Source: Streptomyces sp. ML-6 (GTDB lineage Bacteria; Actinomycetota; Actinomycetes; Streptomycetales; Streptomycetaceae). From it: a stretch of DNA of 64,000 nucleotides. Location: positions 1 through 64,000 of the forward strand of contig NZ_JAOTIK010000001.1 in the NCBI RefSeq assembly GCF_030116705.1. The letters run 5' to 3'. The translations under genes and the position numbers were made by a program. Each line of letters opens with the position of its first letter. Position 1 is the stretch's first letter. A model generated the notes under the pieces. The model did no database searches. It had not been told where the DNA came from and saw nothing but the letters and a program-made list of their open reading frames with translations. This document shows positions 1-64,000 of the stretch, piece by piece.

Positions 1-24
1 GAACCGACGGCACCAGCCACAACA

Positions 25-61
25 GGGCGTGCCCGGGGGGCGGAGCGCCCCGGGCACGCCC
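25..61. terminator. Terminator-like perfect hairpin
   Basis: A 14-bp perfect inverted repeat (25-38 and 48-61) encloses a 9-nt loop. It is very GC-rich and has no T tract, which is normal for actinobacterial terminators. It probably ends a transcript entering from the left edge. Apart from this and the repeat at 403-520, I see no gene in 1-762; ORFs there are low-complexity GC-rich shadows. Confidence 0.5.
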
Positions 62-402
62 GGGGCGGCGCGGCACCGGCCCCAGCCCCCCGGGAAAGGT
101 CCTCAGGCGCGCCCCAGCACGCCCGCGCCGCTCCCCGCCCCTGTGCCCCGTCCCGTCGACGGCTGCATGCTGCGCCCGTCATGCCGTCAGGCACGGCCCC
201 CTCTGCACCCTGCCCCGCAGCCGGGCGGAATTCGGGCCGTCAGGCGCGGCTGAAGAGCCGTCAGGCTCTCCAGCCCGTGCTTGGGCGCTCCCCAGCCCCC
301 GCATCGCCGCGCCTTGGCCCCCGCACTCCGCGTTCCGGGCCTGCGCTGCGGCCTGATCGTGGCGGGTAGTAAGGCCGGTAGCGCGGAGGGGCGCAGCGGT
401 GT

Positions 403-520
403 GACGGGCGGGGTGTGGGTGTGGGCCTCGGCGAGGTGCTGGCCGACGACAGTTCGGCGCTAGCGGGCGGCCGCGCTCGGCCAGGGCCGCGCCGAGGCCC
501 ACACCCACACCCCGCCCGTC
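403..520. repeat. 31-bp perfect inverted repeat around a GC-rich 56-nt centre
   Basis: The arms 403-433 and 490-520 are exact reverse complements over 31 bp. The centre (434-489) contains further short self-complementary stretches. It lies in non-coding DNA 240 bp upstream of the P-loop gene. It could be a strong terminator, a fold-back structure of the kind found at actinobacterial telomeres, or a footprint of a lost element. The sequence does not decide between these. Confidence 0.75.
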
Positions 521-762
521 GGTTCGCTGTCGTGTCAGGTGCGCCTGCCTCCTCGGCACGCCCTCCCAGCGGGTACGTGCAGGTGCACCATGGCCGGCCT
601 TGTCGGACCGTCGACGCCGAGTGGTCGCGTCGCTGCCTCCGGGGAGGGCCCGCCCCGGAAAAACAGGATTAGGCAAAATGGGGTGGAAAATGCTCCCGAG
701 TCCGGGATAATTAATTTCCGCTGCACTGCCTGGATCGCTCGACAAACAGTTAGGAATATCCG

Positions 763-1293
763 ATGAAGAAGATCGCCTTATTCGGCCCTCCTGCGAGCGG
801 GAAAACGACGATCGCGAAAGAACTTTCCGCTTCGCTGGAAATTCCTTGCACTGACCTTGACAATGTGCTGTTCACCGAGAACGGTCCTCTTCCACTCGAT
901 GAATTCCGGGGCAAGGCCGAGCGGATCACGCGGGGGGAATCGTGGGTGGTCGAGGGGAATTACTCAAAGCTTGCAGACGTGGTGTGGCACCGGGCGGATG
1001 TCCTGGTCTGGCTCGACCTCCCGTTGCCCCTGATCGTGCGCCGGATCGTGTACCGGAGCCTGCGCCAGCTCACCGGCCTGGACGCGAGCATCCAGGCGCA
1101 GCGGCTCACGTGGAAGCGTGCCTTCTTCGGGCGGCGGTCCCTGCTGCGCACGGCTGTCCGGAAGTATCGCAACAACCGCCCCCGGTATGCCCGGCAGGTC
1201 GCCGAGACGGCCGAGCTGGGCGTCCGTGTCGTACGGCTCCGCAGTGGGCGGGAGGCGGATGCATGGCTCGCGCGGCAGCTCTCGGGACGGTGA
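763..1293 (+). CDS. P-loop NTPase, adenylate-kinase-like / FlaR-related
   Basis: This 176-aa protein starts with a Walker A motif (GPPASGKTT, residues 8-16), then a DNVLF stretch, a WVVEGNY segment near residue 63 and a VLVWLDLP strand near residue 80. This order matches the small kinase-like P-loop proteins often annotated as 'topology modulation protein' or adenylate-kinase-like. They are cytoplasmic and most likely phosphotransferases or nucleotide-binding proteins; the substrate is unknown. The ATG follows an AT-rich stretch (660-760) that probably holds the promoter. The gene is monocistronic: about 225 bp of non-coding DNA separate it from the next gene. Confidence 0.8.
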   Translation: MKKIALFGPPASGKTTIAKELSASLEIPCTDLDNVLFTENGPLPLDEFRGKAERITRGESWVVEGNYSKLADVVWHRADVLVWLDLPLPLIVRRIVYRSLRQLTGLDASIQAQRLTWKRAFFGRRSLLRTAVRKYRNNRPRYARQVAETAELGVRVVRLRSGREADAWLARQLSGR

Positions 1294-1518
1294 GCGGGTC
1301 GCAGGGGATGAAGGCGGCACCGAAGAGTCTTAGATACTGTAATGTTGTAACTGTCGAATGCTGGGTCGGGAAAAGGTCGAGGCCGACGGAGAGCCGCTCT
1401 GAGAGCGACCCGGCACACCGCCGGCCTCGTAACCACGTCGCAGGCCCGGAAAAGGAACCAGCCTGCACCCAAACTCTACAGGTCGCACCTGCGGCACAGC
1501 AGCCCTCGAGGAGACGAT

Positions 1519-2139
1519 GTGATCCCCCGTAACCGGCCGGTCATCAACGAAGCCGACGTCGCCCGCCGCATCGGCGTGCCGCTGGCCACCTGGCGCCGCC
1601 GCGACGCTCCTGGCTTCCGCAGCCGCGTCCCCAGCCTGCTCCCTGAGAGTCGCTACCTGGTCTACGACCTGGCCCAGGCCGAGGCCTACATCGACGGCAA
1701 GCCGATCCCCGCACTGCCGCAGGACGAGCACCCCGAGGACCTGCTCACCGCCGACGAGGCCGCCGCGGTCCTCGGCATCAACCCGGGCACTGTCCGCGCC
1801 TACGCCGTTCAGGGCTACCTCTCGGCCGGCACGACCGTCTACGGAGCCCGGCTGTGGCCCCGCCGCGAAGTCAACAAGCGCCGCGACAACCCGCCGGGCC
1901 AGGGAAAGGGCGGCGGCCGCCGCGCCGGCGAACCTCAAGTCCCCCGCAAACAGCACTCCTACGAAGGAGACCCGCGGCTCCGTACCGCCAGTGAGGCCCT
2001 CGCTGCGGCGAACAGCGCGCCCAAGAGCCGCATCGCCGCCGAACTGGCCGCAGAGCACGGAGGTACACCCCGCACCTGGGAACGGCTCCTCACCGCAGCC
2101 GCGGCGCTCCAGGACGGCGCCCCCGAGGCCCGTGCCTGA
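1519..2139 (+). CDS. HTH DNA-binding protein (excisionase/plasmid regulator type)
   Basis: This 206-aa protein starts at GTG behind a strong GAGGAG site at 1508-1513. It shows two helix-turn-helix-like segments: VINEADVARRIGVPLATWRRR near residues 8-28 and LTADEAAAVLGINPGTVRAYAVQGYL near residues 76-101. The second resembles MerR/excisionase-type helices. A basic Gly/Lys/Arg linker follows, then a third possible helical DNA-binding segment at the C-terminus. The helicase gene is next on the same strand after about 110 bp. It probably regulates, or marks a site for, the helicase or the element. The exact family was not recognised. Confidence 0.65.
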   Translation: MIPRNRPVINEADVARRIGVPLATWRRRDAPGFRSRVPSLLPESRYLVYDLAQAEAYIDGKPIPALPQDEHPEDLLTADEAAAVLGINPGTVRAYAVQGYLSAGTTVYGARLWPRREVNKRRDNPPGQGKGGGRRAGEPQVPRKQHSYEGDPRLRTASEALAAANSAPKSRIAAELAAEHGGTPRTWERLLTAAAALQDGAPEARA

Positions 2140-2249
2140 GAGACCACCCCTGACAACGAGCGCACGGAAGCGGGCCTCCCCGAGGCGGGGCACCGCATCG
2201 GTGCTTCCTTCCTGATTACGCGTCACCCGCGAAAAGGAGAACACGGGAC

Positions 2250-4694
2250 ATGACCGTGATGAAGCTGCGTGACCACCAGATCGAGGCCGTGAGCGCGATT
2301 GTGCGCGGTCTCGATATCCCGCCGGGCGGTATTCCCTGGAATGGTCTGCGCGGCCAGGTGCACGCCGCGTGCGGAACGGGAAAGACCATCATCGCGGCGG
2401 CCTCCGCGAAAAGGATTGTTCCCAAGGGCCGCGTTCTCGTGGTGGTGCCGACCCTCGATCTCCTGGCGCAGACCGTGAAGGCGTGGAGCAGCGTCGGGCA
2501 CAGAGGGCCGGCGGTCATGGTGTGCTCGCCGCTGGAGGATCCGGAGCTGTGGCACCTGGGAGTGCGGTGCACCACGAACCCCGTGCAGCTGGCGCTGTGG
2601 CACGCCACGGGGCCAGTGACCATCTACGCCACCTACGCCTCGCTGGGCGTGCTCAGGGAAGCCTTTGAGGGCGCCTACGGCCAGAAACTCGGCCCGGTGG
2701 ACCTCGCCTGTGTCGATGAGGCGCACCGGACGTCGGGGTCGATGGGGAAGGCGTGGGCGGACATCCATGACCAGACGAAGATCCCGGCGCGCCGGCGGCT
2801 GTATCTGACGGCGACGCCGCGGATCTGGGAGGAGCGGCTGAACCGTGAAGTGGCCGAGGGGGTGCGTGACCCGTTGCCGCGGGAGATGGCGGCCTCGATG
2901 GATGACGAGAAGGTCTTCGGGCCGGTCCTCTACAAGCTGTCGCTGGCGTCGGCGGTGTCGCGCAAGTTGCTGGCGCGGTACCAGATCATCGTTCTGGAGC
3001 TCCAGGACCCGGTCGTGACGCCGGAGCGGCTGATGGGTGAGGAGCGGCACACCGAGGAGGTCCGCGGGCAGCGCCTGGGTGCCCTCCAGGCTGCGCTGCT
3101 GCACACGATGGAGCAGCACAACCTGTCGACGTGCATCACCTTCCACCACCGGACCATAGAGGCCGCGGCGTATGCGGAGGGTCTGGAGCGGGTGGCCGAG
3201 CGGCTGCACGCCGACCGGCCCGAGAAGTACCCGGCTCGGATCTGGGCGGACTGGCTGTGCGGTGAGCACGTGCCGGAGCGTCGGCGGGAGGTGCTGCGCG
3301 GGTTCGGCTCCACCGCCCGGCGGGCTGTGCTCTCGAACTGCCGCGTCCTGGGTGAGGGCGTGGATATCCGGGCCGTGGACTCGGTGGCCCTGCTGGACCC
3401 CAAGGGGGCCCCGCACGACATCGTGCAGGCGATCGGCCGCGCTCTACGTCAGAAGCCCGGTGAAGGAAAGCTCGCTTCCCTGATCGTGCCGGTATTCCTC
3501 CGGCCTGACGAAAGCCCGGAGGATATGTTCACCTCTGGTTCGTACCGGCCTTTGGTGAAGGTATTGGAAGGTCTGCGGGCTCACGATGAAGAGGCAATCG
3601 AGTTGCTGGCTATTCCGCAGGAGCCGCAGAAGGACGTCGTGCAGCCCTCCAGATACCTCGGTGCTGCGCCTGGTGATAACGAGGAGGAAACCCGGTTGCT
3701 GCTCCGTTTCGCGGCTCCCAGGGACCCTGTGATGGTCGCGGACTGGGTCAGCTTCAACGTGATCGACACGGAGCGGCAGGACTGGGCTCGTGGCTGGGCG
3801 GCGCTCAGGGGCTTCGTCGAGCGCGAGGGGCACGCCCGGGTGCCGTACGAGCACCGCGAGAGGGCGTTTCCTCTGGGGCGGTGGGTCGCGGAGCAGCGGC
3901 GGGCGTTCGGGGCGGGGCAGATGGCCGGGGTGCGTGCCCGGCGGCTGGAGAAGCTGGGCATGGCCTGGTCGGCCGCTGATGCGCGGTTCCAGGAGAATCT
4001 GGCGGCGGCGAGGGTGTACTACGAGCAGCACTGGACGCTGTGCGCGCCCCGGTCGGCGGCGGTGCTGGACAGGCCGGTGGGGCAGTGGCTGTCCAACCTG
4101 CGCCGTCCCGGCGCGCTGGCCGGGCACCCGGAGTGGGAGGCCGCGCTGGTGGCCCTGGACGAGGACTGGAATCCGTCGTGGCCGGCGCAGTGGCAGCGGC
4201 ACTTCGCCGCGCTGCGGGAGCTGGTGCGCGACGAGGAAGGGCCGGCGGAGGTTCTGCCCGGGTTCACCGTGCACGGCATGGACGTCGGCAAGTGGCTGGC
4301 CCAGCAGCGCAGGCCCGAGGTCTGGGCGGCCCTGGTACAGGGTCAGCGCGAGCGCCTGGAGGCGGTCGGTGTCACCCCGCTCCCGGTGACCGTGCTCCCG
4401 GAAGTCCCTGCCCCGGCCCCGGCCCTGGCGGAGCCAAGCATGCCCGCCGAGTCGTCCACGGCGCCTGTGAGCGCCTTCGAGAGGGGCGTGGCGGCCCTGG
4501 AGCAGTACAAGGCCCGCACGGGCTCTGTGAAGGTGCCCAGGGCTCACGTGGAGGTGTTGCCGGACGGGTCGGAGGTCAAGCTCGGAGTCTTCCTGTCCAA
4601 CACCAAGTCCAGGCGCGCGAAGCTGACCGTCGACAAGCTCGTCGCGTTGGCCGGCCTCGGGCTGGAGTGGGCGGCCATGGAAGGAGCGGCGTGA
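2250..4694 (+). CDS. Superfamily 2 DEAH helicase with C-terminal helicase-associated repeats
   Basis: This 814-aa ATP-dependent nucleic-acid helicase has Walker A ACGTGKT at residues 40-46, DEAH at 156-159, an SAT-like LTATPR segment near 190, and motif VI-like QAIGRALRQ near 395. From about residue 510 onward several helicase-associated repeats can be seen, with recurring W and 'LGxWxxxQRR' and 'LGLEWA' signatures. The last repeat ends close to the C-terminus. Such helicases are common on Streptomyces plasmids and chromosome ends. The substrate is unknown; a role in replicon-end maintenance or DNA protection is inference only. The stop overlaps the start of the next small gene. Confidence 0.9.
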   Translation: MTVMKLRDHQIEAVSAIVRGLDIPPGGIPWNGLRGQVHAACGTGKTIIAAASAKRIVPKGRVLVVVPTLDLLAQTVKAWSSVGHRGPAVMVCSPLEDPELWHLGVRCTTNPVQLALWHATGPVTIYATYASLGVLREAFEGAYGQKLGPVDLACVDEAHRTSGSMGKAWADIHDQTKIPARRRLYLTATPRIWEERLNREVAEGVRDPLPREMAASMDDEKVFGPVLYKLSLASAVSRKLLARYQIIVLELQDPVVTPERLMGEERHTEEVRGQRLGALQAALLHTMEQHNLSTCITFHHRTIEAAAYAEGLERVAERLHADRPEKYPARIWADWLCGEHVPERRREVLRGFGSTARRAVLSNCRVLGEGVDIRAVDSVALLDPKGAPHDIVQAIGRALRQKPGEGKLASLIVPVFLRPDESPEDMFTSGSYRPLVKVLEGLRAHDEEAIELLAIPQEPQKDVVQPSRYLGAAPGDNEEETRLLLRFAAPRDPVMVADWVSFNVIDTERQDWARGWAALRGFVEREGHARVPYEHRERAFPLGRWVAEQRRAFGAGQMAGVRARRLEKLGMAWSAADARFQENLAAARVYYEQHWTLCAPRSAAVLDRPVGQWLSNLRRPGALAGHPEWEAALVALDEDWNPSWPAQWQRHFAALRELVRDEEGPAEVLPGFTVHGMDVGKWLAQQRRPEVWAALVQGQRERLEAVGVTPLPVTVLPEVPAPAPALAEPSMPAESSTAPVSAFERGVAALEQYKARTGSVKVPRAHVEVLPDGSEVKLGVFLSNTKSRRAKLTVDKLVALAGLGLEWAAMEGAA

Positions 4695-5080
4695 TGATCG
4701 CAGCCGCGGAAGAGCGGGGTGTGCAGGATGCTGTGCGGCGGCACGCCCGCACCAGGGCCTTCGCGGAGGCGGAGGGCTTCGTCTCGGCTGTGCTGTCCGA
4801 CCCTCGGGTGCAGGTGACGCGGGGGCGGGTGGACGGCGGAGACGGAGCTCGGCATGGAGCTGTGCATCCGTCTCCAGTCGTTCCAGGACCGCTATGACCA
4901 GGCCGTGGCGGGTGGCGACGTGGCCCGGCTCCCGGGATCTGCCCGGGCAAGCACGGCCGCTGGGGGCGGATCTGCGTCCTGCCCGACGGGCATGAGACCT
5001 CGATGGAGGAACCGCACTGGGGCCGCAACAGCGAGGGCCAGCCGATAGCGTGGGTGGGCAGCACACCTGACGACTGGTGA
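4691..5080 (+). pseudogene. Small conserved-looking gene, frameshifted (perhaps by assembly error)
   Basis: Translation begins GTG-ATG at 4691/4694, overlapping the helicase stop. Three protein-like blocks follow in different frames: an Ala/Arg/Glu-rich helix (to about 4825), a block starting MELCIRLQSFQDRYDQ (4854-4925), and a block GKHGRWGRICVLPDGHE through IAWVGSTPDDW ending with TGA at 5078-5080. Adding bases to the G runs near 4818-4830 and to CCC near 4931 would join them into one protein of about 130 aa. Function is not recognised. It is probably co-transcribed with the helicase. Confidence 0.55.
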
Positions 5081-5162
5081 GCGGCGGTGGTAAGACCGGC
5101 GGAGGGACCCCGGGGCGCAGGGCGGCCCGGGGTCCTCCACTGTCCGGGGCCGGGGACGCCTC

Positions 5163-5245
5163 TCCCAGGTCCTACACGCACTGAGGTGCGATGCCCGGGG
5201 GTTCCGAGCTGCGGCATCGCACTGGTGTGCGTGTAGGGCCTGGGA
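5163..5245. repeat. Compound two-stage hairpin downstream of the helicase operon
   Basis: The outer arms 5163-5180 and 5228-5245 pair over 18 positions with one mismatch. The inner arms GTGCGATGCC (5185-5194) and GGCATCGCAC (5213-5222) pair perfectly. The long coaxial stem suggests either the terminator of the helicase operon or a structured RNA. There is no T tract. Confidence 0.6.
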
Positions 5246-5308
5246 GCTTGGGCCGCTCCCCTCACCGAACTGCGGCGCGGCCAGGACCAGTTCAGTTCGG
5301 AGTGAGAC

Positions 5309-5365
5309 GACCTGACCGACAAGCGCCAGGCGCTGGCTGGCCTCGGGCTGGAGTGGGCGCAGTAG
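5309..5365 (+). pseudogene. Relic of a helicase-associated domain C-terminus
   Basis: The frame reads DDLTDKRQALAGLGLEWAQ and then a stop. This matches the last helicase-associated repeat of the 2250-4694 helicase (TVDKLVALAGLGLEWA). It is preceded by an in-frame TGA and has no start, so it is a leftover of a second helicase copy or of a duplicated 3' end. Confidence 0.6.
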
Positions 5366-5474
5366 CGCAATGGGGGCTCTATGGGTCCTGCTTTCGGTGC
5401 CCTTCTACATGCTGTGCAGCTAGTCGGGGGGAGCGGCAGCGGAAAGCTGCGGTTGGCGCGACTCCACCGCGAGC

Positions 5475-5509
5475 AACTTTCAGTGACACTTGAAGCGGTA
5501 CTGAAAGTT
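5475..5509. promoter_or_regulatory. Operator-like dyad before the 5578 gene
   Basis: AACTTTCAGT (5475-5484) and ACTGAAAGTT (5500-5509) form a perfect 10-bp dyad with a 15-nt spacer, about 70 bp upstream of the ATG at 5578. It is AT-richer than its surroundings, which suits a repressor site or promoter region. Confidence 0.45.
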
Positions 5510-5577
5510 GGCTACGGTGGGGGCTGCACCAACCGCACGGGCAAGCCCTGCGGCATCGCCCCGGAAGGACCTGTGGA

Positions 5578-7508
5578 ATGACCGTGAGCAAACTCCCGAC
5601 ACCCGTGTCTGAGACGGCGACTGTGGCGGTGCGCAACGCCCGGAACACCCTTGCCATGGTGGCCAAAGGGCCGATCCTCCGAACGGGCAACCCTGATGAC
5701 TCCGCGCGTGTGGTGCTGTGCTGGGGCGAAGGCGGCGCCGGGGCCCTGAACAGGTGGGAGGTCACGGCCTCATGGCGCGGTCACGGCTTCTGGGTGGCAC
5801 AACACAAGGGGAGTGGTTCATCACTCGCGAGCGAATGCACCCGGCGGACCTCAGTAAGAACCCGAAGCAGTGGCGCAAGTCTGAGCAGGTCCGACACTCG
5901 GACCGCCGCCCGATCCGGAGCCGGGCAGAGGCGGAAGCCCTGATGATCGCCCGGGTAGAGGAGCGGCGTGGCCGTGAGTCCAAAGTGCGTGGGATCATCA
6001 AGGCCGCGGCCGATGGCCCGGCTCCGAAGTGGACCCCGGCCCCGAGCATCATCAAGCCGCGCAAGGCCCCGCGTGCGGACTGGTCCCCGGCTGACGTACT
6101 GGCCAAATGGGGCGACTCGGTGAGCTACGAGGAGATCATCGAGGAGGAGGCCGAGGACGTCGCCACTTTTGAAGGGGCTGCCGGTCCCTCGGGGCTCGTC
6201 GAGTGCCAGGCAGCGGCCGAGACCACAATCAGCCAGAGCGCGGAGGCCGGAGAGATCAAGACCGGAGCACCGACGGGGGCTAGCACGCCGGCGCCTACCA
6301 GGGTGTCCGACCCGGGCAGTGTCCAGACGTGGGAGGGCGGCGGCACGGTTCCGGGCGTCGATGATCCCTGCCCGACAGCGCCCTGTCAGGGCGTTAATGC
6401 GAACGGGTCGAGCGAGATTCTCCTGCAGGTGGCAGAACCTGTCTCCGACGCGCCCGTAGTACCAACACCCGTCAAAGGCGTGCCCCGGTACCGATTCAGG
6501 CGATGCGACGACCGGGGATGCTACCCGGTGACGGTCGATGGCGCGTTTGTCGGCCACGTCTACCGAATTCGCTGCACATGGTTGGCCATCGGCCTTTCCG
6601 AAGAGCATGCGACCAGTCACACCAGCCGCGCGGCAGCAGCGGCCCGACTCGTAGCGCTGATTGACATGCGGGTCGCTGCTGAAGCCGACATGGCGCGCAA
6701 CATGCGGCGGCGCACTGAGCCACCCCAGGGATGGCGCTTCACCATGTGGGACGCGGTCGGTCCGGGCGACATCGTCCGAACCCCGGCCCGGTGCCAGCCC
6801 GTACAGGGAGCCTCGGACGGCGGTCCGTTGTATCCGGAAGTGTGGAGCGCCCCGGTGACCTTGACCGGTGTCGACTATCTGTCCAGCGGGGCCATTGTGG
6901 CGCGTGGACAGGAGGAGGGCGCGCCTGCATGGTCCGGAATGGGTGTCCTCCTGTCCACGCCAAAGTTCGCTGAGGTCGGCGTCCTGGTGCCGGAGACGAC
7001 CCCGGCGCGGACGACCCCGGCACAGTGGGTCGGCGCCCAGGCCGAGGGAAAGGGAAAGGTGCTCTTCCCCTTCGGGGGAAGAGGTGTCGGCGGCTGCGTC
7101 ACGCTGACCCATGCCGCTGACCTGCGAGGACAGCGGGCAAGCGAATCCACCGTTGGCAACCTGTTGAGCAACCCGTTGCGCAACCTGTTAGGCAACCCGT
7201 TACGCAACCTGTTGAGCAACCGGTGGGCCTGCGGGCTTTACGTCGACATGGTGGCGACGGTTCCGTCGTGTGGTGGGAGATCGAGCAGCATGGCGTGGAA
7301 GAGCGGGGCGGCCGGGAGGGTCGGGCGTAGGCCGCCCAGTGTCTGCCAGCCCCATGATTCGTACAGTGCCCGGACCTTGGGGTGCTCCTGGAGGACCAGG
7401 AGCGTGGCGCGTTGTTCGGGCCGGGGTATGAGCAGTGCGTCGTGGAGTCGGCGGGCGGTGCCGGTCTTGCGCCAGGGGGCGCGGACCATGAGCTCGCTGA
7501 GTGCGTAG
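5578..7508 (+). CDS. Plasmid-type hypothetical protein, split by a -1 frameshift
   Basis: The ORF starts at 5578 (MTVSKLPTPVSETATVAV) and continues as WEVTASWRGHGFWVAQHKG to about 5812. The protein-like sequence then goes on in the -1 frame as EWFITRERMHPADLSKNP. One extra G in the GGGG at 5811-5814 would rejoin them. The middle is acidic and Pro/Thr-rich. A later block (near 6480-6700) contains YRFRRCDDRGCYPVTVDG and WLAIGLSEEHATSHTS. The open frame runs through the 12-bp repeat array into the antisense of the GNAT gene, so the true C-terminus probably lies before about 7240. Function is not recognised. Confidence 0.5.
7152..7220. repeat. Iteron-like array of GTTRnGCAAC near-palindromes every 12 bp
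   Basis: Five 10-bp units begin at 7163, 7175, 7187, 7199 and 7211 (GTTGAGCAAC, GTTGCGCAAC, GTTAGGCAAC, GTTACGCAAC, GTTGAGCAAC), with a shorter sixth unit at 7152. GTTGCGCAAC is a perfect palindrome. The linkers alternate CT and CC. Strict 12-bp phasing suggests a multimeric DNA-binding site, for example a plasmid partition centromere, iteron or operator. It lies between two convergent reading frames. Confidence 0.75.
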
Positions 7509-7819
7509 GTGCGAGTGCCGGTCTCGGTGATGGTGTCGGCGGGTGTGTCGGTGAGCAGTCCGCTCCACCACCGGCTGGCGGGAGGCAGCGGGGCTCCGTA
7601 GGCGTAGCCGACGGGCTGGTCGTGGTCGTAGGCGACGGTGCAGGTCCAGCCGGGGCGGGTCATCCAGCTGTCGAGTCCTTCGGCGAACCGGTCGAGGGCG
7701 CAGAACGGGTCGCTCTGTGCCTCCTTCGCGTAGACCTCGGCGTAGATGTCCAGCAGGAGCGGGCGCAGGCGGGGGGTGTGGCGGGTGGTGTAGTGGCGGA
7801 TTTCTATGCCGGTGGTCAC
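7238..7819 (-). CDS. GNAT family N-acetyltransferase
   Basis: This 193-aa protein starts at GTG (7819) behind GGAG. The frame is open further upstream but overlaps the preceding gene. It has the GNAT pattern: IRHYTTRHTPRLRPLLLDIY at the N-terminus, a YGAPLPP strand, TYALSELMVRAPWRKTGTARRLHDALL as the strand and acetyl-CoA pyrophosphate loop (R-x-x-G/T-x-x-R type), and ALYESWGWQTLG near the end. It transfers acetyl groups from acetyl-CoA to an unknown amine. It follows the XRE/TPR regulator gene on the same strand with a 14-bp gap, so the two probably form an operon. Confidence 0.8.
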   Translation of the reverse strand: MTTGIEIRHYTTRHTPRLRPLLLDIYAEVYAKEAQSDPFCALDRFAEGLDSWMTRPGWTCTVAYDHDQPVGYAYGAPLPPASRWWSGLLTDTPADTITETGTRTYALSELMVRAPWRKTGTARRLHDALLIPRPEQRATLLVLQEHPKVRALYESWGWQTLGGLRPTLPAAPLFHAMLLDLPPHDGTVATMST

Positions 7820-7833
7820 TTCGGGTGGTTCTC

Positions 7834-9072
7834 CTATGCGGTGGCGAGGGCGCGGTGGAGGGTGGCAAGCCGGTCGGTGATGGCGCGGCTGCCGATGTGT
7901 GTGGTGTCGATGGCGGCTGTGGTGGTGTGGGCGTCGGTGGTGTTTCCCTGGGCGAGCTGGAGTTCGGCGAGCTGGACGGTGTAGTACGCGTGGCTGCGGC
8001 GCAGGCCGGGTTCGAGGAGGGTGAGGGCCTGGGCGGTGGCGGTCTCGGCGTCGGCGAGATGCCCCATCGCCTGGTGGGTGATGGCGGCGAGTCCGCTGAT
8101 CTCGGCCGTGGTGAGGAAGTTCAGCCACCGGGGTGCGGGCTGGGTGGGGTCGATGCGGTCGTGTGCGGTCTGGGCGGCGAGCAGGGCGCGGGCTGCGGCG
8201 GGGCGGTTGCCGGTGTGGGCGTGGCTGATGGCCAGGCGGGATTGGAGCAGGGCGGTGTAGCGGGGGTTCTGGCGGGCTGCGCGGCTGGTGAGGGCGGTCT
8301 GGCTGATGCGCAGAGCTTCGCGGTGGTGGCCGCCGCGGCGGGCGTGGATGGCGAGGTCGGACCAGGCTCGGGCCTGGGCCTGCGGGTTGGATCCGAGGAT
8401 GGCTCTTTGCAGGGCGGTGGTGCGCCACCGGTGTGCTGCGTCCAGGTTGCCGGCGTCGTCGGCGGCCCATCCGGCAGAGCTGCACAGCGATGCGATCGTG
8501 GTGTGGAGTGCCTGTTCGACGCGGGGGCCGTAGGTGCAGTGGTCGGCTGCGGTGGTCAGGCGGTCGAGGTAGGTGGTGGCGACGGTCAGGAGGGGTTCGC
8601 CGCCGATCGCTGCGAAGTGGGCGTCGAGGCGGTTGATCCTCTCCCGGGCGCGGGTGATGTCGCTCATCGCGAGGCGGCCGCCGGTGGGGGTTTCGTCGAT
8701 GCTGAGGGCGAGGGCGACTGTGGTGGCGGCGGTGGCGATGATGAAACGGCGGCGGCGCACGGGCACCTCCTTCGTCGGTGCGGGAGGCCTTGGGGGGGTG
8801 GGCAGGTTCGCGCTGTTTTTGCCTCGGGGGATGAAGCCGAGTGCCTGCGCCGGGCGGTCGAAGAGCTGTTCCAGGGCGTGAAGGTAGCGGGTCCAGGGCC
8901 ATCGGACCTCGCCGCTGATCCAGCGCCGTACGTGGCGGTCGGTGCACTTGCGGGGGTGGTTCTCCCCGAAGATCCGGGCGGTGACCTGGTTGATCTCGTC
9001 GGCTAGGCCCTGGTGTGTGAAGCCGTACTCGGCCATCACCGCCTCGAGCCGGGTGTTCCGCTGCCTGTCCAT
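7834..9072 (-). CDS. XRE-type regulator with TPR-like C-terminal domain
   Basis: This 412-aa protein starts at ATG (9072) behind GGGG. The first 80 residues form an HTH region (YGFTHQGLADEINQ, RHVRRWISGEVRWPW). A basic, slightly hydrophobic linker (RRRRFIIATAATTVALALS) follows, then about 270 residues of Ala/Leu/Arg-rich helical hairpins typical of tetratricopeptide repeats. Streptomyces has many such transcription regulators, some controlling development or antibiotic production. The target is unknown. It is divergent from the resolvase-like gene at 9245 and lies upstream of the GNAT gene, which it may control. Confidence 0.75.
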   Translation of the reverse strand: MDRQRNTRLEAVMAEYGFTHQGLADEINQVTARIFGENHPRKCTDRHVRRWISGEVRWPWTRYLHALEQLFDRPAQALGFIPRGKNSANLPTPPRPPAPTKEVPVRRRRFIIATAATTVALALSIDETPTGGRLAMSDITRARERINRLDAHFAAIGGEPLLTVATTYLDRLTTAADHCTYGPRVEQALHTTIASLCSSAGWAADDAGNLDAAHRWRTTALQRAILGSNPQAQARAWSDLAIHARRGGHHREALRISQTALTSRAARQNPRYTALLQSRLAISHAHTGNRPAAARALLAAQTAHDRIDPTQPAPRWLNFLTTAEISGLAAITHQAMGHLADAETATAQALTLLEPGLRRSHAYYTVQLAELQLAQGNTTDAHTTTAAIDTTHIGSRAITDRLATLHRALATA

Positions 9073-9244
9073 CAGGTCCCCCCGTAAGTACCGGTCGCGG
9101 CGCGGACGGTAGTCCTGCCGGTTTTCTCCTGTTGGTAAAACTGTCCGGTCCCTGGCCGGTACTTGCCCGGAATCCGGCCTGAGCCCACCCGAACGTGTCG
9201 CGGTTGTCTGGGAGTACGCCGACAACCGTCCCGGGGAGGCCCTC

Positions 9245-9706
9245 ATGCCGAACTCGTCCGGCCACCACCGCACCGCCCGGCCCTTACCGGCCCGGGTGCG
9301 CAGGAAGATCGCAGCGCTCCGCGCCCCGGCATCAGACGGGCCCCTCGTCGTCCCGGTGACCGCGGTGGCGCTGTATGCCGTGGTACCGGTGCCGGGCACC
9401 GAACACCTGGTGCTGCCTCCTCTGGCCGCGCACGCAGAGGCACGGGACTGGAGGGTTCCGGCCGGGTGTGCGGTGACCGACACCGGGCCACTCGACCAGG
9501 AGACGGAGCTGCGGCCGGGCTGGGCACGCATCCGCGCAGCGGTGGACGGCGGCCGGATTTCCGGGATCGTCGTCCCTTCGTTCGCGCACATCGCCTACCG
9601 CTGGCACGACTGGAACGCGCAACGGTCCTGGCTGCTGGGCCGCAATCTGTTCGTCACCGCCACCGACACGGTCACGGGTCTGGAACCGGAGGAATCACGG
9701 GCATGA
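9245..9706 (+). CDS. Serine-resolvase-fold protein lacking an obvious catalytic serine
   Basis: In this 153-aa protein, residues about 40-130 follow the order of a serine recombinase N-terminal domain: ALYAVVPVPG strand, an AEARDWRV helix end, VTDTGP, RPGWARIRAAVDGGRISGIVVPSFAHIAYR. The usual 'RVS' catalytic motif reads ALYAVVP, so the nucleophile is not visible. It may be a non-catalytic regulator of resolvase fold. Its stop overlaps the next ATG (ATGA), so translation is coupled to the 9703 gene. Confidence 0.55.
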   Translation: MPNSSGHHRTARPLPARVRRKIAALRAPASDGPLVVPVTAVALYAVVPVPGTEHLVLPPLAAHAEARDWRVPAGCAVTDTGPLDQETELRPGWARIRAAVDGGRISGIVVPSFAHIAYRWHDWNAQRSWLLGRNLFVTATDTVTGLEPEESRA

Positions 9707-10122
9707 GCTACGGCGTGCTGCACGACCCCGAGGCGCTCCTGGCCGAGGAGCTGCCGCTCGACCGTACCCCCGTCACGGCGCTGGCCGACGCGATTCTGGC
9801 CCGGAAGAACGTGAAGGGTCTACGGGCGGGCGACTGCGCGCAGATCGCGCTGCTCCTCACAGGGCACGCCCGCGTCGTCGCCGCCGAAGTGGGCCGGCGC
9901 TTCGAAAACCTGCCCAAGGACAGTGACCTGCGGCCGCTGATCGACCAGGTCCTCCAGGAAGCGGAGCGCCGCCTGTCGGTCACTTCCCGGACCACCCTTG
10001 CGTACGCCCAGCAACGGGCCCGGCTGGTGAAAGCGCTGTACCGGGCGCTGGACCGGCTCCCCAACCCCGGCCCGCGCCCGAGGACTCCTGACCTCTGCGG
10101 CTCCCCCGGTGGCACGGGATGA
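9703..10122 (+). CDS. Small Streptomyces hypothetical (DUF6415-like)
   Basis: This 139-aa, mostly helical protein (ARKNVKGLRAGDCAQIALLLTGHARVVAAEVGRRFENLP) ends in YAQQRARLVKALYRALDRL. Length, composition and position behind a resolvase-like gene resemble the DUF6415 family of actinobacterial plasmid/ICE proteins; this assignment is from memory and moderate. Function is unknown. It is coupled to the preceding gene and followed immediately by a strong hairpin. Confidence 0.5.
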   Translation: MSYGVLHDPEALLAEELPLDRTPVTALADAILARKNVKGLRAGDCAQIALLLTGHARVVAAEVGRRFENLPKDSDLRPLIDQVLQEAERRLSVTSRTTLAYAQQRARLVKALYRALDRLPNPGPRPRTPDLCGSPGGTG

Positions 10123-10167
10123 AGGAACCCTCGGGTCGGAGAAGGTTTCCATCCCCGGGGGTTCCTT
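10122..10167. terminator. Bidirectional terminator between convergent genes
   Basis: AAGGAACCCTCGGG (10122-10135) pairs with CCCGGGGGTTCCTT (10154-10167) with one mismatch and an 18-nt loop. It lies at the stop of the 9703 gene and just after the end of the convergent 10203 gene. Confidence 0.7.
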
Positions 10168-10202
10168 CGTCTCGTGAGGACGGCCGGATGCTCGGGCCTC
10201 GG

Positions 10203-10433
10203 TCAGCCCGCCCACCCGATGTCACGGACCTCCAGACCGTCGCGGTAGGCCACGTACGAGACCCAGCACCGGCTCCCGAACACGTCGACAACGTCCTCGC
10301 CGCCGGGCGTCGGCCACCGGTCGGGTCGCTTCGCGACGTCGACGATCAGGTCCTGCACAGTGCTCCGCGCCGCGGCGGACGGCAGCCCGTCCATCACCTC
10401 CGCGGCCAGCCACTCCAGCCGTACGTACCGCAT
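10203..10433 (-). CDS. Small hypothetical protein
   Basis: This 76-aa protein starts at ATG (10433) with a GGGGG stretch 8 nt upstream; the frame is open to 10466. The sequence (MRYVRLEWLAAEVMDGLPS ... FGSRCWVSYVAYRDGLEVRDIGW) has the look of a small globular alpha/beta protein of toxin-like size, but no motif is firm and no partner antitoxin is adjacent. Function is unknown. The next 230 bp (10467-10697) contain no gene and should hold the promoters for this gene and for the conjugation operon. Confidence 0.5.
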   Translation of the reverse strand: MRYVRLEWLAAEVMDGLPSAAARSTVQDLIVDVAKRPDRWPTPGGEDVVDVFGSRCWVSYVAYRDGLEVRDIGWAG

Positions 10434-10697
10434 TCTGCGCACCCCCGGTGATCGGCAGGAGAGCACGCTACGACGGAACGTCTGGGCTTGCCGGGGCCTG
10501 TGGATATCCCGGTGATGGGCCTGTGGCGGCCAACGGCAGTAGTGGCATCTGGTGGTTACCCGGGTCAGCGCGAGCGCTCAGTGCGACGTGGGTCTGCTTT
10601 TGGGCAACCTTCTGACCTGCGCATTTGATGGTTTGGGTCAGCGGTCGGGTCAGGGGTGCTGAGAAGAGTTCACGGCATCACCTGAACGGGAGCTGTC

Positions 10698-11537
10698 GTG
10701 ACTGGAACGCGGGTTTTTGAGTCGCTGGATGCCGAATGGGCGCTGGTCTGCGCCGAGGCCGGGAGCGCCGAGATGGTGCTGGGCTGGTTGCAGGAGGGCG
10801 GGGTGGTCCTCAGCTGCGGGCGAGCAGCAGGTCTCGAGGATGTGCTGGCCGAACTGGGGGGTCGGGACCGGGGGCAGGGGCGTGTGCACAGTGACCGGTG
10901 GATGCGGGTGCTGCTGGAGCGGGCGGCCGGTGAGGGTGTTGGTGCGCAGTTGGCTGCGCGGGTGGTGGTGCAGGCGATGGTGCCGGGTGCGGTGCGGCTG
11001 ACGCAGCGGCTGTTGCGGGCCGGCCGGGATTTCGACGAGGTGGGGCAGGTCGTCGTCGCGTGCCTGTACCAGGTCGTACGCCGGTACCCGTTGCAGAGGG
11101 CGGGCGGGGTCGCGGCGAACCTCCTTTTGGAGACGCTGCATCTGGCGAGCCGTGAGCTGAGGGCGGATGCGGAGACGGACGCGCTGCCGTGGCACCCGGC
11201 CCTCGAATCGGCGGTGGTGTTTGACGGGCCGGTGGCCGATCCGGCGGAAGAGGTCTGGCAGACGGTCGTCGGACGGCAGGCTGTTGAGGCCGGGCTCCTC
11301 GCAGCTGGTGAGGTCCCGGACGGTGCGCGGGGCGAGCTGGTCGAGCTGCTGGTGTGGGCTGTGGCTGCCGGACTGCTCGAGGTGGTACGGGCTCGGGTGA
11401 TCGCGGAAGAGTCCCGGGCTGGGGCGCGGGAGAGCGCGGAGCGGGCTGGTGTGTCCGCGATTGCGTGGCGGCAGCGTCGGAGCCGGACCGTGCGGCAGCT
11501 GCGGTCGGTCGCGGACCGGTGGGTGCAGGCGGCGTGA
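10698..11537 (+). CDS. Sigma-like helical/HTH protein heading the conjugation operon
   Basis: This 279-aa protein starts at GTG behind GGGAG. It is rich in Val/Leu/Ala helices, and its C-terminus (RESAERAGVSAIAWRQRRSRTVRQLRSVADRW) looks like a DNA-binding HTH of the sigma-region-4 type. It is the first gene of a run of overlapping genes up to 20479 that encode a type IV secretion apparatus, so a regulatory role in the operon is likely. No close family was recognised and there is no transmembrane segment. Confidence 0.5.
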   Translation: MTGTRVFESLDAEWALVCAEAGSAEMVLGWLQEGGVVLSCGRAAGLEDVLAELGGRDRGQGRVHSDRWMRVLLERAAGEGVGAQLAARVVVQAMVPGAVRLTQRLLRAGRDFDEVGQVVVACLYQVVRRYPLQRAGGVAANLLLETLHLASRELRADAETDALPWHPALESAVVFDGPVADPAEEVWQTVVGRQAVEAGLLAAGEVPDGARGELVELLVWAVAAGLLEVVRARVIAEESRAGARESAERAGVSAIAWRQRRSRTVRQLRSVADRWVQAA

Positions 11538-11902
11538 TGACGATTTCTCAGATTTCTCGGCTGTGGCTGTCACGTCTGGGGGGCGGGCGCTCCTTGGTCT
11601 GGGTGTGCGGCGGAACGGCTGCCGTACTCGGGCTTGGAAGGGGTGAGCGGGACATGGCGGATCCGGTGCTCGCGGCGGAGGACGGCGGGGACATCGAGCT
11701 GCTGGTGCGGGCGCGTCGACGGTTGCGTGATCTGGTGGTGCAGCTGGAGGTGGCGCCGTTCGCTGACCGAACGGCGCGGTCCATGCGCGCCTACCTCGAT
11801 GAGGATGCGGCACCGGCCCAGGCCGCGTTCGCCCGCTGGGCCGCGTTGCCGAAAGCGGCTCGGGACACGCTGGCCGCCCGGATGCGGCAGGAGCAGCCGT
11901 GA
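11537..11902 (+). CDS. Small protein of the conjugation operon
   Basis: This 121-aa protein begins at ATG 11537 (GTG 11534 precedes it), overlapping the stop of the previous gene. A weakly hydrophobic N-terminal stretch (SLVWVCGGTAAVLGL) is followed by an amphipathic helical region (ELLVRARRRLRDLVVQLE, ARSMRAYLDEDAAPAQAAF, LAARMRQEQP). Function is unknown. The stop overlaps the GTG of the TcpC-like gene, indicating translational coupling within the transfer operon. Confidence 0.5.
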   Translation: MTISQISRLWLSRLGGGRSLVWVCGGTAAVLGLGRGERDMADPVLAAEDGGDIELLVRARRRLRDLVVQLEVAPFADRTARSMRAYLDEDAAPAQAAFARWAALPKAARDTLAARMRQEQP

Positions 11903-12924
11903 AGCGCCGCAAGGAGCAGCCGCAGGATGTGCTGCCTGCCGAGGCGGGTGGTTGGGCGCTGGGTTCCCTGGGCGGTGCGGCGAACGCGGTAACGGTGATC
12001 CGCCGTACGGCCTGGGTGCTGTTGGTGGCCGGGCCGGTTCTGGCGGGGTGGGCGCTCGTGTCCCGGCCTGCGGTCACGGCGCCTGCGGCCCCGGTGCGCC
12101 AGGAGCAGCCGGCGGCCGGGCAGCCTGCGGGGCCGGGTGGGTTCGCCGAGTTGTTCGTGAGCGCGTATTTGACGGCTGGGGAGGGCACCGAGGAGTTCTT
12201 GGCGCCGTTCTTGCCGAATGCCCGCGAGGTGAGTCTGACGGCTGATCCGGGCGTGCAGCGGGCGCAGGAGGTCGCGGCGGTAAGGGTGCGGGCCGTGTCT
12301 GCCGGGTACTGGTCGGTGACCGTGGCTGCCCGGGTGGTCTCGGCCGGTGCCGCGGGCGGGAAGAAGACAGGGCTGGAACCGGGTGGGGCCGGGCCGGTGC
12401 TGCGGTATTTCCAGGTTCCGGTCAGGGCCGGTGCGGGCGGGGGTTTGGCGGCTGTGGCGCTCCCGGCCGAGGTGGGTGCGCCGTTGTCGGGTGAGGCTCC
12501 GTCGCTGGCGTATGGGCAGTCGGTCCCGGTCCGCAGTACCGATCCTGCTGCGCAGACGCTCACGGGGTTCTTTGCCGCCTATCTGGCCGGCCGCGGCGAG
12601 CTCGACCGCTACTTGTCCCCCGGGACGGCCCTGGCCGCGGTGTCGCCTGCCCCGTACGGGCGGGTCGAGGTGGCCCGGTTCGCCGAGGTCGGCACGAACG
12701 ACCCGTTTGGCACCGACGAGCGGGGCGTTCCCGTGTCCGACGGGGAGCGCAGGCAGCTCCTCGTCGATGTCACCGCATCCGATGCCGGCGGGCAGGAACG
12801 GCCGCTGACGTACGCCGTCACGATCACCGCGCGGGACGGGCGCTGGGAGATCGCATCCGTGGAAGGGGCCCCCGTGCTGAGCAAGGAGCCGGTCGGGGCC
12901 GGGACGAAGGAGAGCGCGCAGTGA
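11899..12924 (+). CDS. TcpC/VirB8-like conjugal transfer protein
   Basis: This 341-aa protein has a cytoplasmic N-terminus, one transmembrane helix near residues 35-55 (RTAWVLLVAGPVLAGWALV) and an extracytoplasmic part with two NTF2-like halves: GGFAELFVSAYLTAGEGTEEF near residue 80 and LTGFFAAYLAGRGELDRYL near residue 220. That layout is the hallmark of TcpC, the VirB8-type scaffold of Gram-positive conjugation systems. It would form part of the transfer complex in the cell envelope. Its stop overlaps the start of the next gene. Confidence 0.8.
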   Translation: MKRRKEQPQDVLPAEAGGWALGSLGGAANAVTVIRRTAWVLLVAGPVLAGWALVSRPAVTAPAAPVRQEQPAAGQPAGPGGFAELFVSAYLTAGEGTEEFLAPFLPNAREVSLTADPGVQRAQEVAAVRVRAVSAGYWSVTVAARVVSAGAAGGKKTGLEPGGAGPVLRYFQVPVRAGAGGGLAAVALPAEVGAPLSGEAPSLAYGQSVPVRSTDPAAQTLTGFFAAYLAGRGELDRYLSPGTALAAVSPAPYGRVEVARFAEVGTNDPFGTDERGVPVSDGERRQLLVDVTASDAGGQERPLTYAVTITARDGRWEIASVEGAPVLSKEPVGAGTKESAQ

Positions 12925-13244
12925 TGGACGTGACGGTACTGGCTGGGGCGATCGACGACGTCGACCAGCTCACCCAGAGGATCACCGGTTTGCTGGTCGG
13001 CTCGGTGATGTCGTTCATGGTGGTTGCGGCAGTGGTGACTGCCTGGGCCAAGTCGAAATCGATTCTGGCTGCCGGTGTGGCGCTCGCCGGTGGCGTGGCG
13101 TTGTGGTTCGCGGTGATGAATGCTGCGGTGTTCCGCGACAGTGTGGGCGAGGACATCGCTCCGAACAGCGGCTCCGTGAAGAACGCGGGCGCTGTTCATG
13201 CGGTGGTCCGAGTCGTCGAACCGGTGGACGGTGCGCGGCGATGA
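12921..13244 (+). CDS. Small two-TM membrane protein of the transfer apparatus (paralogue 1)
   Basis: This 107-aa protein starts at GTG 12921 and has two hydrophobic helices (ITGLLVGSVMSFMVVAAVVTAW and ILAAGVALAGGVALWFAVMN) separated by a short basic loop. A polar tail follows (VFRDSVGEDIAPNSGSVKNAGAVHAVV). Size and topology resemble VirB2/TrbC-like or other small subunits of Gram-positive type IV secretion systems. Its tail is clearly similar to that of the next gene, showing a tandem duplication. Confidence 0.6.
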   Translation: MMDVTVLAGAIDDVDQLTQRITGLLVGSVMSFMVVAAVVTAWAKSKSILAAGVALAGGVALWFAVMNAAVFRDSVGEDIAPNSGSVKNAGAVHAVVRVVEPVDGARR

Positions 13245-13498
13245 CCAGCGTTCTCGCCGTCTTCCTGACGGCAGTTGTGGTGCTCTTCTCGGTGTCGCAT
13301 GTATGGGCCAAGGTCCGCTCACTGTTTTCTTCGGTCGCAGTACTCGTCGGCACGGCGCTCTTCTTGTACGTGCTCCTGGCGGCCGTGTTCCACGACAGCG
13401 CCGGTGTCGAGATCGTCTTCGACGGTTCCGTGAAGAGCGCGGGCGCCGGTCACACGGTGGTCCGGGGCATCGAACCTGCGGCCGGTGAGCAGCGGTGA
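13241..13498 (+). CDS. Small two-TM membrane protein of the transfer apparatus (paralogue 2)
   Basis: This 85-aa protein starts at ATG 13241, overlapping the upstream stop. It has two hydrophobic helices (SVLAVFLTAVVVLFSVSHVW and SSVAVLVGTALFLYVLLAAVF) and the tail VFHDSAGVEIVFDGSVKSAG, which aligns with the tail of the preceding protein (V-F-x-D-S-x-G ... GSVK-AGA). It is a diverged tandem copy, perhaps a second subunit of the same membrane structure. Confidence 0.6.
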   Translation: MTSVLAVFLTAVVVLFSVSHVWAKVRSLFSSVAVLVGTALFLYVLLAAVFHDSAGVEIVFDGSVKSAGAGHTVVRGIEPAAGEQR

Positions 13499-14181
13499 GC
13501 GGCGTTGCGGCGCCGGAAGTGCTGGTTGGCCGGTGCTACACCCGGGCGCGCCGTCACCCTTTGATGATCGGGAAGTGGCCGGGTGGGCGGGGCCGGATCT
13601 GGGGTGGTCCGTACACGGTGCCGCAGATCGTGGTCCTGGCCGCCTCGCTCGCGGGCCTGGTGCTGACGCGGGGGGTGTGGGCTCATTTCGGGCTGTTCAA
13701 CTATGCGATCGCGATCGGTGGGCCCTATGGGTTGTCGCTGCTGGTGCGCCATATCCGGGTCGACGGCCGTAATCCGCTGGCGGTGGCCGCGAGTTCCGCC
13801 TCGCTGGTGGCGCGGCCGCGGGGAGGGCGGCTGGGCGGTCGTCCGCTCAGGTCGCGGGGTGGTCACCAGCCGCTGATCGGGGTGTGCAGCGTGACCTGGG
13901 CCGCACCGCAGCCCGGGGCAGGTGCCAGGGGCGCGGGCCGCCCCGTGCTCCGCCCGGTCCGGTCTCAGGCTGCGGCCTCCCGTGTGATGGGCGCCGGCCG
14001 CACCACCACAAGCGCTTCTGTGTCCGAGAGCCCTGTGCCCGTCGGCCGGAAGGACGTCGGCGCAGCCCGTGGAGCGGTTGGCCGTCGGCCGGCGCCGGTC
14101 GCGGCTTCGTTGCTCGCCGCCCGGCGCCGCGGCCGCCAGTTCAGCACGAGTGATGCGCCTGTGGCGCAGCGAGGGGAGTGA
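13495..14181 (+). CDS. TcpE/PrgI-like membrane protein of the conjugation operon
   Basis: This 228-aa protein has an N-terminal YTRARRHPLMIGKWPGG motif, followed by two hydrophobic segments (VPQIVVLAASLAGLVLT and LFNYAIAIGGPYGLSLLV) and the basic sequence RHIRVDGRNPLAVA. The C-terminal half is basic, Arg/Ala/Gly-rich and probably disordered. Small proteins of this type lie just before VirB4 in Gram-positive transfer operons (TcpE or PrgI-like). The start overlaps the previous stop. Confidence 0.6.
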   Translation: MSGVAAPEVLVGRCYTRARRHPLMIGKWPGGRGRIWGGPYTVPQIVVLAASLAGLVLTRGVWAHFGLFNYAIAIGGPYGLSLLVRHIRVDGRNPLAVAASSASLVARPRGGRLGGRPLRSRGGHQPLIGVCSVTWAAPQPGAGARGAGRPVLRPVRSQAAASRVMGAGRTTTSASVSESPVPVGRKDVGAARGAVGRRPAPVAASLLAARRRGRQFSTSDAPVAQRGE

Positions 14182-14184
14182 CCT

Positions 14185-16776
14185 GTGATGCGGATGCCGA
14201 TCCGGCATGTGGCCGGGAATGTGATGTGGACGGTGCACGGTCAGGTCTGGGCGGTCTACCGGGTGGCGGGGGCGGATGCCGCTCATGCCTCGCGGCGGGC
14301 GAAGGAGCAGCGGCTGGGGCAGCTGGAGGCGCTGGTCAAGGCGCTCAAGGGTGAGTCGATGCTGCTGAGTCTGTGCCCGGCCGTCGACCCGGCGAGTGTG
14401 GTCGCGAAGATGACCGAGGGGATCGATCTGGCGGGCTGTGGCCGGTACCGGCAGGCCATCGGTGTGCTGCGGGGGCAGTTGGAGCAGTTGGAGCTGACGG
14501 GGCGTACGGACTGGCTCGCAGTTCCGCTTGCGATGACGCGCGGGGAGTCGGTACGGGAGGTTTTCGCGGCGGCGCGTGCGGATGTTGCTCTGCAGCTGGG
14601 GCTGCTTCCGCGGCCGGTGTCGGCGCGCGAGGAGGACGAGCGCCTGGCCCAGGCGCAGCGGATGGCGTCGGTGTGGCCGCCGGGTATTGCTCTGCGTCCG
14701 GCGACGACGGCGGAGGTTTTGTGGATCTACGGGCACAGTGCCCGTCGTGGGGTGTTCGAGCCGGTGCTGCCGGAGGGTGCGGGGCCGGGGATGCGGGGCC
14801 GGGGGCGGGGTGCGGCGGCGCTCGGCCAGGTGGTGCTCGCCGAGGGCGGCAACCTGTTCGACGAACTCGACGGGCAGGGCCTGGGCGGTGGCGGGGCCGG
14901 TTCTGTCCGGGCGGGGAGGCAGAAGGCAGGGCGAGCGAATCCGTTCGCGCGGCGCTGGCTGGAGGTGACCACGGAGTGGGGGCCCTCGTATCAGGTGATG
15001 CTCGCGCTCTCCGAGATGCCCGAGGCGTTCGCGTTTCCCGGGTCGGAGTATCTGTCCTCCCTGGATGCGTTCTCGTTCCCGGTGGACTGGGTGGTGCGCC
15101 TGAGCGTCTCCTCCGGTACCGAGGCGGAGGCGAAGACGCGGCGTCAGGCGCGTGAGCTCGCCAACCAGTACAGCGAATACGACGGTGAGACCGCGGGTGT
15201 CCCGGCCAGCGTCGACAAGGCAGTGGGCGGGCTGGACGAGTACCGCGAGCGGCTGACCGCCTCGCAGACGGAGGTCGAGGTCCGTGCCATGACCGCCCTG
15301 TGCGTGTGGGGCGGCACCCCGGAGGAGGCCGAGCGGCGGGCCGGGGAGCTCGCCGGGCACTTCACCGGCAACGAGTACACCTTCACCCGGCCGCACGGTG
15401 AGCAGGAGAACCTCTGGTACGGGATGCTGCCTGGTACCCGCACTCCGCGGGTCATGGCCCAGTACGCGCAGTACCTGGTGGCGCGGGACTTCGCGATGGC
15501 CGGCCCTTTCACGGGCAGCGGGCTGGGGGATGCCTCGGGGCCGTTGTTCGGGCTGCAGCTGGCCGGCGGCGGGGTCAGGCCGGTGCTGACGGACTGGGCG
15601 CGCGGCCCGCGGGAGAACACCTCGGCGACCGCGGCGTTCATCGGGGAGCTCGGTGCGGGCAAGACGACCGCGATGAAGTCGGCCGTGTATTCCGTGCTCG
15701 CCGCGGGCCGGCGGCTGCGGGGCGGTACCCGGCGGGGCCGGGCCGTGATCGTGGACCGGACCCCGCGCCAGGAATGGCTCCGCTACGCGCAGGCGTGCCC
15801 CGGCGAGACCGAGTGCATCACCATCGACGACCAGGCGGCCGTTTCTCTCGATCCTTTGCGGCTGTTCGCCGGGCGGGAAGCGCAGCGGTTCACCGAGTCG
15901 TTCTTGACACTGCTGCTGGGGCTGGCTCCCATGAGCGATGAGGGCATCGCCCTGTCGGAGGCGGTCGAGGCGGTGCTGGCCGAGCCGCATCCCTCGATGC
16001 GGGTCCTGGTCGAGGAGCTCACCAACCGCGGCGCCTCGGGTGATACGCATTCGGCGATGGCTGCCCGCCGCCTGTCGGCGGTGAGGCGCAAGGACCTGGC
16101 TCGCGCGGTGTTCGACGAGTCGCTGCCCGTGGTCCGCGGCTCGTCGGCCGACACCCTGGTCTTCTCGGTGTCCTCGCTGGCGTTGCCCACCAAGAGCGAA
16201 CTGCGCGGCGGGGAGCGGCTGGAGAAGATGGAGTTCGAGAAGATCTTCGGGCGTGCGGTGATGTACCTGATCGCCGCCCTGTCCCGGAAGGTCGCCTATG
16301 CGGACCTGGACGAGTTCGCGCTGGTGGTGTGGGACGAGTGCTGGTGGCTGACGTCCAGCCCGGAGGGCCTGGCGCTGGCGCTGGAGCTGGTCAAGGACGG
16401 GCGTAAGCACAATGCCGGTGCTCTCTTCGGCGGGCACGACGATGACGACATCGGCCCTGACGACGAGGGCGGGCAGATCCTGCGCGGGCTGATCCCCCGC
16501 AAGTTCGTCTTCCGGCAGACGGACCGCAATCTCGCCCGCCGTACCCTGCTCTTCCTCGGCTGCAACCCGGACGACGAGGACCTCCTCGCCCTGGTCATGA
16601 CCGGGCTGTCGCCCAACAGCGCCGAGTTCGGTGACGAGGAACGGGCGGCGCGGGCCGGTGAATGTCTGCACCGCGACCTGACCGGCCGAATCGGTGCCAT
16701 GCAGGTCACACTGCCCGCCGACGAGCAGGCTGTGGCCCACATCCATTCCCAGCCCATGCAGAGCGCAGCAGCATGA
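14185..16776 (+). CDS. VirB4-like conjugation ATPase
   Basis: This 863-aa cytoplasmic ATPase should energise the transfer apparatus. The N-terminal half matches the VirB4 non-ATPase domain. Walker A is GELGAGKTT near residue 488, and Walker B LVVWDECWWL near residue 713 is followed by the typical HNAGALFGGHDDDD region. Length is normal for the family. It begins GTG-ATG four bases after the upstream gene and its stop overlaps the ATG of the VirB6-like gene. It is intact, unlike its two downstream neighbours. Confidence 0.9.
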   Translation: MMRMPIRHVAGNVMWTVHGQVWAVYRVAGADAAHASRRAKEQRLGQLEALVKALKGESMLLSLCPAVDPASVVAKMTEGIDLAGCGRYRQAIGVLRGQLEQLELTGRTDWLAVPLAMTRGESVREVFAAARADVALQLGLLPRPVSAREEDERLAQAQRMASVWPPGIALRPATTAEVLWIYGHSARRGVFEPVLPEGAGPGMRGRGRGAAALGQVVLAEGGNLFDELDGQGLGGGGAGSVRAGRQKAGRANPFARRWLEVTTEWGPSYQVMLALSEMPEAFAFPGSEYLSSLDAFSFPVDWVVRLSVSSGTEAEAKTRRQARELANQYSEYDGETAGVPASVDKAVGGLDEYRERLTASQTEVEVRAMTALCVWGGTPEEAERRAGELAGHFTGNEYTFTRPHGEQENLWYGMLPGTRTPRVMAQYAQYLVARDFAMAGPFTGSGLGDASGPLFGLQLAGGGVRPVLTDWARGPRENTSATAAFIGELGAGKTTAMKSAVYSVLAAGRRLRGGTRRGRAVIVDRTPRQEWLRYAQACPGETECITIDDQAAVSLDPLRLFAGREAQRFTESFLTLLLGLAPMSDEGIALSEAVEAVLAEPHPSMRVLVEELTNRGASGDTHSAMAARRLSAVRRKDLARAVFDESLPVVRGSSADTLVFSVSSLALPTKSELRGGERLEKMEFEKIFGRAVMYLIAALSRKVAYADLDEFALVVWDECWWLTSSPEGLALALELVKDGRKHNAGALFGGHDDDDIGPDDEGGQILRGLIPRKFVFRQTDRNLARRTLLFLGCNPDDEDLLALVMTGLSPNSAEFGDEERAARAGECLHRDLTGRIGAMQVTLPADEQAVAHIHSQPMQSAAA

Positions 16777-19372
16777 CCAGGCGGGCTGCCGCATCGGCGG
16801 GGACACCGAGGGCGCGCGCCCGGGCCCGGGGCGTGGGGGTGCTGCAGGGGGTGAAGCGGTGGGCGCGCCCCGGGCGGTCCATGGCTGCGGGGCTGATGCT
16901 GCTGGTGCTGTCGTTCCTGGTGTCGCTGGTGCTGGCGGGCGTGTCGGCGAGCGCGGCCCCCACACCGACGCCGGCGCCTTCGCCTTCGGTGGGTCCGACG
17001 CTGCCCGGCCCGCAGAACCCGCTCGAGCCGAGCCCGCTCGTCCCCCAGCCGGGTACGTCGGGCCGGCCGGATGACTCCCCGCTGATCCGGGACGGGATCA
17101 AGGAGGCCGAGAAGGAGGAGAAGGCCGCCCGCGCCGAGTTCGACAAGCTGGTGGAGAAGTACAAGAAGGACCGGGCCGCGCAGGGCGGGGTGCTGTCCGC
17201 GTTCGAGGTGACCGACCGGGACGGGAATCCGGTCAGCTCGTACCGCATCTACTCCGACACCGGGGACTGGAACGACTGGGACCTGAGTGTGCAGGGGTTC
17301 CTCGTCGAGATGATGTTCATGGGGAACAAGTGGATCGTCAGCTTCGCCTGCTTCCTCTTGACCTGGAGCCTGGCGTTCTCCCTGGCCGGGCTGATGCTCA
17401 AGCCGGCGCTGCAGGTGTCGACGTCGCTGTACGGGAGCGTTGTCGTGCAGATGGGTCTGCCGGTGCTGTTCCTCACCTTCACGATGGTCGTCGCGTCGTG
17501 GCATCTGCTGTTCGGAAACCGGGTGCGCGGCTGGGGCGAGATGGCGGCTGCCCTGGTCATCTCCGCACTCGCGCTCGGTGCTCTCGCCTCTCCCCGCAGC
17601 TCCTGCTCAGCAAGGACACCGGGGTGGTGGGCGTGGTGCGGGACCTGGCGGTCGAGACCGCCGCCCTGGTCCTGGACAAGGAAGCCATCGACACGGCCCG
17701 GCCGACCACTGAGAGCGGATGGGAGAAGAAGCCGTCCGGGTCGACCGTGGGTGCGCAGGTCCGGTCCTCGCCGAGCGCGCTGGCCCGCCCCATCACCGAC
17801 GCCCTCGTGGACGCGTTCGTGGCCCGGCCGGCCATGCTCCTGTCCTACGGGCGGACCTTCGAGGGCAGGTGCGGGAAGAAGTTCCGCGATTCACGGGTCC
17901 AGCAGGCCGTGTTCGACCAGCTGGTCGACACCAAGATGGAGAAAGGCAAGTCCTTCCTCAAGGACCTGCCGGGCTTCGGGATCGCGCTGCCCGACAGCGT
18001 CAAGAACTGGATGGTCGACACCACCGTCGACGCCGCCACCTCCCAGATGCTGGAACAGGTCCACGCGTCCGGCCCCATCAAGGCGTTCGAGAAGGCCTGC
18101 GTCCAAAACGCCGGCACACTGAAGAAGGCGTCGATGGACAAGGTCGGCGGCGCGCTCTTCATGCTCCTGGCCGCGTTCCTCACCTGCATGTTCGTCATCG
18201 TCCTGGACGGTGCATTCCTCTTCGCCCAGCTACAGATCGCCATCGAGGCGATGATCGCAAAGGTGGCCCTCGCGGCGGGGATCCTGCCCGGCCCCGGCCG
18301 GGCCTGGCTGTGGGGCCGGGCCGCGGCCATCGCCCGCGGCCTCGCCCTGATGCTCGCCTCCATCGCCTCCATGTCCGTCTTCATCGTCGTCGTCAACGCC
18401 GTGCTGAACACACCGGAAAGCGACCTGCCGGGCGGTCTCACCGTCCGGTTCGTCCTTTTGGACTGCGTCTGCGTCGCCGCGTTCATCTACCGCAAGAAGC
18501 TCGCCCGCTCCACCCGCGGAGCGGTGGCACGCGCCCGTCACCGCCTCGGCAACTCGCCCCTGGGCGGATCCGTCTCCCCCGCCCCCGTCGACATGCCGAG
18601 GCGCGGCGGGCTCGGCAAGGGCCTGCTGCTCGGCGGGCTCATGCTCGGCGCGGCCGCCGCCACCGGGGGAACCGGTGCTGTGCTCGGCGGCGCCGGACGC
18701 ATCGGCTCCACCCGGCTCGCCGGACGCATCGGCGGCTGGCTCGCTCACGGCGGGGGCCGTGCCGTGGCGGGGCTGACCCGGCTCACCGGCCGCACCATCG
18801 AGGCCGGGGCGAAAGGCACCGTGAAGGCCGGGGTGTTCGGCCTCAAAGCCACTGTCGGACTGCCGGTGTACGGGCCGCGCGCGGCCCGCAGGGTCGGCGC
18901 GGCTGCGACCGCTCTGCCCGCCCAGGCCGCAGGCCGGGTCAGCAGCGCCGTCCAGAACCTCCAGCAGAGCGCGCAGAGTTTCCACCGGAGCTACGTCCAG
19001 CCCGCCCAGCAGTTCGCCGGGGAGTACCGGCACAACGTGCGCTCCCTCGGCCGGATCGTCCGGGGCCGGCCCGGGCTCGGCCCCTACACCCCGCCCCGGG
19101 CCGCTGTTCCCGGTCCCCGGCGGGCACCGGCGCCCCGCCCCGCCCGGCCGGCTCCTGCACCCCAGCCGGCCCCCGCACCGCCCGTCCGGCGGCGCCCTGC
19201 GCCGCCGCGCGTCGCCCAACCGCCCTCCAGCGCGGCCCAGGCCATGCTCCAGCAGCGCCTGCACCGCATGCGCCAGCCGCGGAACACCGGGAGCAGCACC
19301 CCGCCTGCGCCCGTCCCCTCCGCCCCTGCGCGTCGTTCGCAGGCCGCGCCGCGCCTGGGAGGGCGCTCATGA
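16773..19372 (+). CDS. VirB6-like polytopic membrane protein (one frameshift)
   Basis: The product would be about 866 aa. It has a signal/TM helix near residues 35-60 (AAGLMLLVLSFLVSLVLAG), an extracytoplasmic charged region, then several TM helices (KWIVSFACFLLTWSLAFSL, MGLPVLFLTFTMVVASW, GGALFMLLAAFLTCMFVIVL, SIASMSVFIVVVNAVL). The C-terminal tail is long, Ala/Pro/Gln-rich and basic. This fits the VirB6/TrbL channel component. The frame changes at about 17592: the sequence before ends ALALGALAS and resumes PQLLLSKDTGVV in the -1 frame. One more C in the CCCC there makes a single ORF. Confidence 0.75.
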
Positions 19373-20479
19373 GCGGCGCACGGAAAGTGGCCTTGGCCGT
19401 TTCCCTGTACTGGTTTCGGCTGTGGGTGTCGTCGGCGTCCTGGTGCTGTTCATTGCCGCTGTCGCAAACGGGGCGGCCGGACACGAGAAGGAGGCCGCCG
19501 CCCCGCCGTCCGTGTCCGGGGCGGCCCCGGGGCGGTGGCCGGCATCAGTCCGGTGATGCTGTCCGCCTACACCCGCGCCGCCGCGAACGTGCGCGCCCTG
19601 CGGCCGAAGTGCACGGGCATGCGGTGGTCCGTCATCGCTGGGATCGGCAAGGTCGAGTCCAACCACGCCTCCGGGCGCACCATCACAGTCGGCGGGGATG
19701 TCCGCCCGCGTATTCTCGGGGTCCGGCTCAACGGATCCGGGGCCGGGGGGAACACGAGCGTCTTCTCCGACACCGACCACGGCCGGCTCGACGGCGACAC
19801 CGCGTACGACCGGGCAGTCGGCCCCATGCAGTTCCTGCCCTCCACCTGGAACGGCCCCAGCGGCCAGGACGGAAACGGTGACGGGGTGAAGGACCCGCAC
19901 AACGCGTTCGACGCCGCGCTCGGAACCGCCGTCTACCTGTGCGGAACCGGGACCACCGACCTGTCCCGGACCGACCAGCTGCGCAAGGCGGTCTACCGCT
20001 ACAACCGTTCCGAGGCGTACGTGGGCGACGTCACCGGCTACGTCGACGAGTACGACCACCTCCCCGCCGCCCAAGACAGCACGGCGGGGTCGGCGACCGG
20101 CCGGGCCGGCGCCGTCGTCGACGCCGCGCTGGCACAGCGCGGCACTCCCTACGTGTGGGGCGGCGGCAGTACCACGGGCCCCACCAAGGGCGGCTACGAC
20201 TGCTCGGGCCTGATGCTCTACGCCTTCTACCAGGGCGCCCGGGTCACGCTTCCCCGCACCTCCCAGCAGATGCGGCACTCCGGTACCCGGGTCCCCCGCT
20301 CGCAGATCCGGCCCGGCGACCTCATCGTCATCAACAACGACGGAAACTGGGGACACGTCGGCCTCTACACCGGCAACAACACCATGGTCCACGCGCCCCG
20401 GCCCGGAAAGACCGTCGAGACCACCTCAACGTCCGGGTACTGGGAGCGGTACGACTGGGACGTACGCCGAGTGCTATGA
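19369..20479 (+). CDS. Lytic transglycosylase / NlpC-P60 peptidoglycan hydrolase of the transfer operon (5' frameshifts)
   Basis: The enzyme opens the cell wall for the transfer channel. Residues after 19540 show a soluble transglycosylase-like domain (GIGKVESNH with a catalytic-type Glu, AVGPMQFLPSTW), then an NlpC/P60 domain with YDCSGLMLYAF (Cys), HVGLYTG (His) and HAP. Frame 19369 gives only the first residues. Adding one C at CCC near 19403 and one G at GGGG near 19530 gives a normal N-terminal anchor (VSAVGVVGVLVLFIAAVA) joined to the domain. Without these changes, a GTG at 19535 would make a protein with no export signal. Confidence 0.75.
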
Positions 20480-20697
20480 AGTCGTGTAGATTCTCATTGG
20501 AGATGTCGTTGTCTCAGTGTTCTGTCATCAACTTGTCGTCCAGCAGCCCGAGTTACAGGACGGGCTCGACGTAAACGACGAACGTCATCTCGGTTCGAGA
20601 ACCAGCCTTTCGCTTGGTTTTCCATGCCTTCCGTGCAGATTCCCGCTGGCCACGCGCCATCGTCCCGGTGTCGGTTCCGCCTACACAAGGGGTCGCT
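20480..20697. other. Probable left end of the Tn7-like transposon
   Basis: This stretch between the conjugation operon and tnsA is AT-richer than its neighbours and holds no gene. It contains repeated TGTCGT-type motifs: TGTCGTTGTCTCAG near 20505, TGTCGTCCAGC at 20534-20544 and an inverted relative near 20573-20590. These are plausible TnsB binding sites. The exact terminal bases and a target duplication were not identified. Confidence 0.35.
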
Positions 20698-21448
20698 GTG
20701 GCACGCGCTTCGAGCCAGAAGAGCACGACAGAAGGTGAGACGGTCTCGGTCCGCTACCGGCAAGCGGATGGCCAGTTCGTTGAAGCGGTCCTGGACCGCC
20801 TCATCGTTCCCGAGGTGACCGGCGGCCTGCCGGTACGGGATTTCCGCTGGTACAAGGGCCGTCGTCATTACTCGGGCTGGTACCACGCCGCCACAGTGGG
20901 GCGGCTGGTGGCCTACGAGAGCCGGTTGGAGCTGGCTCGGATTCTGCTGGCCGATTTCGACCGCGGTGTCGTGGAGATCGCCTCCCAGCCCTTCCAGCTG
21001 GCCGGTCGTGACGGTGACCGGCTTCGGCGGCACATCCCTGACCTGCTGCTTGTCCACTCTGACGGTCTGGTGACCGTCGTCGATGTCAAAGCCCCTCACG
21101 CATGAAGGACCCGAAAGTGACTGCACAGTTCGCCTGGACGAAGCGCATCTGCGCTCGTCGCGGCTGGTCCTACGAGACCTGGTCGGGCGGCGATCGGGCC
21201 GTGGTGGAGAACGTACGGTTCCTCGCGGGCTACCGGCGCCCTCAGCTGCTGGAGATGGACCGGGCGCCGGCAGTGCTCGCGGCGGCCCGGGGCCAGTCGA
21301 CCATCGGCGGCATCGAGGCGGCCCTGGCCGCTCGGTTTCCGGCACATGCGGTCCGTCCGCTGGTGCTGCACCTGATCTGGTCGGGAGCCCTGGTCGCGGA
21401 CCTGCGGCGCCCCTGGCGGCGGCCACCTCGATCGAGGTGGCGTCATGA
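20698..21448 (+). CDS. tnsA: TnsA-like transposon endonuclease (two -1 frameshifts)
   Basis: TnsA cuts the 5' ends of the transposon together with TnsB. The start is GTG at 20698 behind AAGGGG. The catalytic-type residues are visible: Glu in YESRLELARILL, Asp in RRHIPDLLLV, and VDVK. The first frame stops at 21105 just after VDVKA. The C-terminal domain (MKDPKVTAQFAWTKRI ... LHLIWSGALVADLRRP) is in the -1 frame from 21102. A second shift at CCCC near 21410 is needed to read LAAATSIEVAS and the stop at 21446-21448. One extra C in each CCCC rebuilds a normal protein of about 250 aa ending in ATGA overlap with tnsB. As read, it would be two polypeptides joined by an ATGA stop-start. Confidence 0.7.
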
Positions 21449-23499
21449 CCGGCCGGGCAGTGACCGTCTTCCCGGGGGTGCGGCTGCTCTACTGCGGCGA
21501 CGTGGCCGAGGTTGTCGAGCTGGAAGGACTCACGGCCACGCTGCGCAACGAGCGGACGGGTGAGTTCAGCACACTGCCGCTCGGGCGGTTGGCGGCCGAC
21601 GCCCGGTCCCTGGGGGCGGGGAGTGAGCCGGAGACGCAGGATGGGTCTGTCCTGCTGGCGAACCTGTCCCCGGCCCGGCGGGCGAGGCTGCATGAGAGGG
21701 CTCGGCATGTCCGGGAGGTGCTGACCGGCTTCCGAGCCGGGCACCCGGACGGCGCCGCGGCCGACGAGCCGCGCCCGCAGTTCCAGCCGGATCTGCCGCT
21801 CGGGGACCGCACCGCGGCCAAGGCGACGGAGCTGAAGGTCTCACCTCGGACGATCGACCGGTGGGTGGCTGCCTACCGTGAAGCAGGCGAGGCCGGGCTG
21901 GTGGACGCCCGAGCCGTCAAGGGCCGGGGTTCGCGGGTGGATCCGCGCTGGGAGGAGGCCCTGCGCTGGGTGCTGGCCGAGTTGGTGAACGCCTCTACCC
22001 CCACCCGGTCCGCGGTGCTGCGCCGCACCGAAGATCGACTGGAAGAGGAGTTCGGGGCCGGGACGGTGCCTCTTCCCTCGCGCGCTACGGCCTACCGGCG
22101 CCTGGCGGAGCTGACGAAGGGCACGAGCGCGGTGTCCGGCAGTGCCAAGTCCCGCCGCTCGATCGCGGACCGGCCCCGCGGCGCCTACGGTCGGCTGCGG
22201 GCGACGCGGCCGGGTGAGTACGTGGTGCTCGACACGCAGGACCTGGACATCTACGCGATGGAGCCGGTCACCTGCCGCTGGGTTCCCGTCCAGCTCACTG
22301 TCGCCCAGGACCTGTTCTCCCGCTGCATCGTGGGCCTGCGGGTGACAGCGTGCTCCACCAAGGCGGTCGACGTCGCCGGGGTGCTGTTCGAAGCCGTCTG
22401 CCCGCCCATGGACACTGCGGACCGCCCCGAGCTCGCTCCCTATCACGGGCTGTGGGACCACGTGGTGTTCACCGAGGAGGACGCGGTTCCCGGGCGGGGG
22501 CTGTGTCCGCCGGAGACGCTGGTCGTCGACCACGGCAAGGCATTCATGTCGGCCCACGTGATCAGTGTCTGCACCCGGCTGGGCATGTCGATCCAGCCTG
22601 CCCAGCCGAAGAAGCCCACCGACAAGCCAACCGTCGAGCGCTTCTTCCGAACGCTGCGGGAGGGGCTGATCCAGCATCTGCCCGCCTACAAGGGCCCGGA
22701 CATCCACAGCCGCGGGGAGAGGATCGAGGACCAGGCGTTCTTCTACCTCCACGAGGTCGAGGAGATCGTCCGCGAGTGGATCAGCGAGGTGTTCCACCGC
22801 CGCGCCCATGAGGGACTCACCGTCCCGCACTGGCCCCACCTGCAGTTGTCCCCGCTGGAGATGCTCCGCGTCGGAGTGCACCGGGCCGGACGGCTGCGGA
22901 TGCCCGCCACCGCCGAGCTGGCCTTCGAGTTCCTGCAGGTCAGGCCGCGCACCATTCAGCACTACGGCGTCGATGTCGACGGGCTGCGTTACAACGGGCC
23001 CGCGCTGGACGGGCTGCGCGGGACGACGAGCCCCTACGGCGGGCGTCTGGCCGGGCGGTGGCCGATCCGCGTCAACCCCGACGACGTGCGGTTCGTCTAC
23101 TTCCAGGACCCCGACGACGGCTCCTGGCATGCCCTGGAATGGGAACACGCTCCCGCGCTGAACATGGCCTTCAGCACCGAGGCCGCCGCCTACGCCCGGC
23201 GGCTGGCCGCCCGCACCGGACGGCACATCGATGCCTCGAAGGCTCTGGGAGATCTGCTGGCCCGCTGGGACCAGGGGCTGGTCACCGACCGCCGCGAGCG
23301 TCGCATGGCGGTGCGGCTGTCGGCCGAGCGGGCCGCGCTGTCCCTGCCCACCCTGCCGGACCAGGCCACGGCCACGAGCCGGCCGGAGCTGACGGTGGTG
23401 CCAGATCCTCCCCTCGGCGACAGCGACGACGAGGACGAGCTCTTCGATGCCCCGCAGGGCGAGGACTACTACGCCGATGCCTTCGAGGTGATCGAATGA
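21445..23499 (+). CDS. tnsB: TnsB-like DDE transposase
   Basis: This 684-aa protein joins the transposon 3' ends to target DNA. An N-terminal HTH region (ATELKVSPRTIDRWVAAYREAGEAGL) is followed by an RNase H-fold integrase core with Asp in VVLDTQDLD (about residue 263), Asp in LVVDHGKAF (about 362) and Glu in PTVERFFRTLREGL (about 398). A Mu-type C-terminal beta-barrel follows (RFVYFQDPDDGSWHAL), then an acidic tail that may contact TnsC. The full length is open with no frameshift. The start overlaps the tnsA stop and the stop overlaps the tnsC start (ATGA). Confidence 0.9.
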   Translation: MTGRAVTVFPGVRLLYCGDVAEVVELEGLTATLRNERTGEFSTLPLGRLAADARSLGAGSEPETQDGSVLLANLSPARRARLHERARHVREVLTGFRAGHPDGAAADEPRPQFQPDLPLGDRTAAKATELKVSPRTIDRWVAAYREAGEAGLVDARAVKGRGSRVDPRWEEALRWVLAELVNASTPTRSAVLRRTEDRLEEEFGAGTVPLPSRATAYRRLAELTKGTSAVSGSAKSRRSIADRPRGAYGRLRATRPGEYVVLDTQDLDIYAMEPVTCRWVPVQLTVAQDLFSRCIVGLRVTACSTKAVDVAGVLFEAVCPPMDTADRPELAPYHGLWDHVVFTEEDAVPGRGLCPPETLVVDHGKAFMSAHVISVCTRLGMSIQPAQPKKPTDKPTVERFFRTLREGLIQHLPAYKGPDIHSRGERIEDQAFFYLHEVEEIVREWISEVFHRRAHEGLTVPHWPHLQLSPLEMLRVGVHRAGRLRMPATAELAFEFLQVRPRTIQHYGVDVDGLRYNGPALDGLRGTTSPYGGRLAGRWPIRVNPDDVRFVYFQDPDDGSWHALEWEHAPALNMAFSTEAAAYARRLAARTGRHIDASKALGDLLARWDQGLVTDRRERRMAVRLSAERAALSLPTLPDQATATSRPELTVVPDPPLGDSDDEDELFDAPQGEDYYADAFEVIE

Positions 23500-24053
23500 G
23501 GCAGCCGCATCTGTTCAGCCTCTCCCGCAAGGAGGGCTGGCGCCGCTTCGTCGACGAGCCGGCCCGGCAGCGCCCCGCGACCCTCACCCGGCGCCAGCTG
23601 GCGGCCCTGGGCGAGGAGGCGGCCGAGGACTACAACGACGCCCGGCACGACTGGCATGCCAACTTCGGCATCGTGCAGACACCCCAGCTGGCCTCCGTCC
23701 ACGATGCGTTGGACGAGATCGTCGCGTCCAACCGGCAAGACGGCGACCGCATCCGTTCCGCGGCCGTCATCGACGCCCTGCCGGGTCTGGGCAAGACCAC
23801 CATCGCCAACCTCTTCGGCCGCACCTTCGACCGCCAGCAGATGCGCCGCCTGGGCCAGGTCACCGACGCCGGGCACGAGCGCATCCCCGTCTTCCGTGTC
23901 GGGCTGACCTCCAACACCACACTGCGGACCCTGAACCGGATGATCTGCGAGTTCTACGGCCACCCGGCCGCCGACCGCGCCAATGCCGCCACCTTGGCCA
24001 GTCACGCGCTCGACTGCGTTCTATCCTGCGAGTCCCAGCTGGGGATCATCGAC
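23496..24053 (+). pseudogene. tnsC: TnsC-like AAA+ ATPase, 5' part (gene interrupted)
   Basis: These are the first 186 codons of the transposition regulator. Walker A is VIDALPGLGKTTIANLFGR near residue 89. A conserved HANFG segment precedes it, and RVGLTSNTTLRTLNRMICEFYG follows. The sequence stops at ...SQLGIID, the first half of Walker B; the next bases are the terminal repeat of the inserted Tn554-like element. The frame then runs into FTDRP and a stop at 24069-24071. The remainder of the gene is found at 31320-31826, 7.27 kb away. Confidence 0.85.
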
Positions 24054-24132
24054 TTTACCGACCGCCCGTAGTCCTGCCCGTGATGTCCGTCTGGGACTGT
24101 GACCAGCACGTCCTGGGCTTGTTTACCGACCG
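24054..24132. repeat. Left terminal repeat of the Tn554-like element, two direct copies
   Basis: TTTACCGACCG occurs at 24054-24064 and again at 24122-24132, 68 bp apart. The first abuts the tnsC sequence. These are candidate recombinase arm or core sites; the region between them is non-coding and leads into tnpA. Confidence 0.7.
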
Positions 24133-24176
24133 GGTCCGGGACGTCTGTCATGTTCTGGAGTCGGTACGGAGGACAA

Positions 24177-25355
24177 GTGGTACGGCACGTTGTGGTGGGG
24201 GACCTGAGGGTCCAGCGGATCGAGCGGAAGGACGGGCAGCGGTCATGGACGATCGTCTGGCCCGAGGGAACACTGCACGCGGAGGCGGACCGGTTCCTGC
24301 GTGAGCACGAGGGCTCGGGCACGCAGAGGACGTACGCGTACTACCTGGTGGACCACCTGCGGTGGCTGGAGCGCGAGTGCCTGGCCTTCGACACGGTCCA
24401 ACTGCGTGACCTGGAACGGTATATGGGGATCGTCGGCGCCGAGGTCCGCATACCGCTCGGGGAACCGTGGCGGGTGGGCAAGCGCCCCTACGGCCGCTCG
24501 GCGCTGTCGACCGCGGCGGCCTGCTTGAAGGGCTTCTACCTGCAGCAGGCTTCTCGCGGCATCAACGGCGAACTCGGCAAGAAGCTCGACAAGTCCCGTC
24601 TGCCGACGCGGGCCGACAAGCGCCGCTCGTTCCTCGGGCACGTGAAGAACAAGCTGCCGACCAACCCACTGGCACCGAAGGGGCCGCACCGCCGGCACCC
24701 GAAGATGCTGCCGGAAAAGGCCAGGGAGAGGCTGCTGGGGACAGTGAACGCCGCCCGGGACCGGCTGGTTATCGACTGGCTCGCCGACGGCGGACTTCGG
24801 ATCGGCGAACTCTGCGGGCTGCACCTGGTCGACCTGCACCTGCGCGAGAACGCGGCCTGCGGCGAGTGCCGCACCCCGCACCTGCACGTCTGCCACCGGC
24901 CCGGCAACCCGAACCGGGCCGAGGCCAAGACCAAACATCCCTGGCGGGTCGAGCGCGGGACGGTGACCGGCGGGCTGATCAAGCGGGTCAGCCCGGCGAT
25001 GGTGCACTCCTACTTCGAGTACATGACGACCGAGTACCCGCGGGGCGCCGGGCACGGCATGCTCCTGGTCCAGCTGCACGGCGCCGATAGCGGCCAGCCG
25101 TGGGCTCCGGTCGGCGCCCGCCGGATGCTCGGCCGGGCCGGGAAACGCGCCGGGTTGGGGCTGGTGAAACCCCATGCCTTCCGGCACACCTTCACCTCGG
25201 CGGTTCTCGATGCCGCGGACGGCAACACCCTGATCGCCCGGGACGCCGGCGGCTGGGCGTCGGCCGCGATGGTCGATGAGGTCTACGGGCACGTCGATGT
25301 CCACGACCCGGTCTTCGATGCCGCGCTTCGCACGGTCTGGGGTGAGACGAAGTGA
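24177..25355 (+). CDS. tnpA: TnpA-like tyrosine recombinase
   Basis: This 392-aa protein starts at GTG 24177 after GGAGG at -5. Residues about 35-150 form the SAM-like arm domain (GSGTQRTYAYYLVDHLRWL). The catalytic domain shows Arg in ADGGLRIGELCGLHLVD, HAFRHTFTSAVLD, a GGWAS helix and the tyrosine in VDEVYGHVD. It contains a CGECRTPHLHVCHRP cysteine/histidine insert typical of the Tn554 TnpA group. It is the first gene of a tnpA-tnpB-tnpC operon; its stop overlaps the tnpB start. Confidence 0.85.
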   Translation: MVRHVVVGDLRVQRIERKDGQRSWTIVWPEGTLHAEADRFLREHEGSGTQRTYAYYLVDHLRWLERECLAFDTVQLRDLERYMGIVGAEVRIPLGEPWRVGKRPYGRSALSTAAACLKGFYLQQASRGINGELGKKLDKSRLPTRADKRRSFLGHVKNKLPTNPLAPKGPHRRHPKMLPEKARERLLGTVNAARDRLVIDWLADGGLRIGELCGLHLVDLHLRENAACGECRTPHLHVCHRPGNPNRAEAKTKHPWRVERGTVTGGLIKRVSPAMVHSYFEYMTTEYPRGAGHGMLLVQLHGADSGQPWAPVGARRMLGRAGKRAGLGLVKPHAFRHTFTSAVLDAADGNTLIARDAGGWASAAMVDEVYGHVDVHDPVFDAALRTVWGETK

Positions 25356-27971
25356 CCGCGAACTCGCTGCTGCCCCTCTACACCGAACGTTCCGACCGCG
25401 AGGGCCGTGACAGGCTGGAGATCCTCACCGCGCTGATCAGTGCCCCTTTTTCGACCCGATCTTCCGTGGAGTACTCGTCCGGGTTCCCCAAGACCACTCC
25501 GTCTACCAGTGGGGATGCGTCGTCGGCGCCTGCGAACGCGTCCGCTCCGGAGGGACGGACCTGTGCTCCAACCATCTCCGGCAGTGGGGAAAGGCGCGGG
25601 AATCGGGCACGACCCGGGCGGAGTTCCTCACTGCGGCACAGCCGCTGTCCCGGGCCGAGTTCGAGCGCGAGGGCCCGTGCTCGATCTGCCCCGATCGGCC
25701 GGCGGAGCCGCGAACCGACCTGCGGTTGTGCCGCGCCCACTACAGCTCCTGGAAGTACTACGTCGCCCCGCGCGATTCCGGGGCGGACTTTGAGCAGTGG
25801 GCTGCTGAACAGGAGCCCCGCGGGGGTTACGGCAACTGCAAGGTCACGGTCTGCCCCGGGCTGGCGGAGTCGCCGCTGGGTTTGTGCAGCTGGCACTGGC
25901 ACCGTTACAAGCGCGACCGCCGCCCCGGCGGGGCGGCCCTTCCGGCCAGCTGGTGGCAGCGATACGAGAGCCAGGGACGCTCCGTCCCCGTCTCCTGCAC
26001 GGACGAGAACGCCTTCCGCACCTGGTGCGCGAGGGTCGATCCGGCCCCGAGGCCGGGACTGGTCAACCTGCGCGGTCTGCGGCCGCTGCTGCGAGCCGAG
26101 ATCCAGTACACCCTGTTCGCCCACACCCAGCAGGACCGGCACAGCATCTGGCGCCTGGACTGGATCCAGAAGCTCGTCAACCTCGCGCGAGAGCGCGACG
26201 CCGGCTCGCTGACCGACCTGGACTTGGACGACTTCCCGCGGTTTCACACCTCGATTGTGAAGAAGATGCTCCACTACCTGCGGCTGGTCTACTTCACCCC
26301 GAGCAGACGCGGGACGCCGGGTTCCTCGAGACCGACCACTTCGGCATCCGCTTCCCTCACCGGGCCAGCCACATCGACCTGACCCGCATCACCCAGCGCT
26401 GGCTGCGTGACCTGCTCTGGGACTACACCGCCGAGCTCATCCGCTCGCCCCACCGCCCACGCACCGCAGTGCCCATCGACGGCATCCGCCGGGCCTGCAC
26501 CGAGCTGAGCGCGTTCATAGAGGTCGACGCCCCCGGCGGCGGCCACGACCCGAGCGCCTTGCGGGTGGAGCACATGCACCGGTTCATCGCCGATCAGCGC
26601 CATCGTGAACGCCACGGGCTGCCCTCGCTGGTGATGAAGGGGCTCTACGGAAAGCCGTCGACGGTCACCTCCGTCACCCGCACCGACGTGTTCAACGGCG
26701 TCCGCAAGCTGCTGCGGAACGCGATGGAGAACGGCGCCGCCGAACGGCTCGGCCTGGACCGCGAGTTCATCATCGCCATGCCATTCGCCGGCGGCGAGCC
26801 GCTGCGAGCCCGGCGTCCGTTTCCCGACGAGGTCGCCCGAGCCCTGGCCGACGAGGCCAACCTCGCCCAGCTCACAGAGCAGTACGACCCCGATGACCAG
26901 GGGATGCGGGACGTCTGGGAGACCATCGTGCTGACCGGCCGCCGCGTGAACGAGGTCCTCAAGCTGCGCTGGAACTGCATCGGCCGCTACGGCGGCCTGC
27001 CGATGTTCTGGCACGACCAGACCAAGGTCGGCAACTACGACACCGCAATCCGTATCCCCGACCGGCTCTACGACCTCCTCGCCGAACGGCAGCGCAAGAC
27101 ACTGGACCGGTTCGTCGCCCGGCACGGACGCCGCCCGACCGGCACCGAACGCGCTCAGCTTGCCCTGTTCACCAGCAAGGTCCGCAACCCCGACGGCGCT
27201 ACCGCTCTGTCCTACCAGTGGTTCCACCGAAGGTTCCGGGAGTGGGCCACCGAGCTCGACCTCGGCCAGCTCGTCCCCCATCAGGCTCGCCACACTCTGG
27301 CCACCAGCCTGCTTCGGGCCGGGGCGAGCCTCACCCACATCCGCCGCTATCTCGGCCAGGTCTCGGACCGGATGGCCGAGCACTACGTCCACCTGACCAG
27401 CGAAGACCTGGAGAACGTCCTCCAGCACGTCTGGGTCACCGGCCCCGGCACCGCCCAACCCGGCGAACTCCTCGCCGGAGAGACCACCCCACTCACCCGA
27501 GAGCAGGCCCAGGCCCTCGCCATCGACCTCTCACGCCGCAGCACCCCCTCCGAGGGCGGGTTCTGCACCTTCCAGCCCGTCGTCGACGGCGGCGCCTGCC
27601 CCTGGAACCTCGACTGCCACAACTGCGACAAGTTCGTCCTCTCCGGCGCCGACCTCCTCTACTGGCGGCGCAAACGCGAACAGTGGCGGCTGCTGGCCGA
27701 AGGCGCCCCGGACGACGCGATCGCCGACTATCTCCACCGCTACTTCGAGCCCACAGCCCGCGCCATCGACGGCCTGGAGAAGGCCCTGGTCGGCCTCGGC
27801 CTCCTCGGCGACGCCCTCGCCCTTGACCTGCGCAAACCCCAGGACTACTTCCACCGCGTGTGGTCCACGGCCTTCCGCGCCGCCGACCTCGCCGACGCGG
27901 GCGACGACGAGCAGAGCGAGTACAGCGATACGTGCACAACCGACAACGACCCCGAGCAGGACATCGCATGA
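25352..27971 (+). CDS. tnpB: TnpB-like large tyrosine recombinase (two frameshifts)
   Basis: The protein starts at GTG 25352 (LLPLYTERSDREGRDRLEIL) and needs two -1 corrections: at the CCCCTTTTT near 25444 and at CCCC near 26303. The rebuilt product is about 870 aa. It begins with several Cys pairs (CVVGACERVRSGGTDLC, CSICPDRPAEPRTDLRLC, CKVTVCPG) that look like zinc-binding modules, then an arm domain and a catalytic domain with TGRRVNEVLKLRW, HQARHTLATSLLRAG and tyrosine in MAEHYVHL. A Cys-rich block (CPWNLDCHNCDKF) follows. It works with TnpA in excision and integration. Its stop overlaps the tnpC ATG. Confidence 0.8.
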
Positions 27972-28555
27972 AGACCTCTGCCGTTCCAGAACCCCGCACG
28001 GCCGCCGCCCTGGCCGCCCGCCGCCACAAGACCGAGACCGCCCTGAAGCGGGTCCGTGAAGCCATCATCCGGCTCCGGCGTGAGAAGGCCCAGGTCAGCG
28101 TGACCGCCGTCGCCCGTCGAGCGGACGTCTCCCGCACCTTCCTCTACGACAATCCCGAGGCCAGAGCCGTCATCGCCTCCGCGATGGCCGAGGCTGGAGA
28201 GCGCCGGACCCAGTTGCTCGCCGACCAGGGCGAGGAACGTGAGGCGACCTGGCGTGAACGCGCTCTGAATGCCGAAGACGCCCTCAAGACCGCTCACAGC
28301 GAGATCCTCGCCCAGCGGAATCGCATCGGTGAACTCATCGGCCAGGTGCGGGACTTGGAGGCCGAATGGGCCGAGGAGGCCGTCCAGCGGATCACTACCG
28401 AGAACACCACCCTCAAACAGCGAGTCCGTCAGCTCACGGCCGACAACCGCAGCCTTGACGAGCGGCTCAAGGCGGCCCGCTCCAACCTCCGCTTCCAGGA
28501 CCGCCGCGTCGCTGACCTCGAAGCCCGGATCGTTGACCCAGCGTCAGGCATCTGA
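27968..28555 (+). CDS. tnpC: TnpC-like / DUF6262-type coiled-coil accessory protein
   Basis: This 195-aa protein starts at ATG overlapping the tnpB stop. An N-terminal HTH-like part (AQVSVTAVARRADVSRTFLYDNPEAR) is followed by a long coiled coil from about residue 75 to the end (EILAQRNRIGELIGQVRDLE, TENTTLKQRVRQLTADN). It matches the third gene of Tn554-type recombinase operons, an accessory factor that affects the orientation or efficiency of transposition in that family. Confidence 0.8.
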   Translation: MKTSAVPEPRTAAALAARRHKTETALKRVREAIIRLRREKAQVSVTAVARRADVSRTFLYDNPEARAVIASAMAEAGERRTQLLADQGEEREATWRERALNAEDALKTAHSEILAQRNRIGELIGQVRDLEAEWAEEAVQRITTENTTLKQRVRQLTADNRSLDERLKAARSNLRFQDRRVADLEARIVDPASGI

Positions 28556-28578
28556 CCTCGCCTTCGCTCTTCCGGCCT

Positions 28579-28612
28579 CATGGCCCGTTCTCCGTCCGGT
28601 GGACGGGCCATG
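28579..28612. terminator. Terminator between tnpC and the defence pair
   Basis: CATGGCCCGT (28579-28588) pairs perfectly with ACGGGCCATG (28603-28612). It sits between the convergent tnpC and HNH genes and can serve both. Confidence 0.65.
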
Positions 28613-28640
28613 TCGGCGTACACGTGAAAGTGGCCTGCAG

Positions 28641-29483
28641 TCACTCCAGGAATCCTCCGTTACAGAAGGCACCATCCGCTGCGAGGGTCCGGTAGGTCAC
28701 GCCTTCCCACCCGTTGGGTTGGACAGCGAGTCGAGTGGCGGCTTCGGCCGCGAGGTATTCGTGCACGAGCTCCTTGCCGCCAGCCTTGAACTGTCCTTCG
28801 AGGGTGTGTTGGATGTTCCTCAGGGTCCGGTTGGCCTGCACTGCGTAGGTCTTCGCCAACCCGAACATAGTGAAGTGGTGCGTGGCCCGGGCTATGAGGC
28901 CCTGCCCCCATGTTGGTGGCGGGGTCACGAAGAACTCCAGCCGCACGGGGGCGTCGTGAATGACTTTGGCCTGCAGCCAGGTCACGTCGTCGATACGGTC
29001 GAGATACGGGTGTAAAGGTGTGGTCTCAACCGTGGTCGGCTTTTGATCGCCTTTGATGTGGTTGCAGTCGCTGCAGGCTGGCACCAGATTGAGTGGGGCC
29101 ACGCAAAGAGCGGGGAAGGACATCTTAGGCAGGACGTGGTCGAGCTGACGGACGGTTCCGTGCCCGCACAGGGGGCACCTCTCGTCGACGGGGGCGCCCA
29201 TGAGCTTGTCATAGATTAGGCGGCCCTTTTTGGTTCCCCGCATCCCGTTCTCGTACGCCCAGGTCACGGCGGCCTTGTCGTCGATGCCTGGAACCTTGAA
29301 CTCGGCGGCTTCCAGGGCGTGCAACGTCTGGCTGTGGGCTGCTTCCCGGAAGCGCTCTCCTGCAGCTTCGACGGCTTCGGCCGCGGCTGTCAACTTCTCT
29401 TGCCGACTGGTGTCCCGGGTGCTGCTCACACATGCGTCGTAGCTCTCGCGGGCTGTCTCGGCGGGGGGCTCCAGCGGCCACAT
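28641..29483 (-). CDS. ptuB: HNH endonuclease, PtuB-like (Septu-type defence)
   Basis: This 280-aa protein has a zinc-ribbon HNH core near residues 120-165: CPLCGHG, then QLDHVLPKMSFPALCVAPLNLVPACSDCNHIKGD. The DH pair and two CxxC motifs are present. Upstream is a helical region (TAAAEAVEAAGERFREAAH). Its ATG overlaps the stop of the ATPase gene (TGATG), so the two are translationally coupled. In Septu systems an ATPase (PtuA) controls an HNH nuclease (PtuB) that degrades nucleic acid on phage infection. The assignment rests on architecture only; PtuB proteins are usually somewhat shorter. Confidence 0.65.
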   Translation of the reverse strand: MWPLEPPAETARESYDACVSSTRDTSRQEKLTAAAEAVEAAGERFREAAHSQTLHALEAAEFKVPGIDDKAAVTWAYENGMRGTKKGRLIYDKLMGAPVDERCPLCGHGTVRQLDHVLPKMSFPALCVAPLNLVPACSDCNHIKGDQKPTTVETTPLHPYLDRIDDVTWLQAKVIHDAPVRLEFFVTPPPTWGQGLIARATHHFTMFGLAKTYAVQANRTLRNIQHTLEGQFKAGGKELVHEYLAAEAATRLAVQPNGWEGVTYRTLAADGAFCNGGFLE

Positions 29484-31041
29484 CAGCGGCTCTCTCCTGC
29501 GGCCTTGTCTGCGAGGAGGATCCGCACCAGCCCCTTGGCCTCGCCGCCCAGCTGGCCGCCGAAGTGGGCAAGGACTTCTTCGTAGGTGCCATGGGCCCTG
29601 ACCGCCCTTTTGACTTCCGCGTAGAAGCCGGACTCCTTCACCTCCAAGCCGAAGATCTCGTGTGTGAGGACACCGACGTTCTCACCGAAAGTCTCGATGG
29701 TGGGCCGCTCGGCCTGACGGTTGCCCCAACGGCTCAGTTTCCAGATGCAGGAGCGGGGGACCTCTTGGAGGACGACAGGGGAGTGGGTGGCGATGACCGC
29801 GACTGCGTTGCGGTCATCCATCAGGTACGACAACGTCCTGATGAAGGAAGATAGGAGCGGTGGGTGCAGGTGGGCCTCGGGTTCGTCTAGGAGCACCAGG
29901 GACTGCTCGGCCACGAGCGTGGCCAGCTTCGTGATGGTCAGCAGCACGATCGAGTGGCCTGAACTGAGTTGGCCAAAGATCCTTCGGGCTGCCTCTTGAT
30001 CGCTCTCCGTGAATGTCTGTGGCGACTGCTCACGGAGGCGTCGAGCGAAGTCATGGACGGGGAGGCGGCGAAATGCGGGTCACTGCTCAGAATGCGCAGG
30101 GCATGGACCCACCGTCCGAGCCGTCCGGCCGCCCAAACCTCTTTGAGGCAACTGGCGAACTCCGAGCCCAGTTGTTCATGTGATTTGGGCTCGCCGAGGT
30201 TGTTCCCAGCGCTAGCGAGCCCCACGTACGCGTACGTGGTCGCTGCGTGGTCGGGGTCGCCAACCACACTGACGAAGGGGTCGAAGGCACTGAAGGTGAC
30301 GGAGACGACGTTGACGAAGGGTTCACCGTCCTCCGCGGTGGGGGTGGGGAGGTGTTCGATTCGGCCGGCATTGACGTCGGCGCGGTCAGGGTGGACGGCC
30401 GCTTGGGCCATGTTGCGCAGCAGGGTGGTTTTGCCGACTCCGTTGCGTCCGATCAGGACGTGAATGTTGCTGGACGGGGTGGTGCGGGGGGTGACCACGA
30501 AGCTGAGTGGCGGGGGCGGCGGGACGTCGCTGTCTGGCGCGGGAACGAGGTAGTTGAAGCGGTACTCGGTGAGCCGGGAACCACCGCTGGCGATGCGCTT
30601 GAACTGGGCCATGACCGTACGCTTCTCGACGCTGCGCAGCAGCGAGAGGGCCGTCACGTCGTATTGGAGGGCGAAGTCCAGACGCTTTGATGAGAGAGCG
30701 ATATCACCCAGTCCGATGAGGATCTCCAAGCGTACCTGGGTGCCGAGTTTCCTGATGCTGTCGTAGTACAGGTCGTCTTGGCCCAGGGAGAACAACTCGG
30801 GCCTGCGGAGGGAGTCAAGGTGCTCGAACTGCCCTACGGGGAGGGGACTGGGCCCCGGTTCCTGGGCGCCGAGGGCGATCTTGACGCGGCCCAGGCGCTG
30901 GATCTGTCTGTTTTCGTCCCGAAACCAGAGGTCGTAGCTGGTCTGGTAGCCGTGGTCGTCCCCGGCAACTGGGACGAGGATGGCTTCTTGGGGGCCTTCG
31001 TCCGACGGGGACTGTCGATCGGCTTGGACCACGAATCGCAC
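29483..31041 (-). CDS. ptuA: AAA/ABC-type ATPase, PtuA-like (one frameshift)
   Basis: The rebuilt protein is about 519 aa. The first frame (31041 to about 30050) holds Walker A in HVLIGRNGVGKTTLLRNM near residue 200. The second, in the -1 frame, holds FARRLREQSPQTFTESD, the ABC signature LSSGHSIVLL, Walker B LVLLDEPEAHLHPP, the H-loop ATHSPVV, and a C-terminal domain with YEEVLAHFGG. One extra C in the CCCC near 30060 (GGGG on the plus strand) joins them. It is first in the ptuA-ptuB operon; 278 bp upstream (31042-31319) hold its promoter. An OLD-like ATPase of other defence types is possible but the HNH partner favours Septu. Confidence 0.7.
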
Positions 31042-31308
31042 AGGGTCTCCTGGGAGCCACTCAGGGGCGCCGAGCCTTGACGAAGCGGATGCGGCGCCGG
31101 GACTCGTGAACGGTATCTGGTCCTGGGGCCTGGTAGCGGCGTGTATTCAACTGCCGTGAGTTGAGCCCGTTCATCAATACTCGGCTGAACTTCGGGGAGT
31201 ACGCGGACAGCCGTCTCACGAGACCACACAGACGAACGACAGCAACTCTCCATCACGGACATGTAGTCTATGAATCGTCGCAGTTCAGAGCCGGTTTCCG
31301 AGCTCCTG

Positions 31309-31319
31309 CGGTCGGTAAA
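31309..31319. repeat. Right terminal inverted repeat of the Tn554-like element
   Basis: CGGTCGGTAAA is the exact inverse of the left-end TTTACCGACCG. It is followed directly by CTGGAC and then the tnsC sequence reading DIHLLDTRTR. Confidence 0.8.
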
Positions 31320-31826
31320 CTGGACGACATCCACCTCCTGGACACCCGCACCCGCGTGGGCGCCGAGACGTCCGACCAGATGAAGTACCTGTCCGAACGT
31401 GTCGGCGCCACCTTCGTCTACGCCGGAGTCGCCGTCGAGGACTCGCCCCTGCTGAGCGGAATCCGCGGGGCGCAGCTGGCGGGGCGGTTCAAGCTCCTGT
31501 CCAACCCTCCCCTGGCATACGGGAGTCGGGAGCAGCAGGCAGCGTGGCGCGGGCTGCTGGACGGCATGGAGAACGCGCTGCGTCTTGAGCGGCACCGTCC
31601 CGGATCGCTGGGGCGCATGGCCCGCTATCTGCACGAGCGCACCGGCGGGCGGCTCGGGAGTCTGTCCGCGCTGATCCGCGAAGGAGCGATCACCGCGATT
31701 CTGGACGGCACCGAGAAGATCACCAAGAAACAACTCGATGCCGTCCGTCTCGACCATCTCGCTGAGCAGGATGCACGGCCCCCAGCCGAGCAGGCCCCGT
31801 CCGGCCACTCCCGGACGGCCGCCTGA
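31320..31826 (+). pseudogene. tnsC: TnsC-like ATPase, 3' part
   Basis: This is the continuation of the gene broken at 24053: LDDIHLLDTRTRVGAETSDQMKYLSE completes Walker B, then FVYAGVAVEDSPLL (sensor I-like), GRFKLLSN, and a C-terminal helical domain (RYLHERTGGRLGSLSALI). The reading frame is open upstream into the inserted element, which could give a GTG/ATG-started fragment without Walker A. Together with 23496-24053 it makes about 352 codons, the usual TnsC/TniB size. Confidence 0.85.
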
Positions 31827-31924
31827 ACAGCACGTACTCGCCCCTGCCTCTTGTTCTGCTTGTTTGGTGGACGTCCCCATCTGCGGGCGTCCACCGGCCA
31901 GTCGAAAGCTGACCTCACCACGCT

Positions 31925-33028
31925 ATGCCCCTGTCCCCACCTGTCCAAAGCCGCCTGGCCGCGGGCGCGATACGCACCGCGCCCCTCGAAGGCGAGACGA
32001 CCGCTTCATGGATCACCCGGTGCGCAGCCCGCTACCACCTGCCCGCAAGTCCTTACCTCCGAGCCGTCCTTCAGCAAGAGGGCCGCGCCACTGTGAGCGG
32101 CCGGAGCGCGCTGGGCGCCGAGCTCTACCTCAATGCCGCGGCCCGCGAACGCGTGGCCGCCTACAGCCGCATCGAGGAGCAGGTCCTGGCACGCGTACTG
32201 CCCGCCTGGCCGCTCGACCTGGATGTTCTACGGCACCACACCGGGCCGGCCGCGCACTGGCAGTCCCCCACCACGCACACGGCCGCGTCGGTCATGGCCG
32301 GGTGCCTCAAATGCACCGCACCACGCAGCCGCGGACAGCAGGTATGGCAGTACCGGGGCCGGCACCAGCGCGTCTGCCACACGCATCGCATCTGGCTCGT
32401 CGGCGGCGAGGCGGGCTACACCGGACCGACCCAGATACCGCTCGATCACCTGGGCCAACACGAAGCCGCCCGCATCCTGGCCGCACACCGACGCCACCAG
32501 GACCTCACCGACCCAGGCGGCATAGCCGCCGAGGCGTGGCTGTGGGCCCGCGGCACCATCCAACACCTCTACACCGACCAGAAATTGATGTCGGGCACTG
32601 TGCCGGTTTCGTGGAACAAGCGCCTTGACGCCCTGGCCGCACAGGCCGGTCGTATGGGCAAGGTGTGGCCGTGGTGGATCATCGCCCGCGACCTGGTCAC
32701 CTATCCCGAGACCTTCGCTCTGGCCGAAGCCCTCACCGCGATGACCGCGGACGCGGACGCGTACCAACACGCCGCAGCCGAAGAGCACTTGGCTGGCCTT
32801 CTGTCCGACGCACTCCGGACGAACACCGGCCCAGACCCCGCCGACGAGGCGGGAACCCTCGCTCGATGGCTCGCCCGACACGCACGCAGCGAACTACAGC
32901 GCTGGCTGAACAGCCGCCACGGCGACGCGAGCGCGGCACCCCTGCACGTGGCGCCCCTGACCTGGGCCCTCAAACGACACGCCGACCGTCAGGGCTGCGA
33001 GGCGGACGGGGTGTCCGGCCCGGTGTAA
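31925..33028 (+). CDS. tniQ: TniQ/TnsD-like target-selection protein
   Basis: This 367-aa protein begins LEGETTASWITRCAARYHL, the typical TniQ opening 'E...SWL.R.A'. It contains a zinc finger CLKC ... RGRHQRVCHTHRIWLVG (C-x2-C and C-x2-H) near residues 127-155, then a helical C-terminal part. TniQ proteins recognise the insertion site and recruit TnsC. It lies 98 bp after tnsC on the same strand. It ends 40 bp inside the convergent GNAT gene, a tight junction that suggests its last codons may be chimeric. Confidence 0.8.
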   Translation: MPLSPPVQSRLAAGAIRTAPLEGETTASWITRCAARYHLPASPYLRAVLQQEGRATVSGRSALGAELYLNAAARERVAAYSRIEEQVLARVLPAWPLDLDVLRHHTGPAAHWQSPTTHTAASVMAGCLKCTAPRSRGQQVWQYRGRHQRVCHTHRIWLVGGEAGYTGPTQIPLDHLGQHEAARILAAHRRHQDLTDPGGIAAEAWLWARGTIQHLYTDQKLMSGTVPVSWNKRLDALAAQAGRMGKVWPWWIIARDLVTYPETFALAEALTAMTADADAYQHAAAEEHLAGLLSDALRTNTGPDPADEAGTLARWLARHARSELQRWLNSRHGDASAAPLHVAPLTWALKRHADRQGCEADGVSGPV

Positions 33029-33888
33029 GAGAACCGGTACCCGGCGAAGTCGCCGACGTGGATGTATCCGAGGCGCTGATAGAGAGCGTTACTGGTGGGG
33101 TTGTCCGGGTCCGTGAACAGGACAACGTCCGTCGCGCCCGCGGCCAACGCGGCGCGGCTCGCCTCGGCGGTCACGGCGCCCGCGAATCCGCGGCCCCTCA
33201 GGTGGGATGGGGTGTAGACGGGGTCCAGCCGGATCATGCCGCCGACAAGCGAGGTCGTGGCTGCCATGGAGACGGGAGTGCCGTCCGAGGTATGCCAGAA
33301 CGTGAAGTGCCGGTCACCGAAACGCGAGTCGACCCAACGACCGGCATCGATCAAATCGATGGAGGACTGCTCTTTGACATCCACGCAGAACTCGCGGCAC
33401 CAGCGCACAACTTGCTCATGGTCTGTCCCGTCCGCGATACGCCCCTGTCCCTCGGGGCGGGGCTGCGGTGGGGTGAGCGTACCGAGACGGTAGAGGTGAG
33501 TCCGCCAGAAGATCTCCGATACTGCTCCTGTGCGCTGCTGCCATGCCCGTGCGAAAACGGTGGCGGTGTCGTGGTCCGCAATGACGTTCACCGGCAAGTG
33601 GCCCTGCCGGGTCAGACGGGCAGCGAGGCCATCGGCCTGCGAGGCAGAGAGCGGGGTAAGGCCCAAACGGCCACGCGGAGTGCGGTAGAAGATGGCGCGG
33701 ACCTCGCCTTGTGACGCAAACCAGCCGAAGACGGCCGCCTCGGCCTGTGCGCCTGTACCGCTGACACGCAGCTTCTCGATGTCCGTCAACGGCGTGTTGT
33801 GGAGAGCAGGCCGCGAGCGCAGAAAGTCCCCGGTGTGAGCGAGGAAGACATCGATGTCTTCAGTGAGTTGCCAGTCATCCGTGAGCAT
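32989..33888 (-). CDS. GNAT family N-acetyltransferase
   Basis: This 299-aa protein starts at ATG (33888). The C-terminal half is a clear GNAT domain: MAATTSLVGGMIRLDPVYTPSHLRGRGFAGAVTAEAS contains the acetyl-CoA loop RGRGFA, and NPTSNALYQRLGYIHVGDF the final strand-helix. The N-terminal half (residues 1-150) is a divergent GNAT-like or partner domain (SEIFWRTHLYRLG). The substrate is unknown. It is convergent with tniQ and overlaps its 3' end. The 195 bp upstream (33889-34083) hold no gene. Confidence 0.85.
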   Translation of the reverse strand: MLTDDWQLTEDIDVFLAHTGDFLRSRPALHNTPLTDIEKLRVSGTGAQAEAAVFGWFASQGEVRAIFYRTPRGRLGLTPLSASQADGLAARLTRQGHLPVNVIADHDTATVFARAWQQRTGAVSEIFWRTHLYRLGTLTPPQPRPEGQGRIADGTDHEQVVRWCREFCVDVKEQSSIDLIDAGRWVDSRFGDRHFTFWHTSDGTPVSMAATTSLVGGMIRLDPVYTPSHLRGRGFAGAVTAEASRAALAAGATDVVLFTDPDNPTSNALYQRLGYIHVGDFAGYRFSYTGPDTPSASQP

Positions 33889-34133
33889 GCTGCATGGTCC
33901 ACCAAGGCAGTAGCCCCACGCACCCCTCCGTGTGGGTTCCAGCACACGCTTCATACCCACACTCGGTAGAGCTGACCAGCCGCCCAACCAACCTGCACAC
34001 CCGCCACACCACACAAGCCACAGGCCTACGCGGCGCCCGCAGTGCACCACCAGGACGTCATCCCGCTGATCAGGAAAACTGACTGAACCGCCCCGGGTGA
34101 AGTGGAGACTCGATTTCATGAAAGGATCGAGTC

Positions 34134-34460
34134 ATGGCACGACCTTCCCGTTACCCGCTTGAGCTGCGCCGACGTGCGGTGCGCATGGTCGCCGAGGTCC
34201 GCGGCGACCACCCGACCGAGACCGCGGCCTTGCAGGCGGTGGTCGAGAAGCTGGACATCGGCTCCCGCGAGACGCTGCGGAACTGGGTCAAGCAGCACGA
34301 GATCGACGCCGGGCAGCGGCCGGGGACGACGACGGAGGAGTCCGCCCAGCTCAAGGCGTTGAAGAAGGAGAACGCCGAGCTGAAGCGGGCCAACGAGATC
34401 CTGAAGGCGGCGGCGTCTTTCTTCGCGGCCGAGCTCGACCGGCCACACACACGCTCGTAG
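34134..34460 (+). CDS. IS3-family transposase OrfA
   Basis: This 108-aa protein has an HTH/leucine-zipper layout: RYPLELRRRAVRMVAEVRGD, SRETLRNWVKQHEIDAG, then coiled coil LKALKKENAELKRANEILKAAASFFAAEL. It is the DNA-binding part of the transposase. OrfB continues in the -1 frame, so a programmed frameshift would make the active OrfAB fusion, as is usual in IS3. Confidence 0.9.
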   Translation: MARPSRYPLELRRRAVRMVAEVRGDHPTETAALQAVVEKLDIGSRETLRNWVKQHEIDAGQRPGTTTEESAQLKALKKENAELKRANEILKAAASFFAAELDRPHTRS

Positions 34461-35386
34461 CGTTCATCGACGAGCACAAGGGCCGCTTCGGCGGCGTCGA
34501 GCCGATCTGCAGGACGCTCACCGAGCACGACTGCAAGATCGCCCCTTCCACCTACTACGCCCACCACAAACGCCGGAGCACACCGTCGGCCAGGACCGTG
34601 CGCGATACCGAACTGAAGGAACGGATCAGCGAGGCCTTCCAGGCCAACTACCGTGTCTACGGGGCGAGGAAGATCTGGCGTGAGCTGAACCGGCAGGGCC
34701 ACCGCGTGGCCCGCTGCACCGTCGAGCGCCTGATGCGTGAACTTGGCATCGCCGGAGCGGTCCGCGGCAAGCGCGTGATCACCACGCTGCCCGGCGGCCA
34801 GTCCGAACGGGCGCCGGATCTGCTGGACCGCGACTTCGTCGCCGCTGCCCCGAACCGCTGCTGGGTCGCGGACTTCACCCACGTCAAAACCTGGTCCGGT
34901 GTCGTCCACGTCGCCTTCGTCGTGGATACGTTTTCCCGCCGGATCGTGGGCTGGTCCGCAGCCACCGTGAAGGAAACGATCTTCGTCCTGGACGCCCTGG
35001 AGATGGCCGTGTGGCAACGTGACCGAGACCAACATCCGGTGCGGCCGGGCGAGTTGATCCACCACTCGGATGCCGGATCGCAATATACGAGTTTCCGGCT
35101 CGCCGAGCATCTGGACACCGCCGGCATCGCCGCCTCGATCGGATCGGTCGGTGACGCCTACGACAATGCCCTGATGGAGAGCACGATCGGCCTGTACAAA
35201 ACCGAGCTGATCAAGCCCCGGCGGCCCTGGAAATCGCTCGCCCAGGTCGAGCTGGCCACCGCCGAATGGACCGACTGGTACAACCACCGCAGGCTCCACG
35301 GTGAGATAGGCCACGTCCCGCCCGTCGAGTACGAAGCCAACTACTACATGGAATCCACGAAACCCCAGGTCACAACCACAATCTGA
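34448..35386 (+). CDS. IS3-family transposase OrfB (catalytic)
   Basis: The frame is open from 34448; an independent GTG lies at 34598. An HTH_21 region (FQANYRVYGARKIWRELNRQG) is followed by the DDE integrase core: Asp in CWVADFTHVKT, Asp in LIHHSDAGSQYTS, and Glu in DNALMESTIGLYKTELI. It ends WYNHRRLHGEIGHVPPVEYE, typical of IS3. It is intact. Confidence 0.9.
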   Translation, partial: HTLVAFIDEHKGRFGGVEPICRTLTEHDCKIAPSTYYAHHKRRSTPSARTVRDTELKERISEAFQANYRVYGARKIWRELNRQGHRVARCTVERLMRELGIAGAVRGKRVITTLPGGQSERAPDLLDRDFVAAAPNRCWVADFTHVKTWSGVVHVAFVVDTFSRRIVGWSAATVKETIFVLDALEMAVWQRDRDQHPVRPGELIHHSDAGSQYTSFRLAEHLDTAGIAASIGSVGDAYDNALMESTIGLYKTELIKPRRPWKSLAQVELATAEWTDWYNHRRLHGEIGHVPPVEYEANYYMESTKPQVTTTI

Positions 35387-35413
35387 GATCTCTACCGAAC
35401 CCGGGGCGGTTCA

Positions 35414-36131
35414 GGCGCCTCACTGCGAATTCCCTTGACTCCTGCCTGCAGAGCGCGGGCCGTTCCTTCGGAGAGGGGGAGCTGGCCTATCTGGCGCTGA
35501 CCTCGCAAATTGAGAATCCAGTCCGCGACCGGATGGCCTACGCAATGCACCGGCAACTCAAGGGGACGCGGCTGGACGTGGGCCGCGAGTGGACCGGGCT
35601 GTTCACGACAGGCAAAAGCGGAGAGCCCGCCAAACGGAGTGTGGACCTGGCGGTGGTTGAAAAGCCGAGGCGCCGCAGTAGCCGCATTCCACAACCACAC
35701 GGAGTGGTGGAGTTCAAGGCCTTCTACGCGCACGAAGCCCGCGAGCCTCACCAGTTCAACCGCATCGACCGTCAGGTGCGGGAGGACGTCGAGAAGTCCT
35801 TGACGTGGGAGTGGGCCATCATGGGTGAGGTGTTCGCTGTGGTGCTGCTGCCGGAGTTACGCATCGTCAACTCGCGGCGCCTCCCACACCAGATCATCAG
35901 GAAGATCGAAGACAAAGTCGTGTACACGACCTCCTGCGCAGCGCAGGCATGGTCCCCGATGGGGAACCGGTGCAGGAAGTCTCCTCTAGGCTTGCCCTAC
36001 TCGGACCGGTGAGCCATGGGGTGATCGACGCGGGAACTGAGGGCGGAGTCCACGTCACTGTGCCGTACGTGATCCTCGGCCCGGTACCGGTCGAGACGTT
36101 CGAGAACATGCCCCCGCCTCAGCAGGCGTAG
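35414..36131 (+). pseudogene. PD-(D/E)xK nuclease-like gene, truncated by IS3 copy 1 and frameshifted
   Basis: The open frame starts inside the IS end and reads LQSAGRSFGEGELAYLAL, then RSVDLAVVEKPRR ... GVVEFKAFYAHEA, an Asp / Glu-x-Lys arrangement typical of PD-(D/E)xK nucleases. The frame changes near 35925 to read DLLRSAGMVPDGEPVQEVS ... VTVPYVILGPVPVETFENM and stops at 36129-36131. The 5' end is lost, removing the start and any N-terminal domain. It could be a remnant of a restriction or defence nuclease. The 205 bp downstream (36132-36336) hold no gene. Confidence 0.55.
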
Positions 36132-36336
36132 AGTGTCGGGCTTCTTCTGACGAGGGCCCGCCAGCCTCATCAGGAATCAGATCAACCGATATGTCAGTAG
36201 CTGTTGTCGTTCCGATCGTGAGGGGTGGGCGTCGAACGGGAGTCTCGTTCGGGTGATCGCGGGCGGCCGTGGGAATGAAGGCAGGGCCTCTCGGTAGCTC
36301 GGGGTTGCGAAGCCGACCGAGATCCAGGAGACCCTG

Positions 36337-37254
36337 TTGCCGCAGTTGTACTTGCTCGCGCCGGTGGAGTTCAACTCGGCCGCTCCGGCGTGTGATTGTG
36401 TCGCTCACCGGTTCGGGAATGCGGCCGACCATCCGGAGCGTGTTCGGCGGTATCCCTCGGACATGACGGATGTGGAGTGGTCTGTGGTCCGGCCGCTGCT
36501 GCCGGTGCCGGGCTGGATGCGGGGCCGGGGCGGGCAGCCGGAGGCGTACTGCCACCGGGCGATGCTGGACGCGGTGCGCTATCTGGTGGACAACGGGATC
36601 AAGTGGCGGGCGATGCCGGCCGACTTCCCACCGTGGGACCGGGTCTATGCGTTCTTCCGCCGCTGGCGTGACCACGTGCTGGTCCCGGAGTTCCACGACC
36701 GGCTGCGCGGCCAGGTCCGCGAGGAGGCGGGGCGGGATGCGGAACCGACGGCCGGTGTGATCGACTCGCAGTCCGTCAAGGCGGACGCGGTCGTCGGCGC
36801 GGACAGTCGCGGTTTCGACGGCGGTAAGCTGATCAACGGCCGTAAACGGCACGTGGTCGTCGACACCCTCGGCCTGCTGCTGGGCGTGATGGTCACCGCG
36901 GCGGATATGGGTGACCGCGCTGCCGCGAGGGTGCTGCTTGAGCGGGTGACCGACGCTCATCATCGGCTGGAACTCGTCTGGGCCGACGGCGGCTACACCG
37001 GCAGCCTCGTCAAGCACTGCCTGGCCGCGCTCGCGCTCGTCCTGGCGATCGTCAAGCGCAGCGACGACATGCGCGGTTTCGTGGTGCTGCCCAAGCGGTG
37101 GATCGTCGAGCGGCTCTTCGCGCACCTGATGCGAAGCCGCCGCCTGGCACGTGACTTCGAACGATCCACCACCAGCGCCGAGGCGATGATCTACTGGTCG
37201 ATGACCATGATCATGACCCGTCGCCTGGCCCGCTCACGCCCCGCGCGAGCGTGA
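36337..37254 (+). CDS. IS5-family transposase
   Basis: This 305-aa protein has a probable core start at the ATG encoding MTDVEWSVVRPLLP near 36463; the frame is open from 36337. The DDE motifs are VIDSQSVKAD, VWADGGYTG and RWIVERLFAHLMRSRRLARDFE (Glu-Arg pair). GIKWRAMPADFPPW is typical of this group. The frame is complete. Inverted repeats of the IS were not resolved. Its last 44 bp overlap the convergent wHTH gene. Confidence 0.85.
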   Translation: MPQLYLLAPVEFNSAAPACDCVAHRFGNAADHPERVRRYPSDMTDVEWSVVRPLLPVPGWMRGRGGQPEAYCHRAMLDAVRYLVDNGIKWRAMPADFPPWDRVYAFFRRWRDHVLVPEFHDRLRGQVREEAGRDAEPTAGVIDSQSVKADAVVGADSRGFDGGKLINGRKRHVVVDTLGLLLGVMVTAADMGDRAAARVLLERVTDAHHRLELVWADGGYTGSLVKHCLAALALVLAIVKRSDDMRGFVVLPKRWIVERLFAHLMRSRRLARDFERSTTSAEAMIYWSMTMIMTRRLARSRPARA

Positions 37255-37753
37255 ACCGGCCCGGTGCTGTCTCGGCCAGCCAGCCCCGCGCGACCAGGCG
37301 TTTCGCCTTCGACCGCAGCCCCTCCACCTTGGCCGGCACTACATCCATGCCGAAGAAGGAGGCCATCTCCTGGCAGGTCAGCGGCCCTTGACCGAGACGG
37401 ATCCGATCCGTGAGCACGGCCAGGATACGCTGATAGTCCGCCGACAGTGCCGTCTGGGCCAGCCCCTCGCGCCACACCGGAACCTGCGACCTCGCCTTCA
37501 CCACCAGAGGCGGTGACGCCTGCACTTCCGTCCCGGCACTGCCCGGTCGTTCGGCGGCCACCGCGTCGGCTGAATCGCCGCCCGGCGCGGACAGCACCGC
37601 CCCCACACGCTCACGGGCGATCGTCCACTCCAGCCACTCCTGCTCGGCCGTCGCGAGCTCGGCCTGAACGCGGTCGGCTTCCTCGCGCAGCCCGTCCACA
37701 CGACGACGAGCGGCAAGCTCGTGCTGTTCCAGCAGTCCGACAACCGACGGCAT
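37211..37753 (-). CDS. Coiled-coil plus winged-helix protein linked to IS5-type transposases
   Basis: In this 180-aa protein, residues 1-50 form a coiled coil (LEQHELAARRRVDGLREEADRVQAELATAEQEW). The C-terminal 90 residues look like a winged helix: YQRILAVLTDRIRLGQGPLTCQEMASFFGMDV, KVEGLRSKAKRLVARGWL and a wing AETAPGRFTLA. A clear relative with the same two-part architecture stands next to another IS5-type transposase at 55468-55911. It is probably an IS-associated regulator or accessory protein; no published function comes to mind. Confidence 0.6.
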   Translation of the reverse strand: MPSVVGLLEQHELAARRRVDGLREEADRVQAELATAEQEWLEWTIARERVGAVLSAPGGDSADAVAAERPGSAGTEVQASPPLVVKARSQVPVWREGLAQTALSADYQRILAVLTDRIRLGQGPLTCQEMASFFGMDVVPAKVEGLRSKAKRLVARGWLAETAPGRFTLARGVSGPGDGS

Positions 37754-37962
37754 CCTCGACCTCCACGAGAGCGACGAAACGACACCCCATCACTCCCACA
37801 CCGACGCCACCCCTACCCCTGAACAGCGAAAACACAGCCGTCAGACTCGGAAAGACAACAGCCTCTCAACCTTCGATGAGAATCACTCAACCTTCACTGC
37901 GACGGGTCAATACCGAACGGCCCGCAAGGGGTCGCTCTCACAACCACGGCCGGGAGACCCCA

Positions 37963-39441
37963 GTGAAGGAGTACGGCGAGTTGTCCGCCGGGAGGATCGT
38001 GTCGGAGTCGACGGCGGGCGCGGCGCCGCAGGAGCGCCCGGTGGCGGTATTCGTGGCGGGGCAGGCCGGCAGCGGCAAGACACTCGTGATGGACCTGGTG
38101 CACGCGGCCCTGGGGCGGCGGGACGGTGCGGTGCGGGTGGACCGGGACGCCTACAAGGCCGCTCACCCGGACTACAGCACCTTCCTGTCGGAGGACGTGC
38201 GTACGGCCGGGGTGCGGGTGCGGCCGGAGACCTACGCCTGGCAGGCCGAGGTCGAAGCCCATGCCCGGGCGTGCCGGTACGACGTCGTGCTGGAGGAGGC
38301 CCTGGCCGCCCTCGGTGACCAATGGACGAACACCGCCGCCCCCGGCCCGAGCCGGCTGCTGCTCGTCGCGTGCCTGCGCCAGGGCCTGCGCCTGGCCCGC
38401 GACCACCACCTCACCGACCTGGACTGGCTCATCGAGGCCGCCTACGTCTACACCGACGACTCCGTCTGGGAACCCCTCGCCCCACCCACCACCACCACTG
38501 GTCCGGTCCCCGACACCCCCGCCGACGCCGTGGCCGAACTCCTCACCGCGATCGCCCGCCGCCAGCACGAACACCGCCGGCGCACCGCCGAGCGCCTCAC
38601 CGCCGTCCTGGACACCGGCCTGCTGCCCACGGAGCTGACCGAGATGGCCCTGTACTACCGGGCCAAGGCGTACAAGGACCTCAGCGAGAACACCGCCGCC
38701 CGCACCGGCATGCAGCAGGTCGCCGACCTCCAGGGCCGCCTCGCGCCCAAGGCCCGCCGGGGCCTTGCCAACCTGGCCCGCCTGGCCGGGGACTTCCCCA
38801 CCGCCCTGGCCGCCGTCCCCTCCCTGGGCTGGAAAGGCCGCCACCACCGCGTCCTGGGCGACATCCACTGGTCCCACGCCGACACCGCGGCCGCCGTCGA
38901 TGCCTTCGAAGCCGGCCGCGCCGAAGCCGAACAGCACGGCGCCGCCGGCGAGCGCGCCATGGCCCAGGTCCGTCTCGCCCTGGCCCTCTCCTTCGCCGAC
39001 CCCGCCCGGGCCGGAGACGAGCTCGCCCTCGCCCACCAGCTCCTCGAGGGCCTCGACCAGCGCTCCAACACCCTCCTCGCCCAGGTCGCCGCCCTGATCA
39101 AGGACGCCGGAACCGACGACGTCACCGCCCGCGCCCAGAACCTGAACACCGGCATCGAGGCCGCCGGGCTCCCCTTCCTCCACCGGCTCGTGGAGCTCGC
39201 CCTCGCCTTCCACCATGCCGTCCGCGACGAGGACCAGGACCTGGCCGCTACCATCGGCCGGCTGCGCGCGCTCACCGCCACCGGCGACTTCGCCTACTTC
39301 ACCGACATCGCCCACCACATGGCCGGCCTACCCTTGCCAGGCCCCTCCGCCACCCGCTGGACCAAGCCCGAGCCCGAGGTCCGCACGGCATGGCGCGGCC
39401 TGGTCCGGACCCGGCAGGAACACCTGCGCACCGGAAACTGA
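37963..39441 (+). CDS. Chimera of a truncated zeta-toxin kinase and a TPR-type protein
   Basis: This 492-aa protein starts at GTG 37963 behind GGGAG. Residues 1-115 are zeta-toxin-like: AVFVAGQAGSGKT (Walker A, about 29-41), VRVDRDAYKAAHPDY with the catalytic-type Asp, and ETYAWQAEVEAHARACRYDVVLEEAL. The zeta fold breaks off there and the sequence continues as a TPR-rich helical protein (ALGDQWTNTAAPGPSRLLLVACLRQGL ... DLDWLIEAAYVYTDD ... hairpins to the end). Normal zeta toxins phosphorylate UDP-N-acetylglucosamine. Half of that domain is missing, so activity is doubtful. No epsilon-type antitoxin is adjacent. Confidence 0.7.
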   Translation: MKEYGELSAGRIVSESTAGAAPQERPVAVFVAGQAGSGKTLVMDLVHAALGRRDGAVRVDRDAYKAAHPDYSTFLSEDVRTAGVRVRPETYAWQAEVEAHARACRYDVVLEEALAALGDQWTNTAAPGPSRLLLVACLRQGLRLARDHHLTDLDWLIEAAYVYTDDSVWEPLAPPTTTTGPVPDTPADAVAELLTAIARRQHEHRRRTAERLTAVLDTGLLPTELTEMALYYRAKAYKDLSENTAARTGMQQVADLQGRLAPKARRGLANLARLAGDFPTALAAVPSLGWKGRHHRVLGDIHWSHADTAAAVDAFEAGRAEAEQHGAAGERAMAQVRLALALSFADPARAGDELALAHQLLEGLDQRSNTLLAQVAALIKDAGTDDVTARAQNLNTGIEAAGLPFLHRLVELALAFHHAVRDEDQDLAATIGRLRALTATGDFAYFTDIAHHMAGLPLPGPSATRWTKPEPEVRTAWRGLVRTRQEHLRTGN

Positions 39442-39504
39442 CCTGTACATGTACATCGGCCCCGACCAGGCATTTCCTGGTCGGGGCCGATGTGCATGTA
39501 CAGG
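39442..39504. terminator. Strong bidirectional terminator hairpin
   Basis: The arms 39442-39470 and 39476-39504 pair over 29 positions with one mismatch and a 5-nt loop. It lies between the convergent zeta-TPR gene and the gene ending at 39535. The outer part contains the palindromic TGTACATGTACA-like sequence. Confidence 0.85.
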
Positions 39505-39534
39505 GGAAGGGCCGGGCGTCGGGCCCGGGAAACG

Positions 39535-39795
39535 TCAGTAGGTGTCCGGGCGCCGTCCCACGAGCTGGGTCAGCAGCTCGATGATCTGCTTCTGGTTGCG
39601 CTCCATCTGCTGGCCGAGCACGTCGAGACAGCCATCGAGCCGGTCCACCTTCTGATCAAGGTTTCCGACCTGCAGCCGCACCGCGGTCAGGTCGGACTTG
39701 ATGATCCCGAACTCGCGGCCGTGCTGCTCCGCGACCTCTTCGAAACGCCGGGTGAGAGCAGCGAGCTCGCTTTGGGCGATGGGGTCCTCAGGCAC
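39535..39795 (-). CDS. Small coiled-coil protein
   Basis: This 86-aa protein is almost entirely heptad-patterned: LAALTRRFEEVAEQHGREFG, VGNLDQKVDRLDGCLDVLGQQMERNQKQIIELLTQLVG. It probably oligomerises, and may be an accessory factor or a small plasmid protein. Function is unknown. About 160 bp of non-coding DNA separate it from the response regulator gene end. Confidence 0.55.
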   Translation of the reverse strand: MPEDPIAQSELAALTRRFEEVAEQHGREFGIIKSDLTAVRLQVGNLDQKVDRLDGCLDVLGQQMERNQKQIIELLTQLVGRRPDTY

Positions 39796-39958
39796 GCCGG
39801 TACTCCTGCCAGATCACGAAACCGCAGATAGGAAGACCCCACAATAACGCGCCTGCCCGGCCCGAACCGAAGCCTTCCCATCGGACCGGCAGCCCGCCCA
39901 CAGGTACGCACGGCATTGCACAGGGGGGCCGCACGTGTGTGCCGTGGTGTGCGGGTGA

Positions 39959-41038
39959 TCACTGCTGGGTGTGGCGTTCCAGGTAGATGGAGGTGAAGAC
40001 GGCGACCTTGGCGCGCAGGGCCCAGGGGTCGAAGGGTTTGCTGATGTAGTCGACGGCGCCGGCCGCGTATCCGCGGGCGGAGTGTTCGGAGTCCACGCCC
40101 ATCGCGGTGAGGAAGATGATGGGGACGTCGCGGTTCCGGGGGCGGCGTTTGATGTGCGCGCAGGTTTCGTAGCCGTCCATCTCCGGCATCTGCACGTCCA
40201 TGATGATGACGGCGAAGTCCTCGTGGTCGAGCAGTGCCTTGAGTGCTTCGCGTCCGGAGGAGACGGTGACGAGTTCCTGGTCGAGGGAGGCCAGTACTGC
40301 GGTCATCGCGAGGAGGTTGCCCGGCTGGTCGTCGACGATGAGTATCTTGGGCATGTCCCGGGGTGCGGCGGCGGGCAGCGGGGGTGGGGGCTTCTCCACG
40401 GCGTCCAGCTGGCGTTCGAGCAGAGTGCAGCGGTCCTCGGCCGCGGTCCGCAGGGCCTGTGCCTCGCGGAGCTCCGTCCTCAGCCGCTGCACGTCCAGCT
40501 GGAGGTCGTCGCGTTCCTGGAGGAGGCCGGAGATGTCGGGGTGGGCCGCCGCGAGTTCGTCGGCCCGTCTTCGTTCGGCGATCCGGTCGGCCTCCAGCTG
40601 GCTGAGGCGGACCTCCAGGTCCGCGATGCGGTGCGTACGTTCCAGCAGCGCGTCGCCCAGGACGTCGCCGCGGACACTCGACCGCCGGGAGACCCGGTCG
40701 GCGTCGGCCAGCTGCTGCTCCAGGATCTCCACCGCGTGCCGGGGAGAGGCCCCGGCATCGACGGCCGCTCCGTACAGCCCTCGGACGAACTCGATGGCAT
40801 CGGTGGTGACCGCGGCTCCACGGTGCTCGGCGAGGTCCGTGAAGAGGTCCGTGATCACCTGCCACGGGGGTAAGCGGGTGCCGTTCAGGTAGCGCGAGAA
40901 CGTTCCCGGATCACGTCGGCGCCGGGCCGCGTACCGGCGCACGGACACCTCCAGCCCTTCGAACAGCTCGCGCAGGGCCTGGGCCAGTGCGCGGGAGGTG
41001 TCCGTGAGGTCGTCTCCCAGCGGTCGCAGCTCACCCAT
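39959..41038 (-). CDS. Response regulator with N-terminal XRE-type domain, coiled coil and receiver domain
   Basis: This 359-aa protein has residues 10-75 resembling the small HTH of Streptomyces regulators (VSVRRYAARRRRDPGTFSRYLNGTRLPPW), residues 115-225 a long coiled coil (LADLEVRLSQLEADRIAERRRADEL), and a C-terminal receiver domain: KILIVDDQPGN, IIMDVQMPEMDGYET with the phospho-acceptor Asp, FLTAMG and ISKPF with the conserved Lys. The receiver is at the C-terminus, an uncommon order. No histidine kinase gene is adjacent. It overlaps the stop of the upstream membrane-protein gene. Confidence 0.8.
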   Translation of the reverse strand: MGELRPLGDDLTDTSRALAQALRELFEGLEVSVRRYAARRRRDPGTFSRYLNGTRLPPWQVITDLFTDLAEHRGAAVTTDAIEFVRGLYGAAVDAGASPRHAVEILEQQLADADRVSRRSSVRGDVLGDALLERTHRIADLEVRLSQLEADRIAERRRADELAAAHPDISGLLQERDDLQLDVQRLRTELREAQALRTAAEDRCTLLERQLDAVEKPPPPLPAAAPRDMPKILIVDDQPGNLLAMTAVLASLDQELVTVSSGREALKALLDHEDFAVIIMDVQMPEMDGYETCAHIKRRPRNRDVPIIFLTAMGVDSEHSARGYAAGAVDYISKPFDPWALRAKVAVFTSIYLERHTQQ

Positions 41039-41279
41039 TTCCCTCTCCTTCCCCGGCCTGAGAACCCGTGTCTCCGTGCTGCCGGCCCTGGTTGTCTTCG
41101 GCGGCGATCAGGTGGTTGAAGAAGGGCACCGCCAGTCCCACGGTGGCCAGGGCGGCGAGCAGGCTGTGCGGCGTGCCTTCCCCCGCGAGTGCGGTCAGCC
41201 CGCCCGCTGCCGCGCCGGCGAGTAAGGCGAGCAGGAGCACCAGGGTCGTCCTCAGTGACAGCAGCGGCTGGTCCACCAA
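41031..41279 (-). CDS. Small two-TM membrane protein
   Basis: This 82-aa protein has two hydrophobic segments (TTLVLLLALLAGAAAGGLTAL and LLAALATVGLAVPFFNHLI) and a polar Gly/Glu-rich tail. It overlaps the response regulator start by 8 bp, so the two are co-translated. It may provide membrane input to the regulator; that is inference. Confidence 0.55.
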   Translation of the reverse strand: MVDQPLLSLRTTLVLLLALLAGAAAGGLTALAGEGTPHSLLAALATVGLAVPFFNHLIAAEDNQGRQHGDTGSQAGEGEGNG

Positions 41280-41494
41280 GATCTCCGTTCATCCGCCCCG
41301 TCGAAGTGCCCGGGGGCTGGTCACCCGTCCGGCGGATTGCGGAAGGGGAATCACAGGATGGAGGACACCTGAACCGTTGCAGTACGTGATCGGAGAACAG
41401 GGGGCAACGATGGTTCTGTTGCCACCGCCCGGAGCCGCCCGGCCGTAAGCGTTCTGGCTGATCAGGGCGGCGGCGGACCAATTCAGTACAGGCT

Positions 41495-41507
41495 GTTGCA
41501 CTGCAAC
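41495..41507. promoter_or_regulatory. Dyad GTTGCA-C-TGCAAC in a 470-bp intergenic region
   Basis: This is a perfect 6-bp dyad around a single C. It lies in the non-coding stretch 41280-41751 between divergent genes (41279 on -, 41752 on +). It resembles one unit of the GTTRnGCAAC array at 7.15-7.22 kb. I see no gene in this stretch. Confidence 0.35.
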
Positions 41508-41751
41508 GCTGCCGGTGCCTGGCAACACGCGGCAGCCCCCTCGCGCAACGGCCGCCCCGACCCGTGCGGCCCTCCGAGCACTCCATCAGGGCCCGTACCC
41601 GTGCTCGGATACCCCCTTCTGCGAGGGCTCCTCTGTTTCCGGACCGCGGCGTTCCAAGGTGGGGTACGGGCGGCTGGAAATCATCGCATTACCGGACCTG
41701 CGGGGTGGGGAGGTTCCGATCATCGCTAACAGAAGGTGATCGGACAGATAC

Positions 41752-42729
41752 ATGAGGAAAGCGGACTTCGAGAATGCCCTGCAGAAGCTTCAGAAGGAGC
41801 TGGCCGAACAGCTGGAGGCCCGGCTGAAACCGGTGACGGACGGGCAGGAAGCGATACGCCAGCAGTACCTGAAGATCCTGGAAACCGGCCAGGCAGGCGT
41901 CTCCGGACTGCGCGAGGAGAACCGGGAACTGCGCCGCCGCCAGGAACGGCTGATCTCGGACGTCACCGACGCCCGGCAGGACGTGGCAACAGTCCGCACC
42001 GAGCTCGCCCAGGCATTGCGCGCTGCTCTTCCTCCCGCACTGCCGGAAAACACTGCCGCACCGGCCACCGAGACCCGCCCCCTGCCTGAACCCGCCGAAT
42101 CCGAAGAGGAGCCCATGAACCACAGCGAGCCCGGCCCGGCCCCCCACGCCCCTGGCATCCGCCCCACCGGGACCGGCCTCCAGAACGGAAACGGCCAGGA
42201 CGCGCTGAAACAGGCGGCGGCGGACGCGTACCGCGGCACGGCCCCCGCCGCGCAGTCCGGGCCGGTGATCCCGCAGCAGGCCCGCCGCCAGGAGCAGCCC
42301 GCCGCCGACGGGCTCGCGCCGGAGGTACAGCATGGTGTCCGGCTGATGAAGGCGGCCGGTGTCGCCCTGGCGGAGCTCGTGTGCCACCGCGACACATGGG
42401 AGTACCTCACCGGCCTGAGCACCAACCAGACACACTTCCGGACCCCGCCCAACGTCGACGACATCAAGGACGGGCGGGTACGTGTCGCCTTGTCCGGACG
42501 GTCGCTCATCGCACTCCTGATCGCCCTGTGGGACACCCGGGACAAGGCCGAGTTCCTCACCGCCGACTGGGCCCTGGCAGCCACCGCATACGACCGGTTC
42601 GCCAACGAACTCGACACCGTCGACAGAGGAACCCAGCACACGGTGCGCATCACGCTCGACGACGGCGCACCTGTCGCCCAGCCCGAACTGGCCCAGGCCG
42701 CCGCAAGGACGGGCACACCGGACAAGTAA
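41752..42729 (+). CDS. Hypothetical coiled-coil protein
   Basis: This 325-aa protein has residues 1-100 predicted as a coiled coil (FENALQKLQKELAEQLEARL, REENRELRRRQERLISDVTDARQDVATVRTEL), a disordered Pro/Glu/Ala linker to about 190, and a folded C-terminal domain with GVRLMKAAGVALAELVCHRDTWEYLTG, VRVALSGRSLIALLIALWDTRD and a terminal strand HTVRITLDDG. Function was not recognised. It is monocistronic. Confidence 0.6.
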   Translation: MRKADFENALQKLQKELAEQLEARLKPVTDGQEAIRQQYLKILETGQAGVSGLREENRELRRRQERLISDVTDARQDVATVRTELAQALRAALPPALPENTAAPATETRPLPEPAESEEEPMNHSEPGPAPHAPGIRPTGTGLQNGNGQDALKQAAADAYRGTAPAAQSGPVIPQQARRQEQPAADGLAPEVQHGVRLMKAAGVALAELVCHRDTWEYLTGLSTNQTHFRTPPNVDDIKDGRVRVALSGRSLIALLIALWDTRDKAEFLTADWALAATAYDRFANELDTVDRGTQHTVRITLDDGAPVAQPELAQAAARTGTPDK

Positions 42730-42789
42730 CGGTGGCGGGACGGTGGTGCCGACCACCGCCCTGCGGCTTCCCTGCCGGGGCGACTCGAT

Positions 42790-43070
42790 CCGGTCTCGTC
42801 TTGCCGGGTCAGTAATCCATGTACAGGGGCGCCGGTGTTACGCAGGGCGAGGCGCCGGTCGGCGATCCGCACGTGGGGGCCGCCGTCGGCCCGGTGGTGC
42901 GCCAGGGCCTGGCGCACCACCGGCCGGACCCGTTCGAACCTGTCCGTGCCGTAGCCGCCCAGGAGCTCGTCGACGACGTCGCCTCCCTCTGCGGCCGGGG
43001 CCGTCCTGCACGTCTCCAGCGCGGAGAGCGGGTACCGCTCCAGCACGGCTGCGGCCTGCCCGAGCTGCAC
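42790..43070 (-). CDS. Possible hypothetical protein, N-terminal part only
   Basis: A GTG at 43070 has GGAG five bases upstream. The frame reads LGQAAAVLERYPLSALETC and FERVRPVVRQALAHHRADGGPHVRIADRRLAL, which looks like a real helical protein. It then runs on as antisense to the 41752 gene with no natural end, so a frameshift or truncation near 42790 is likely. Function is unknown. Confidence 0.3.
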
Positions 43071-43164
43071 TTATCTCCAGCATCCGTTGATCACCTGAAG
43101 GAGACCTGCCAGGACGACAGTTCGACCGGACCTCGCGCCATCTGGGAATGCCTTCTGGACCACG

Positions 43165-43902
43165 TCAGCCGACTATGTCGTAGCAGGCCCGGGCCCGGGT
43201 GAAACGGCCAGCGGCCAGGTCGTCCCGGCGAATCACCCAGTGGACCCTGCCCAGAAGATCACCGTCGTTCGCCCCGATCTCCGCGAGCAGCACCCAGTCG
43301 TCCGGGCCGTGGTCGTAGTCCGTGACGGGATCGTTGTTCCAGACCCAGGGGTAGCCGCCTATCTGCACCGATCCGCTCGTCTGTACATCGTCGGAGGTTT
43401 CCCACCACACCTCGCCCAGCTCCTCACCGTGCGGGAACTCCTCGGTGTAGTCGCCGTGGTTGGGCAGCGAGGGATCGATCACCAGATAGAGATCACGGGC
43501 CGAGTGGACCTGTGGCGGCCACTCATCGCCCGGACCGCGTCTGGAGACTGGCCTGCCAGCCGGGACATAGAGGAGCCGGGACCAGTCGCGTCGTGTCCAC
43601 GGGTTAGATTCAGATGTGTCCGCGAAGAAGAGCAGCGTGCCGTCCTTCGGCAACGGGAGGTCCGTCGCGCCCGGTGGGATGGCCGCGAGGTCGACCGAGG
43701 CGAGGAACGGCAAGTCCGGCACGGGCTCGTCCTCGGGCATCGGCGGCAGCCCGCCGAGCTGTCCGACCACCGGGCCGTGACTCGGCTTTCCTGCGCCCAG
43801 CATTGCGCATGGACGGACTGTTGTATCGAGCCACCGCTCGACCTCGTCCTGGGGTATGCCCTGGTCGCGGGCTAGGTCGCGGAACGGATCCATCGATCTC
43901 AT
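43165..43902 (-). CDS. YwqG/DUF1963-like protein
   Basis: This 245-aa protein starts at ATG 43902 (another at 43893). Conserved features of the DUF1963 (YwqG) family are visible: GGLPPMPEDEP with a substrate-pocket look, LPFLASVDLAAIP, GTLLFFADT, SRLLYVP, QIGGYPWVWNND and DWVLLAEIGANDG. The family is cytosolic with unknown biochemical function. It is standalone; no operon partner. The upstream stretch 43903-44363 holds only short ORFs without protein-like features. Confidence 0.75.
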   Translation of the reverse strand: MRSMDPFRDLARDQGIPQDEVERWLDTTVRPCAMLGAGKPSHGPVVGQLGGLPPMPEDEPVPDLPFLASVDLAAIPPGATDLPLPKDGTLLFFADTSESNPWTRRDWSRLLYVPAGRPVSRRGPGDEWPPQVHSARDLYLVIDPSLPNHGDYTEEFPHGEELGEVWWETSDDVQTSGSVQIGGYPWVWNNDPVTDYDHGPDDWVLLAEIGANDGDLLGRVHWVIRRDDLAAGRFTRARACYDIVG

Positions 43903-44363
43903 ATTCACAGAATATCCAGGGGCGATCATTGTCCGCCTACCAGGCGGCCGCACCGATCAATCCGAGTGGCCTCCGTTGCCACCCAGGTTCGCAACCATGC
44001 GCCACAGTCCCGGCCAGCAAGAAAGTCACACGTCGGTGCACCGGAAGTGGACGAGGAAGGTGCGGAGCGACACAGCGGGACATCAGGGCCTCTTATCCTC
44101 GACTGACTCGACATCACCGAGATGTTCAAGAGGCCCTGCTGCTATGCACGGCTGAGCCTTGATTGCCTGAACGAGACCCGCTTGGAGGACGGTTCGAGCA
44201 AGTCCCCTGCCTTCCGGTTTGGGAATCGCTTCTCAAGCCACTGTTCGAAGACCACGCCAAACACCTGGCCACGGCAATCGACAACCGCTCACGACACTGC
44301 CGGTGACAACTACCTTGCTTCGACTCATCGGCAGCTGTAATGCCGGGGTCAGGAATTTCTTTT

Positions 44364-44930
44364 TCAGTAGGAAATATCGACGTATTCGATACTTGTGAAT
44401 TCCATTTCCAGGTCCTGGGTGCGGTGTCCGCCGTCCTGAAAATAGATTTTTTGATTCCGTCGGCGATCACTTTGTTCGGTGTCTGGTCGCCGATGCCCTG
44501 CCGTGCATCGAAGAGGCGCCTGGCGTAGTGGACGGTGAGGCGGCGCTGGCGGCCTTCGTCGGTGGTGCCGACGGGGACCCGGTAGCCGAAGGTGGCGCGG
44601 GTCTCGATGGTGATGCCGGTACTGGTCGCGGCCCGTTTCTTCGCCCGCCGGCGGATCCTGGGCTGCCACCGGGCCCGGACCGCGGTCTCGATCCGGGCCG
44701 CGATGTTCTTCGGCGGGTTCTTGCGCTGGCCCTTGCGGTAGCGCTCGACGGAACGCTGGATGATGCCGAGTTCGGCGGCGACGGCCCTGGTCCGTCTTGA
44801 GCTGCTTCACCAGGAAGTTGGCCTGGGCGGGCGGGGCGGCGGTGAACGTCTCCTGGGCGGTGCGCTCGATCGCGTCGACGACCAGGACGTCGTCGGCATC
44901 CGCGGTGCCCGGCCGGATGCTGCGTGCCAC
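44364..44930 (-). pseudogene. tpg: Tpg-like telomere terminal protein gene, frameshifted
   Basis: The start is GTG 44930 behind GGAGAG. The three parts together match Streptomyces terminal protein Tpg: N-terminal RTAQETFTAAPPAQANFLVKQLK, middle AVAAELGIIQRSVERYRKGQ and NPPKNIAARIETAVRARWQP (an HTH with DNA-binding helix), then ATFGYRVPVGTTDEGRQRRL, and C-terminal IYFQDGGHRTQDLEMEFTSIEYVD. The middle lies in a different frame. One shift is near 44795 (one base too many) and one at an A6 run near 44455 (one base too few). Tpg caps linear replicon ends. No tap gene is next to it. Confidence 0.75.
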
Positions 44931-45727
44931 GGCTACTCTCCTTCGTCCAGCGACGCGTCATGCCCGTGTAGGTTCTCAACTTCAGTGTCAGGCGCCGACC
45001 CTGTGACCTGGATGTTTCCCTTGAGTCTCACGATGTGTCGGCAGGCGGCTGTCTCAGATCGGTGTCATTTCCTCAGGCCGTCCAGCAGGCTGCAACGCGG
45101 TCCGGGGCGTTACGAACCTGCATCGGCAACCATCCGTTCCACCCACTCACACACCTTCACTGCTCGCTCGATACGGCTGACGGTGTCCTTCAATGTAGAG
45201 GTTCACCTCCCCAGTAGTTCTCGCTGGAGTGCGGCGATTTTCCCCCTCGCCGAGATGGGCCGACTGATGAGGAGATGGGTGGGGGTCGGAGAAGCGGCGG
45301 CAGGCCGGTGCTTCTGGTAGTCGGACGGGCTGATCGTTCGAGTTGAGCAACCGATCGCGTGGGTGACCGCCGGTCTGCCGACCGGCGCGGTCCAGCCGTC
45401 GCCAGCACTGCCAACGATATGGCGAGTCGACACTTCGGCTGATCAGTGGAGACCCCACCGACTGAGACTGTGCCAGGCGGTCTGAGACCGTACAGTTCCT
45501 GTTGACGTGCAGCGCAGGTTGCGCGGACACGCCGTTGCACTTTGCGTGATCTCGGCTGTGTCGCTGCGGTCGCGAAAAGCAGGTTGCACACGAACGTCCC
45601 GAGCGTCGTCGCCGACAAGCGCCTGCGGTACTACGGACGGGATGATCAGCCCATAATTGGAGTCAGTGCCGAGCGACCCGGCGCACCGCACCCGCCCCGG
45701 GTGCACTCACCGCGATCGGAGAGCACC
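44931..45727. other. Stretch without a supported gene
   Basis: About 800 bp between the tpg relic and the 45728 gene. Several short ORFs exist on both strands but none has domain-like sequence, a good start and consistent codon bias. It probably contains the promoters of both flanking genes and decayed DNA. Confidence 0.4.
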
Positions 45728-46969
45728 GTGAAGAACAGGGCGTTGTGGCGTGTAGTTGACAGCGAGAGTGGCAGCCAGTCCATCGTCAGCACGCCCTCCG
45801 AGGCGGTCGCGTTCGTCAACAGCCGGTTCGCCACCGATGACGACGACGAGCCGTTCAGCATCACCGAGGTCGGTCCTCTCCTTCCGAAGCCGCTCGGGGT
45901 CATCACCGCATGGGCCGCCGAGAAGGACGGCGAGGGAACCGACGGGCGTACTACCCCGATCACCATCAGGCCGGTTGTGACGGACAACGCCAGCGAGTGC
46001 GATGACGTCGTGCTCTGGGGCGACGTGTACGTCTCCTGGGACCACGACATGTACACCGTTGAGGGGCCGGACGGCTCCGAGTATAGCGAGGCTTACAGCG
46101 CAGCCGAACTGAGCGAGATCCTCGACGAGTACGCCGGCGACTACGAGTACGCGCCTGAAGGGCCCGACAGCCACAGGTGGCCGAAACCGGAAGAGTTGAT
46201 CACCTACGGCGCCCAGGAGTGTGCCAAGCGGTTCGGGCACCTCGACGACGACGCCTTGCTGTGGCTCGCTGCCACCCGCATCACGCTCGCCGTGTGGCGC
46301 AACACACCCGTCGAGAACTGGCACGCCGGGAAGAGTCCGCTGCACGACGGCACGATGATGCGGATCAACACGGCAACCACCCGACTCGTGCGCTCAATGC
46401 TGTCGTTCGACCATGTCAACTGGATCGATCTCGGTCTCGCGATCGTCAACCCGTCCCGGGTTCTACCGACCGGGCAGTCCGTGCTCGAGCTCGGGCTGGC
46501 CTGCCACAACCCTGACGACCCGGCGCACGAGGTTGATCCGCGCGAAGAACTCGCGGAGATGGCACAGGACGCGATCGCTTGGGGGCGAACGTACCGCCTT
46601 CGCGAGAAGGAGTTCGGCCTGCGAACCCTGATCGAATACTTCTGCGCGTTCGACAACGGCTGGTTCGGAGCACCGAGTTGGGAGCGCATCGTCGATCGGT
46701 TCCTTACAGCTGTCAACAACCGGGAGAATGCGCACTGGCGCATGCACCGGGACGAGCCTTGGTTCGACGAGTGGTTCACCAACCGCCCGGCCGACATTGC
46801 GGACACCACGGAACTTCGTCGGCTGCTCCATGCCGGGCCCGACCTGCTGTCCGAGGAGGCCGCCGAATGGTGCGTGGAAGGTGCCATCGGCTACATCTGC
46901 CAGGACGACCACGCGAACGGCTGCCCGCGGTGCGATATCCCGCTGGCAACGGAGTCCCCAAACGAGTGA
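45728..46969 (+). CDS. Hypothetical acidic protein
   Basis: This 413-aa protein starts at GTG 45728 with GGAGAG upstream; the frame is open from 45542, but that N-terminal extension looks non-coding. It is acidic. N-terminal WRVVDSESGSQSIVSTPSEAVAF, a Trp/Tyr/Asp-rich middle (DVYVSWDHDMYTVEGPDGSEY) and a helical C-terminal region with EWCVEGAIGYICQDDHANGCPRCDIPL, which has a Cys pair. No family was recognised. GC is slightly lower than in its neighbours. No operon partner. Confidence 0.6.
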   Translation: MKNRALWRVVDSESGSQSIVSTPSEAVAFVNSRFATDDDDEPFSITEVGPLLPKPLGVITAWAAEKDGEGTDGRTTPITIRPVVTDNASECDDVVLWGDVYVSWDHDMYTVEGPDGSEYSEAYSAAELSEILDEYAGDYEYAPEGPDSHRWPKPEELITYGAQECAKRFGHLDDDALLWLAATRITLAVWRNTPVENWHAGKSPLHDGTMMRINTATTRLVRSMLSFDHVNWIDLGLAIVNPSRVLPTGQSVLELGLACHNPDDPAHEVDPREELAEMAQDAIAWGRTYRLREKEFGLRTLIEYFCAFDNGWFGAPSWERIVDRFLTAVNNRENAHWRMHRDEPWFDEWFTNRPADIADTTELRRLLHAGPDLLSEEAAEWCVEGAIGYICQDDHANGCPRCDIPLATESPNE

Positions 46970-47149
46970 ACGTGGGCAGCCTCCTCCGCGAGCACTACGT
47001 TTGCATCCGCGTGAGGCGCACATGTCCTGTCGCGTTGGGCTTGTCTGTGGATCTTGCGCTGAGCTGCGGGGTTGCCAGGTTCGACGAGAACGCCCGGCCC
47101 CGGACTCTCAGCGCATCTGGTTTCTGCGGAATCCACGGCGGGTTCGTGA

Positions 47150-47887
47150 TCACCAGGGGACGACGCCGTCGTCCTCGAAGAACGAACCGGTCGGGCCGCC
47201 GTCGGGCAGCGTGGCGAGCCGGATCGCCGTGGTCGCACCCTGTTCAGGGGTACGGGGCCCTTGGAAGCCCGTGAAGTCGGTCGCGACCAGACCCGGGCAG
47301 GCGGCGTTGATCAGGATGCCCGTACCGGCGAACTGCCGGGCGTACTGCACGGTGAGGGCGTTGAGGAACGACTTCGACGGCGCGTAGGCCGCCATGATCG
47401 GGCCGATCTCGAGGTCCGGGTCCGATTGCCGGGTCAGGGAACCGACGCTGCTGGAGACGTTGACGATGCGTGGCGAGGCCGAACGCCGCAACAACGGCAG
47501 CATCGCGTTGGTGACCCGGACGACACCCATGACGTTGGTGTCCACGACCGTGCGAAGCACCTCCAGGTCGAGTGCGGTCGGGTCCTGCACCCACCCCGGG
47601 CCCATCTCGCCCGAGATGCCGGCATTGTTGACCAGGGCATCCAGACGCCCGGCCAGCCGTTCGATCAGTTCCGCGGCATCAGTGACGCTCCGGTCGTCGG
47701 TCACGTCCAGCGGTACCCCGAACGCGTCCACGCCGACGGCGCGCAGCTTCCCGACGGCGGTTTCGCGCCGGGCCGCGTCACGGGCTCCCACGCCCACGCG
47801 GTACCCGAGGCCACCCAGCCCGGCCGCGATCTCGTATCCGATGCCCTTGTTCGCGCCGGTCACCAGCGTAATCATCGTTTCGCTCAT
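47150..47887 (-). CDS. SDR family NAD(P)-dependent oxidoreductase
   Basis: This 245-aa classical short-chain dehydrogenase has a TGANKGIG cofactor loop at residues 10-17, DVTDDRS, NNAGISG near 87, the catalytic Ser in IVNVSSSVGSL, and the YAPSKSF Tyr-x3-Lys. It ends TGSFFEDDGVVPW. Substrate unknown; probably a carbonyl or alcohol. It starts at ATG 47887 and is divergent from a LysR regulator 92 bp away, the usual arrangement for LysR control. Confidence 0.9.
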   Translation of the reverse strand: MSETMITLVTGANKGIGYEIAAGLGGLGYRVGVGARDAARRETAVGKLRAVGVDAFGVPLDVTDDRSVTDAAELIERLAGRLDALVNNAGISGEMGPGWVQDPTALDLEVLRTVVDTNVMGVVRVTNAMLPLLRRSASPRIVNVSSSVGSLTRQSDPDLEIGPIMAAYAPSKSFLNALTVQYARQFAGTGILINAACPGLVATDFTGFQGPRTPEQGATTAIRLATLPDGGPTGSFFEDDGVVPW

Positions 47888-47979
47888 GCCGATGATGTTG
47901 GCTCGCGGACGAGTGGCGCGGCCAACACCGATACGGTGTCCTGTCATACCTTCCGGGTATCACCGCGTATGCTGCGGCC

Positions 47980-48882
47980 GTGGACACCCTGGAGACCCGC
48001 GAGTTGAGGTACTTCGTGGCTGTCGCCGAGGAACTGCACTTCGGACGCGCCGCCGAGCGTCTCGGCATGGCCCAGCCGCCGCTGTCGCGGGCGATCCAGC
48101 AGCTCGAACGGCGCCTCGGGGTCCGCCTGTTGCAGCGCAACCGCCGCGGTGTCCTCCTGACCGGTGCCGGAGAAGTGCTGTTGCGCGAGGGCCTGGCGGC
48201 CCTCGACGCGACCGCTGCCGCTGCTCGCCGCACCCGGCGCGCGGGCGGTGCCGACAGCCCTGGCGGCCCCCACGGCCGGCTGGTCCTTGCGGTGAAGGCC
48301 GCCGCGTCGCACGAACTGCTGCGGAAGCTCCTCGACGCCTACGCGGTCGAGCCCGGCAGTGCCGAGATCGAGGTGCTGCTGTGCGGTCTGTGCGAGCAGG
48401 AAGAGTTGCTGCGCGACGGACGTGCCGATGTCGCGCTCATGCACGCACCGTGGAACTCCCTCGCGGGGTTCGACAGCGAGGCGCTGACGACCGAAGGGCA
48501 GATCGCCATCCTGCCCGCCGGGCACCCGCTCGCCGCCCGCGAGACCTTGTCCCTGGCCGATGTCAGGGACGTCCCGGATCTGCCGCTCGCCCGCTGGCCC
48601 ACCCACGGCACCTACGCACCCGGTCCGGGCCCCGAGATCCACAACCAGACGCAACTGGCTCAGTTGATCGCTCTCGGACGCACCGTGGCGGTCGTCCCCG
48701 ACTCCGCTCGCTCCTGGCTGTGGGCCGAGCACACGGCCGTCCCCTTGACCGACGCACCTCCCGTCGTGACCCACATCGCCTGGCCCGCGCACAGCCGCTC
48801 CCTCGCCCTGGCCGACCTGGTCCGCACGGCTGCGCGGCTATGGACAGGTCCTGCCGCGAACGCCCGGAATGCGAAACGGTGA
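47980..48882 (+). CDS. LysR family transcriptional regulator
   Basis: This 300-aa protein starts at GTG 47980. The N-terminal winged HTH is textbook: ELRYFVAVAEELHFGRAAERLGMAQPPLSRAIQQLERRLGVRLLQ. The effector domain includes ELLRDGRADVALMHAPW and GQIAILPAGHPLAARETL. It very likely controls the divergent SDR gene and itself through the 92-bp intergenic region (47888-47979). Confidence 0.9.
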   Translation: MDTLETRELRYFVAVAEELHFGRAAERLGMAQPPLSRAIQQLERRLGVRLLQRNRRGVLLTGAGEVLLREGLAALDATAAAARRTRRAGGADSPGGPHGRLVLAVKAAASHELLRKLLDAYAVEPGSAEIEVLLCGLCEQEELLRDGRADVALMHAPWNSLAGFDSEALTTEGQIAILPAGHPLAARETLSLADVRDVPDLPLARWPTHGTYAPGPGPEIHNQTQLAQLIALGRTVAVVPDSARSWLWAEHTAVPLTDAPPVVTHIAWPAHSRSLALADLVRTAARLWTGPAANARNAKR

Positions 48883-49039
48883 GAATCCGACAACACGGAT
48901 GAGATCCGGTGAGAATTCGTCAGCTTCGGTGCGACCGGACAGCACACGCCGGACCTGAGGCAAGGCCACCCGAACAAGTGACGACAGTGGCCAGCGGTTC
49001 TCAATCTGAAGTTCCCCCCGGGGCCTGGACAGCGGGTGT

Positions 49040-49213
49040 TTACGCTGCGGGGGTGAGGTCCTGCCTGAGCAAGGTTCTCGTTTCGAGCGGGGTGACGTAC
49101 CCGTACTCGGGATGCCTGCGGAGTCGGCTGCGGTTGTACTCGATCTCGATGTAACGGAAGACGTCGGCCCGGGCAGCCTCGCGGGTCTCCCAGACGGTGG
49201 TACCGATCTCGGG
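49040..49213 (-). pseudogene. 3' fragment of an IS3-family OrfB
   Basis: The minus-strand frame reads VWETREAARADVFRYIEIEY, NRSRLRRHPEYGYVTPLE and ends LTPAA-stop at 49040-49042. This is the typical C-terminus of an IS3-type integrase and differs from the two complete IS3 copies in this window. It is cut by the IS4-type element that starts at 49211-49217; the rest of the gene is not on the other side. Confidence 0.75.
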
Positions 49214-49216
49214 CCC

Positions 49217-51019
49217 TGACCCAAGGCCGGGTAGTTAACGTTTTCGCAGGTCATGCGCGCCAGTTGAAAGATTTCCGACGCAAGAGCAACGGAGCTCGTT
49301 GGTACAGGCAGTCGTCCAAGACAGCTTGTACTCGAGGAGCTCCGTTGCCGTTTCATCATGTCCTGCCGGCCTCGGTGATGGCCATCACCCGTACGGTCAC
49401 AGTGGCCGCGGGCCGGTTCGCGCCCGGGCGTCTGGGCGAGTTGACGCCCGTCGTGCCGTTCGAGCTCATCGACGCGGTCCTGGCGGAGACCCGCTCGGTG
49501 CAGAGACGACTGCGCGATCTTCCTTCGCGGGTCGGGATCTACTTCCTGCTCGCGATGTGTCTGTTCCCTGAAGTCGGCTACCGGCTGGTCTGGGACAAGC
49601 TGACGGCCGGGCTGGCCGAAGTGCCGGTGGCCTCCCCCACGCCGAAGGCCCTGCGTGATCTGCGCCGACGACTGGGCAGTGCGCCGGTGCGGGCGTTATT
49701 CGAGGTTCTCGCGGGGCCTCTGGCACGGCCGACGACACCCGGTGTGCGGTTCGGGCCGTACCGGACTGTGTCATTCGACGGCTGCAGTTCGCAGAAGGTC
49801 CCCGACTCCGGGCGAAACAGGGCCTGGCTGGGGCGAACCTCCCATCACGGCTATCCCACACTGGAGTTGATGACGCTGGTCGAGACCGGGACACGGGCCC
49901 TGATCGGCGCAGTGTTCGGACCCACCGCCGAGGGCGAGACCAGCTATGCCTCGCGCCTGCTGCATCTGCTGCGGCCGGACATGCTCGTCCTGTGGGACAA
50001 GGGCTTCGACGGCAACGACTTCCTCGCTTCCGTCACCGCGACCCGCGCCCAGTTCCTGGGCCGACTCCGCAGCAACCGGCGTACCCCCGTCCTGACACGT
50101 CTCGCCGACGGCTCATACCTGTCGGTGATCGCCGCCGTGAAGGTACGTGTGATCGACGCGAACATCACGGTGACCTGCGCGGACGGCACCGTTTTCACCG
50201 GCTCCTACAGGCTGGTCACCACTCTGACCGACGCCCGCCGATACCCGGCGGCCGCGCTGGTGGGCCTCTACCACCAGCGGTGGGAACACGAATCTGCGTA
50301 CTACGCGCTCCGCCACACGATCACGAACGGGCGCGTCCTGCGCTCGGGCGACCCGGCCGGCGTCGAACAGGAGATGTGGGCCCTTCTCACCCTCTACCAG
50401 GCCCTGCGCACCATGATGGTCGAGGCCGCCGAGTCGCTGCCCGGCACCGATCCGGACCGCTGCTGCTTCACCATCGCGCTCCAGACCGCCCGCGACCAGG
50501 TCGTCCAGGCCGCCGCCGTCATCACCGACCCCGCCGATGTCGGCCGCGTCGGGCTGATCGGGCACCGGATCCTGGCCCGTCTCCTGCCGCCCCGACGGCA
50601 GCGCGTCAGCACCCGCAAGGTCAAGTCACCGATGTCCCGTTACAGCACCCGCCATGACGACGGCAGGCCCGACACCAGCCGCACGATCACCGGTCTCGAC
50701 ATCAGCGTCCTCGAACCTCGCGAACCGCACCCTCAACTCCCCGCCATCTCCCGCGACGACCGGCACACAGCCCTCGCCGAGCGCCGACGTCACCGGATCC
50801 TGGGCCTGCTCGAGGAAAACCCCACCCGCCTCTGGCGCCCCCGTGACATCGCTTCCCACTTCGGCGACATCACCATGGAGACCATGTATCGGCAGCTCTC
50901 CAGATGGGCCGAGACCGGCCTCATCCACAAACTTGGCCCCGGCCTCTACGCCGCCACTGCATGGACCCCAACACCCCTTGCGTGACCTGCGAAAACGTTA
51001 ACTACCCGGCCTTGGGTCA
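49217..51019 (+). mobile_element. IS4-family insertion sequence with about 40-bp perfect inverted repeats
   Basis: The inverted repeats 49214-49253 and 50983-51022 are exact over 40 bp and contain GTTAACGTTTTCGCAGG. GGGCCC flanks both ends (49211-49216 and 51020-51025). Because it is self-complementary, it can be read either as a 6-bp target duplication or as an extension of the repeats. The element holds one transposase gene and separates an IS3 relic from the MFS gene. Confidence 0.85.
49345..50985 (+). CDS. IS4-family transposase
   Basis: The most likely start is TTG 49345 behind GAGGAG (546 aa); the frame is open from 49264. N-terminal FHHVLPASVMAITRTVTVA, then the DDE core: SFDGCSSQKVPDS, MLVLWDKGFDGNDFL and YHQRWEHESAYYALRHT (YREK-like signature with catalytic Glu). 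A C-terminal winged-helix-like tail RRHRILGLLEENPTRLWRPRDIASHFGD is present. It is intact. Confidence 0.85.
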   Translation: MPFHHVLPASVMAITRTVTVAAGRFAPGRLGELTPVVPFELIDAVLAETRSVQRRLRDLPSRVGIYFLLAMCLFPEVGYRLVWDKLTAGLAEVPVASPTPKALRDLRRRLGSAPVRALFEVLAGPLARPTTPGVRFGPYRTVSFDGCSSQKVPDSGRNRAWLGRTSHHGYPTLELMTLVETGTRALIGAVFGPTAEGETSYASRLLHLLRPDMLVLWDKGFDGNDFLASVTATRAQFLGRLRSNRRTPVLTRLADGSYLSVIAAVKVRVIDANITVTCADGTVFTGSYRLVTTLTDARRYPAAALVGLYHQRWEHESAYYALRHTITNGRVLRSGDPAGVEQEMWALLTLYQALRTMMVEAAESLPGTDPDRCCFTIALQTARDQVVQAAAVITDPADVGRVGLIGHRILARLLPPRRQRVSTRKVKSPMSRYSTRHDDGRPDTSRTITGLDISVLEPREPHPQLPAISRDDRHTALAERRRHRILGLLEENPTRLWRPRDIASHFGDITMETMYRQLSRWAETGLIHKLGPGLYAATAWTPTPLA

Positions 51020-51036
51020 GGGCCCGTCTCTCGGCG

Positions 51037-52227
51037 TCAGGCAGGGGCGCGTCGGAGGATCACGACGGGGAGAAGCAGTACTGCGCCCGCGACGACCGCG
51101 ACCCAGAATCCGTTGCCCGCGCCGAGCCCGTCGATCACGGGCCCGGCGGCTGCGGGACCGATCGCGGTGCCGAGGCTCAATCCCGCGGTCGCCCACGTGA
51201 GGGCCTCGGTGAGTGAAGCCTGTGGGACATTCTTCTCGATGAGGCGGGAGCTGAGAATCATGGTGGGGGCGAAGAAGACTCCGGCGACCAGGACCGTGGC
51301 GGACAGTGCGCCGATCGATCCGGCGAACACCATGGGTACGGTGGTCAGCGCGGTGGCTATGAGGCCGGCCCGCAGGAGTTCGTCGATCGGGCGCGTGATC
51401 ACCCTGCTGCCGAACACGAAGCCCGAGAGGCATGATCCTGCCGCGTAGGCGGACAGCACGATGCTCGCCAGTGCCGTGTTGCCCCCGGCCTCGGCAAACG
51501 CGACGGAGACGACATCAACGGTGCCGATGATCACTCCCATTGCCGCCATGGCGACCGCCACGAGGGCCACGGTCGGATCCGAGAGAACCCGGAGCAATCC
51601 CGAACCGTTCAGCTTTTCACCGGGCAGTGTCCCGGTGATCGGCGGCTCGGTGCGGCGCTGCGCGGTCAGCCACAACGTTCCCGCCAGCGAGAAGATGCTC
51701 GCGGCGACAAGTCCCGCCTGGGGGAACAGGGCGATGCCGAGACCTATGGAGAGGGGAGGCCCAAGGATGAAACAGAGCTCGTCGAGCACGGTCTCCCAGG
51801 AGTACGCAGTGTGTATGTCGTCCGTGTCACGAAGAATGTGACTCCAGCGGGATCGCACCAACGCCGGGGCGCTCGGGGTCACTCCGGCCAGCAGGGCGAA
51901 GACGAACAGGAGGACCTCGGGCCCGTCGGAGGCCGAGGCGGCAGCCATCGCCCAGATCCAGGCGGTGCCGAAGAGCGCGACGGGGACGACGACGCGACCC
52001 TGCCCGTACCGGTCGACGAGGCGGGCCACCTGTGGTGAGGCCACAGCGGCGACCAGGGTGTAGCAGGCGGCCAGCGCACCTGCCAGGGCGTAGCTGCCGT
52101 GGGTCCGGGAGACCATCGTGATGATGCCAATACCGACCATGGACAACGGCATGCGCGCGAGCACACCGGCGGTGGTCATGGGGGTGGCACCGGGATGCCG
52201 GAACAGCGTCGCATAGCGAGTGAACAC
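51037..52227 (-). CDS. MFS transporter (drug/metabolite efflux type)
   Basis: This 396-aa protein has a preferred start at GTG 52227 behind GGAG. About 12 hydrophobic segments are visible, for example SMVGIGIITMVSRTHGSYALAG, VALFGTAWIWAMAAASA, TVALVAVAMAAMGVIIGTVDV and GFWVAVVAGAVLLLPVVIL. The motif RLVDRYGQGRV after TM2 fits MFS motif A. It is probably an inner-membrane exporter driven by the proton gradient. It is divergent from a TetR gene, with two operators between them. Its 3' end lies 15 bp from the IS4 repeat. Confidence 0.85.
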   Translation of the reverse strand: MFTRYATLFRHPGATPMTTAGVLARMPLSMVGIGIITMVSRTHGSYALAGALAACYTLVAAVASPQVARLVDRYGQGRVVVPVALFGTAWIWAMAAASASDGPEVLLFVFALLAGVTPSAPALVRSRWSHILRDTDDIHTAYSWETVLDELCFILGPPLSIGLGIALFPQAGLVAASIFSLAGTLWLTAQRRTEPPITGTLPGEKLNGSGLLRVLSDPTVALVAVAMAAMGVIIGTVDVVSVAFAEAGGNTALASIVLSAYAAGSCLSGFVFGSRVITRPIDELLRAGLIATALTTVPMVFAGSIGALSATVLVAGVFFAPTMILSSRLIEKNVPQASLTEALTWATAGLSLGTAIGPAAAGPVIDGLGAGNGFWVAVVAGAVLLLPVVILRRAPA

Positions 52228-52259
52228 GATTCTCCTGCCTGCCGATTGAACGCGAGCCA

Positions 52260-52316
52260 TTCACATACATCGCGTATGTGAAGGACGCTAATTGACATAC
52301 GCCGCGTATGTCAATT
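52260..52316. promoter_or_regulatory. Two TetR operators between MFS and tetR genes
   Basis: TTCACATAC-n5-GTATGTGAA (52260-52282) and AATTGACATAC-n5-GTATGTCAATT (52290-52316) share the core CATAC-n5-GTATG and sit 30 bp apart centre to centre in the 120-bp divergent promoter region. This is the expected layout for TetR repression of both genes. Confidence 0.85.
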
Positions 52317-52347
52317 ACGTTGTGCCTCACCGAGGGACGGAGGAGCC

Positions 52348-52944
52348 GTGGGGCGCAGGACCCGTGCGGAGATGCTGGACACCACCCGGCAAGCCCTGAT
52401 CGAGGCAGGCCGGCGCCACTTCGGCGAATTCGGCTACGCGGCGACGTCGATGGACGACCTGACGGCCTCGGCTTCGTTGACCAGGGGCGCGCTGTATCAC
52501 CATTTCGGCGGCAAGAGCGGTCTGCTGGCGGCTGTGGTGGAAGCGGTGGACGCCGAACTGGGTGTGAGCCTGGACGCCGCCGCGGCCGAAGCCCCGGACC
52601 CGTTGGGCGCTCTGACGGCCCGCTGTGTGGCCTATATCGAACTCACCCAGGCGCCGGACGTACAGCAGATCATCTTCCATGACGCCCCGGCCGTGCTGCC
52701 CGCTGCGGTCGAGTCGTCCACTGCTTCCTGCATCCGGTCGATCACCGACGCGATCGACCGCGCGCAACGCGCCGGGGACGTATCCGCACAGGTAAGCGCC
52801 TCGACCCTGGCCGTACTTCTCAACGGTGCACTGGTCGATGCCTCGCGCTGGGTCGCGGCCGGCCGCCCGGAGGATCACACGGCCCGGCAGACGGAAGCGA
52901 TCGCCGCGGCCCGTCTGATCGTCGCCCGTCTCGGCAGCCGGTGA
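52348..52944 (+). CDS. TetR family transcriptional regulator
   Basis: This 198-aa protein starts at GTG. N-terminal HTH: AGRRHFGEFGYAATSMDDLTASASLTRGALYHHFGGKSGLLAAV. The ligand-binding domain is helical (YIELTQAPDVQQIIFHDAPAVLP). It is divergent from the MFS exporter and almost surely represses it through the paired operators at 52260-52316, being released by a substrate of the pump. Confidence 0.9.
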   Translation: MGRRTRAEMLDTTRQALIEAGRRHFGEFGYAATSMDDLTASASLTRGALYHHFGGKSGLLAAVVEAVDAELGVSLDAAAAEAPDPLGALTARCVAYIELTQAPDVQQIIFHDAPAVLPAAVESSTASCIRSITDAIDRAQRAGDVSAQVSASTLAVLLNGALVDASRWVAAGRPEDHTARQTEAIAAARLIVARLGSR

Positions 52945-52970
52945 TGACCTCTCCGCTCCTGCCGGACCTC

Positions 52971-53220
52971 TCCCTGTGGGAACTCGAGTGTTCTTCGGGG
53001 CTGTCCGGGGAACTCCATTCCGGGCGCACGGCCGAGCGGCCCCGGATCTCCGGTGGTGTGTCCCACAGATGATCAAACGGCTGGAAGGACAGGTCGGCGG
53101 GCGCTGTTCGAGCGCACGGGCCGGCGTGTCACGCTGACCGCCGTGGGCGCAGCGTTGGCCGCCGAGGCGAATCCCGCGATCGGCCGTCTGCGGCGGGGTT
53201 TCGCCGACGCCCAGGCCGGG
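52971..53220 (+). pseudogene. Decayed LysR regulator N-terminus
   Basis: Fragments ELHSGRTAER (about 53010), MIKRLEGQVGG (53069) and LFERTGRRVTLTAVGAALAAEANPAIGRL (53106 on) together trace a LysR HTH region and linker helix, but several frame changes and a stop separate them. No effector domain follows. The region 53221-53590 contains only an unassigned fragment (YESLGRVIATLPAELTRLVELPW near 53270). Confidence 0.5.
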
Positions 53221-53593
53221 GGCCTGCTCCCCGGAGCGTCCTCTGCGGAGAGGTTTCCAGGGGGCGGTGTACGAGTCTCTGGGTCGAGTGATCGCGACGC
53301 TCCCCGCGGAACTCACGCGCCTGGTCGAGCTGCCGTGGACCGACCCGTTCCCCGGTGGACAAGAGACAACCCCAGACCAGCAGGCCTACGCCCCCGCGAA
53401 CCCGCGCTCACACGGTCTCAACCAATCCCGGATATCCCCAGCACGCATCACGCCCCGTGCCTCAACTACCCCCAGTGCCTCTGGTGCGCGCCGAGCCTCG
53501 TCGGGTAGCTTCTCGCGTCAGCTTGTCGTTTAGCGTCCGGCCTCGAACAGAAGGGTCCAGTGATCACTCGTTCGGGTGTTCCCGGGACGGCGG

Positions 53594-53654
53594 TGCGGCC
53601 TTCGCATGGTCCTGAACTCGACCAAGAGGTAAAGGACTTGATGCGAAGGCCGCA
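53594..53654. promoter_or_regulatory. 14-bp inverted repeat overlapping the start of the next transposase
   Basis: TGCGGCCTTCGCAT (53594-53607) and ATGCGAAGGCCGCA (53641-53654) are exact reverse complements, 33 nt apart. The right arm ends 3 bp before the ATG at 53658. It could hide the ribosome site in RNA (self-limiting transposase expression) or be part of the IS end. Confidence 0.5.
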
Positions 53655-53657
53655 GTG

Positions 53658-54843
53658 ATGAGTGTGGTGCAGCAGGGTGTGCAGGGCGAGCCGTTCGCGG
53701 AACTGTCACGCTTCCGGGGGTCTCCTACGGCTGCCTGACTGGGCGGCGCGACGCGCTGTTCGAGTTGACCGAGGCGGTGTTGTGCAGCAACGGGCCGGTC
53801 AGGACACTGGTCGACCTGGCGTTGGCGCCCGAGCACTGGCGCGGGCACGGCGCCCTCTACGCCGCGCTGAGCCGGGGCCGGGTGGACGCCGACCGGCTGC
53901 GGACCGAGCTGGCCGGCCTGCCGCTGCCGCGAGCCGCCGACGGTCGCCTGGTGCTCGCGGTGGACGTCTCGCCGTGGCTGCGGCCGACCGCGCATACCTG
54001 CCCGGACCGCTCGTTCTGCCACACCTTCGGCCGCGGCGACGCCAAGCACCAGATGATCCCGGGCCAGCCGTACTCGTTCGTGGTCGCGCTGGAGCCCGGG
54101 CGGACATCGCGGACGGTGGTCCCGGACGTAGTGCGGCTGGAACCCGGCGCCGATGTCGCTGCCGTCACCGCCGCCCACCTCCGCAACACGATGGTCCGGT
54201 TGATCGGTGCCGGGCCGTGGAAGGCGGGTGCTCCGGAGGTCCTGGTGGTTATGGACGCCGGCTACGACGCCCCACGGATCGCGCACCTTCTCGGCGACCT
54301 GCCGGTGCAGGTCCTGGGCAGGCTCCGCTCGGACCGGGTGATGCGCCGACCGGCGCCCAGTCGCGCGGAGTTCGCTGCGGCGAACCCGGCCGGTGGCCGA
54401 CCGCCCAAGCACGGTGGCGAGTTCATCTTCGGCGCCCCCGCCACCTGGGGCACCGAGCAGGCAGTGACCACCACCGCGACCCGCCGCTACGTCCGGGCCT
54501 GGGACCGGCTGCACCCGCGGCTGACCCGGCGGGCGGCATGGCTGGAGCACAACGGGCCGCTGCCGGTGATCGAGGGCACGGTAATCCGGCTCGCGGTCGA
54601 CAAGCTGCCCAGTGGCGGGGTGAACCGGCCGGTCTGGCTCTGGTGGTCACGCACCGACGCCGCCCCGACCGACGTTGACCGCTGCTGGCAGGCGTTCCTC
54701 CGCCGCTTCGACCTGGAGCACACCTTCCGCCTGCTCAAGCAGACCCTCGGCTGGACCCGGCCCCGCCTGCGCGACTGCGAGGCCGCCGACCGCTGGACCT
54801 GGCTGGTGACCGCCGCGCACACCCGGCTTGGAACCCCACCCCC
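53658..54843 (+). pseudogene. DDE transposase gene, frameshifted and 3'-truncated
   Basis: The frame starts MSVVQQGVQGEPFAELSRFRG and, after one extra G in the GGGGG near 53720, continues VSYGCLTGRRDALFELTEAVL in the next frame. The DDE core is readable: LVLAVDVSPWLRP, VLVVMDAGYDAPRI, and LEHTFRLLKQTLGWTRPRLR. The protein breaks off after TWLVTAAHTRL at about 54830 and runs into another IS remnant. The family is probably the large actinobacterial IS701/NF-type group; assignment is moderate. Confidence 0.65.
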
Positions 54844-54954
54844 TGAACAGAAGATCACCCAGTCAACCCGCGAAACCCCAGCCCACAGAAACCCTCCCTA
54901 CGCAGACCCACCAACCGGCGACATAAACCAAGCCCCGACAGCGCCGGAAGGCGG

Positions 54955-55471
54955 ACCCGGGCCTGGTGGTGCTCGACACCCAGAGCGTTCACGCGGCGGC
55001 CGGGGTGCCCGCGGTGTCGACGGGGTGTGATGCGGCAAAAAAGTACCGGGCCGCAAGCGCGGCCTGGCTGTTGACGTTCTGGGGCTGGTGATCGCGGTGG
55101 TCGTGGCGGCCGCGTCGGCGCACGAGAACGCCGTCGGGATCGCGCTGCTGGACAAGGTCGCCGCCGACACCGACGCCGTGGAGAAGGCCCTGGTCGACCA
55201 GGGCTTCAAGAACGCCGTCGTCGCGCATGGTCAGAAGGTGGGCATCGAGGTGGAGATTGTCGAGCGCAATCCCGCGCAGACCGGGTTCGTTCCCCAGGCC
55301 AAGCGGTGGGTCGTGGAACGCGCCTGTGGGATCTTGATGTTGCACCGCAGGCTGGTGCGCGACTACGAGCATCTGCCCCGCACTTCGGAGTCGCGGGTGT
55401 ACTGGGCGATGACTGCGGTGATACTGCGGCGGCTGACCGCGGCGACCGTACCCGCCTGGCGCACCGCATGA
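54955..55471 (+). pseudogene. 3' part of an IS5-type transposase, frameshifted
   Basis: The frame reads PGLVVLDTQSVHAAAGVPAVS (first catalytic Asp and the DTQS signature), then after a shift at the A6 run near 55032 continues PGRKRGLAVDVLGLVIAVVVAAAS, QAKRWVVERACGILMLHRRLVRDYE (Glu) and a stop at 55469-55471. The 5' third is missing. One extra A in the A6 restores the frame. Its stop overlaps the ATG of the next gene. Confidence 0.7.
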
Positions 55472-55911
55472 CCGGTGGGGAGCTGACGCTCGGCGCGGTA
55501 CTGGCACGGCTGGAGGAGCGGGAACGGGAGATCACCGCGCAGGCCGAGACGACGCGGGAACAGATCACGCAGCTGACCGCCCGGCTCGACGAACTCGGCC
55601 GGGCCGCCGAAGAAGTCCGGATCACCCGCAAGACACTGCTGGCGCTGCCCGACCCCGGGCCGCCCGCGCCGCCGGCACCGAAACTGCCGGATCATCCGGC
55701 CTACCAGCAGATCATGGCGGTGTTCACCGCGGCCGACCATCCGCTGCGTGCGCGGCAGGTGTGCGAGGCGATGGACGTGGCGGTCGCGCCCAACAACATC
55801 AACAACGTCCGCCTCAAGCTCAAGCGGCTGGCCGGCCGCGGAATCCTGGCCGAGACCGAGCCAGGACTCTTCGCCAGGCCACGACCGCAATCGCCCGGAA
55901 CTCAGCCCTGA
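55468..55911 (+). CDS. Coiled-coil plus winged-helix protein linked to IS5-type transposase
   Basis: This 147-aa protein starts at ATG overlapping the transposase stop (ATGA). The N-terminal coiled coil LARLEEREREITAQAETTREQITQLTARLDELG is followed by a Pro-rich linker and a winged helix with YQQIMAVFTAADHPLRARQVCEAMDVAV, NNVRLKLKRLAGRGILAET and EPGLFARP. It has the same architecture as the 37211-37753 protein. Translational coupling to the transposase suggests it belongs to the IS. Confidence 0.65.
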   Translation: MTGGELTLGAVLARLEEREREITAQAETTREQITQLTARLDELGRAAEEVRITRKTLLALPDPGPPAPPAPKLPDHPAYQQIMAVFTAADHPLRARQVCEAMDVAVAPNNINNVRLKLKRLAGRGILAETEPGLFARPRPQSPGTQP

Positions 55912-55920
55912 CCAGCACGC

Positions 55921-56190
55921 CTACTCGAGGTCCATGGCCGCGTCGGCCGATGTCTCACGGCCCATCGCCTCGGACGGCGCGGTCTTGATGCTGCCCGGAG
56001 CCCAGCCGAGTACTTCCTCGAAGCTTCGGGCAACGGTCGGGGTGGGCAGGTCCCCACGGTCGCGTTCAAAGGTCCTGATGGTCGCCTCACTCAGCCAGGT
56101 GCGGCGCGCGAGTTCACGCTCCGAGATGCCCTCGGCCTCTCGGAACTCGATGAGGGCTCTCGCCAGCCGTGTCGAATCCTCTCCGCTCAT
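55921..56190 (-). CDS. XRE family HTH regulator
   Basis: This 89-aa protein starts at ATG 56190. It is a single HTH domain: ARALIEFREAEGISERELARRTWLSEATIRTFERDRGDLPTPTVARSFEEVLGW, with the two core helices plainly visible. The short acidic tail ends AAMDLE. It is probably a small repressor. It is convergent with the coiled-coil/wHTH gene and has only a 10-bp gap to it. Confidence 0.8.
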   Translation of the reverse strand: MSGEDSTRLARALIEFREAEGISERELARRTWLSEATIRTFERDRGDLPTPTVARSFEEVLGWAPGSIKTAPSEAMGRETSADAAMDLE

Positions 56191-56405
56191 GACCGCAGTA
56201 TGCCGCCGAGCCCGGGCCGAGATGGCCCTTTTGCTCGGTCCCATGCCAGGGCACCGGGCGGCGGCAACACGTCCGCCAGGCCGAATCCCAGTCGATTTGT
56301 TCGTCCTCGCCATGTGACCGGCACTCGTTAACAGCCCTGATCTGCACGCCAATCCCCTAGCAGAGTCATATACAAGGCAAAAACTCGCATACCGCCCTCT
56401 GAGGG

Positions 56406-56431
56406 GGACCGCCGCAGCAACGCGGCGGTCC
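56406..56431. terminator. Short GC-rich hairpin
   Basis: GGACCGCCGC (56406-56415) pairs perfectly with GCGGCGGTCC (56422-56431) around a 6-nt loop. It lies upstream of the tetR operator and may insulate the operon from upstream transcription. Confidence 0.55.
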
Positions 56432-56477
56432 TACCCGACCAGGCCTCGAGCTGAGGCGGATCACTTGCGCAAAATCT

Positions 56478-56491
56478 ATAGACCGGTCTAT
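56478..56491. promoter_or_regulatory. Palindromic operator ATAGACCGGTCTAT
   Basis: This perfect 14-bp palindrome lies 10 bp before the tetR ATG at 56502. It matches the ATAGAC-type sites used by LmrA/YxaF-family regulators, the family of the adjacent gene. Autorepression of the tetR and fusion-gene operon is the simplest reading. Confidence 0.8.
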
Positions 56492-56501
56492 TCTTTGGGT
56501 C

Positions 56502-57101
56502 ATGGCATCCAAGGGAGACAAGACCCGGGCTCGGCTCGCCGAATCGATGCTCGAACTCATCCAAACCAGCGGCTACAGCGGCACTGGTCTGAACGCAGTG
56601 ATCGAGCACGCCACGGCCCCCAAGGGATCGATCTACTTCCACTTTCCTGACGGGAAGGAGGGTTTGGGGGTCGCCGCGATCGAACTCGCCACTCAGCAGT
56701 TCGAGGCTCTGATCGCCGAATCTGTGGCCTCGTCGGGCGGCGCTGCCGCAGCGGCACGCACCGTCGTCGAGACTTTGGCCACCATCGTGGGCGAGAGCGA
56801 CTTCCGGCTCGGCTGCCCGGTATCCGTCGTTACTCTCGAAATGGGTGCGGAGAGCGAGCGGCTGCGTCATGCCTGCGCAACGGCCTTTGAATCATGGATC
56901 GCTCCGACTGCGAGGTTCCTCGAAGCGAACGGGCTCGCTACCGAGAACGCCCGCAGCCTAGCGACCGTCATTGTCTCGACGATCGAGGGCGCAGTCATTG
57001 TCTCCCGCGCGACGCGTAGCACCCAGCCGCTGCACACGGCCGCCGAAGTTGTGTCCGAACTCATCGCACATCGCATCAACAACACGGAAGAGGCCCGATG
57101 A
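56502..57101 (+). CDS. TetR regulator of the LmrA/YxaF type
   Basis: In this 199-aa protein the HTH is KTRARLAESMLELIQTSGYSGTGLNAVIEHATAPKGSIYFHFPDGKEGL; GSIYFHFPDGKEEL-like endings are typical of LmrA/YxaF. The C-terminal domain contains the conserved GCPVSVVTLE. Its stop overlaps the ATG of the SDR-hydrolase gene (ATGA), so it is the first gene of an operon and probably represses it through the palindrome at 56478. Confidence 0.9.
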   Translation: MASKGDKTRARLAESMLELIQTSGYSGTGLNAVIEHATAPKGSIYFHFPDGKEGLGVAAIELATQQFEALIAESVASSGGAAAAARTVVETLATIVGESDFRLGCPVSVVTLEMGAESERLRHACATAFESWIAPTARFLEANGLATENARSLATVIVSTIEGAVIVSRATRSTQPLHTAAEVVSELIAHRINNTEEAR

Positions 57102-58888
57102 AAACTCATAGAACGTCACGACATGCACTAATTTTCGGAGCATCCGGACTCATCGGACGACACCTCGTCATGACCCTGGCCGAAGCAGGCGCGAACGTGA
57201 CCGCGGTGGTGCGAACTGGCGAATCAGGAGCTCGCGTCATGCGGTGGCTCCGCACGCACGGTCTGACACAACCCGTCAACGTGGCAATCGTCGACTTCGA
57301 CGCGCCTGAGATCCTGGTGGGCGGCACGGCGGCCTTCGCGGACGTGACTGAGATCCATAACTGCGCCGGCTCCTTCCGGTTCGGAATGCCAGCTGAGGAG
57401 GCGCGCAGCGCGAACGTCGGCATCGTCGAGAAGCTGATCGATTTCGCTTCGGATCTCCCGCAATTGCAGCGCCTGGTGCACATTTCCGGCTACCGCGTCG
57501 GTGGCCAGAATCCCGCTGCCGTGCCTTGGTCGGACGAGCACCGCGCGGCGGTGTATGCGGAGCTGGGTGGCTATGAGGCGTCAAAGGTTGAGTCCGATGC
57601 CATCTTCCAAGCCCGGGCCGCCGAGCGTGGGGTCCCCTGGACCATCATCAATCCGGCCACCGTGATTGGCGACAGCGCAACCGGTGAGTCAGATCAACAC
57701 ATTGGGATCGCCACCACTATCGAGCAGATGTGGCGCGGCACCGCGTCAGCACTCCCCGCCGGGAAGTCCACGTTCGTCCCGGTCCTGACAGTCGACTACA
57801 TGGCGAACTTCATGGCCGCGGCAGCGGTCGATCCCCATGCTGCGGGCAAAGCGTACTGGATCCTTGACGATGCGACCCCGCCGCTCGGGGACCTGTTCAC
57901 CCATGTTGGTCAGCACCTCGGCGCGAAGGTCCCGAGCCTGAGGATCCCGATCGGTGTCATCAAGCGCCTTCCCCAATGGGTCACCAAAGCGGATCCGGAG
58001 ACCCTCGGCTTCCTGTCCTCCGATCGATACCCGACGGGGCCCGCCATCGAACTCGCCGCAAGGCATGGCATTCCAATGCCCGATGTACGGATCTCGCTCG
58101 AACGCTGGGCGGACTACATGGCCGCACACCGGTTCGGGGCGTCGAAGGGCGACGAACGATGGTTCATCGATGCAGGAGGCGTGCGGACATTCGAACTCGG
58201 CGCACCTGGATCCAACAAGTTGATCCTACCGGGCTTGCCGGTCAACGCCGATACCTGGGCCGACGTCGCCGCGAGCATTGGCGCGCGAGCGGTCGATCTG
58301 CCCGGCCTCGGCCTGAGTGGCGGATCGGGCATTCGGGACTGGGAACGCTGGCTGCCAGCGGTACTGGGCGAGGAACCTGTCGAACTCATCGGCCATTCCA
58401 TCGGTGCGGCCGCGGCCGTGCTCGCGGCAGACCGGATTCCGGCTCGAGTCTCATCCCTTACGCTGATCGCACCGTTCTTCTTGCAACCCCTTGCAGACGC
58501 GGGGACTAGGTTGCGGCCGTTCGTACGCAGTTACCTGCGACACACGGATGCACACCAGCTGTCACGTCGACTTACTGGGTCAGATGCGAGCGCGACGGCG
58601 CTCGCGACCACAGTTGACGACCTCAGACGTGGCCGTGCCGCGTACGTGGCCAGCCAGCTCGTACGCACAGGATCGAAGCGCTGGCGCGCCGAGCTATGGG
58701 AAGCGCTCAGGCGGTTCGATGGCCCCGTCCATATCATCACGGGAAGCGATGACCCGCTCGACCGGAGCGCCGCGAACGAGCTTGCAGCGCTCCCGAATGT
58801 CAACCTCGTCTCGGTACCGGGTGCCGGACACCACCCTCAGCTGACCCACGGTGACGCACTCATCGATCTACTCAAGGACTTGAAGTAG
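57098..58888 (+). CDS. Fusion of an extended SDR (NAD-dependent epimerase-like) and an alpha/beta hydrolase
   Basis: In this 596-aa protein, residues 1-345 form an extended-SDR domain: LIFGASGLIGRHLV (GxxGxxG, about 13-26), ISGYRVGG, YEASKVESD (Tyr-x3-Lys) and INPATVIGDS. Residues 360-596 form an alpha/beta hydrolase: LILPGLPVNADTW, ELIGHSIGAAAAV (GHSIG nucleophile Ser), ITGSDDPLDRS (Asp) and PGAGHHPQL (His). Both active sites look intact. It probably reduces or isomerises and hydrolyses a related small molecule; the substrate is unknown. Codon use is less GC-biased than in its neighbours, suggesting separate acquisition. Confidence 0.85.
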   Translation: MKTHRTSRHALIFGASGLIGRHLVMTLAEAGANVTAVVRTGESGARVMRWLRTHGLTQPVNVAIVDFDAPEILVGGTAAFADVTEIHNCAGSFRFGMPAEEARSANVGIVEKLIDFASDLPQLQRLVHISGYRVGGQNPAAVPWSDEHRAAVYAELGGYEASKVESDAIFQARAAERGVPWTIINPATVIGDSATGESDQHIGIATTIEQMWRGTASALPAGKSTFVPVLTVDYMANFMAAAAVDPHAAGKAYWILDDATPPLGDLFTHVGQHLGAKVPSLRIPIGVIKRLPQWVTKADPETLGFLSSDRYPTGPAIELAARHGIPMPDVRISLERWADYMAAHRFGASKGDERWFIDAGGVRTFELGAPGSNKLILPGLPVNADTWADVAASIGARAVDLPGLGLSGGSGIRDWERWLPAVLGEEPVELIGHSIGAAAAVLAADRIPARVSSLTLIAPFFLQPLADAGTRLRPFVRSYLRHTDAHQLSRRLTGSDASATALATTVDDLRRGRAAYVASQLVRTGSKRWRAELWEALRRFDGPVHIITGSDDPLDRSAANELAALPNVNLVSVPGAGHHPQLTHGDALIDLLKDLK

Positions 58889-59030
58889 ACAGGCGTTCCG
58901 GGGAAGCGTGCACACATGAGGAGCGGCCGCCCCACAGCACGCGACGAACGATCTGCCTCCTCGAGCTCAGAACCGGAGCCGCCCAGCAGGAAAAGCCTAT
59001 TAGCCTCGGGCTTTCACGAGCCAGCCTCTC

Positions 59031-59660
59031 CGGGGCTTGATCGAGCGGATGGGTAGCGGCTCTGACCTGCAACGATGGGGCTTGTCTGAGTCCTGTCGGC
59101 TGCCAGGAAGGAAGCACTCTCCAGGTGAAGAAGCGCGGGCGGGCGTGCCCGTCTGTCCGCTGTAAAAGCGCTGGTCGCGGGTGCGGGCTGTGCGGGACGC
59201 TGGGTACATGCCTCGACGCCTCATGTTCGTGCAGTTGAAGTCTGGTTATGACACCGACCGTGGACCCTCGTGGATCGGGTGGGTGGACTTCTCGAAGACT
59301 TGGAGCACTGCGTATTTTCAGGGAAGGACATTGCGCCGGGCAGGCGGGATGTTCGACGCGAACTTCTACGACACGCAGACCAATGAGGAGTTCTGGGTCT
59401 CCGGACCGAAGCGGGACCGCTCCGACACCCGCTATGGCCCGTCCAACCCGGAAGTCGAGCCGGATGCCGTTGAGACCTATCACGCGTTCCTGGATGGCGC
59501 GGCCCTGCCAGGGCGGGAGAAGGGCTGACCCGGGCTCCCCGCGAGTGAGCTTGTCCGGGTCTTGATCAATCAAACGGAGAGTGCCTCTGACCTGGGACGA
59601 TAGGGCTTGTCTAGGGTCCAGTCGCCGCAGGGAAGAAGCACTCTCCAGGTGAAGAAGCGT
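59031..59660 (+). repeat. Two diverged copies of an IS1380-type left end flanking a small gene
   Basis: The segments 59031-59134 and 59558-59660 align along their length and are identical over AAGCACTCTCCAGGTGAAGA plus AGCG. The second leads into the IS1380-type transposase start at 59649. The first has the same GTGAAGAAGCG start but then diverges, so it is the stump of another copy. Confidence 0.65.
59208..59528 (+). CDS. Small Streptomyces hypothetical protein
   Basis: This 106-aa protein starts at ATG 59208. Sequence: MFVQLKSGYDTDRGPSWIGWVDFSKTW, a middle RAGGMFDANFYDTQTNEEFWVSGPKRD, and VEPDAVETYHAFLDGAALPG. It has the even composition and Trp/Tyr content of a real folded protein. The function is not recognised. 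It sits between the two IS1380 left-end copies. Confidence 0.6.
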   Translation: MPRRLMFVQLKSGYDTDRGPSWIGWVDFSKTWSTAYFQGRTLRRAGGMFDANFYDTQTNEEFWVSGPKRDRSDTRYGPSNPEVEPDAVETYHAFLDGAALPGREKG

Positions 59661-60067
59661 AGTGGGCTCTATCCGCGCGTCCGTGTCCGGGGCGGTGGGG
59701 CTGGTGCTGTCTCGCAGGCCGGTGGGGTGCTGCTGGTGGAGACCGTCCGCCGGATTGGCCTGGACACAGCATTGTCGACGGCGCTGGAGCCGTGGCGCAG
59801 GCCGCGGGCGGTGCACGATCCCGGCAAGGTCCTGCTGGACCTCGCACTGGCGGTCGCGCTGGGCGGGGACTGTTTGTCCGACGTGGCCATGCTGCGGGCC
59901 GAGCCCGACTTGTTCGGCCTGGTCGCCTCCGATCCCACCGTCTCCCGTCTGGTCGACACGCTTGCCGCGGCCGGCCCCCGGGCCCTGGCCGCCGTGCGGC
60001 AGGCCCGTGCCGAAGTCCGCGAGCGAGTCTGGAGCTTGGCCGGTGACGCGGCGCCGAATACGGCCGA
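59649..60067 (+). pseudogene. IS1380-family transposase, 5' part only
   Basis: Starts GTG 59649 (KKRSGLYPRVRVRGGGAGAV) and continues QAGGVLLVETVRRIGLDTAL, LLDLALAVALGGDCLSDVAML, VSRLVDTLAAAG: the N-terminal region of IS1380-type transposases. It is cut at 60068 by IS3 copy 2; no 3' part is found beyond that IS. The catalytic core is therefore missing. Confidence 0.8.
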
Positions 60068-60094
60068 TGAACCGCCCCGGGTTCGGTAGAGATC

Positions 60095-61033
60095 TCAGAT
60101 TGTGGTTGTGACCTGGGGTTTCGTGGATTCCATGTAGTAGTTGGCTTCGTACTCGACGGGCGGGACGTGGCCTATCTCACCGTGGAGCCTGCGGTGGTTG
60201 TACCAGTCGGTCCATTCGGCGGTGGCCAGCTCGACCTGGGCGAGCGATTTCCAGGGCCGCCGGGGCTTGATCAGCTCGGTTTTGTACAGGCCGATCGTGC
60301 TCTCCATCAGGGCATTGTCGTAGGCGTCACCGACCGATCCGATCGAGGCGGCGATGCCGGCGGTGTCCAGATGCTCGGCGAGCCGGAAACTCGTATATTG
60401 CGATCCGGCATCCGAGTGGTGGATCAACTCGCCCGGCCGCACCGGATGTTGGTCTCGGTCACGTTGCCACACGGCCATCTCCAGGGCGTCCAGGACGAAG
60501 ATCGTTTCCTTCACGGTGGCTGCGGACCAGCCCACGATCCGGCGGGAAAACGTATCCACGACGAAGGCGACGTGGACGACACCGGACCAGGTTTTGACGT
60601 GGGTGAAGTCCGCGACCCAGCAGCGGTTCGGGGCAGCGGCGACGAAGTCGCGGTCCAGCAGATCCGGCGCCCGTTCGGACTGGCCGCCGGGCAGCGTGGT
60701 GATCACGCGCTTGCCGCGGACCGCTCCGGCGATGCCAAGTTCACGCATCAGGCGCTCGACGGTGCAGCGGGCCACGCGGTGGCCCTGCCGGTTCAGCTCA
60801 CGCCAGATCTTCCTCGCCCCGTAGACACGGTAGTTGGCCTGGAAGGCCTCGCTGATCCGTTCCTTCAGTTCGGTATCGCGCACGGTCCTGGCCGACGGTG
60901 TGCTCCGGCGTTTGTGGTGGGCGTAGTAGGTGGAAGGGGCGATCTTGCAGTCGTGCTCGGTGAGCGTCCTGCAGATCGGCTCGACGCCGCCGAAGCGGCC
61001 CTTGTGCTCGTCGATGAACGCTACGAGCGTGTG
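60095..61033 (-). CDS. IS3-family transposase OrfB (copy 2)
   Basis: This is the same protein as 34448-35386, with the DDE residues in CWVADFTHVKT, LIHHSDAGSQYTS and DNALMESTIGLY. The independent start is GTG at 60883. It is intact. Confidence 0.9.
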   Translation of the reverse strand, partial: HTLVAFIDEHKGRFGGVEPICRTLTEHDCKIAPSTYYAHHKRRSTPSARTVRDTELKERISEAFQANYRVYGARKIWRELNRQGHRVARCTVERLMRELGIAGAVRGKRVITTLPGGQSERAPDLLDRDFVAAAPNRCWVADFTHVKTWSGVVHVAFVVDTFSRRIVGWSAATVKETIFVLDALEMAVWQRDRDQHPVRPGELIHHSDAGSQYTSFRLAEHLDTAGIAASIGSVGDAYDNALMESTIGLYKTELIKPRRPWKSLAQVELATAEWTDWYNHRRLHGEIGHVPPVEYEANYYMESTKPQVTTTI

Positions 61034-61347
61034 TGTGGCCGGTCGAGCTCGGCCGCGAAGAAAGACGCCGCGGCCTTCAGGATCTCGTTGGCCCGCTTCA
61101 GCTCGGCGTTCTCCTTCTTCAACGCCTTGAGCTGGGCGGACTCCTCCGTCGTGGTCCCCGGCCGCTGCCCGGCGTCGATCTCGTGCTGCTTGACCCAGTT
61201 CCGCAGCGTCTCGCGGGAGCCGATGTCCAGCTTCTCGACCACCGCCTGCAAGGCCGCGGTCTCGGTCGGGTGGTCGCCGCGGACCTCGGCGACCATGCGC
61301 ACCGCACGTCGGCGCAGCTCAAGCGGGTAACGGGAAGGTCGTGCCAT
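61021..61347 (-). CDS. IS3-family transposase OrfA (copy 2)
   Basis: It has the same 108-aa protein sequence as copy 1. The copies differ by one synonymous base in the Thr-Thr-Thr codons. OrfB lies in the -1 frame. Confidence 0.9.
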   Translation of the reverse strand: MARPSRYPLELRRRAVRMVAEVRGDHPTETAALQAVVEKLDIGSRETLRNWVKQHEIDAGQRPGTTTEESAQLKALKKENAELKRANEILKAAASFFAAELDRPHTRS

Positions 61348-61397
61348 GACTCGATCCTTTCATGAAATCGAGTCTCCACTTCACCCGGGGCGGTTCA

Positions 61398-61743
61398 CAT
61401 CAGCATCGACGACGACAACCTGATCGTGGAGATCGAGGGGCTGGACAAACTCTGGGCGCTCAAGAGCCGCCTGACCATTCCGCTGGCCCACGTGCGCGGC
61501 GCCACGGCTGACCCCGGGATCGTCAAGGAGCCCAAGGGGCTCCGATCCCCGGGCGCCCATGTCCCGGGCGTCGTCACCGCCGGCACCTTCCACATCGACG
61601 GCGAACGGGTCTTCTGGGACGTCCGCAACCCGGCGAAGGCGGTGGTCATCCAACTGGCCGACGAACGCTACGCCCGCCTCGTGATCCAGGTTCCCGATCC
61701 CCGCGCGACCGTGTCACTCGTTGAAGGCGCCCTGCCCAACTGA
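61398..61743 (+). pseudogene. Conserved hypothetical gene truncated at its 5' end by IS3 copy 2
   Basis: The frame continues out of the IS end and reads ISIDDDNLIVEIEGLDKLWAL, then IPLAHVRGATADPGIVKEP, GVVTAGTFHIDGERVFWDV and ERYARLVIQVPDPRATVSLV, ending at 61741-61743. It looks like a beta-rich (PH-like) small protein that lacks only a few N-terminal residues. A GTG at 61426 could still start translation. Function is unknown. Confidence 0.6.
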
Positions 61744-62298
61744 CCCCGCCCACGCGCAGACAACTTGGCCGGCCGAGCCCATTCCAGGGCACGTCGTGGC
61801 CGATCTCAACCACCTCTTCCGGCCCGGCATTCGCTGGGCCGAAGGGTACCGGCGCGGCGTCAGGCAGCTGGTGAGACCCAAGTCCTGGAACTTGTCAGCG
61901 AATGCGTGGCCCGCCGGTGGTGTCCGGGGAGAAGGTGCGTAAACGATGCCCTCCAGCGAACCGGGGGACCGGCAGGCGGGACACACGGCCGCGTGCCGAG
62001 AACGACACAACGACGGTGACACCGAGGCCCTGGTCGGAGCCGCCGGCGACGGCCTGCTCCTACGATTGCGTCCTGTCCCGTGCTGCTATGAGAACGGCCA
62101 CCGGCTGATCTGCGAGATGTCGACGCTCGAAGGAGACCAGCACGGTGTCCGCACCGGAGAGTCCGCCCCTGAACGCCCTTGCCGCGAGAACCCTGCTGCG
62201 GAGAGTCCCGACCCGCTGCGTGCCATGAGCCGCGAACCCCGCCCAGTCCCTCGGCGTCACCCAGCTGAGGAGTCCTGAGGCGATGTGGGGGGGGAGGG
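61744..62298. other. Stretch without a supported gene
   Basis: About 550 bp between the truncated gene and the doxX-like gene. Short ORFs on both strands lack recognisable features. No strong hairpin or repeat was noticed. Confidence 0.4.
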
Positions 62299-62673
62299 TC
62301 AGGGGGAGGAGAGGGAGCGAAGTGCTCCCCAGGCGGTCAGCAGAGCCACCACGAGCACGGTGAGGTTGCCGATGCTGTGGGGATATTCCCCTCGGGTGAC
62401 ATGCACGACCGCACCGCCGGCCATGATGACGGCGAGGCCGACCGCGGCGGCCGGGGTGAGTACCGGGGCGATGTTCGTGGCGCGGGGGAGGATCAGCCCC
62501 ACCGCACCAAGTACCTCCAGTGCTCCGATCGCTTTGATCGTCTCGGGACGGAAGTCCACGACCCACGGCATGAGGGGGACCATGGCCTCCGGGGACATGA
62601 TCAGCTTCATCCCGCCGGCGGCGGTGAACAGTACGGCGAGGAGGGCCTGGGCGACCCACAGGACGACGGACAC
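62299..62673 (-). CDS. DoxX family membrane protein
   Basis: This 124-aa protein starts at GTG 62673. It has four hydrophobic helices (LWVAQALLAVLFTAAGGMKL, IKAIGALEVLGAVGLILP, LTPAAAVGLAVIMAGGAVVH, LTVLVVALLTAWGALRSL) and the family signature FTAAGGMKLIMSPE, where the helix ends in a GxxK/L loop. DoxX-like proteins are small inner-membrane proteins of quinone/redox-stress context. It is divergent from a TetR gene and shares its operators. Confidence 0.85.
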   Translation of the reverse strand: MSVVLWVAQALLAVLFTAAGGMKLIMSPEAMVPLMPWVVDFRPETIKAIGALEVLGAVGLILPRATNIAPVLTPAAAVGLAVIMAGGAVVHVTRGEYPHSIGNLTVLVVALLTAWGALRSLSSP

Positions 62674-62689
62674 GGCACACTCATTCCAT

Positions 62690-62754
62690 AAGTGAAGGGA
62701 ACCCTGCGGTTTGTTGCGCTCAAGCTACCAGAAACCGCAGCACCACCTTCACTT
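62690..62754. promoter_or_regulatory. Nested inverted repeats between doxX-like and tetR genes
   Basis: The outer pair AAGTGAAGG (62690-62698) / CCTTCACTT (62746-62754) and the inner pair CTGCGGTTT (62704-62712) / AAACCGCAG (62732-62740) are both perfect. They fill the 95-bp divergent region and are the likely TetR binding and promoter sites. Confidence 0.75.
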
Positions 62755-62768
62755 GTAGAATCCAGGCC

Positions 62769-63419
62769 ATGGGATCCGAGCAGGGCCGAAGGCTGCGCAG
62801 GGACGCCGAGGCCAACCGGCAACGCATCATGGCGGCCGCCCGCACCGTGTTCGCCGAGCGCGGACTGGGCGCGCCGCTGGAGGACGTCGCGCGGCAGGCC
62901 GAAGTCAACATCGCCACGCTCTACCGGCGTTTCCCCGAACGGGAAGCCCTGATCGAGGCGGTGCTGACCGACCGCATGACTGATCTGGCCCGCCTCGCCG
63001 AGGAGGCGATGCTCAACCCCGACCCCTGGGAGGGCTTCAAGGGCTTCGTCGAGCGCATCTGCGCCATGCAGGCCGCCGACCGCGCCGTCACCGAGGCCTT
63101 CACCGCCTGCTTTCCCGACTCGCCGGCCATGGAAGAGCCACGTTCCCGCGCGATAGAAGCCCTTGACGCCCTGATCCGCCGAGCACAGCAACAACACCGC
63201 CTGCGCCCCGAGATCACCAGCAGCGACGTCATCCTGTTCTTGATGGCCAACACAGGCGTTCTGTCCTCCACCCGACACGTCGCCCCCGGCGCCTGGCAGC
63301 GCCTGGTCGCCCTGCTGCTCGACTCCTGCCGCCCCGACGGACCCTCGTCGCCGCTGCCGCCCGTTCCCGGCCCTGAGGAGCTTCACGACGCGATGCTCGC
63401 GGCACGGCCGCGTCGCTGA
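62769..63419 (+). CDS. TetR family transcriptional regulator
   Basis: This 216-aa protein starts at ATG 62769. HTH: RQRIMAAARTVFAERGLGAPLEDVARQAEVNIATLYRRFPEREALIEAV. The C-terminal domain is helical (WEGFKGFVERICAMQAADRAV, SSDVILFLMANTGVLSST). It is divergent from the DoxX gene, which it most likely represses via 62690-62754. Confidence 0.9.
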   Translation: MGSEQGRRLRRDAEANRQRIMAAARTVFAERGLGAPLEDVARQAEVNIATLYRRFPEREALIEAVLTDRMTDLARLAEEAMLNPDPWEGFKGFVERICAMQAADRAVTEAFTACFPDSPAMEEPRSRAIEALDALIRRAQQQHRLRPEITSSDVILFLMANTGVLSSTRHVAPGAWQRLVALLLDSCRPDGPSSPLPPVPGPEELHDAMLAARPRR

Positions 63420-63560
63420 TCGAAGCCCCTGCGGCCCAGGCGCCTTTCCGGGACAGTTCCTGACCCGAGAGGAACCGCGGGCGTTGAAGACGTCGGCCGA
63501 GCAGGCCGGCCGGCCCATGGTCTCGATCATGAGAGCAGAGAGCCCGGGGCAGACGCCGAA

Positions 63561-63600
63561 GGGCGGCCGGCGCATCGAGCAACCGATGCGCCGGCCGCCC
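63561..63600. terminator. Strong terminator hairpin
   Basis: The arms 63561-63577 and 63584-63600 pair perfectly over 17 bp with loop AGCAAC and are followed by TTT. The hairpin lies 140 bp after the tetR stop; the gap contains no gene. Confidence 0.85.
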
Positions 63601-63611
63601 TTTCGCTTGCG

Positions 63612-63998
63612 TCAGACCGCCTCGAACGCTCGCCGGATCAGCGGTGCTGCCTTCTCCAGGTCGGCTGCTGAGGCGAGGCGTACCTCAGGTCGCCGGTCCC
63701 GAGACGCCCGATGCCGCGCACGACAGACGCCTTTGGGCCGGAGTCCTGAACTGTGCGCGCGGCGGCGACCGGCTCGGCCTGGAGCAGGTCGGCGACGGTG
63801 CAACGGGCCGGGCTCGGCCGCGGTGAGGTTACGGATCATGAAGTGGGCGACGTGGGCTTGGTGGCCGAGGTGCCAGAACCGCTCGAGTGCTGCTTCCTCG
63901 GTCGGCGCGGTGTAGACATCCGCGCGGGCGGACGGGGCGCCGTCTTCGCGGCCTGCTCCTCCCCTGCGACAAGTCGGGGCGCGGACGGGATCGTCCGG
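63612..63998 (-). other. Uncertain coding traces at the window edge
   Basis: Minus-strand pieces read ADVYTAPTEEAALERFWHLGHQAHVAHFMIRNLT (about 63940-63830) and RLASAADLEKAAPLIRRAFEAV (about 63680-63612) in frames broken by short shifts. The first vaguely resembles the end of a mutator-type transposase, but this is not secure. The gene may continue beyond the window. Confidence 0.25.
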
Positions 63999-64000
63999 TA

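Follow-up and report, generated by a model that had tools for sequence, protein, structure and literature searches.

The window (the whole stretch analysed, 64,000 nucleotides of Streptomyces sp. ML-6) contains a Tn7-like operon that is interrupted by a second mobile element. The gene set TnsA, TnsB, TnsC/TniB and TniQ is present, as it is in the uninterrupted relatives as annotated; in one annotated relative, the fourth operon gene is a hypothetical. Upstream of the element, on the forward strand, lie tnsA (20614..21448), which matches part of profile NF033179 (TnsA_like_Actin) and is apparently frame-broken, the copies in the genome differing at 21094 and 21409, and tnsB (21445..23499), recognized by the PADLOC TnsB model. 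TnsB matches type A at 75% and two type-B TnsBs at 31–32%, and this side of the operon is referred to as transposon A. Downstream, also on the forward strand, tniQ (31925..33028; PF06527, above the cut-off) goes with transposon B: its product matches at 78% the TniQ beside a 98% relative (locus L158) of the tnsC reference P0241. Identity falls to 32–35% against the TniQs of L146 and L147, B-type plasmid operons that are more distant. The operon type thus changes at the element.

Operons of the TnsA-TnsB-TniB-TniQ type adjoin linear plasmid ends in NBC_00557, where tnsA begins 734 bp from the end, and in NBC_00998. B-type relatives adjoin plasmid ends, and, in five genomes, more distant ones lie no further than 30 kb from where contig 1 begins. 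Transposon B may be a telomeric transposon, a name for Tn7-like transposons whose outer end is also the end of the replicon; a literature search on these listed no relevant paper.

The inserted element (24054..31319, forward, 7266 bp) is a Tn554/Tsy-like tripartite-recombinase element present in four copies in the genome (C1–C4; C1 in the window). It is bounded by a perfect 12-bp inverted repeat, TTTACCGACCGC at the left end (24054..24065, forward) and GCGGTCGGTAAA at the right (31308..31319, reverse), each found once in the 64-kb window. A further copy of the end sequence (TTTACCGACCG) lies inside the element at 24122..24132 on the forward strand. In related insertions, the end sequence also lies ∼45 bp 5′ of tnpA, its 10-bp end being exact in 48 of 76. 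The six bases beyond the ends differ, with ATCGAC on the left (24048..24053) and CTGGAC on the right (31320..31325).

The element carries the Tn554-type set of three transposition genes, two of which encode tyrosine recombinases and the third a DUF6262 protein; all three products score above the Pfam cut-offs, the first two as phage-integrase-family proteins. The first gene, tnpA (24099..25355, forward), encodes a 418-residue recombinase (PF00589) with 1073 relatives among 7997 scored candidates. The second, tnpB (25352..27971, forward), encodes a larger recombinase with PF00589 in its C-terminal part and, by pattern only, Cys/His motifs at its N-terminus. The third is a tnpC-like gene (27968..28555, forward; PF19776), whose start was chosen by eye. 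Two genes follow on the reverse strand. One (28641..29483) encodes an HNH-type protein that matches PDC-M01B of PADLOC (E 8.6e-95), with the HNH motif identified by eye; the other (29483..31041) encodes a PtuA-like ATPase whose two pieces match PDC-M01A/PtuA (E 3.1e-80 and 1e-75; E 5e-66 for the PtuA model).

The initial annotation had described an insert of ∼7.27 kb with matching terminal inverted repeats, a complete tnpA-tnpB-tnpC operon and an ATPase/HNH pair of Septu type. The insert and its repeats are as described. The recombinase trio is present, but in the window copy the frame of tnpB is lost near 25442 and again near 26296, and that of the ATPase gene near 30058. The three further copies differ from the window at these homopolymers: only C2 and C3 have tnpB as a single 875-residue frame, and in C4 the ATPase frame continues past the break sites, although no one copy is unbroken throughout. 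Sequencing error is the likely cause of the breaks, since the four copies disagree there at homopolymers, and for the same reason decay is disfavored. PADLOC models support a Septu-like pair, with PtuA matched by the ATPase. Among the 25 of 43 PADLOC families listed for the HNH protein, 24 are PDC-M01B and one is PDC-M62B, and none is PtuB; no Pfam family matches this protein at E 0.001. One search of the PDB with the cargo gave no sequence match, and a marginal match to a tautomerase (E 0.009) in a second search was taken as chance. The pair is a probable anti-phage system.

The element lies at the Walker B codons of tnsC, as first proposed. The N-terminal half of the gene (23496..24053, forward) ends in LGIID at 24053, and the C-terminal half (31326..31826, forward) begins with DIHLL at 31326. 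The N-terminal half matches AAA_22 above the Pfam cut-off and TniB below it; no Pfam family is found for the C-terminal half at E 0.001. Joined, the halves give an open, in-frame protein of normal size (352 residues), but they derive from two different tnsC genes, an outcome that the initial annotation had itself named as refuting its reading. The N-terminal half matches the full-length reference P0121 at 92% and P0241 at 31%, whereas the C-terminal half matches P0241 at 91% and P0121 at 39%. We compared the halves with 240 tnsC relatives, the best 120 from a search with each half, some of which are partial; at 60% or more of the half length, 120 match the N-terminal half, 29 the C-terminal half and none both. 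No pre-existing A/B hybrid tnsC was seen among these relatives. At three control loci (L038, L050 and L063), the order of references is the same for the N-terminal and the C-terminal half, whereas in the window the two halves rank different ones. The idea that a single tnsC gene was split here by one insertion, with which the initial annotation began and which the open joined frame of normal length might seem to favor, is therefore scarcely credible, given two tnsC types and flanking operon genes that differ in type as well. That two halves join in frame on either side of an insertion does not prove that they once formed a single gene. With an N-terminal half of type A and a C-terminal half of type B, the window is a recombinant or, less likely, a misjoin through the repeat.

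The other copies in the genome show both arrangements. The join of A half, element and B half stands at three contig starts (C1, C2 and C4), within a contig-end block that covers 1..34084 of the window and extends to 34162 and 34164 in C2 and C4. C3 tracks the window only to the last base of the element and then continues as the matching A C-terminal half, so that both halves are of type A with the element between them at the Walker B codons. This C-terminal half matches five type-A relatives at 81–91% and S. virginiae at 91%. Over the shared stretch, C3 differs from the window by indels and by a single substitution, which lies outside the element. The empty A site in S. virginiae reads ATCGAC|GACATCCAC, and its DNA match to the window stops exactly at 24053; the left core of the window is thus identical to the uninterrupted A site. 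The right cores differ, being CTGGAC in the window, which we read as the footprint of an earlier donor site, and GTCGAC on C3. A close B-type tnsC N-terminal half was not found in the genome, where N-terminal matches to P0241 reach only 30–48%.

Among 76 related insertions, the target is tnsC or tnsB in 16, and in 7 of the 76 a tnsC profile match stops exactly at the left end of the element, which supports insertion at the Walker B codons of tnsC. Other targets are HAD-like and other genes, with comM-like left flanks at L089–L093, L097, L100 and L104 (Pfam check on L092 only); no Pfam family was found for the HAD-like or nuclease-like target halves at L043, L103 and L060 or for the TnsB piece at L066. 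Up to three substitutions were allowed at left ends, and some of the 76 (e.g. L072 and L098) are probably wrong; right ends, with 0–1 substitutions, were placed at 44 sites including the window, several of them doubtful (e.g. L072, L080, L098 and L110). Loci L115–L144, which overlap with the genome scan, were left out of the tally. A 13-base end pattern occurs in 34 of 392 genomes, but a reversed control gave similar chance matches in many, and the pattern was not used.

Statements on the cores rest on 26 pairs with perfect repeats, of which 12 have the same core on the left and right and 14 have two unlike cores. The native B core is GTCGAC in L158, L159, L161, L146 and L147, GTTGAC in L160 and ATCGAC in L162. 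The six-base flanks are compatible with footprints of the Tn554 type, for which excerpts of PMC10214605 describe target-specific insertion that duplicates no target bases, with a left core of 6 bp native to the target and a right core brought from the donor site. Since 14 of the 26 pairs have differing cores, the cores alone are weak evidence.

We propose, with a probability of roughly 0.65, that insertion in two tnsC genes followed by arm exchange through the shared element produced the hybrid. The element (TnpA and TnpB with a DUF6262 TnpC) would target conserved positions within genes, in this case the codons for the Walker B aspartates of tnsC, and would have entered successively a type-B tnsC and the type-A tnsC preserved with matched halves on C3. 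The order from B to A is suggested by the cores, since the A copy has its own left core ATCGAC and a right core, GTCGAC, that is native in most intact B-type genes seen; it is only suggestive because GTCGAC is a common core, also found at HAD-like targets. The two near-identical 7.3-kb copies would then have served as homology for one crossover, by which a 31-kb terminal arm bearing the A half took the place of B's original end beside the B half; this composite end would now stand at the three contig starts. On this view, the element was apparently the junction at which two ends, of chromosomes or plasmids, became connected. Telomere exchange with linear plasmids has been proposed, and telomere turnover and exchange reported, for Streptomyces in excerpts of PMC7205883.

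The same contigs could be produced by an assembler that crossed between identical elements in a cell with A-element-A and B-element-B arrangements, the short B-left ends being lost. The break falls exactly at the end of a substitution-free 7.3-kb repeat, the copies in the assembly differ at many homopolymers, and a B-left arm like that of NBC_00557 would be short. We nevertheless consider this unlikely, as the same join occurs on three contigs, a close B N-terminal half is missing from the genome search and telomere exchange is precedented. Absence of the parental B-left arm from the assembly also counts against a recombinant, as does the low identity of TniQ to its L146 and L147 counterparts, and near-identical 31-kb arms on four contigs could be an assembly habit. 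Alternatively, TnpABC could have exchanged the arms site-specifically, pairing A's right end with that of B or with an unoccupied B site, and this would account for C1/C3 identity stopping at the last element base; however, a homologous crossover at any point of the element produces that break too, and exchange with an unoccupied B site should have left GTCGAC, native in most B relatives seen, rather than CTGGAC. We regard recombinase-mediated exchange as very improbable.

If the window is such a recombinant, it points to a specific way in which linear replicons of Streptomyces-like bacteria could exchange arms, namely through an insertion common to two transposons. Interruption of tnsC would probably cost TnsC its function, and it is plausible that the element immobilizes its host transposon while installing immunity. 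More tentatively, and at somewhat less than even odds, such elements, of different lineages, may recurrently disable Tn7-like transposons by using conserved tnsC/tnsB codons as attachment sites. With identical copies thereby placed in transposons near the ends of linear replicons, they may also act as portable homology that lets chromosomes and linear plasmids swap telomere arms with the defense system carried along. The regulator gene of one mobile element here serves as the attachment site of another, and relatives occupy comparable codons, acidic and within catalytic motifs, in unrelated genes. The origin of a copy may be legible from its 6-bp cores.

The element resembles Tn554 (tnpABC; Staphylococcus and Enterococcus) in having two tyrosine recombinases and TnpC, in target-specific insertion and in the lack of apparent mobilization genes (excerpts of PMC10214605). 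It differs in being actinobacterial, in targeting conserved codons of several genes, in its 875-residue TnpB with Cys/His motifs, likened to Tn554 by description rather than protein sequence, and in its perfect 12-bp repeats, those of Tn554 being described there as imperfect. Like Tsy/TnsF, it encodes a tyrosine recombinase, a second recombinase and a small third protein, and the Cys/His pattern in TnpB may correspond to the zinc-finger-type N-terminus of the second Tsy recombinase (Faure et al. 2023, excerpts of PMC10293859). Tsy inserts, by experiment, at the Walker B codons of the AAA+ ATPase gene comM (PMC10293859), and the C3 copy likewise occupies the Walker B codons of the A-type tnsC, also an AAA+ gene. 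The target here is tnsC, however, and in relatives tnsB, HAD-like and other genes; the small gene is downstream in our element, Tsy being compared by description and not by sequence, and inverted repeats are present, whereas none were detected in Tsy according to the same excerpts. The element proteins scanned with Pfam (TnpB and the ATPase in part) include no GIY-YIG protein. The initial view that such targeting was undescribed applies to tnsC, which was not found as a target among the listed matches of searches of open-licence PMC papers, each listing 15 papers at most, but not to Walker B codons as such, given comM (excerpts of PMC10293859). The cargo resembles Septu (PtuA/PtuB) and the PADLOC candidate PDC-M01 in its adjoining ATPase and HNH genes, the ATPase scoring with both PtuA and PDC-M01A, and departs from Septu in the HNH partner, for which PtuB is not among the 25 of 43 families listed. 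Compared with other Tn7-like transposons located at the ends of linear Streptomyces replicons, the window operon stands apart as a hybrid of two, interrupted by the element.

The genome of Streptomyces sp. ML-6 comprises five contigs (9.1 Mb), with the window at the start of contig C1. The element occupies 24054–31319 (7266 bp) and is bounded by a perfect 12-bp inverted repeat, in agreement with the insert proposed in the initial annotation. It encodes tnpA, tnpB and a DUF6262 tnpC, followed on the opposite strand by an HNH-type protein and a PtuA-like ATPase. To its left are tnsA, tnsB and the N-terminal half of a tnsC; to its right, a tnsC C-terminal half and tniQ. The N-half matches Pfam AAA_22 above the cut-off and TniB below it. 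Neither the C-half nor the HNH protein matches a Pfam family at E 0.001, so the identity of the C-half rests on its relatives. The recombinase operon had been described as complete; all three genes were found, but tnpB is broken twice in the window copy. The ATPase gene has one frame break. tnpB forms one reading frame (875 codons) on C2 and C3, the ATPase gene is read without a break on C4, and tnpA is broken on C3; none of the four copies in the genome is unbroken throughout. Most differences between the end-block copies on C1–C4 are single-base indels at homopolymers, and sequencing error is the simplest reading of the frame breaks.

The initial annotation treated the two tnsC halves as one gene. 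A homologue search with the joined sequence returned relatives in which ...GIID continues as DIHFIDLDRRDG, compared to DIHLLDTRTRVG in the window, and a search with the C-half alone retrieved a second, separate group. The N-half shares 92% identity with P0121 (a full-length type-A TnsC relative) and 31% with P0241 (a type-B relative), compared to 39% and 91%, respectively, for the C-half; a single tnsC behind both halves was rejected on these values together with the comparisons that follow. Among the 240 relatives in the matches listed by the joined-protein and C-half searches, some of which are partial sequences, 120 align with the N-half and 29 with the C-half over at least 60% of its length; none matches both, and the best compromise reaches 69% and 46%. 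In control loci L038, L050 and L063, which carry related elements, N- and C-half agree on their closest references (ranks 1 to 13 of 267), compared to ranks of 185 and 200 for the window halves; L052, L070 and L085 were uninformative as controls, as a close reference was absent. The operon type switches together with the tnsC half. The window TnsB is 75% identical to that of S. virginiae (type A), compared to 31–32% for two B-type TnsBs, and TniQ is 78% identical to the TniQ adjoining a 98% relative of P0241 (L158), but only 32–35% to those of two less close B-type operons.

C3 is 99.9% identical to the window as far as the final base of the element, within which the two differ by indels only. 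Beyond it, C3 carries a type-A C-half, found once in the genome, with 81–91% identity to five type-A relatives (91% to S. virginiae), and then a long TniQ that shares 56% identity with its S. virginiae counterpart. The DNA match of the left flank to the S. virginiae linear plasmid ends exactly at 24053, where the plasmid has an uninterrupted tnsC (ATCGAC followed directly by GACATCCAC). Thus, given the matched halves on C3 and this empty site, insertion at the Walker B codons holds for gene A, but not for a single gene in the window. An element end also adjoins the same Walker B codons of gene B. A genome search for the N-half of B gave only matches of 30–48% identity, including a separate TnsC relative (47%) at C1:5518325–5519197.

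The A half was most likely joined to the B half by a single crossover between two near-identical element copies, although an assembler misjoin may have produced the hybrid. For strand-biased circularizing and Tn554-related elements, PMC10214605 describes the donor's six left-flank bases as ending up to the right of the new insertion, while the target's own six remain at the left. The C3 cores, ATCGAC (A's own) at the left and GTCGAC at the right, fit this rule. The native B core is GTCGAC in L158, L159, L161, L146 and L147, GTTGAC in L160 and ATCGAC in L162. These sequences would suggest transfer from B to A, only tentatively because GTCGAC is a common core. The right core of the window, CTGGAC, is unlike the native B cores seen; therefore, B most likely held its own copy of the element.

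The proposed crossover would have swapped the end of B for a 31-kb arm bearing A. The same 31–34 kb opens C1, C2, C3 and C4, and the block common to C2 and C4 extends to 34162/34164 and diverges beyond. The four contig starts may be the termini of two linear replicons; chromosome–plasmid exchange of telomeres has been proposed (PMC7205883). In NBC_00557, where tnsA lies at nucleotide 734, and in NBC_00998, B-type operons adjoin the ends of linear plasmids. TnsC matches at 1e-80 occur in 26 of 150 genomes, this one included; more distant P0241 relatives (50–57%) are found in the first 30 kb of contig 1 in G005, G047, G066, G082 and G090, and matches outside those five are positioned elsewhere.

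Several further features were also observed. The TnsA-TnsB-TniB operons in L146 and L147 begin less than 1 kb from linear Streptomyces plasmid ends. Left of tnsA, positions 14185–20479 hold what appears to be a conjugation-type module (ATPase, membrane protein and NlpC/P60, assigned by eye); on the S. virginiae plasmid (L145), too, tnsA has an NlpC/P60 gene to its left. A GNAT-like acetyltransferase frame (32989–34119, family by eye) is located between the B-type tniQ and the point where the shared block stops. Of two IS3-type copies (34084–35415 and 60068–61397, typed by eye), the former shortens the common end block, on C1 only.

A protein search identified 1073 TnpA relatives among 7997 candidates scored, and within the genus 109 of 295 genomes contain some TnpA match, often a distant one. 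The genome scan confirmed 93 stretches, of which 78 loci were retained; the left end was located in 76 (up to 3 substitutions permitted), with exact TTTACCGACC in 48. The last in-frame codon before the element encodes an acidic residue in 53 of the 76 (a raw count, without shuffle control). The tnsC profile match stops exactly at the left end in seven loci (L038 and L039, which share one genome, L050, L052, L063, L070 and L085); it lies 2 bp off in L109, and L067 was assigned to tnsC by motif only. The TnsB match stops at the left end in nine loci, sense in L055, L058, L065, L066 and L112 and antisense in L054, L056, L061 and L069; the family occurs inside tnsB of Tn7-like transposons in both orientations. 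Other recurrent left flanks resemble ComM (Pfam support for L092) and ATP-grasp (weak, L078). Motif reading points to further putative HAD-like DxD and PD-(D/E)xK-like flanks, for which no Pfam match was found. In a tree of 45 TnpA rows, from which short matches or translations were excluded, the target labels need 14 changes compared to 30.6 on average after shuffling (none of 200 shuffles gave so few), a clustering inflated by near copies; the tnsC label needs four, three forced by well-supported branches.

Among 28 perfect-repeat elements (the window counted), 23 are 4.58 to 6.60 kb long, and their cargo is therefore small. Of 36 cargo frames of at least 150 residues among those listed from 26 loci, 17 were scanned. 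The PADLOC search, with 10 proteins at E 1e-5, gave matches for the three from L080 only, a Lamassu-like trio (LmuA/LmuB/LmuC models, L080:14532–18060, right end doubtful). Pfam (10 cargo proteins) identified an APH fold in L038 and L060, a nucleotidyltransferase, an aldo/keto reductase, an alpha/beta hydrolase, a winged-helix regulator and a weak M48 peptidase match, with three of the 10 lacking a family. Defence cargo is not the rule in the element family among the 17 of 36 frames scanned.

In its mode of working, the element appears to resemble both Tn554 and Tsy. That tyrosine-recombinase transposons can target Walker B codons has been shown for comM with Tsy and with TnsF of Tn6022 (PMC10293859), and nested mobile elements in Tn7-like transposons are well known generally (PMC8649781). 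We found no report of tnsC as a target of such elements among the open-licence PMC papers listed by the searches. Both the recurrent targeting of tnsC and tnsB by these elements and the fusion of two transposons via the element appear to be new.
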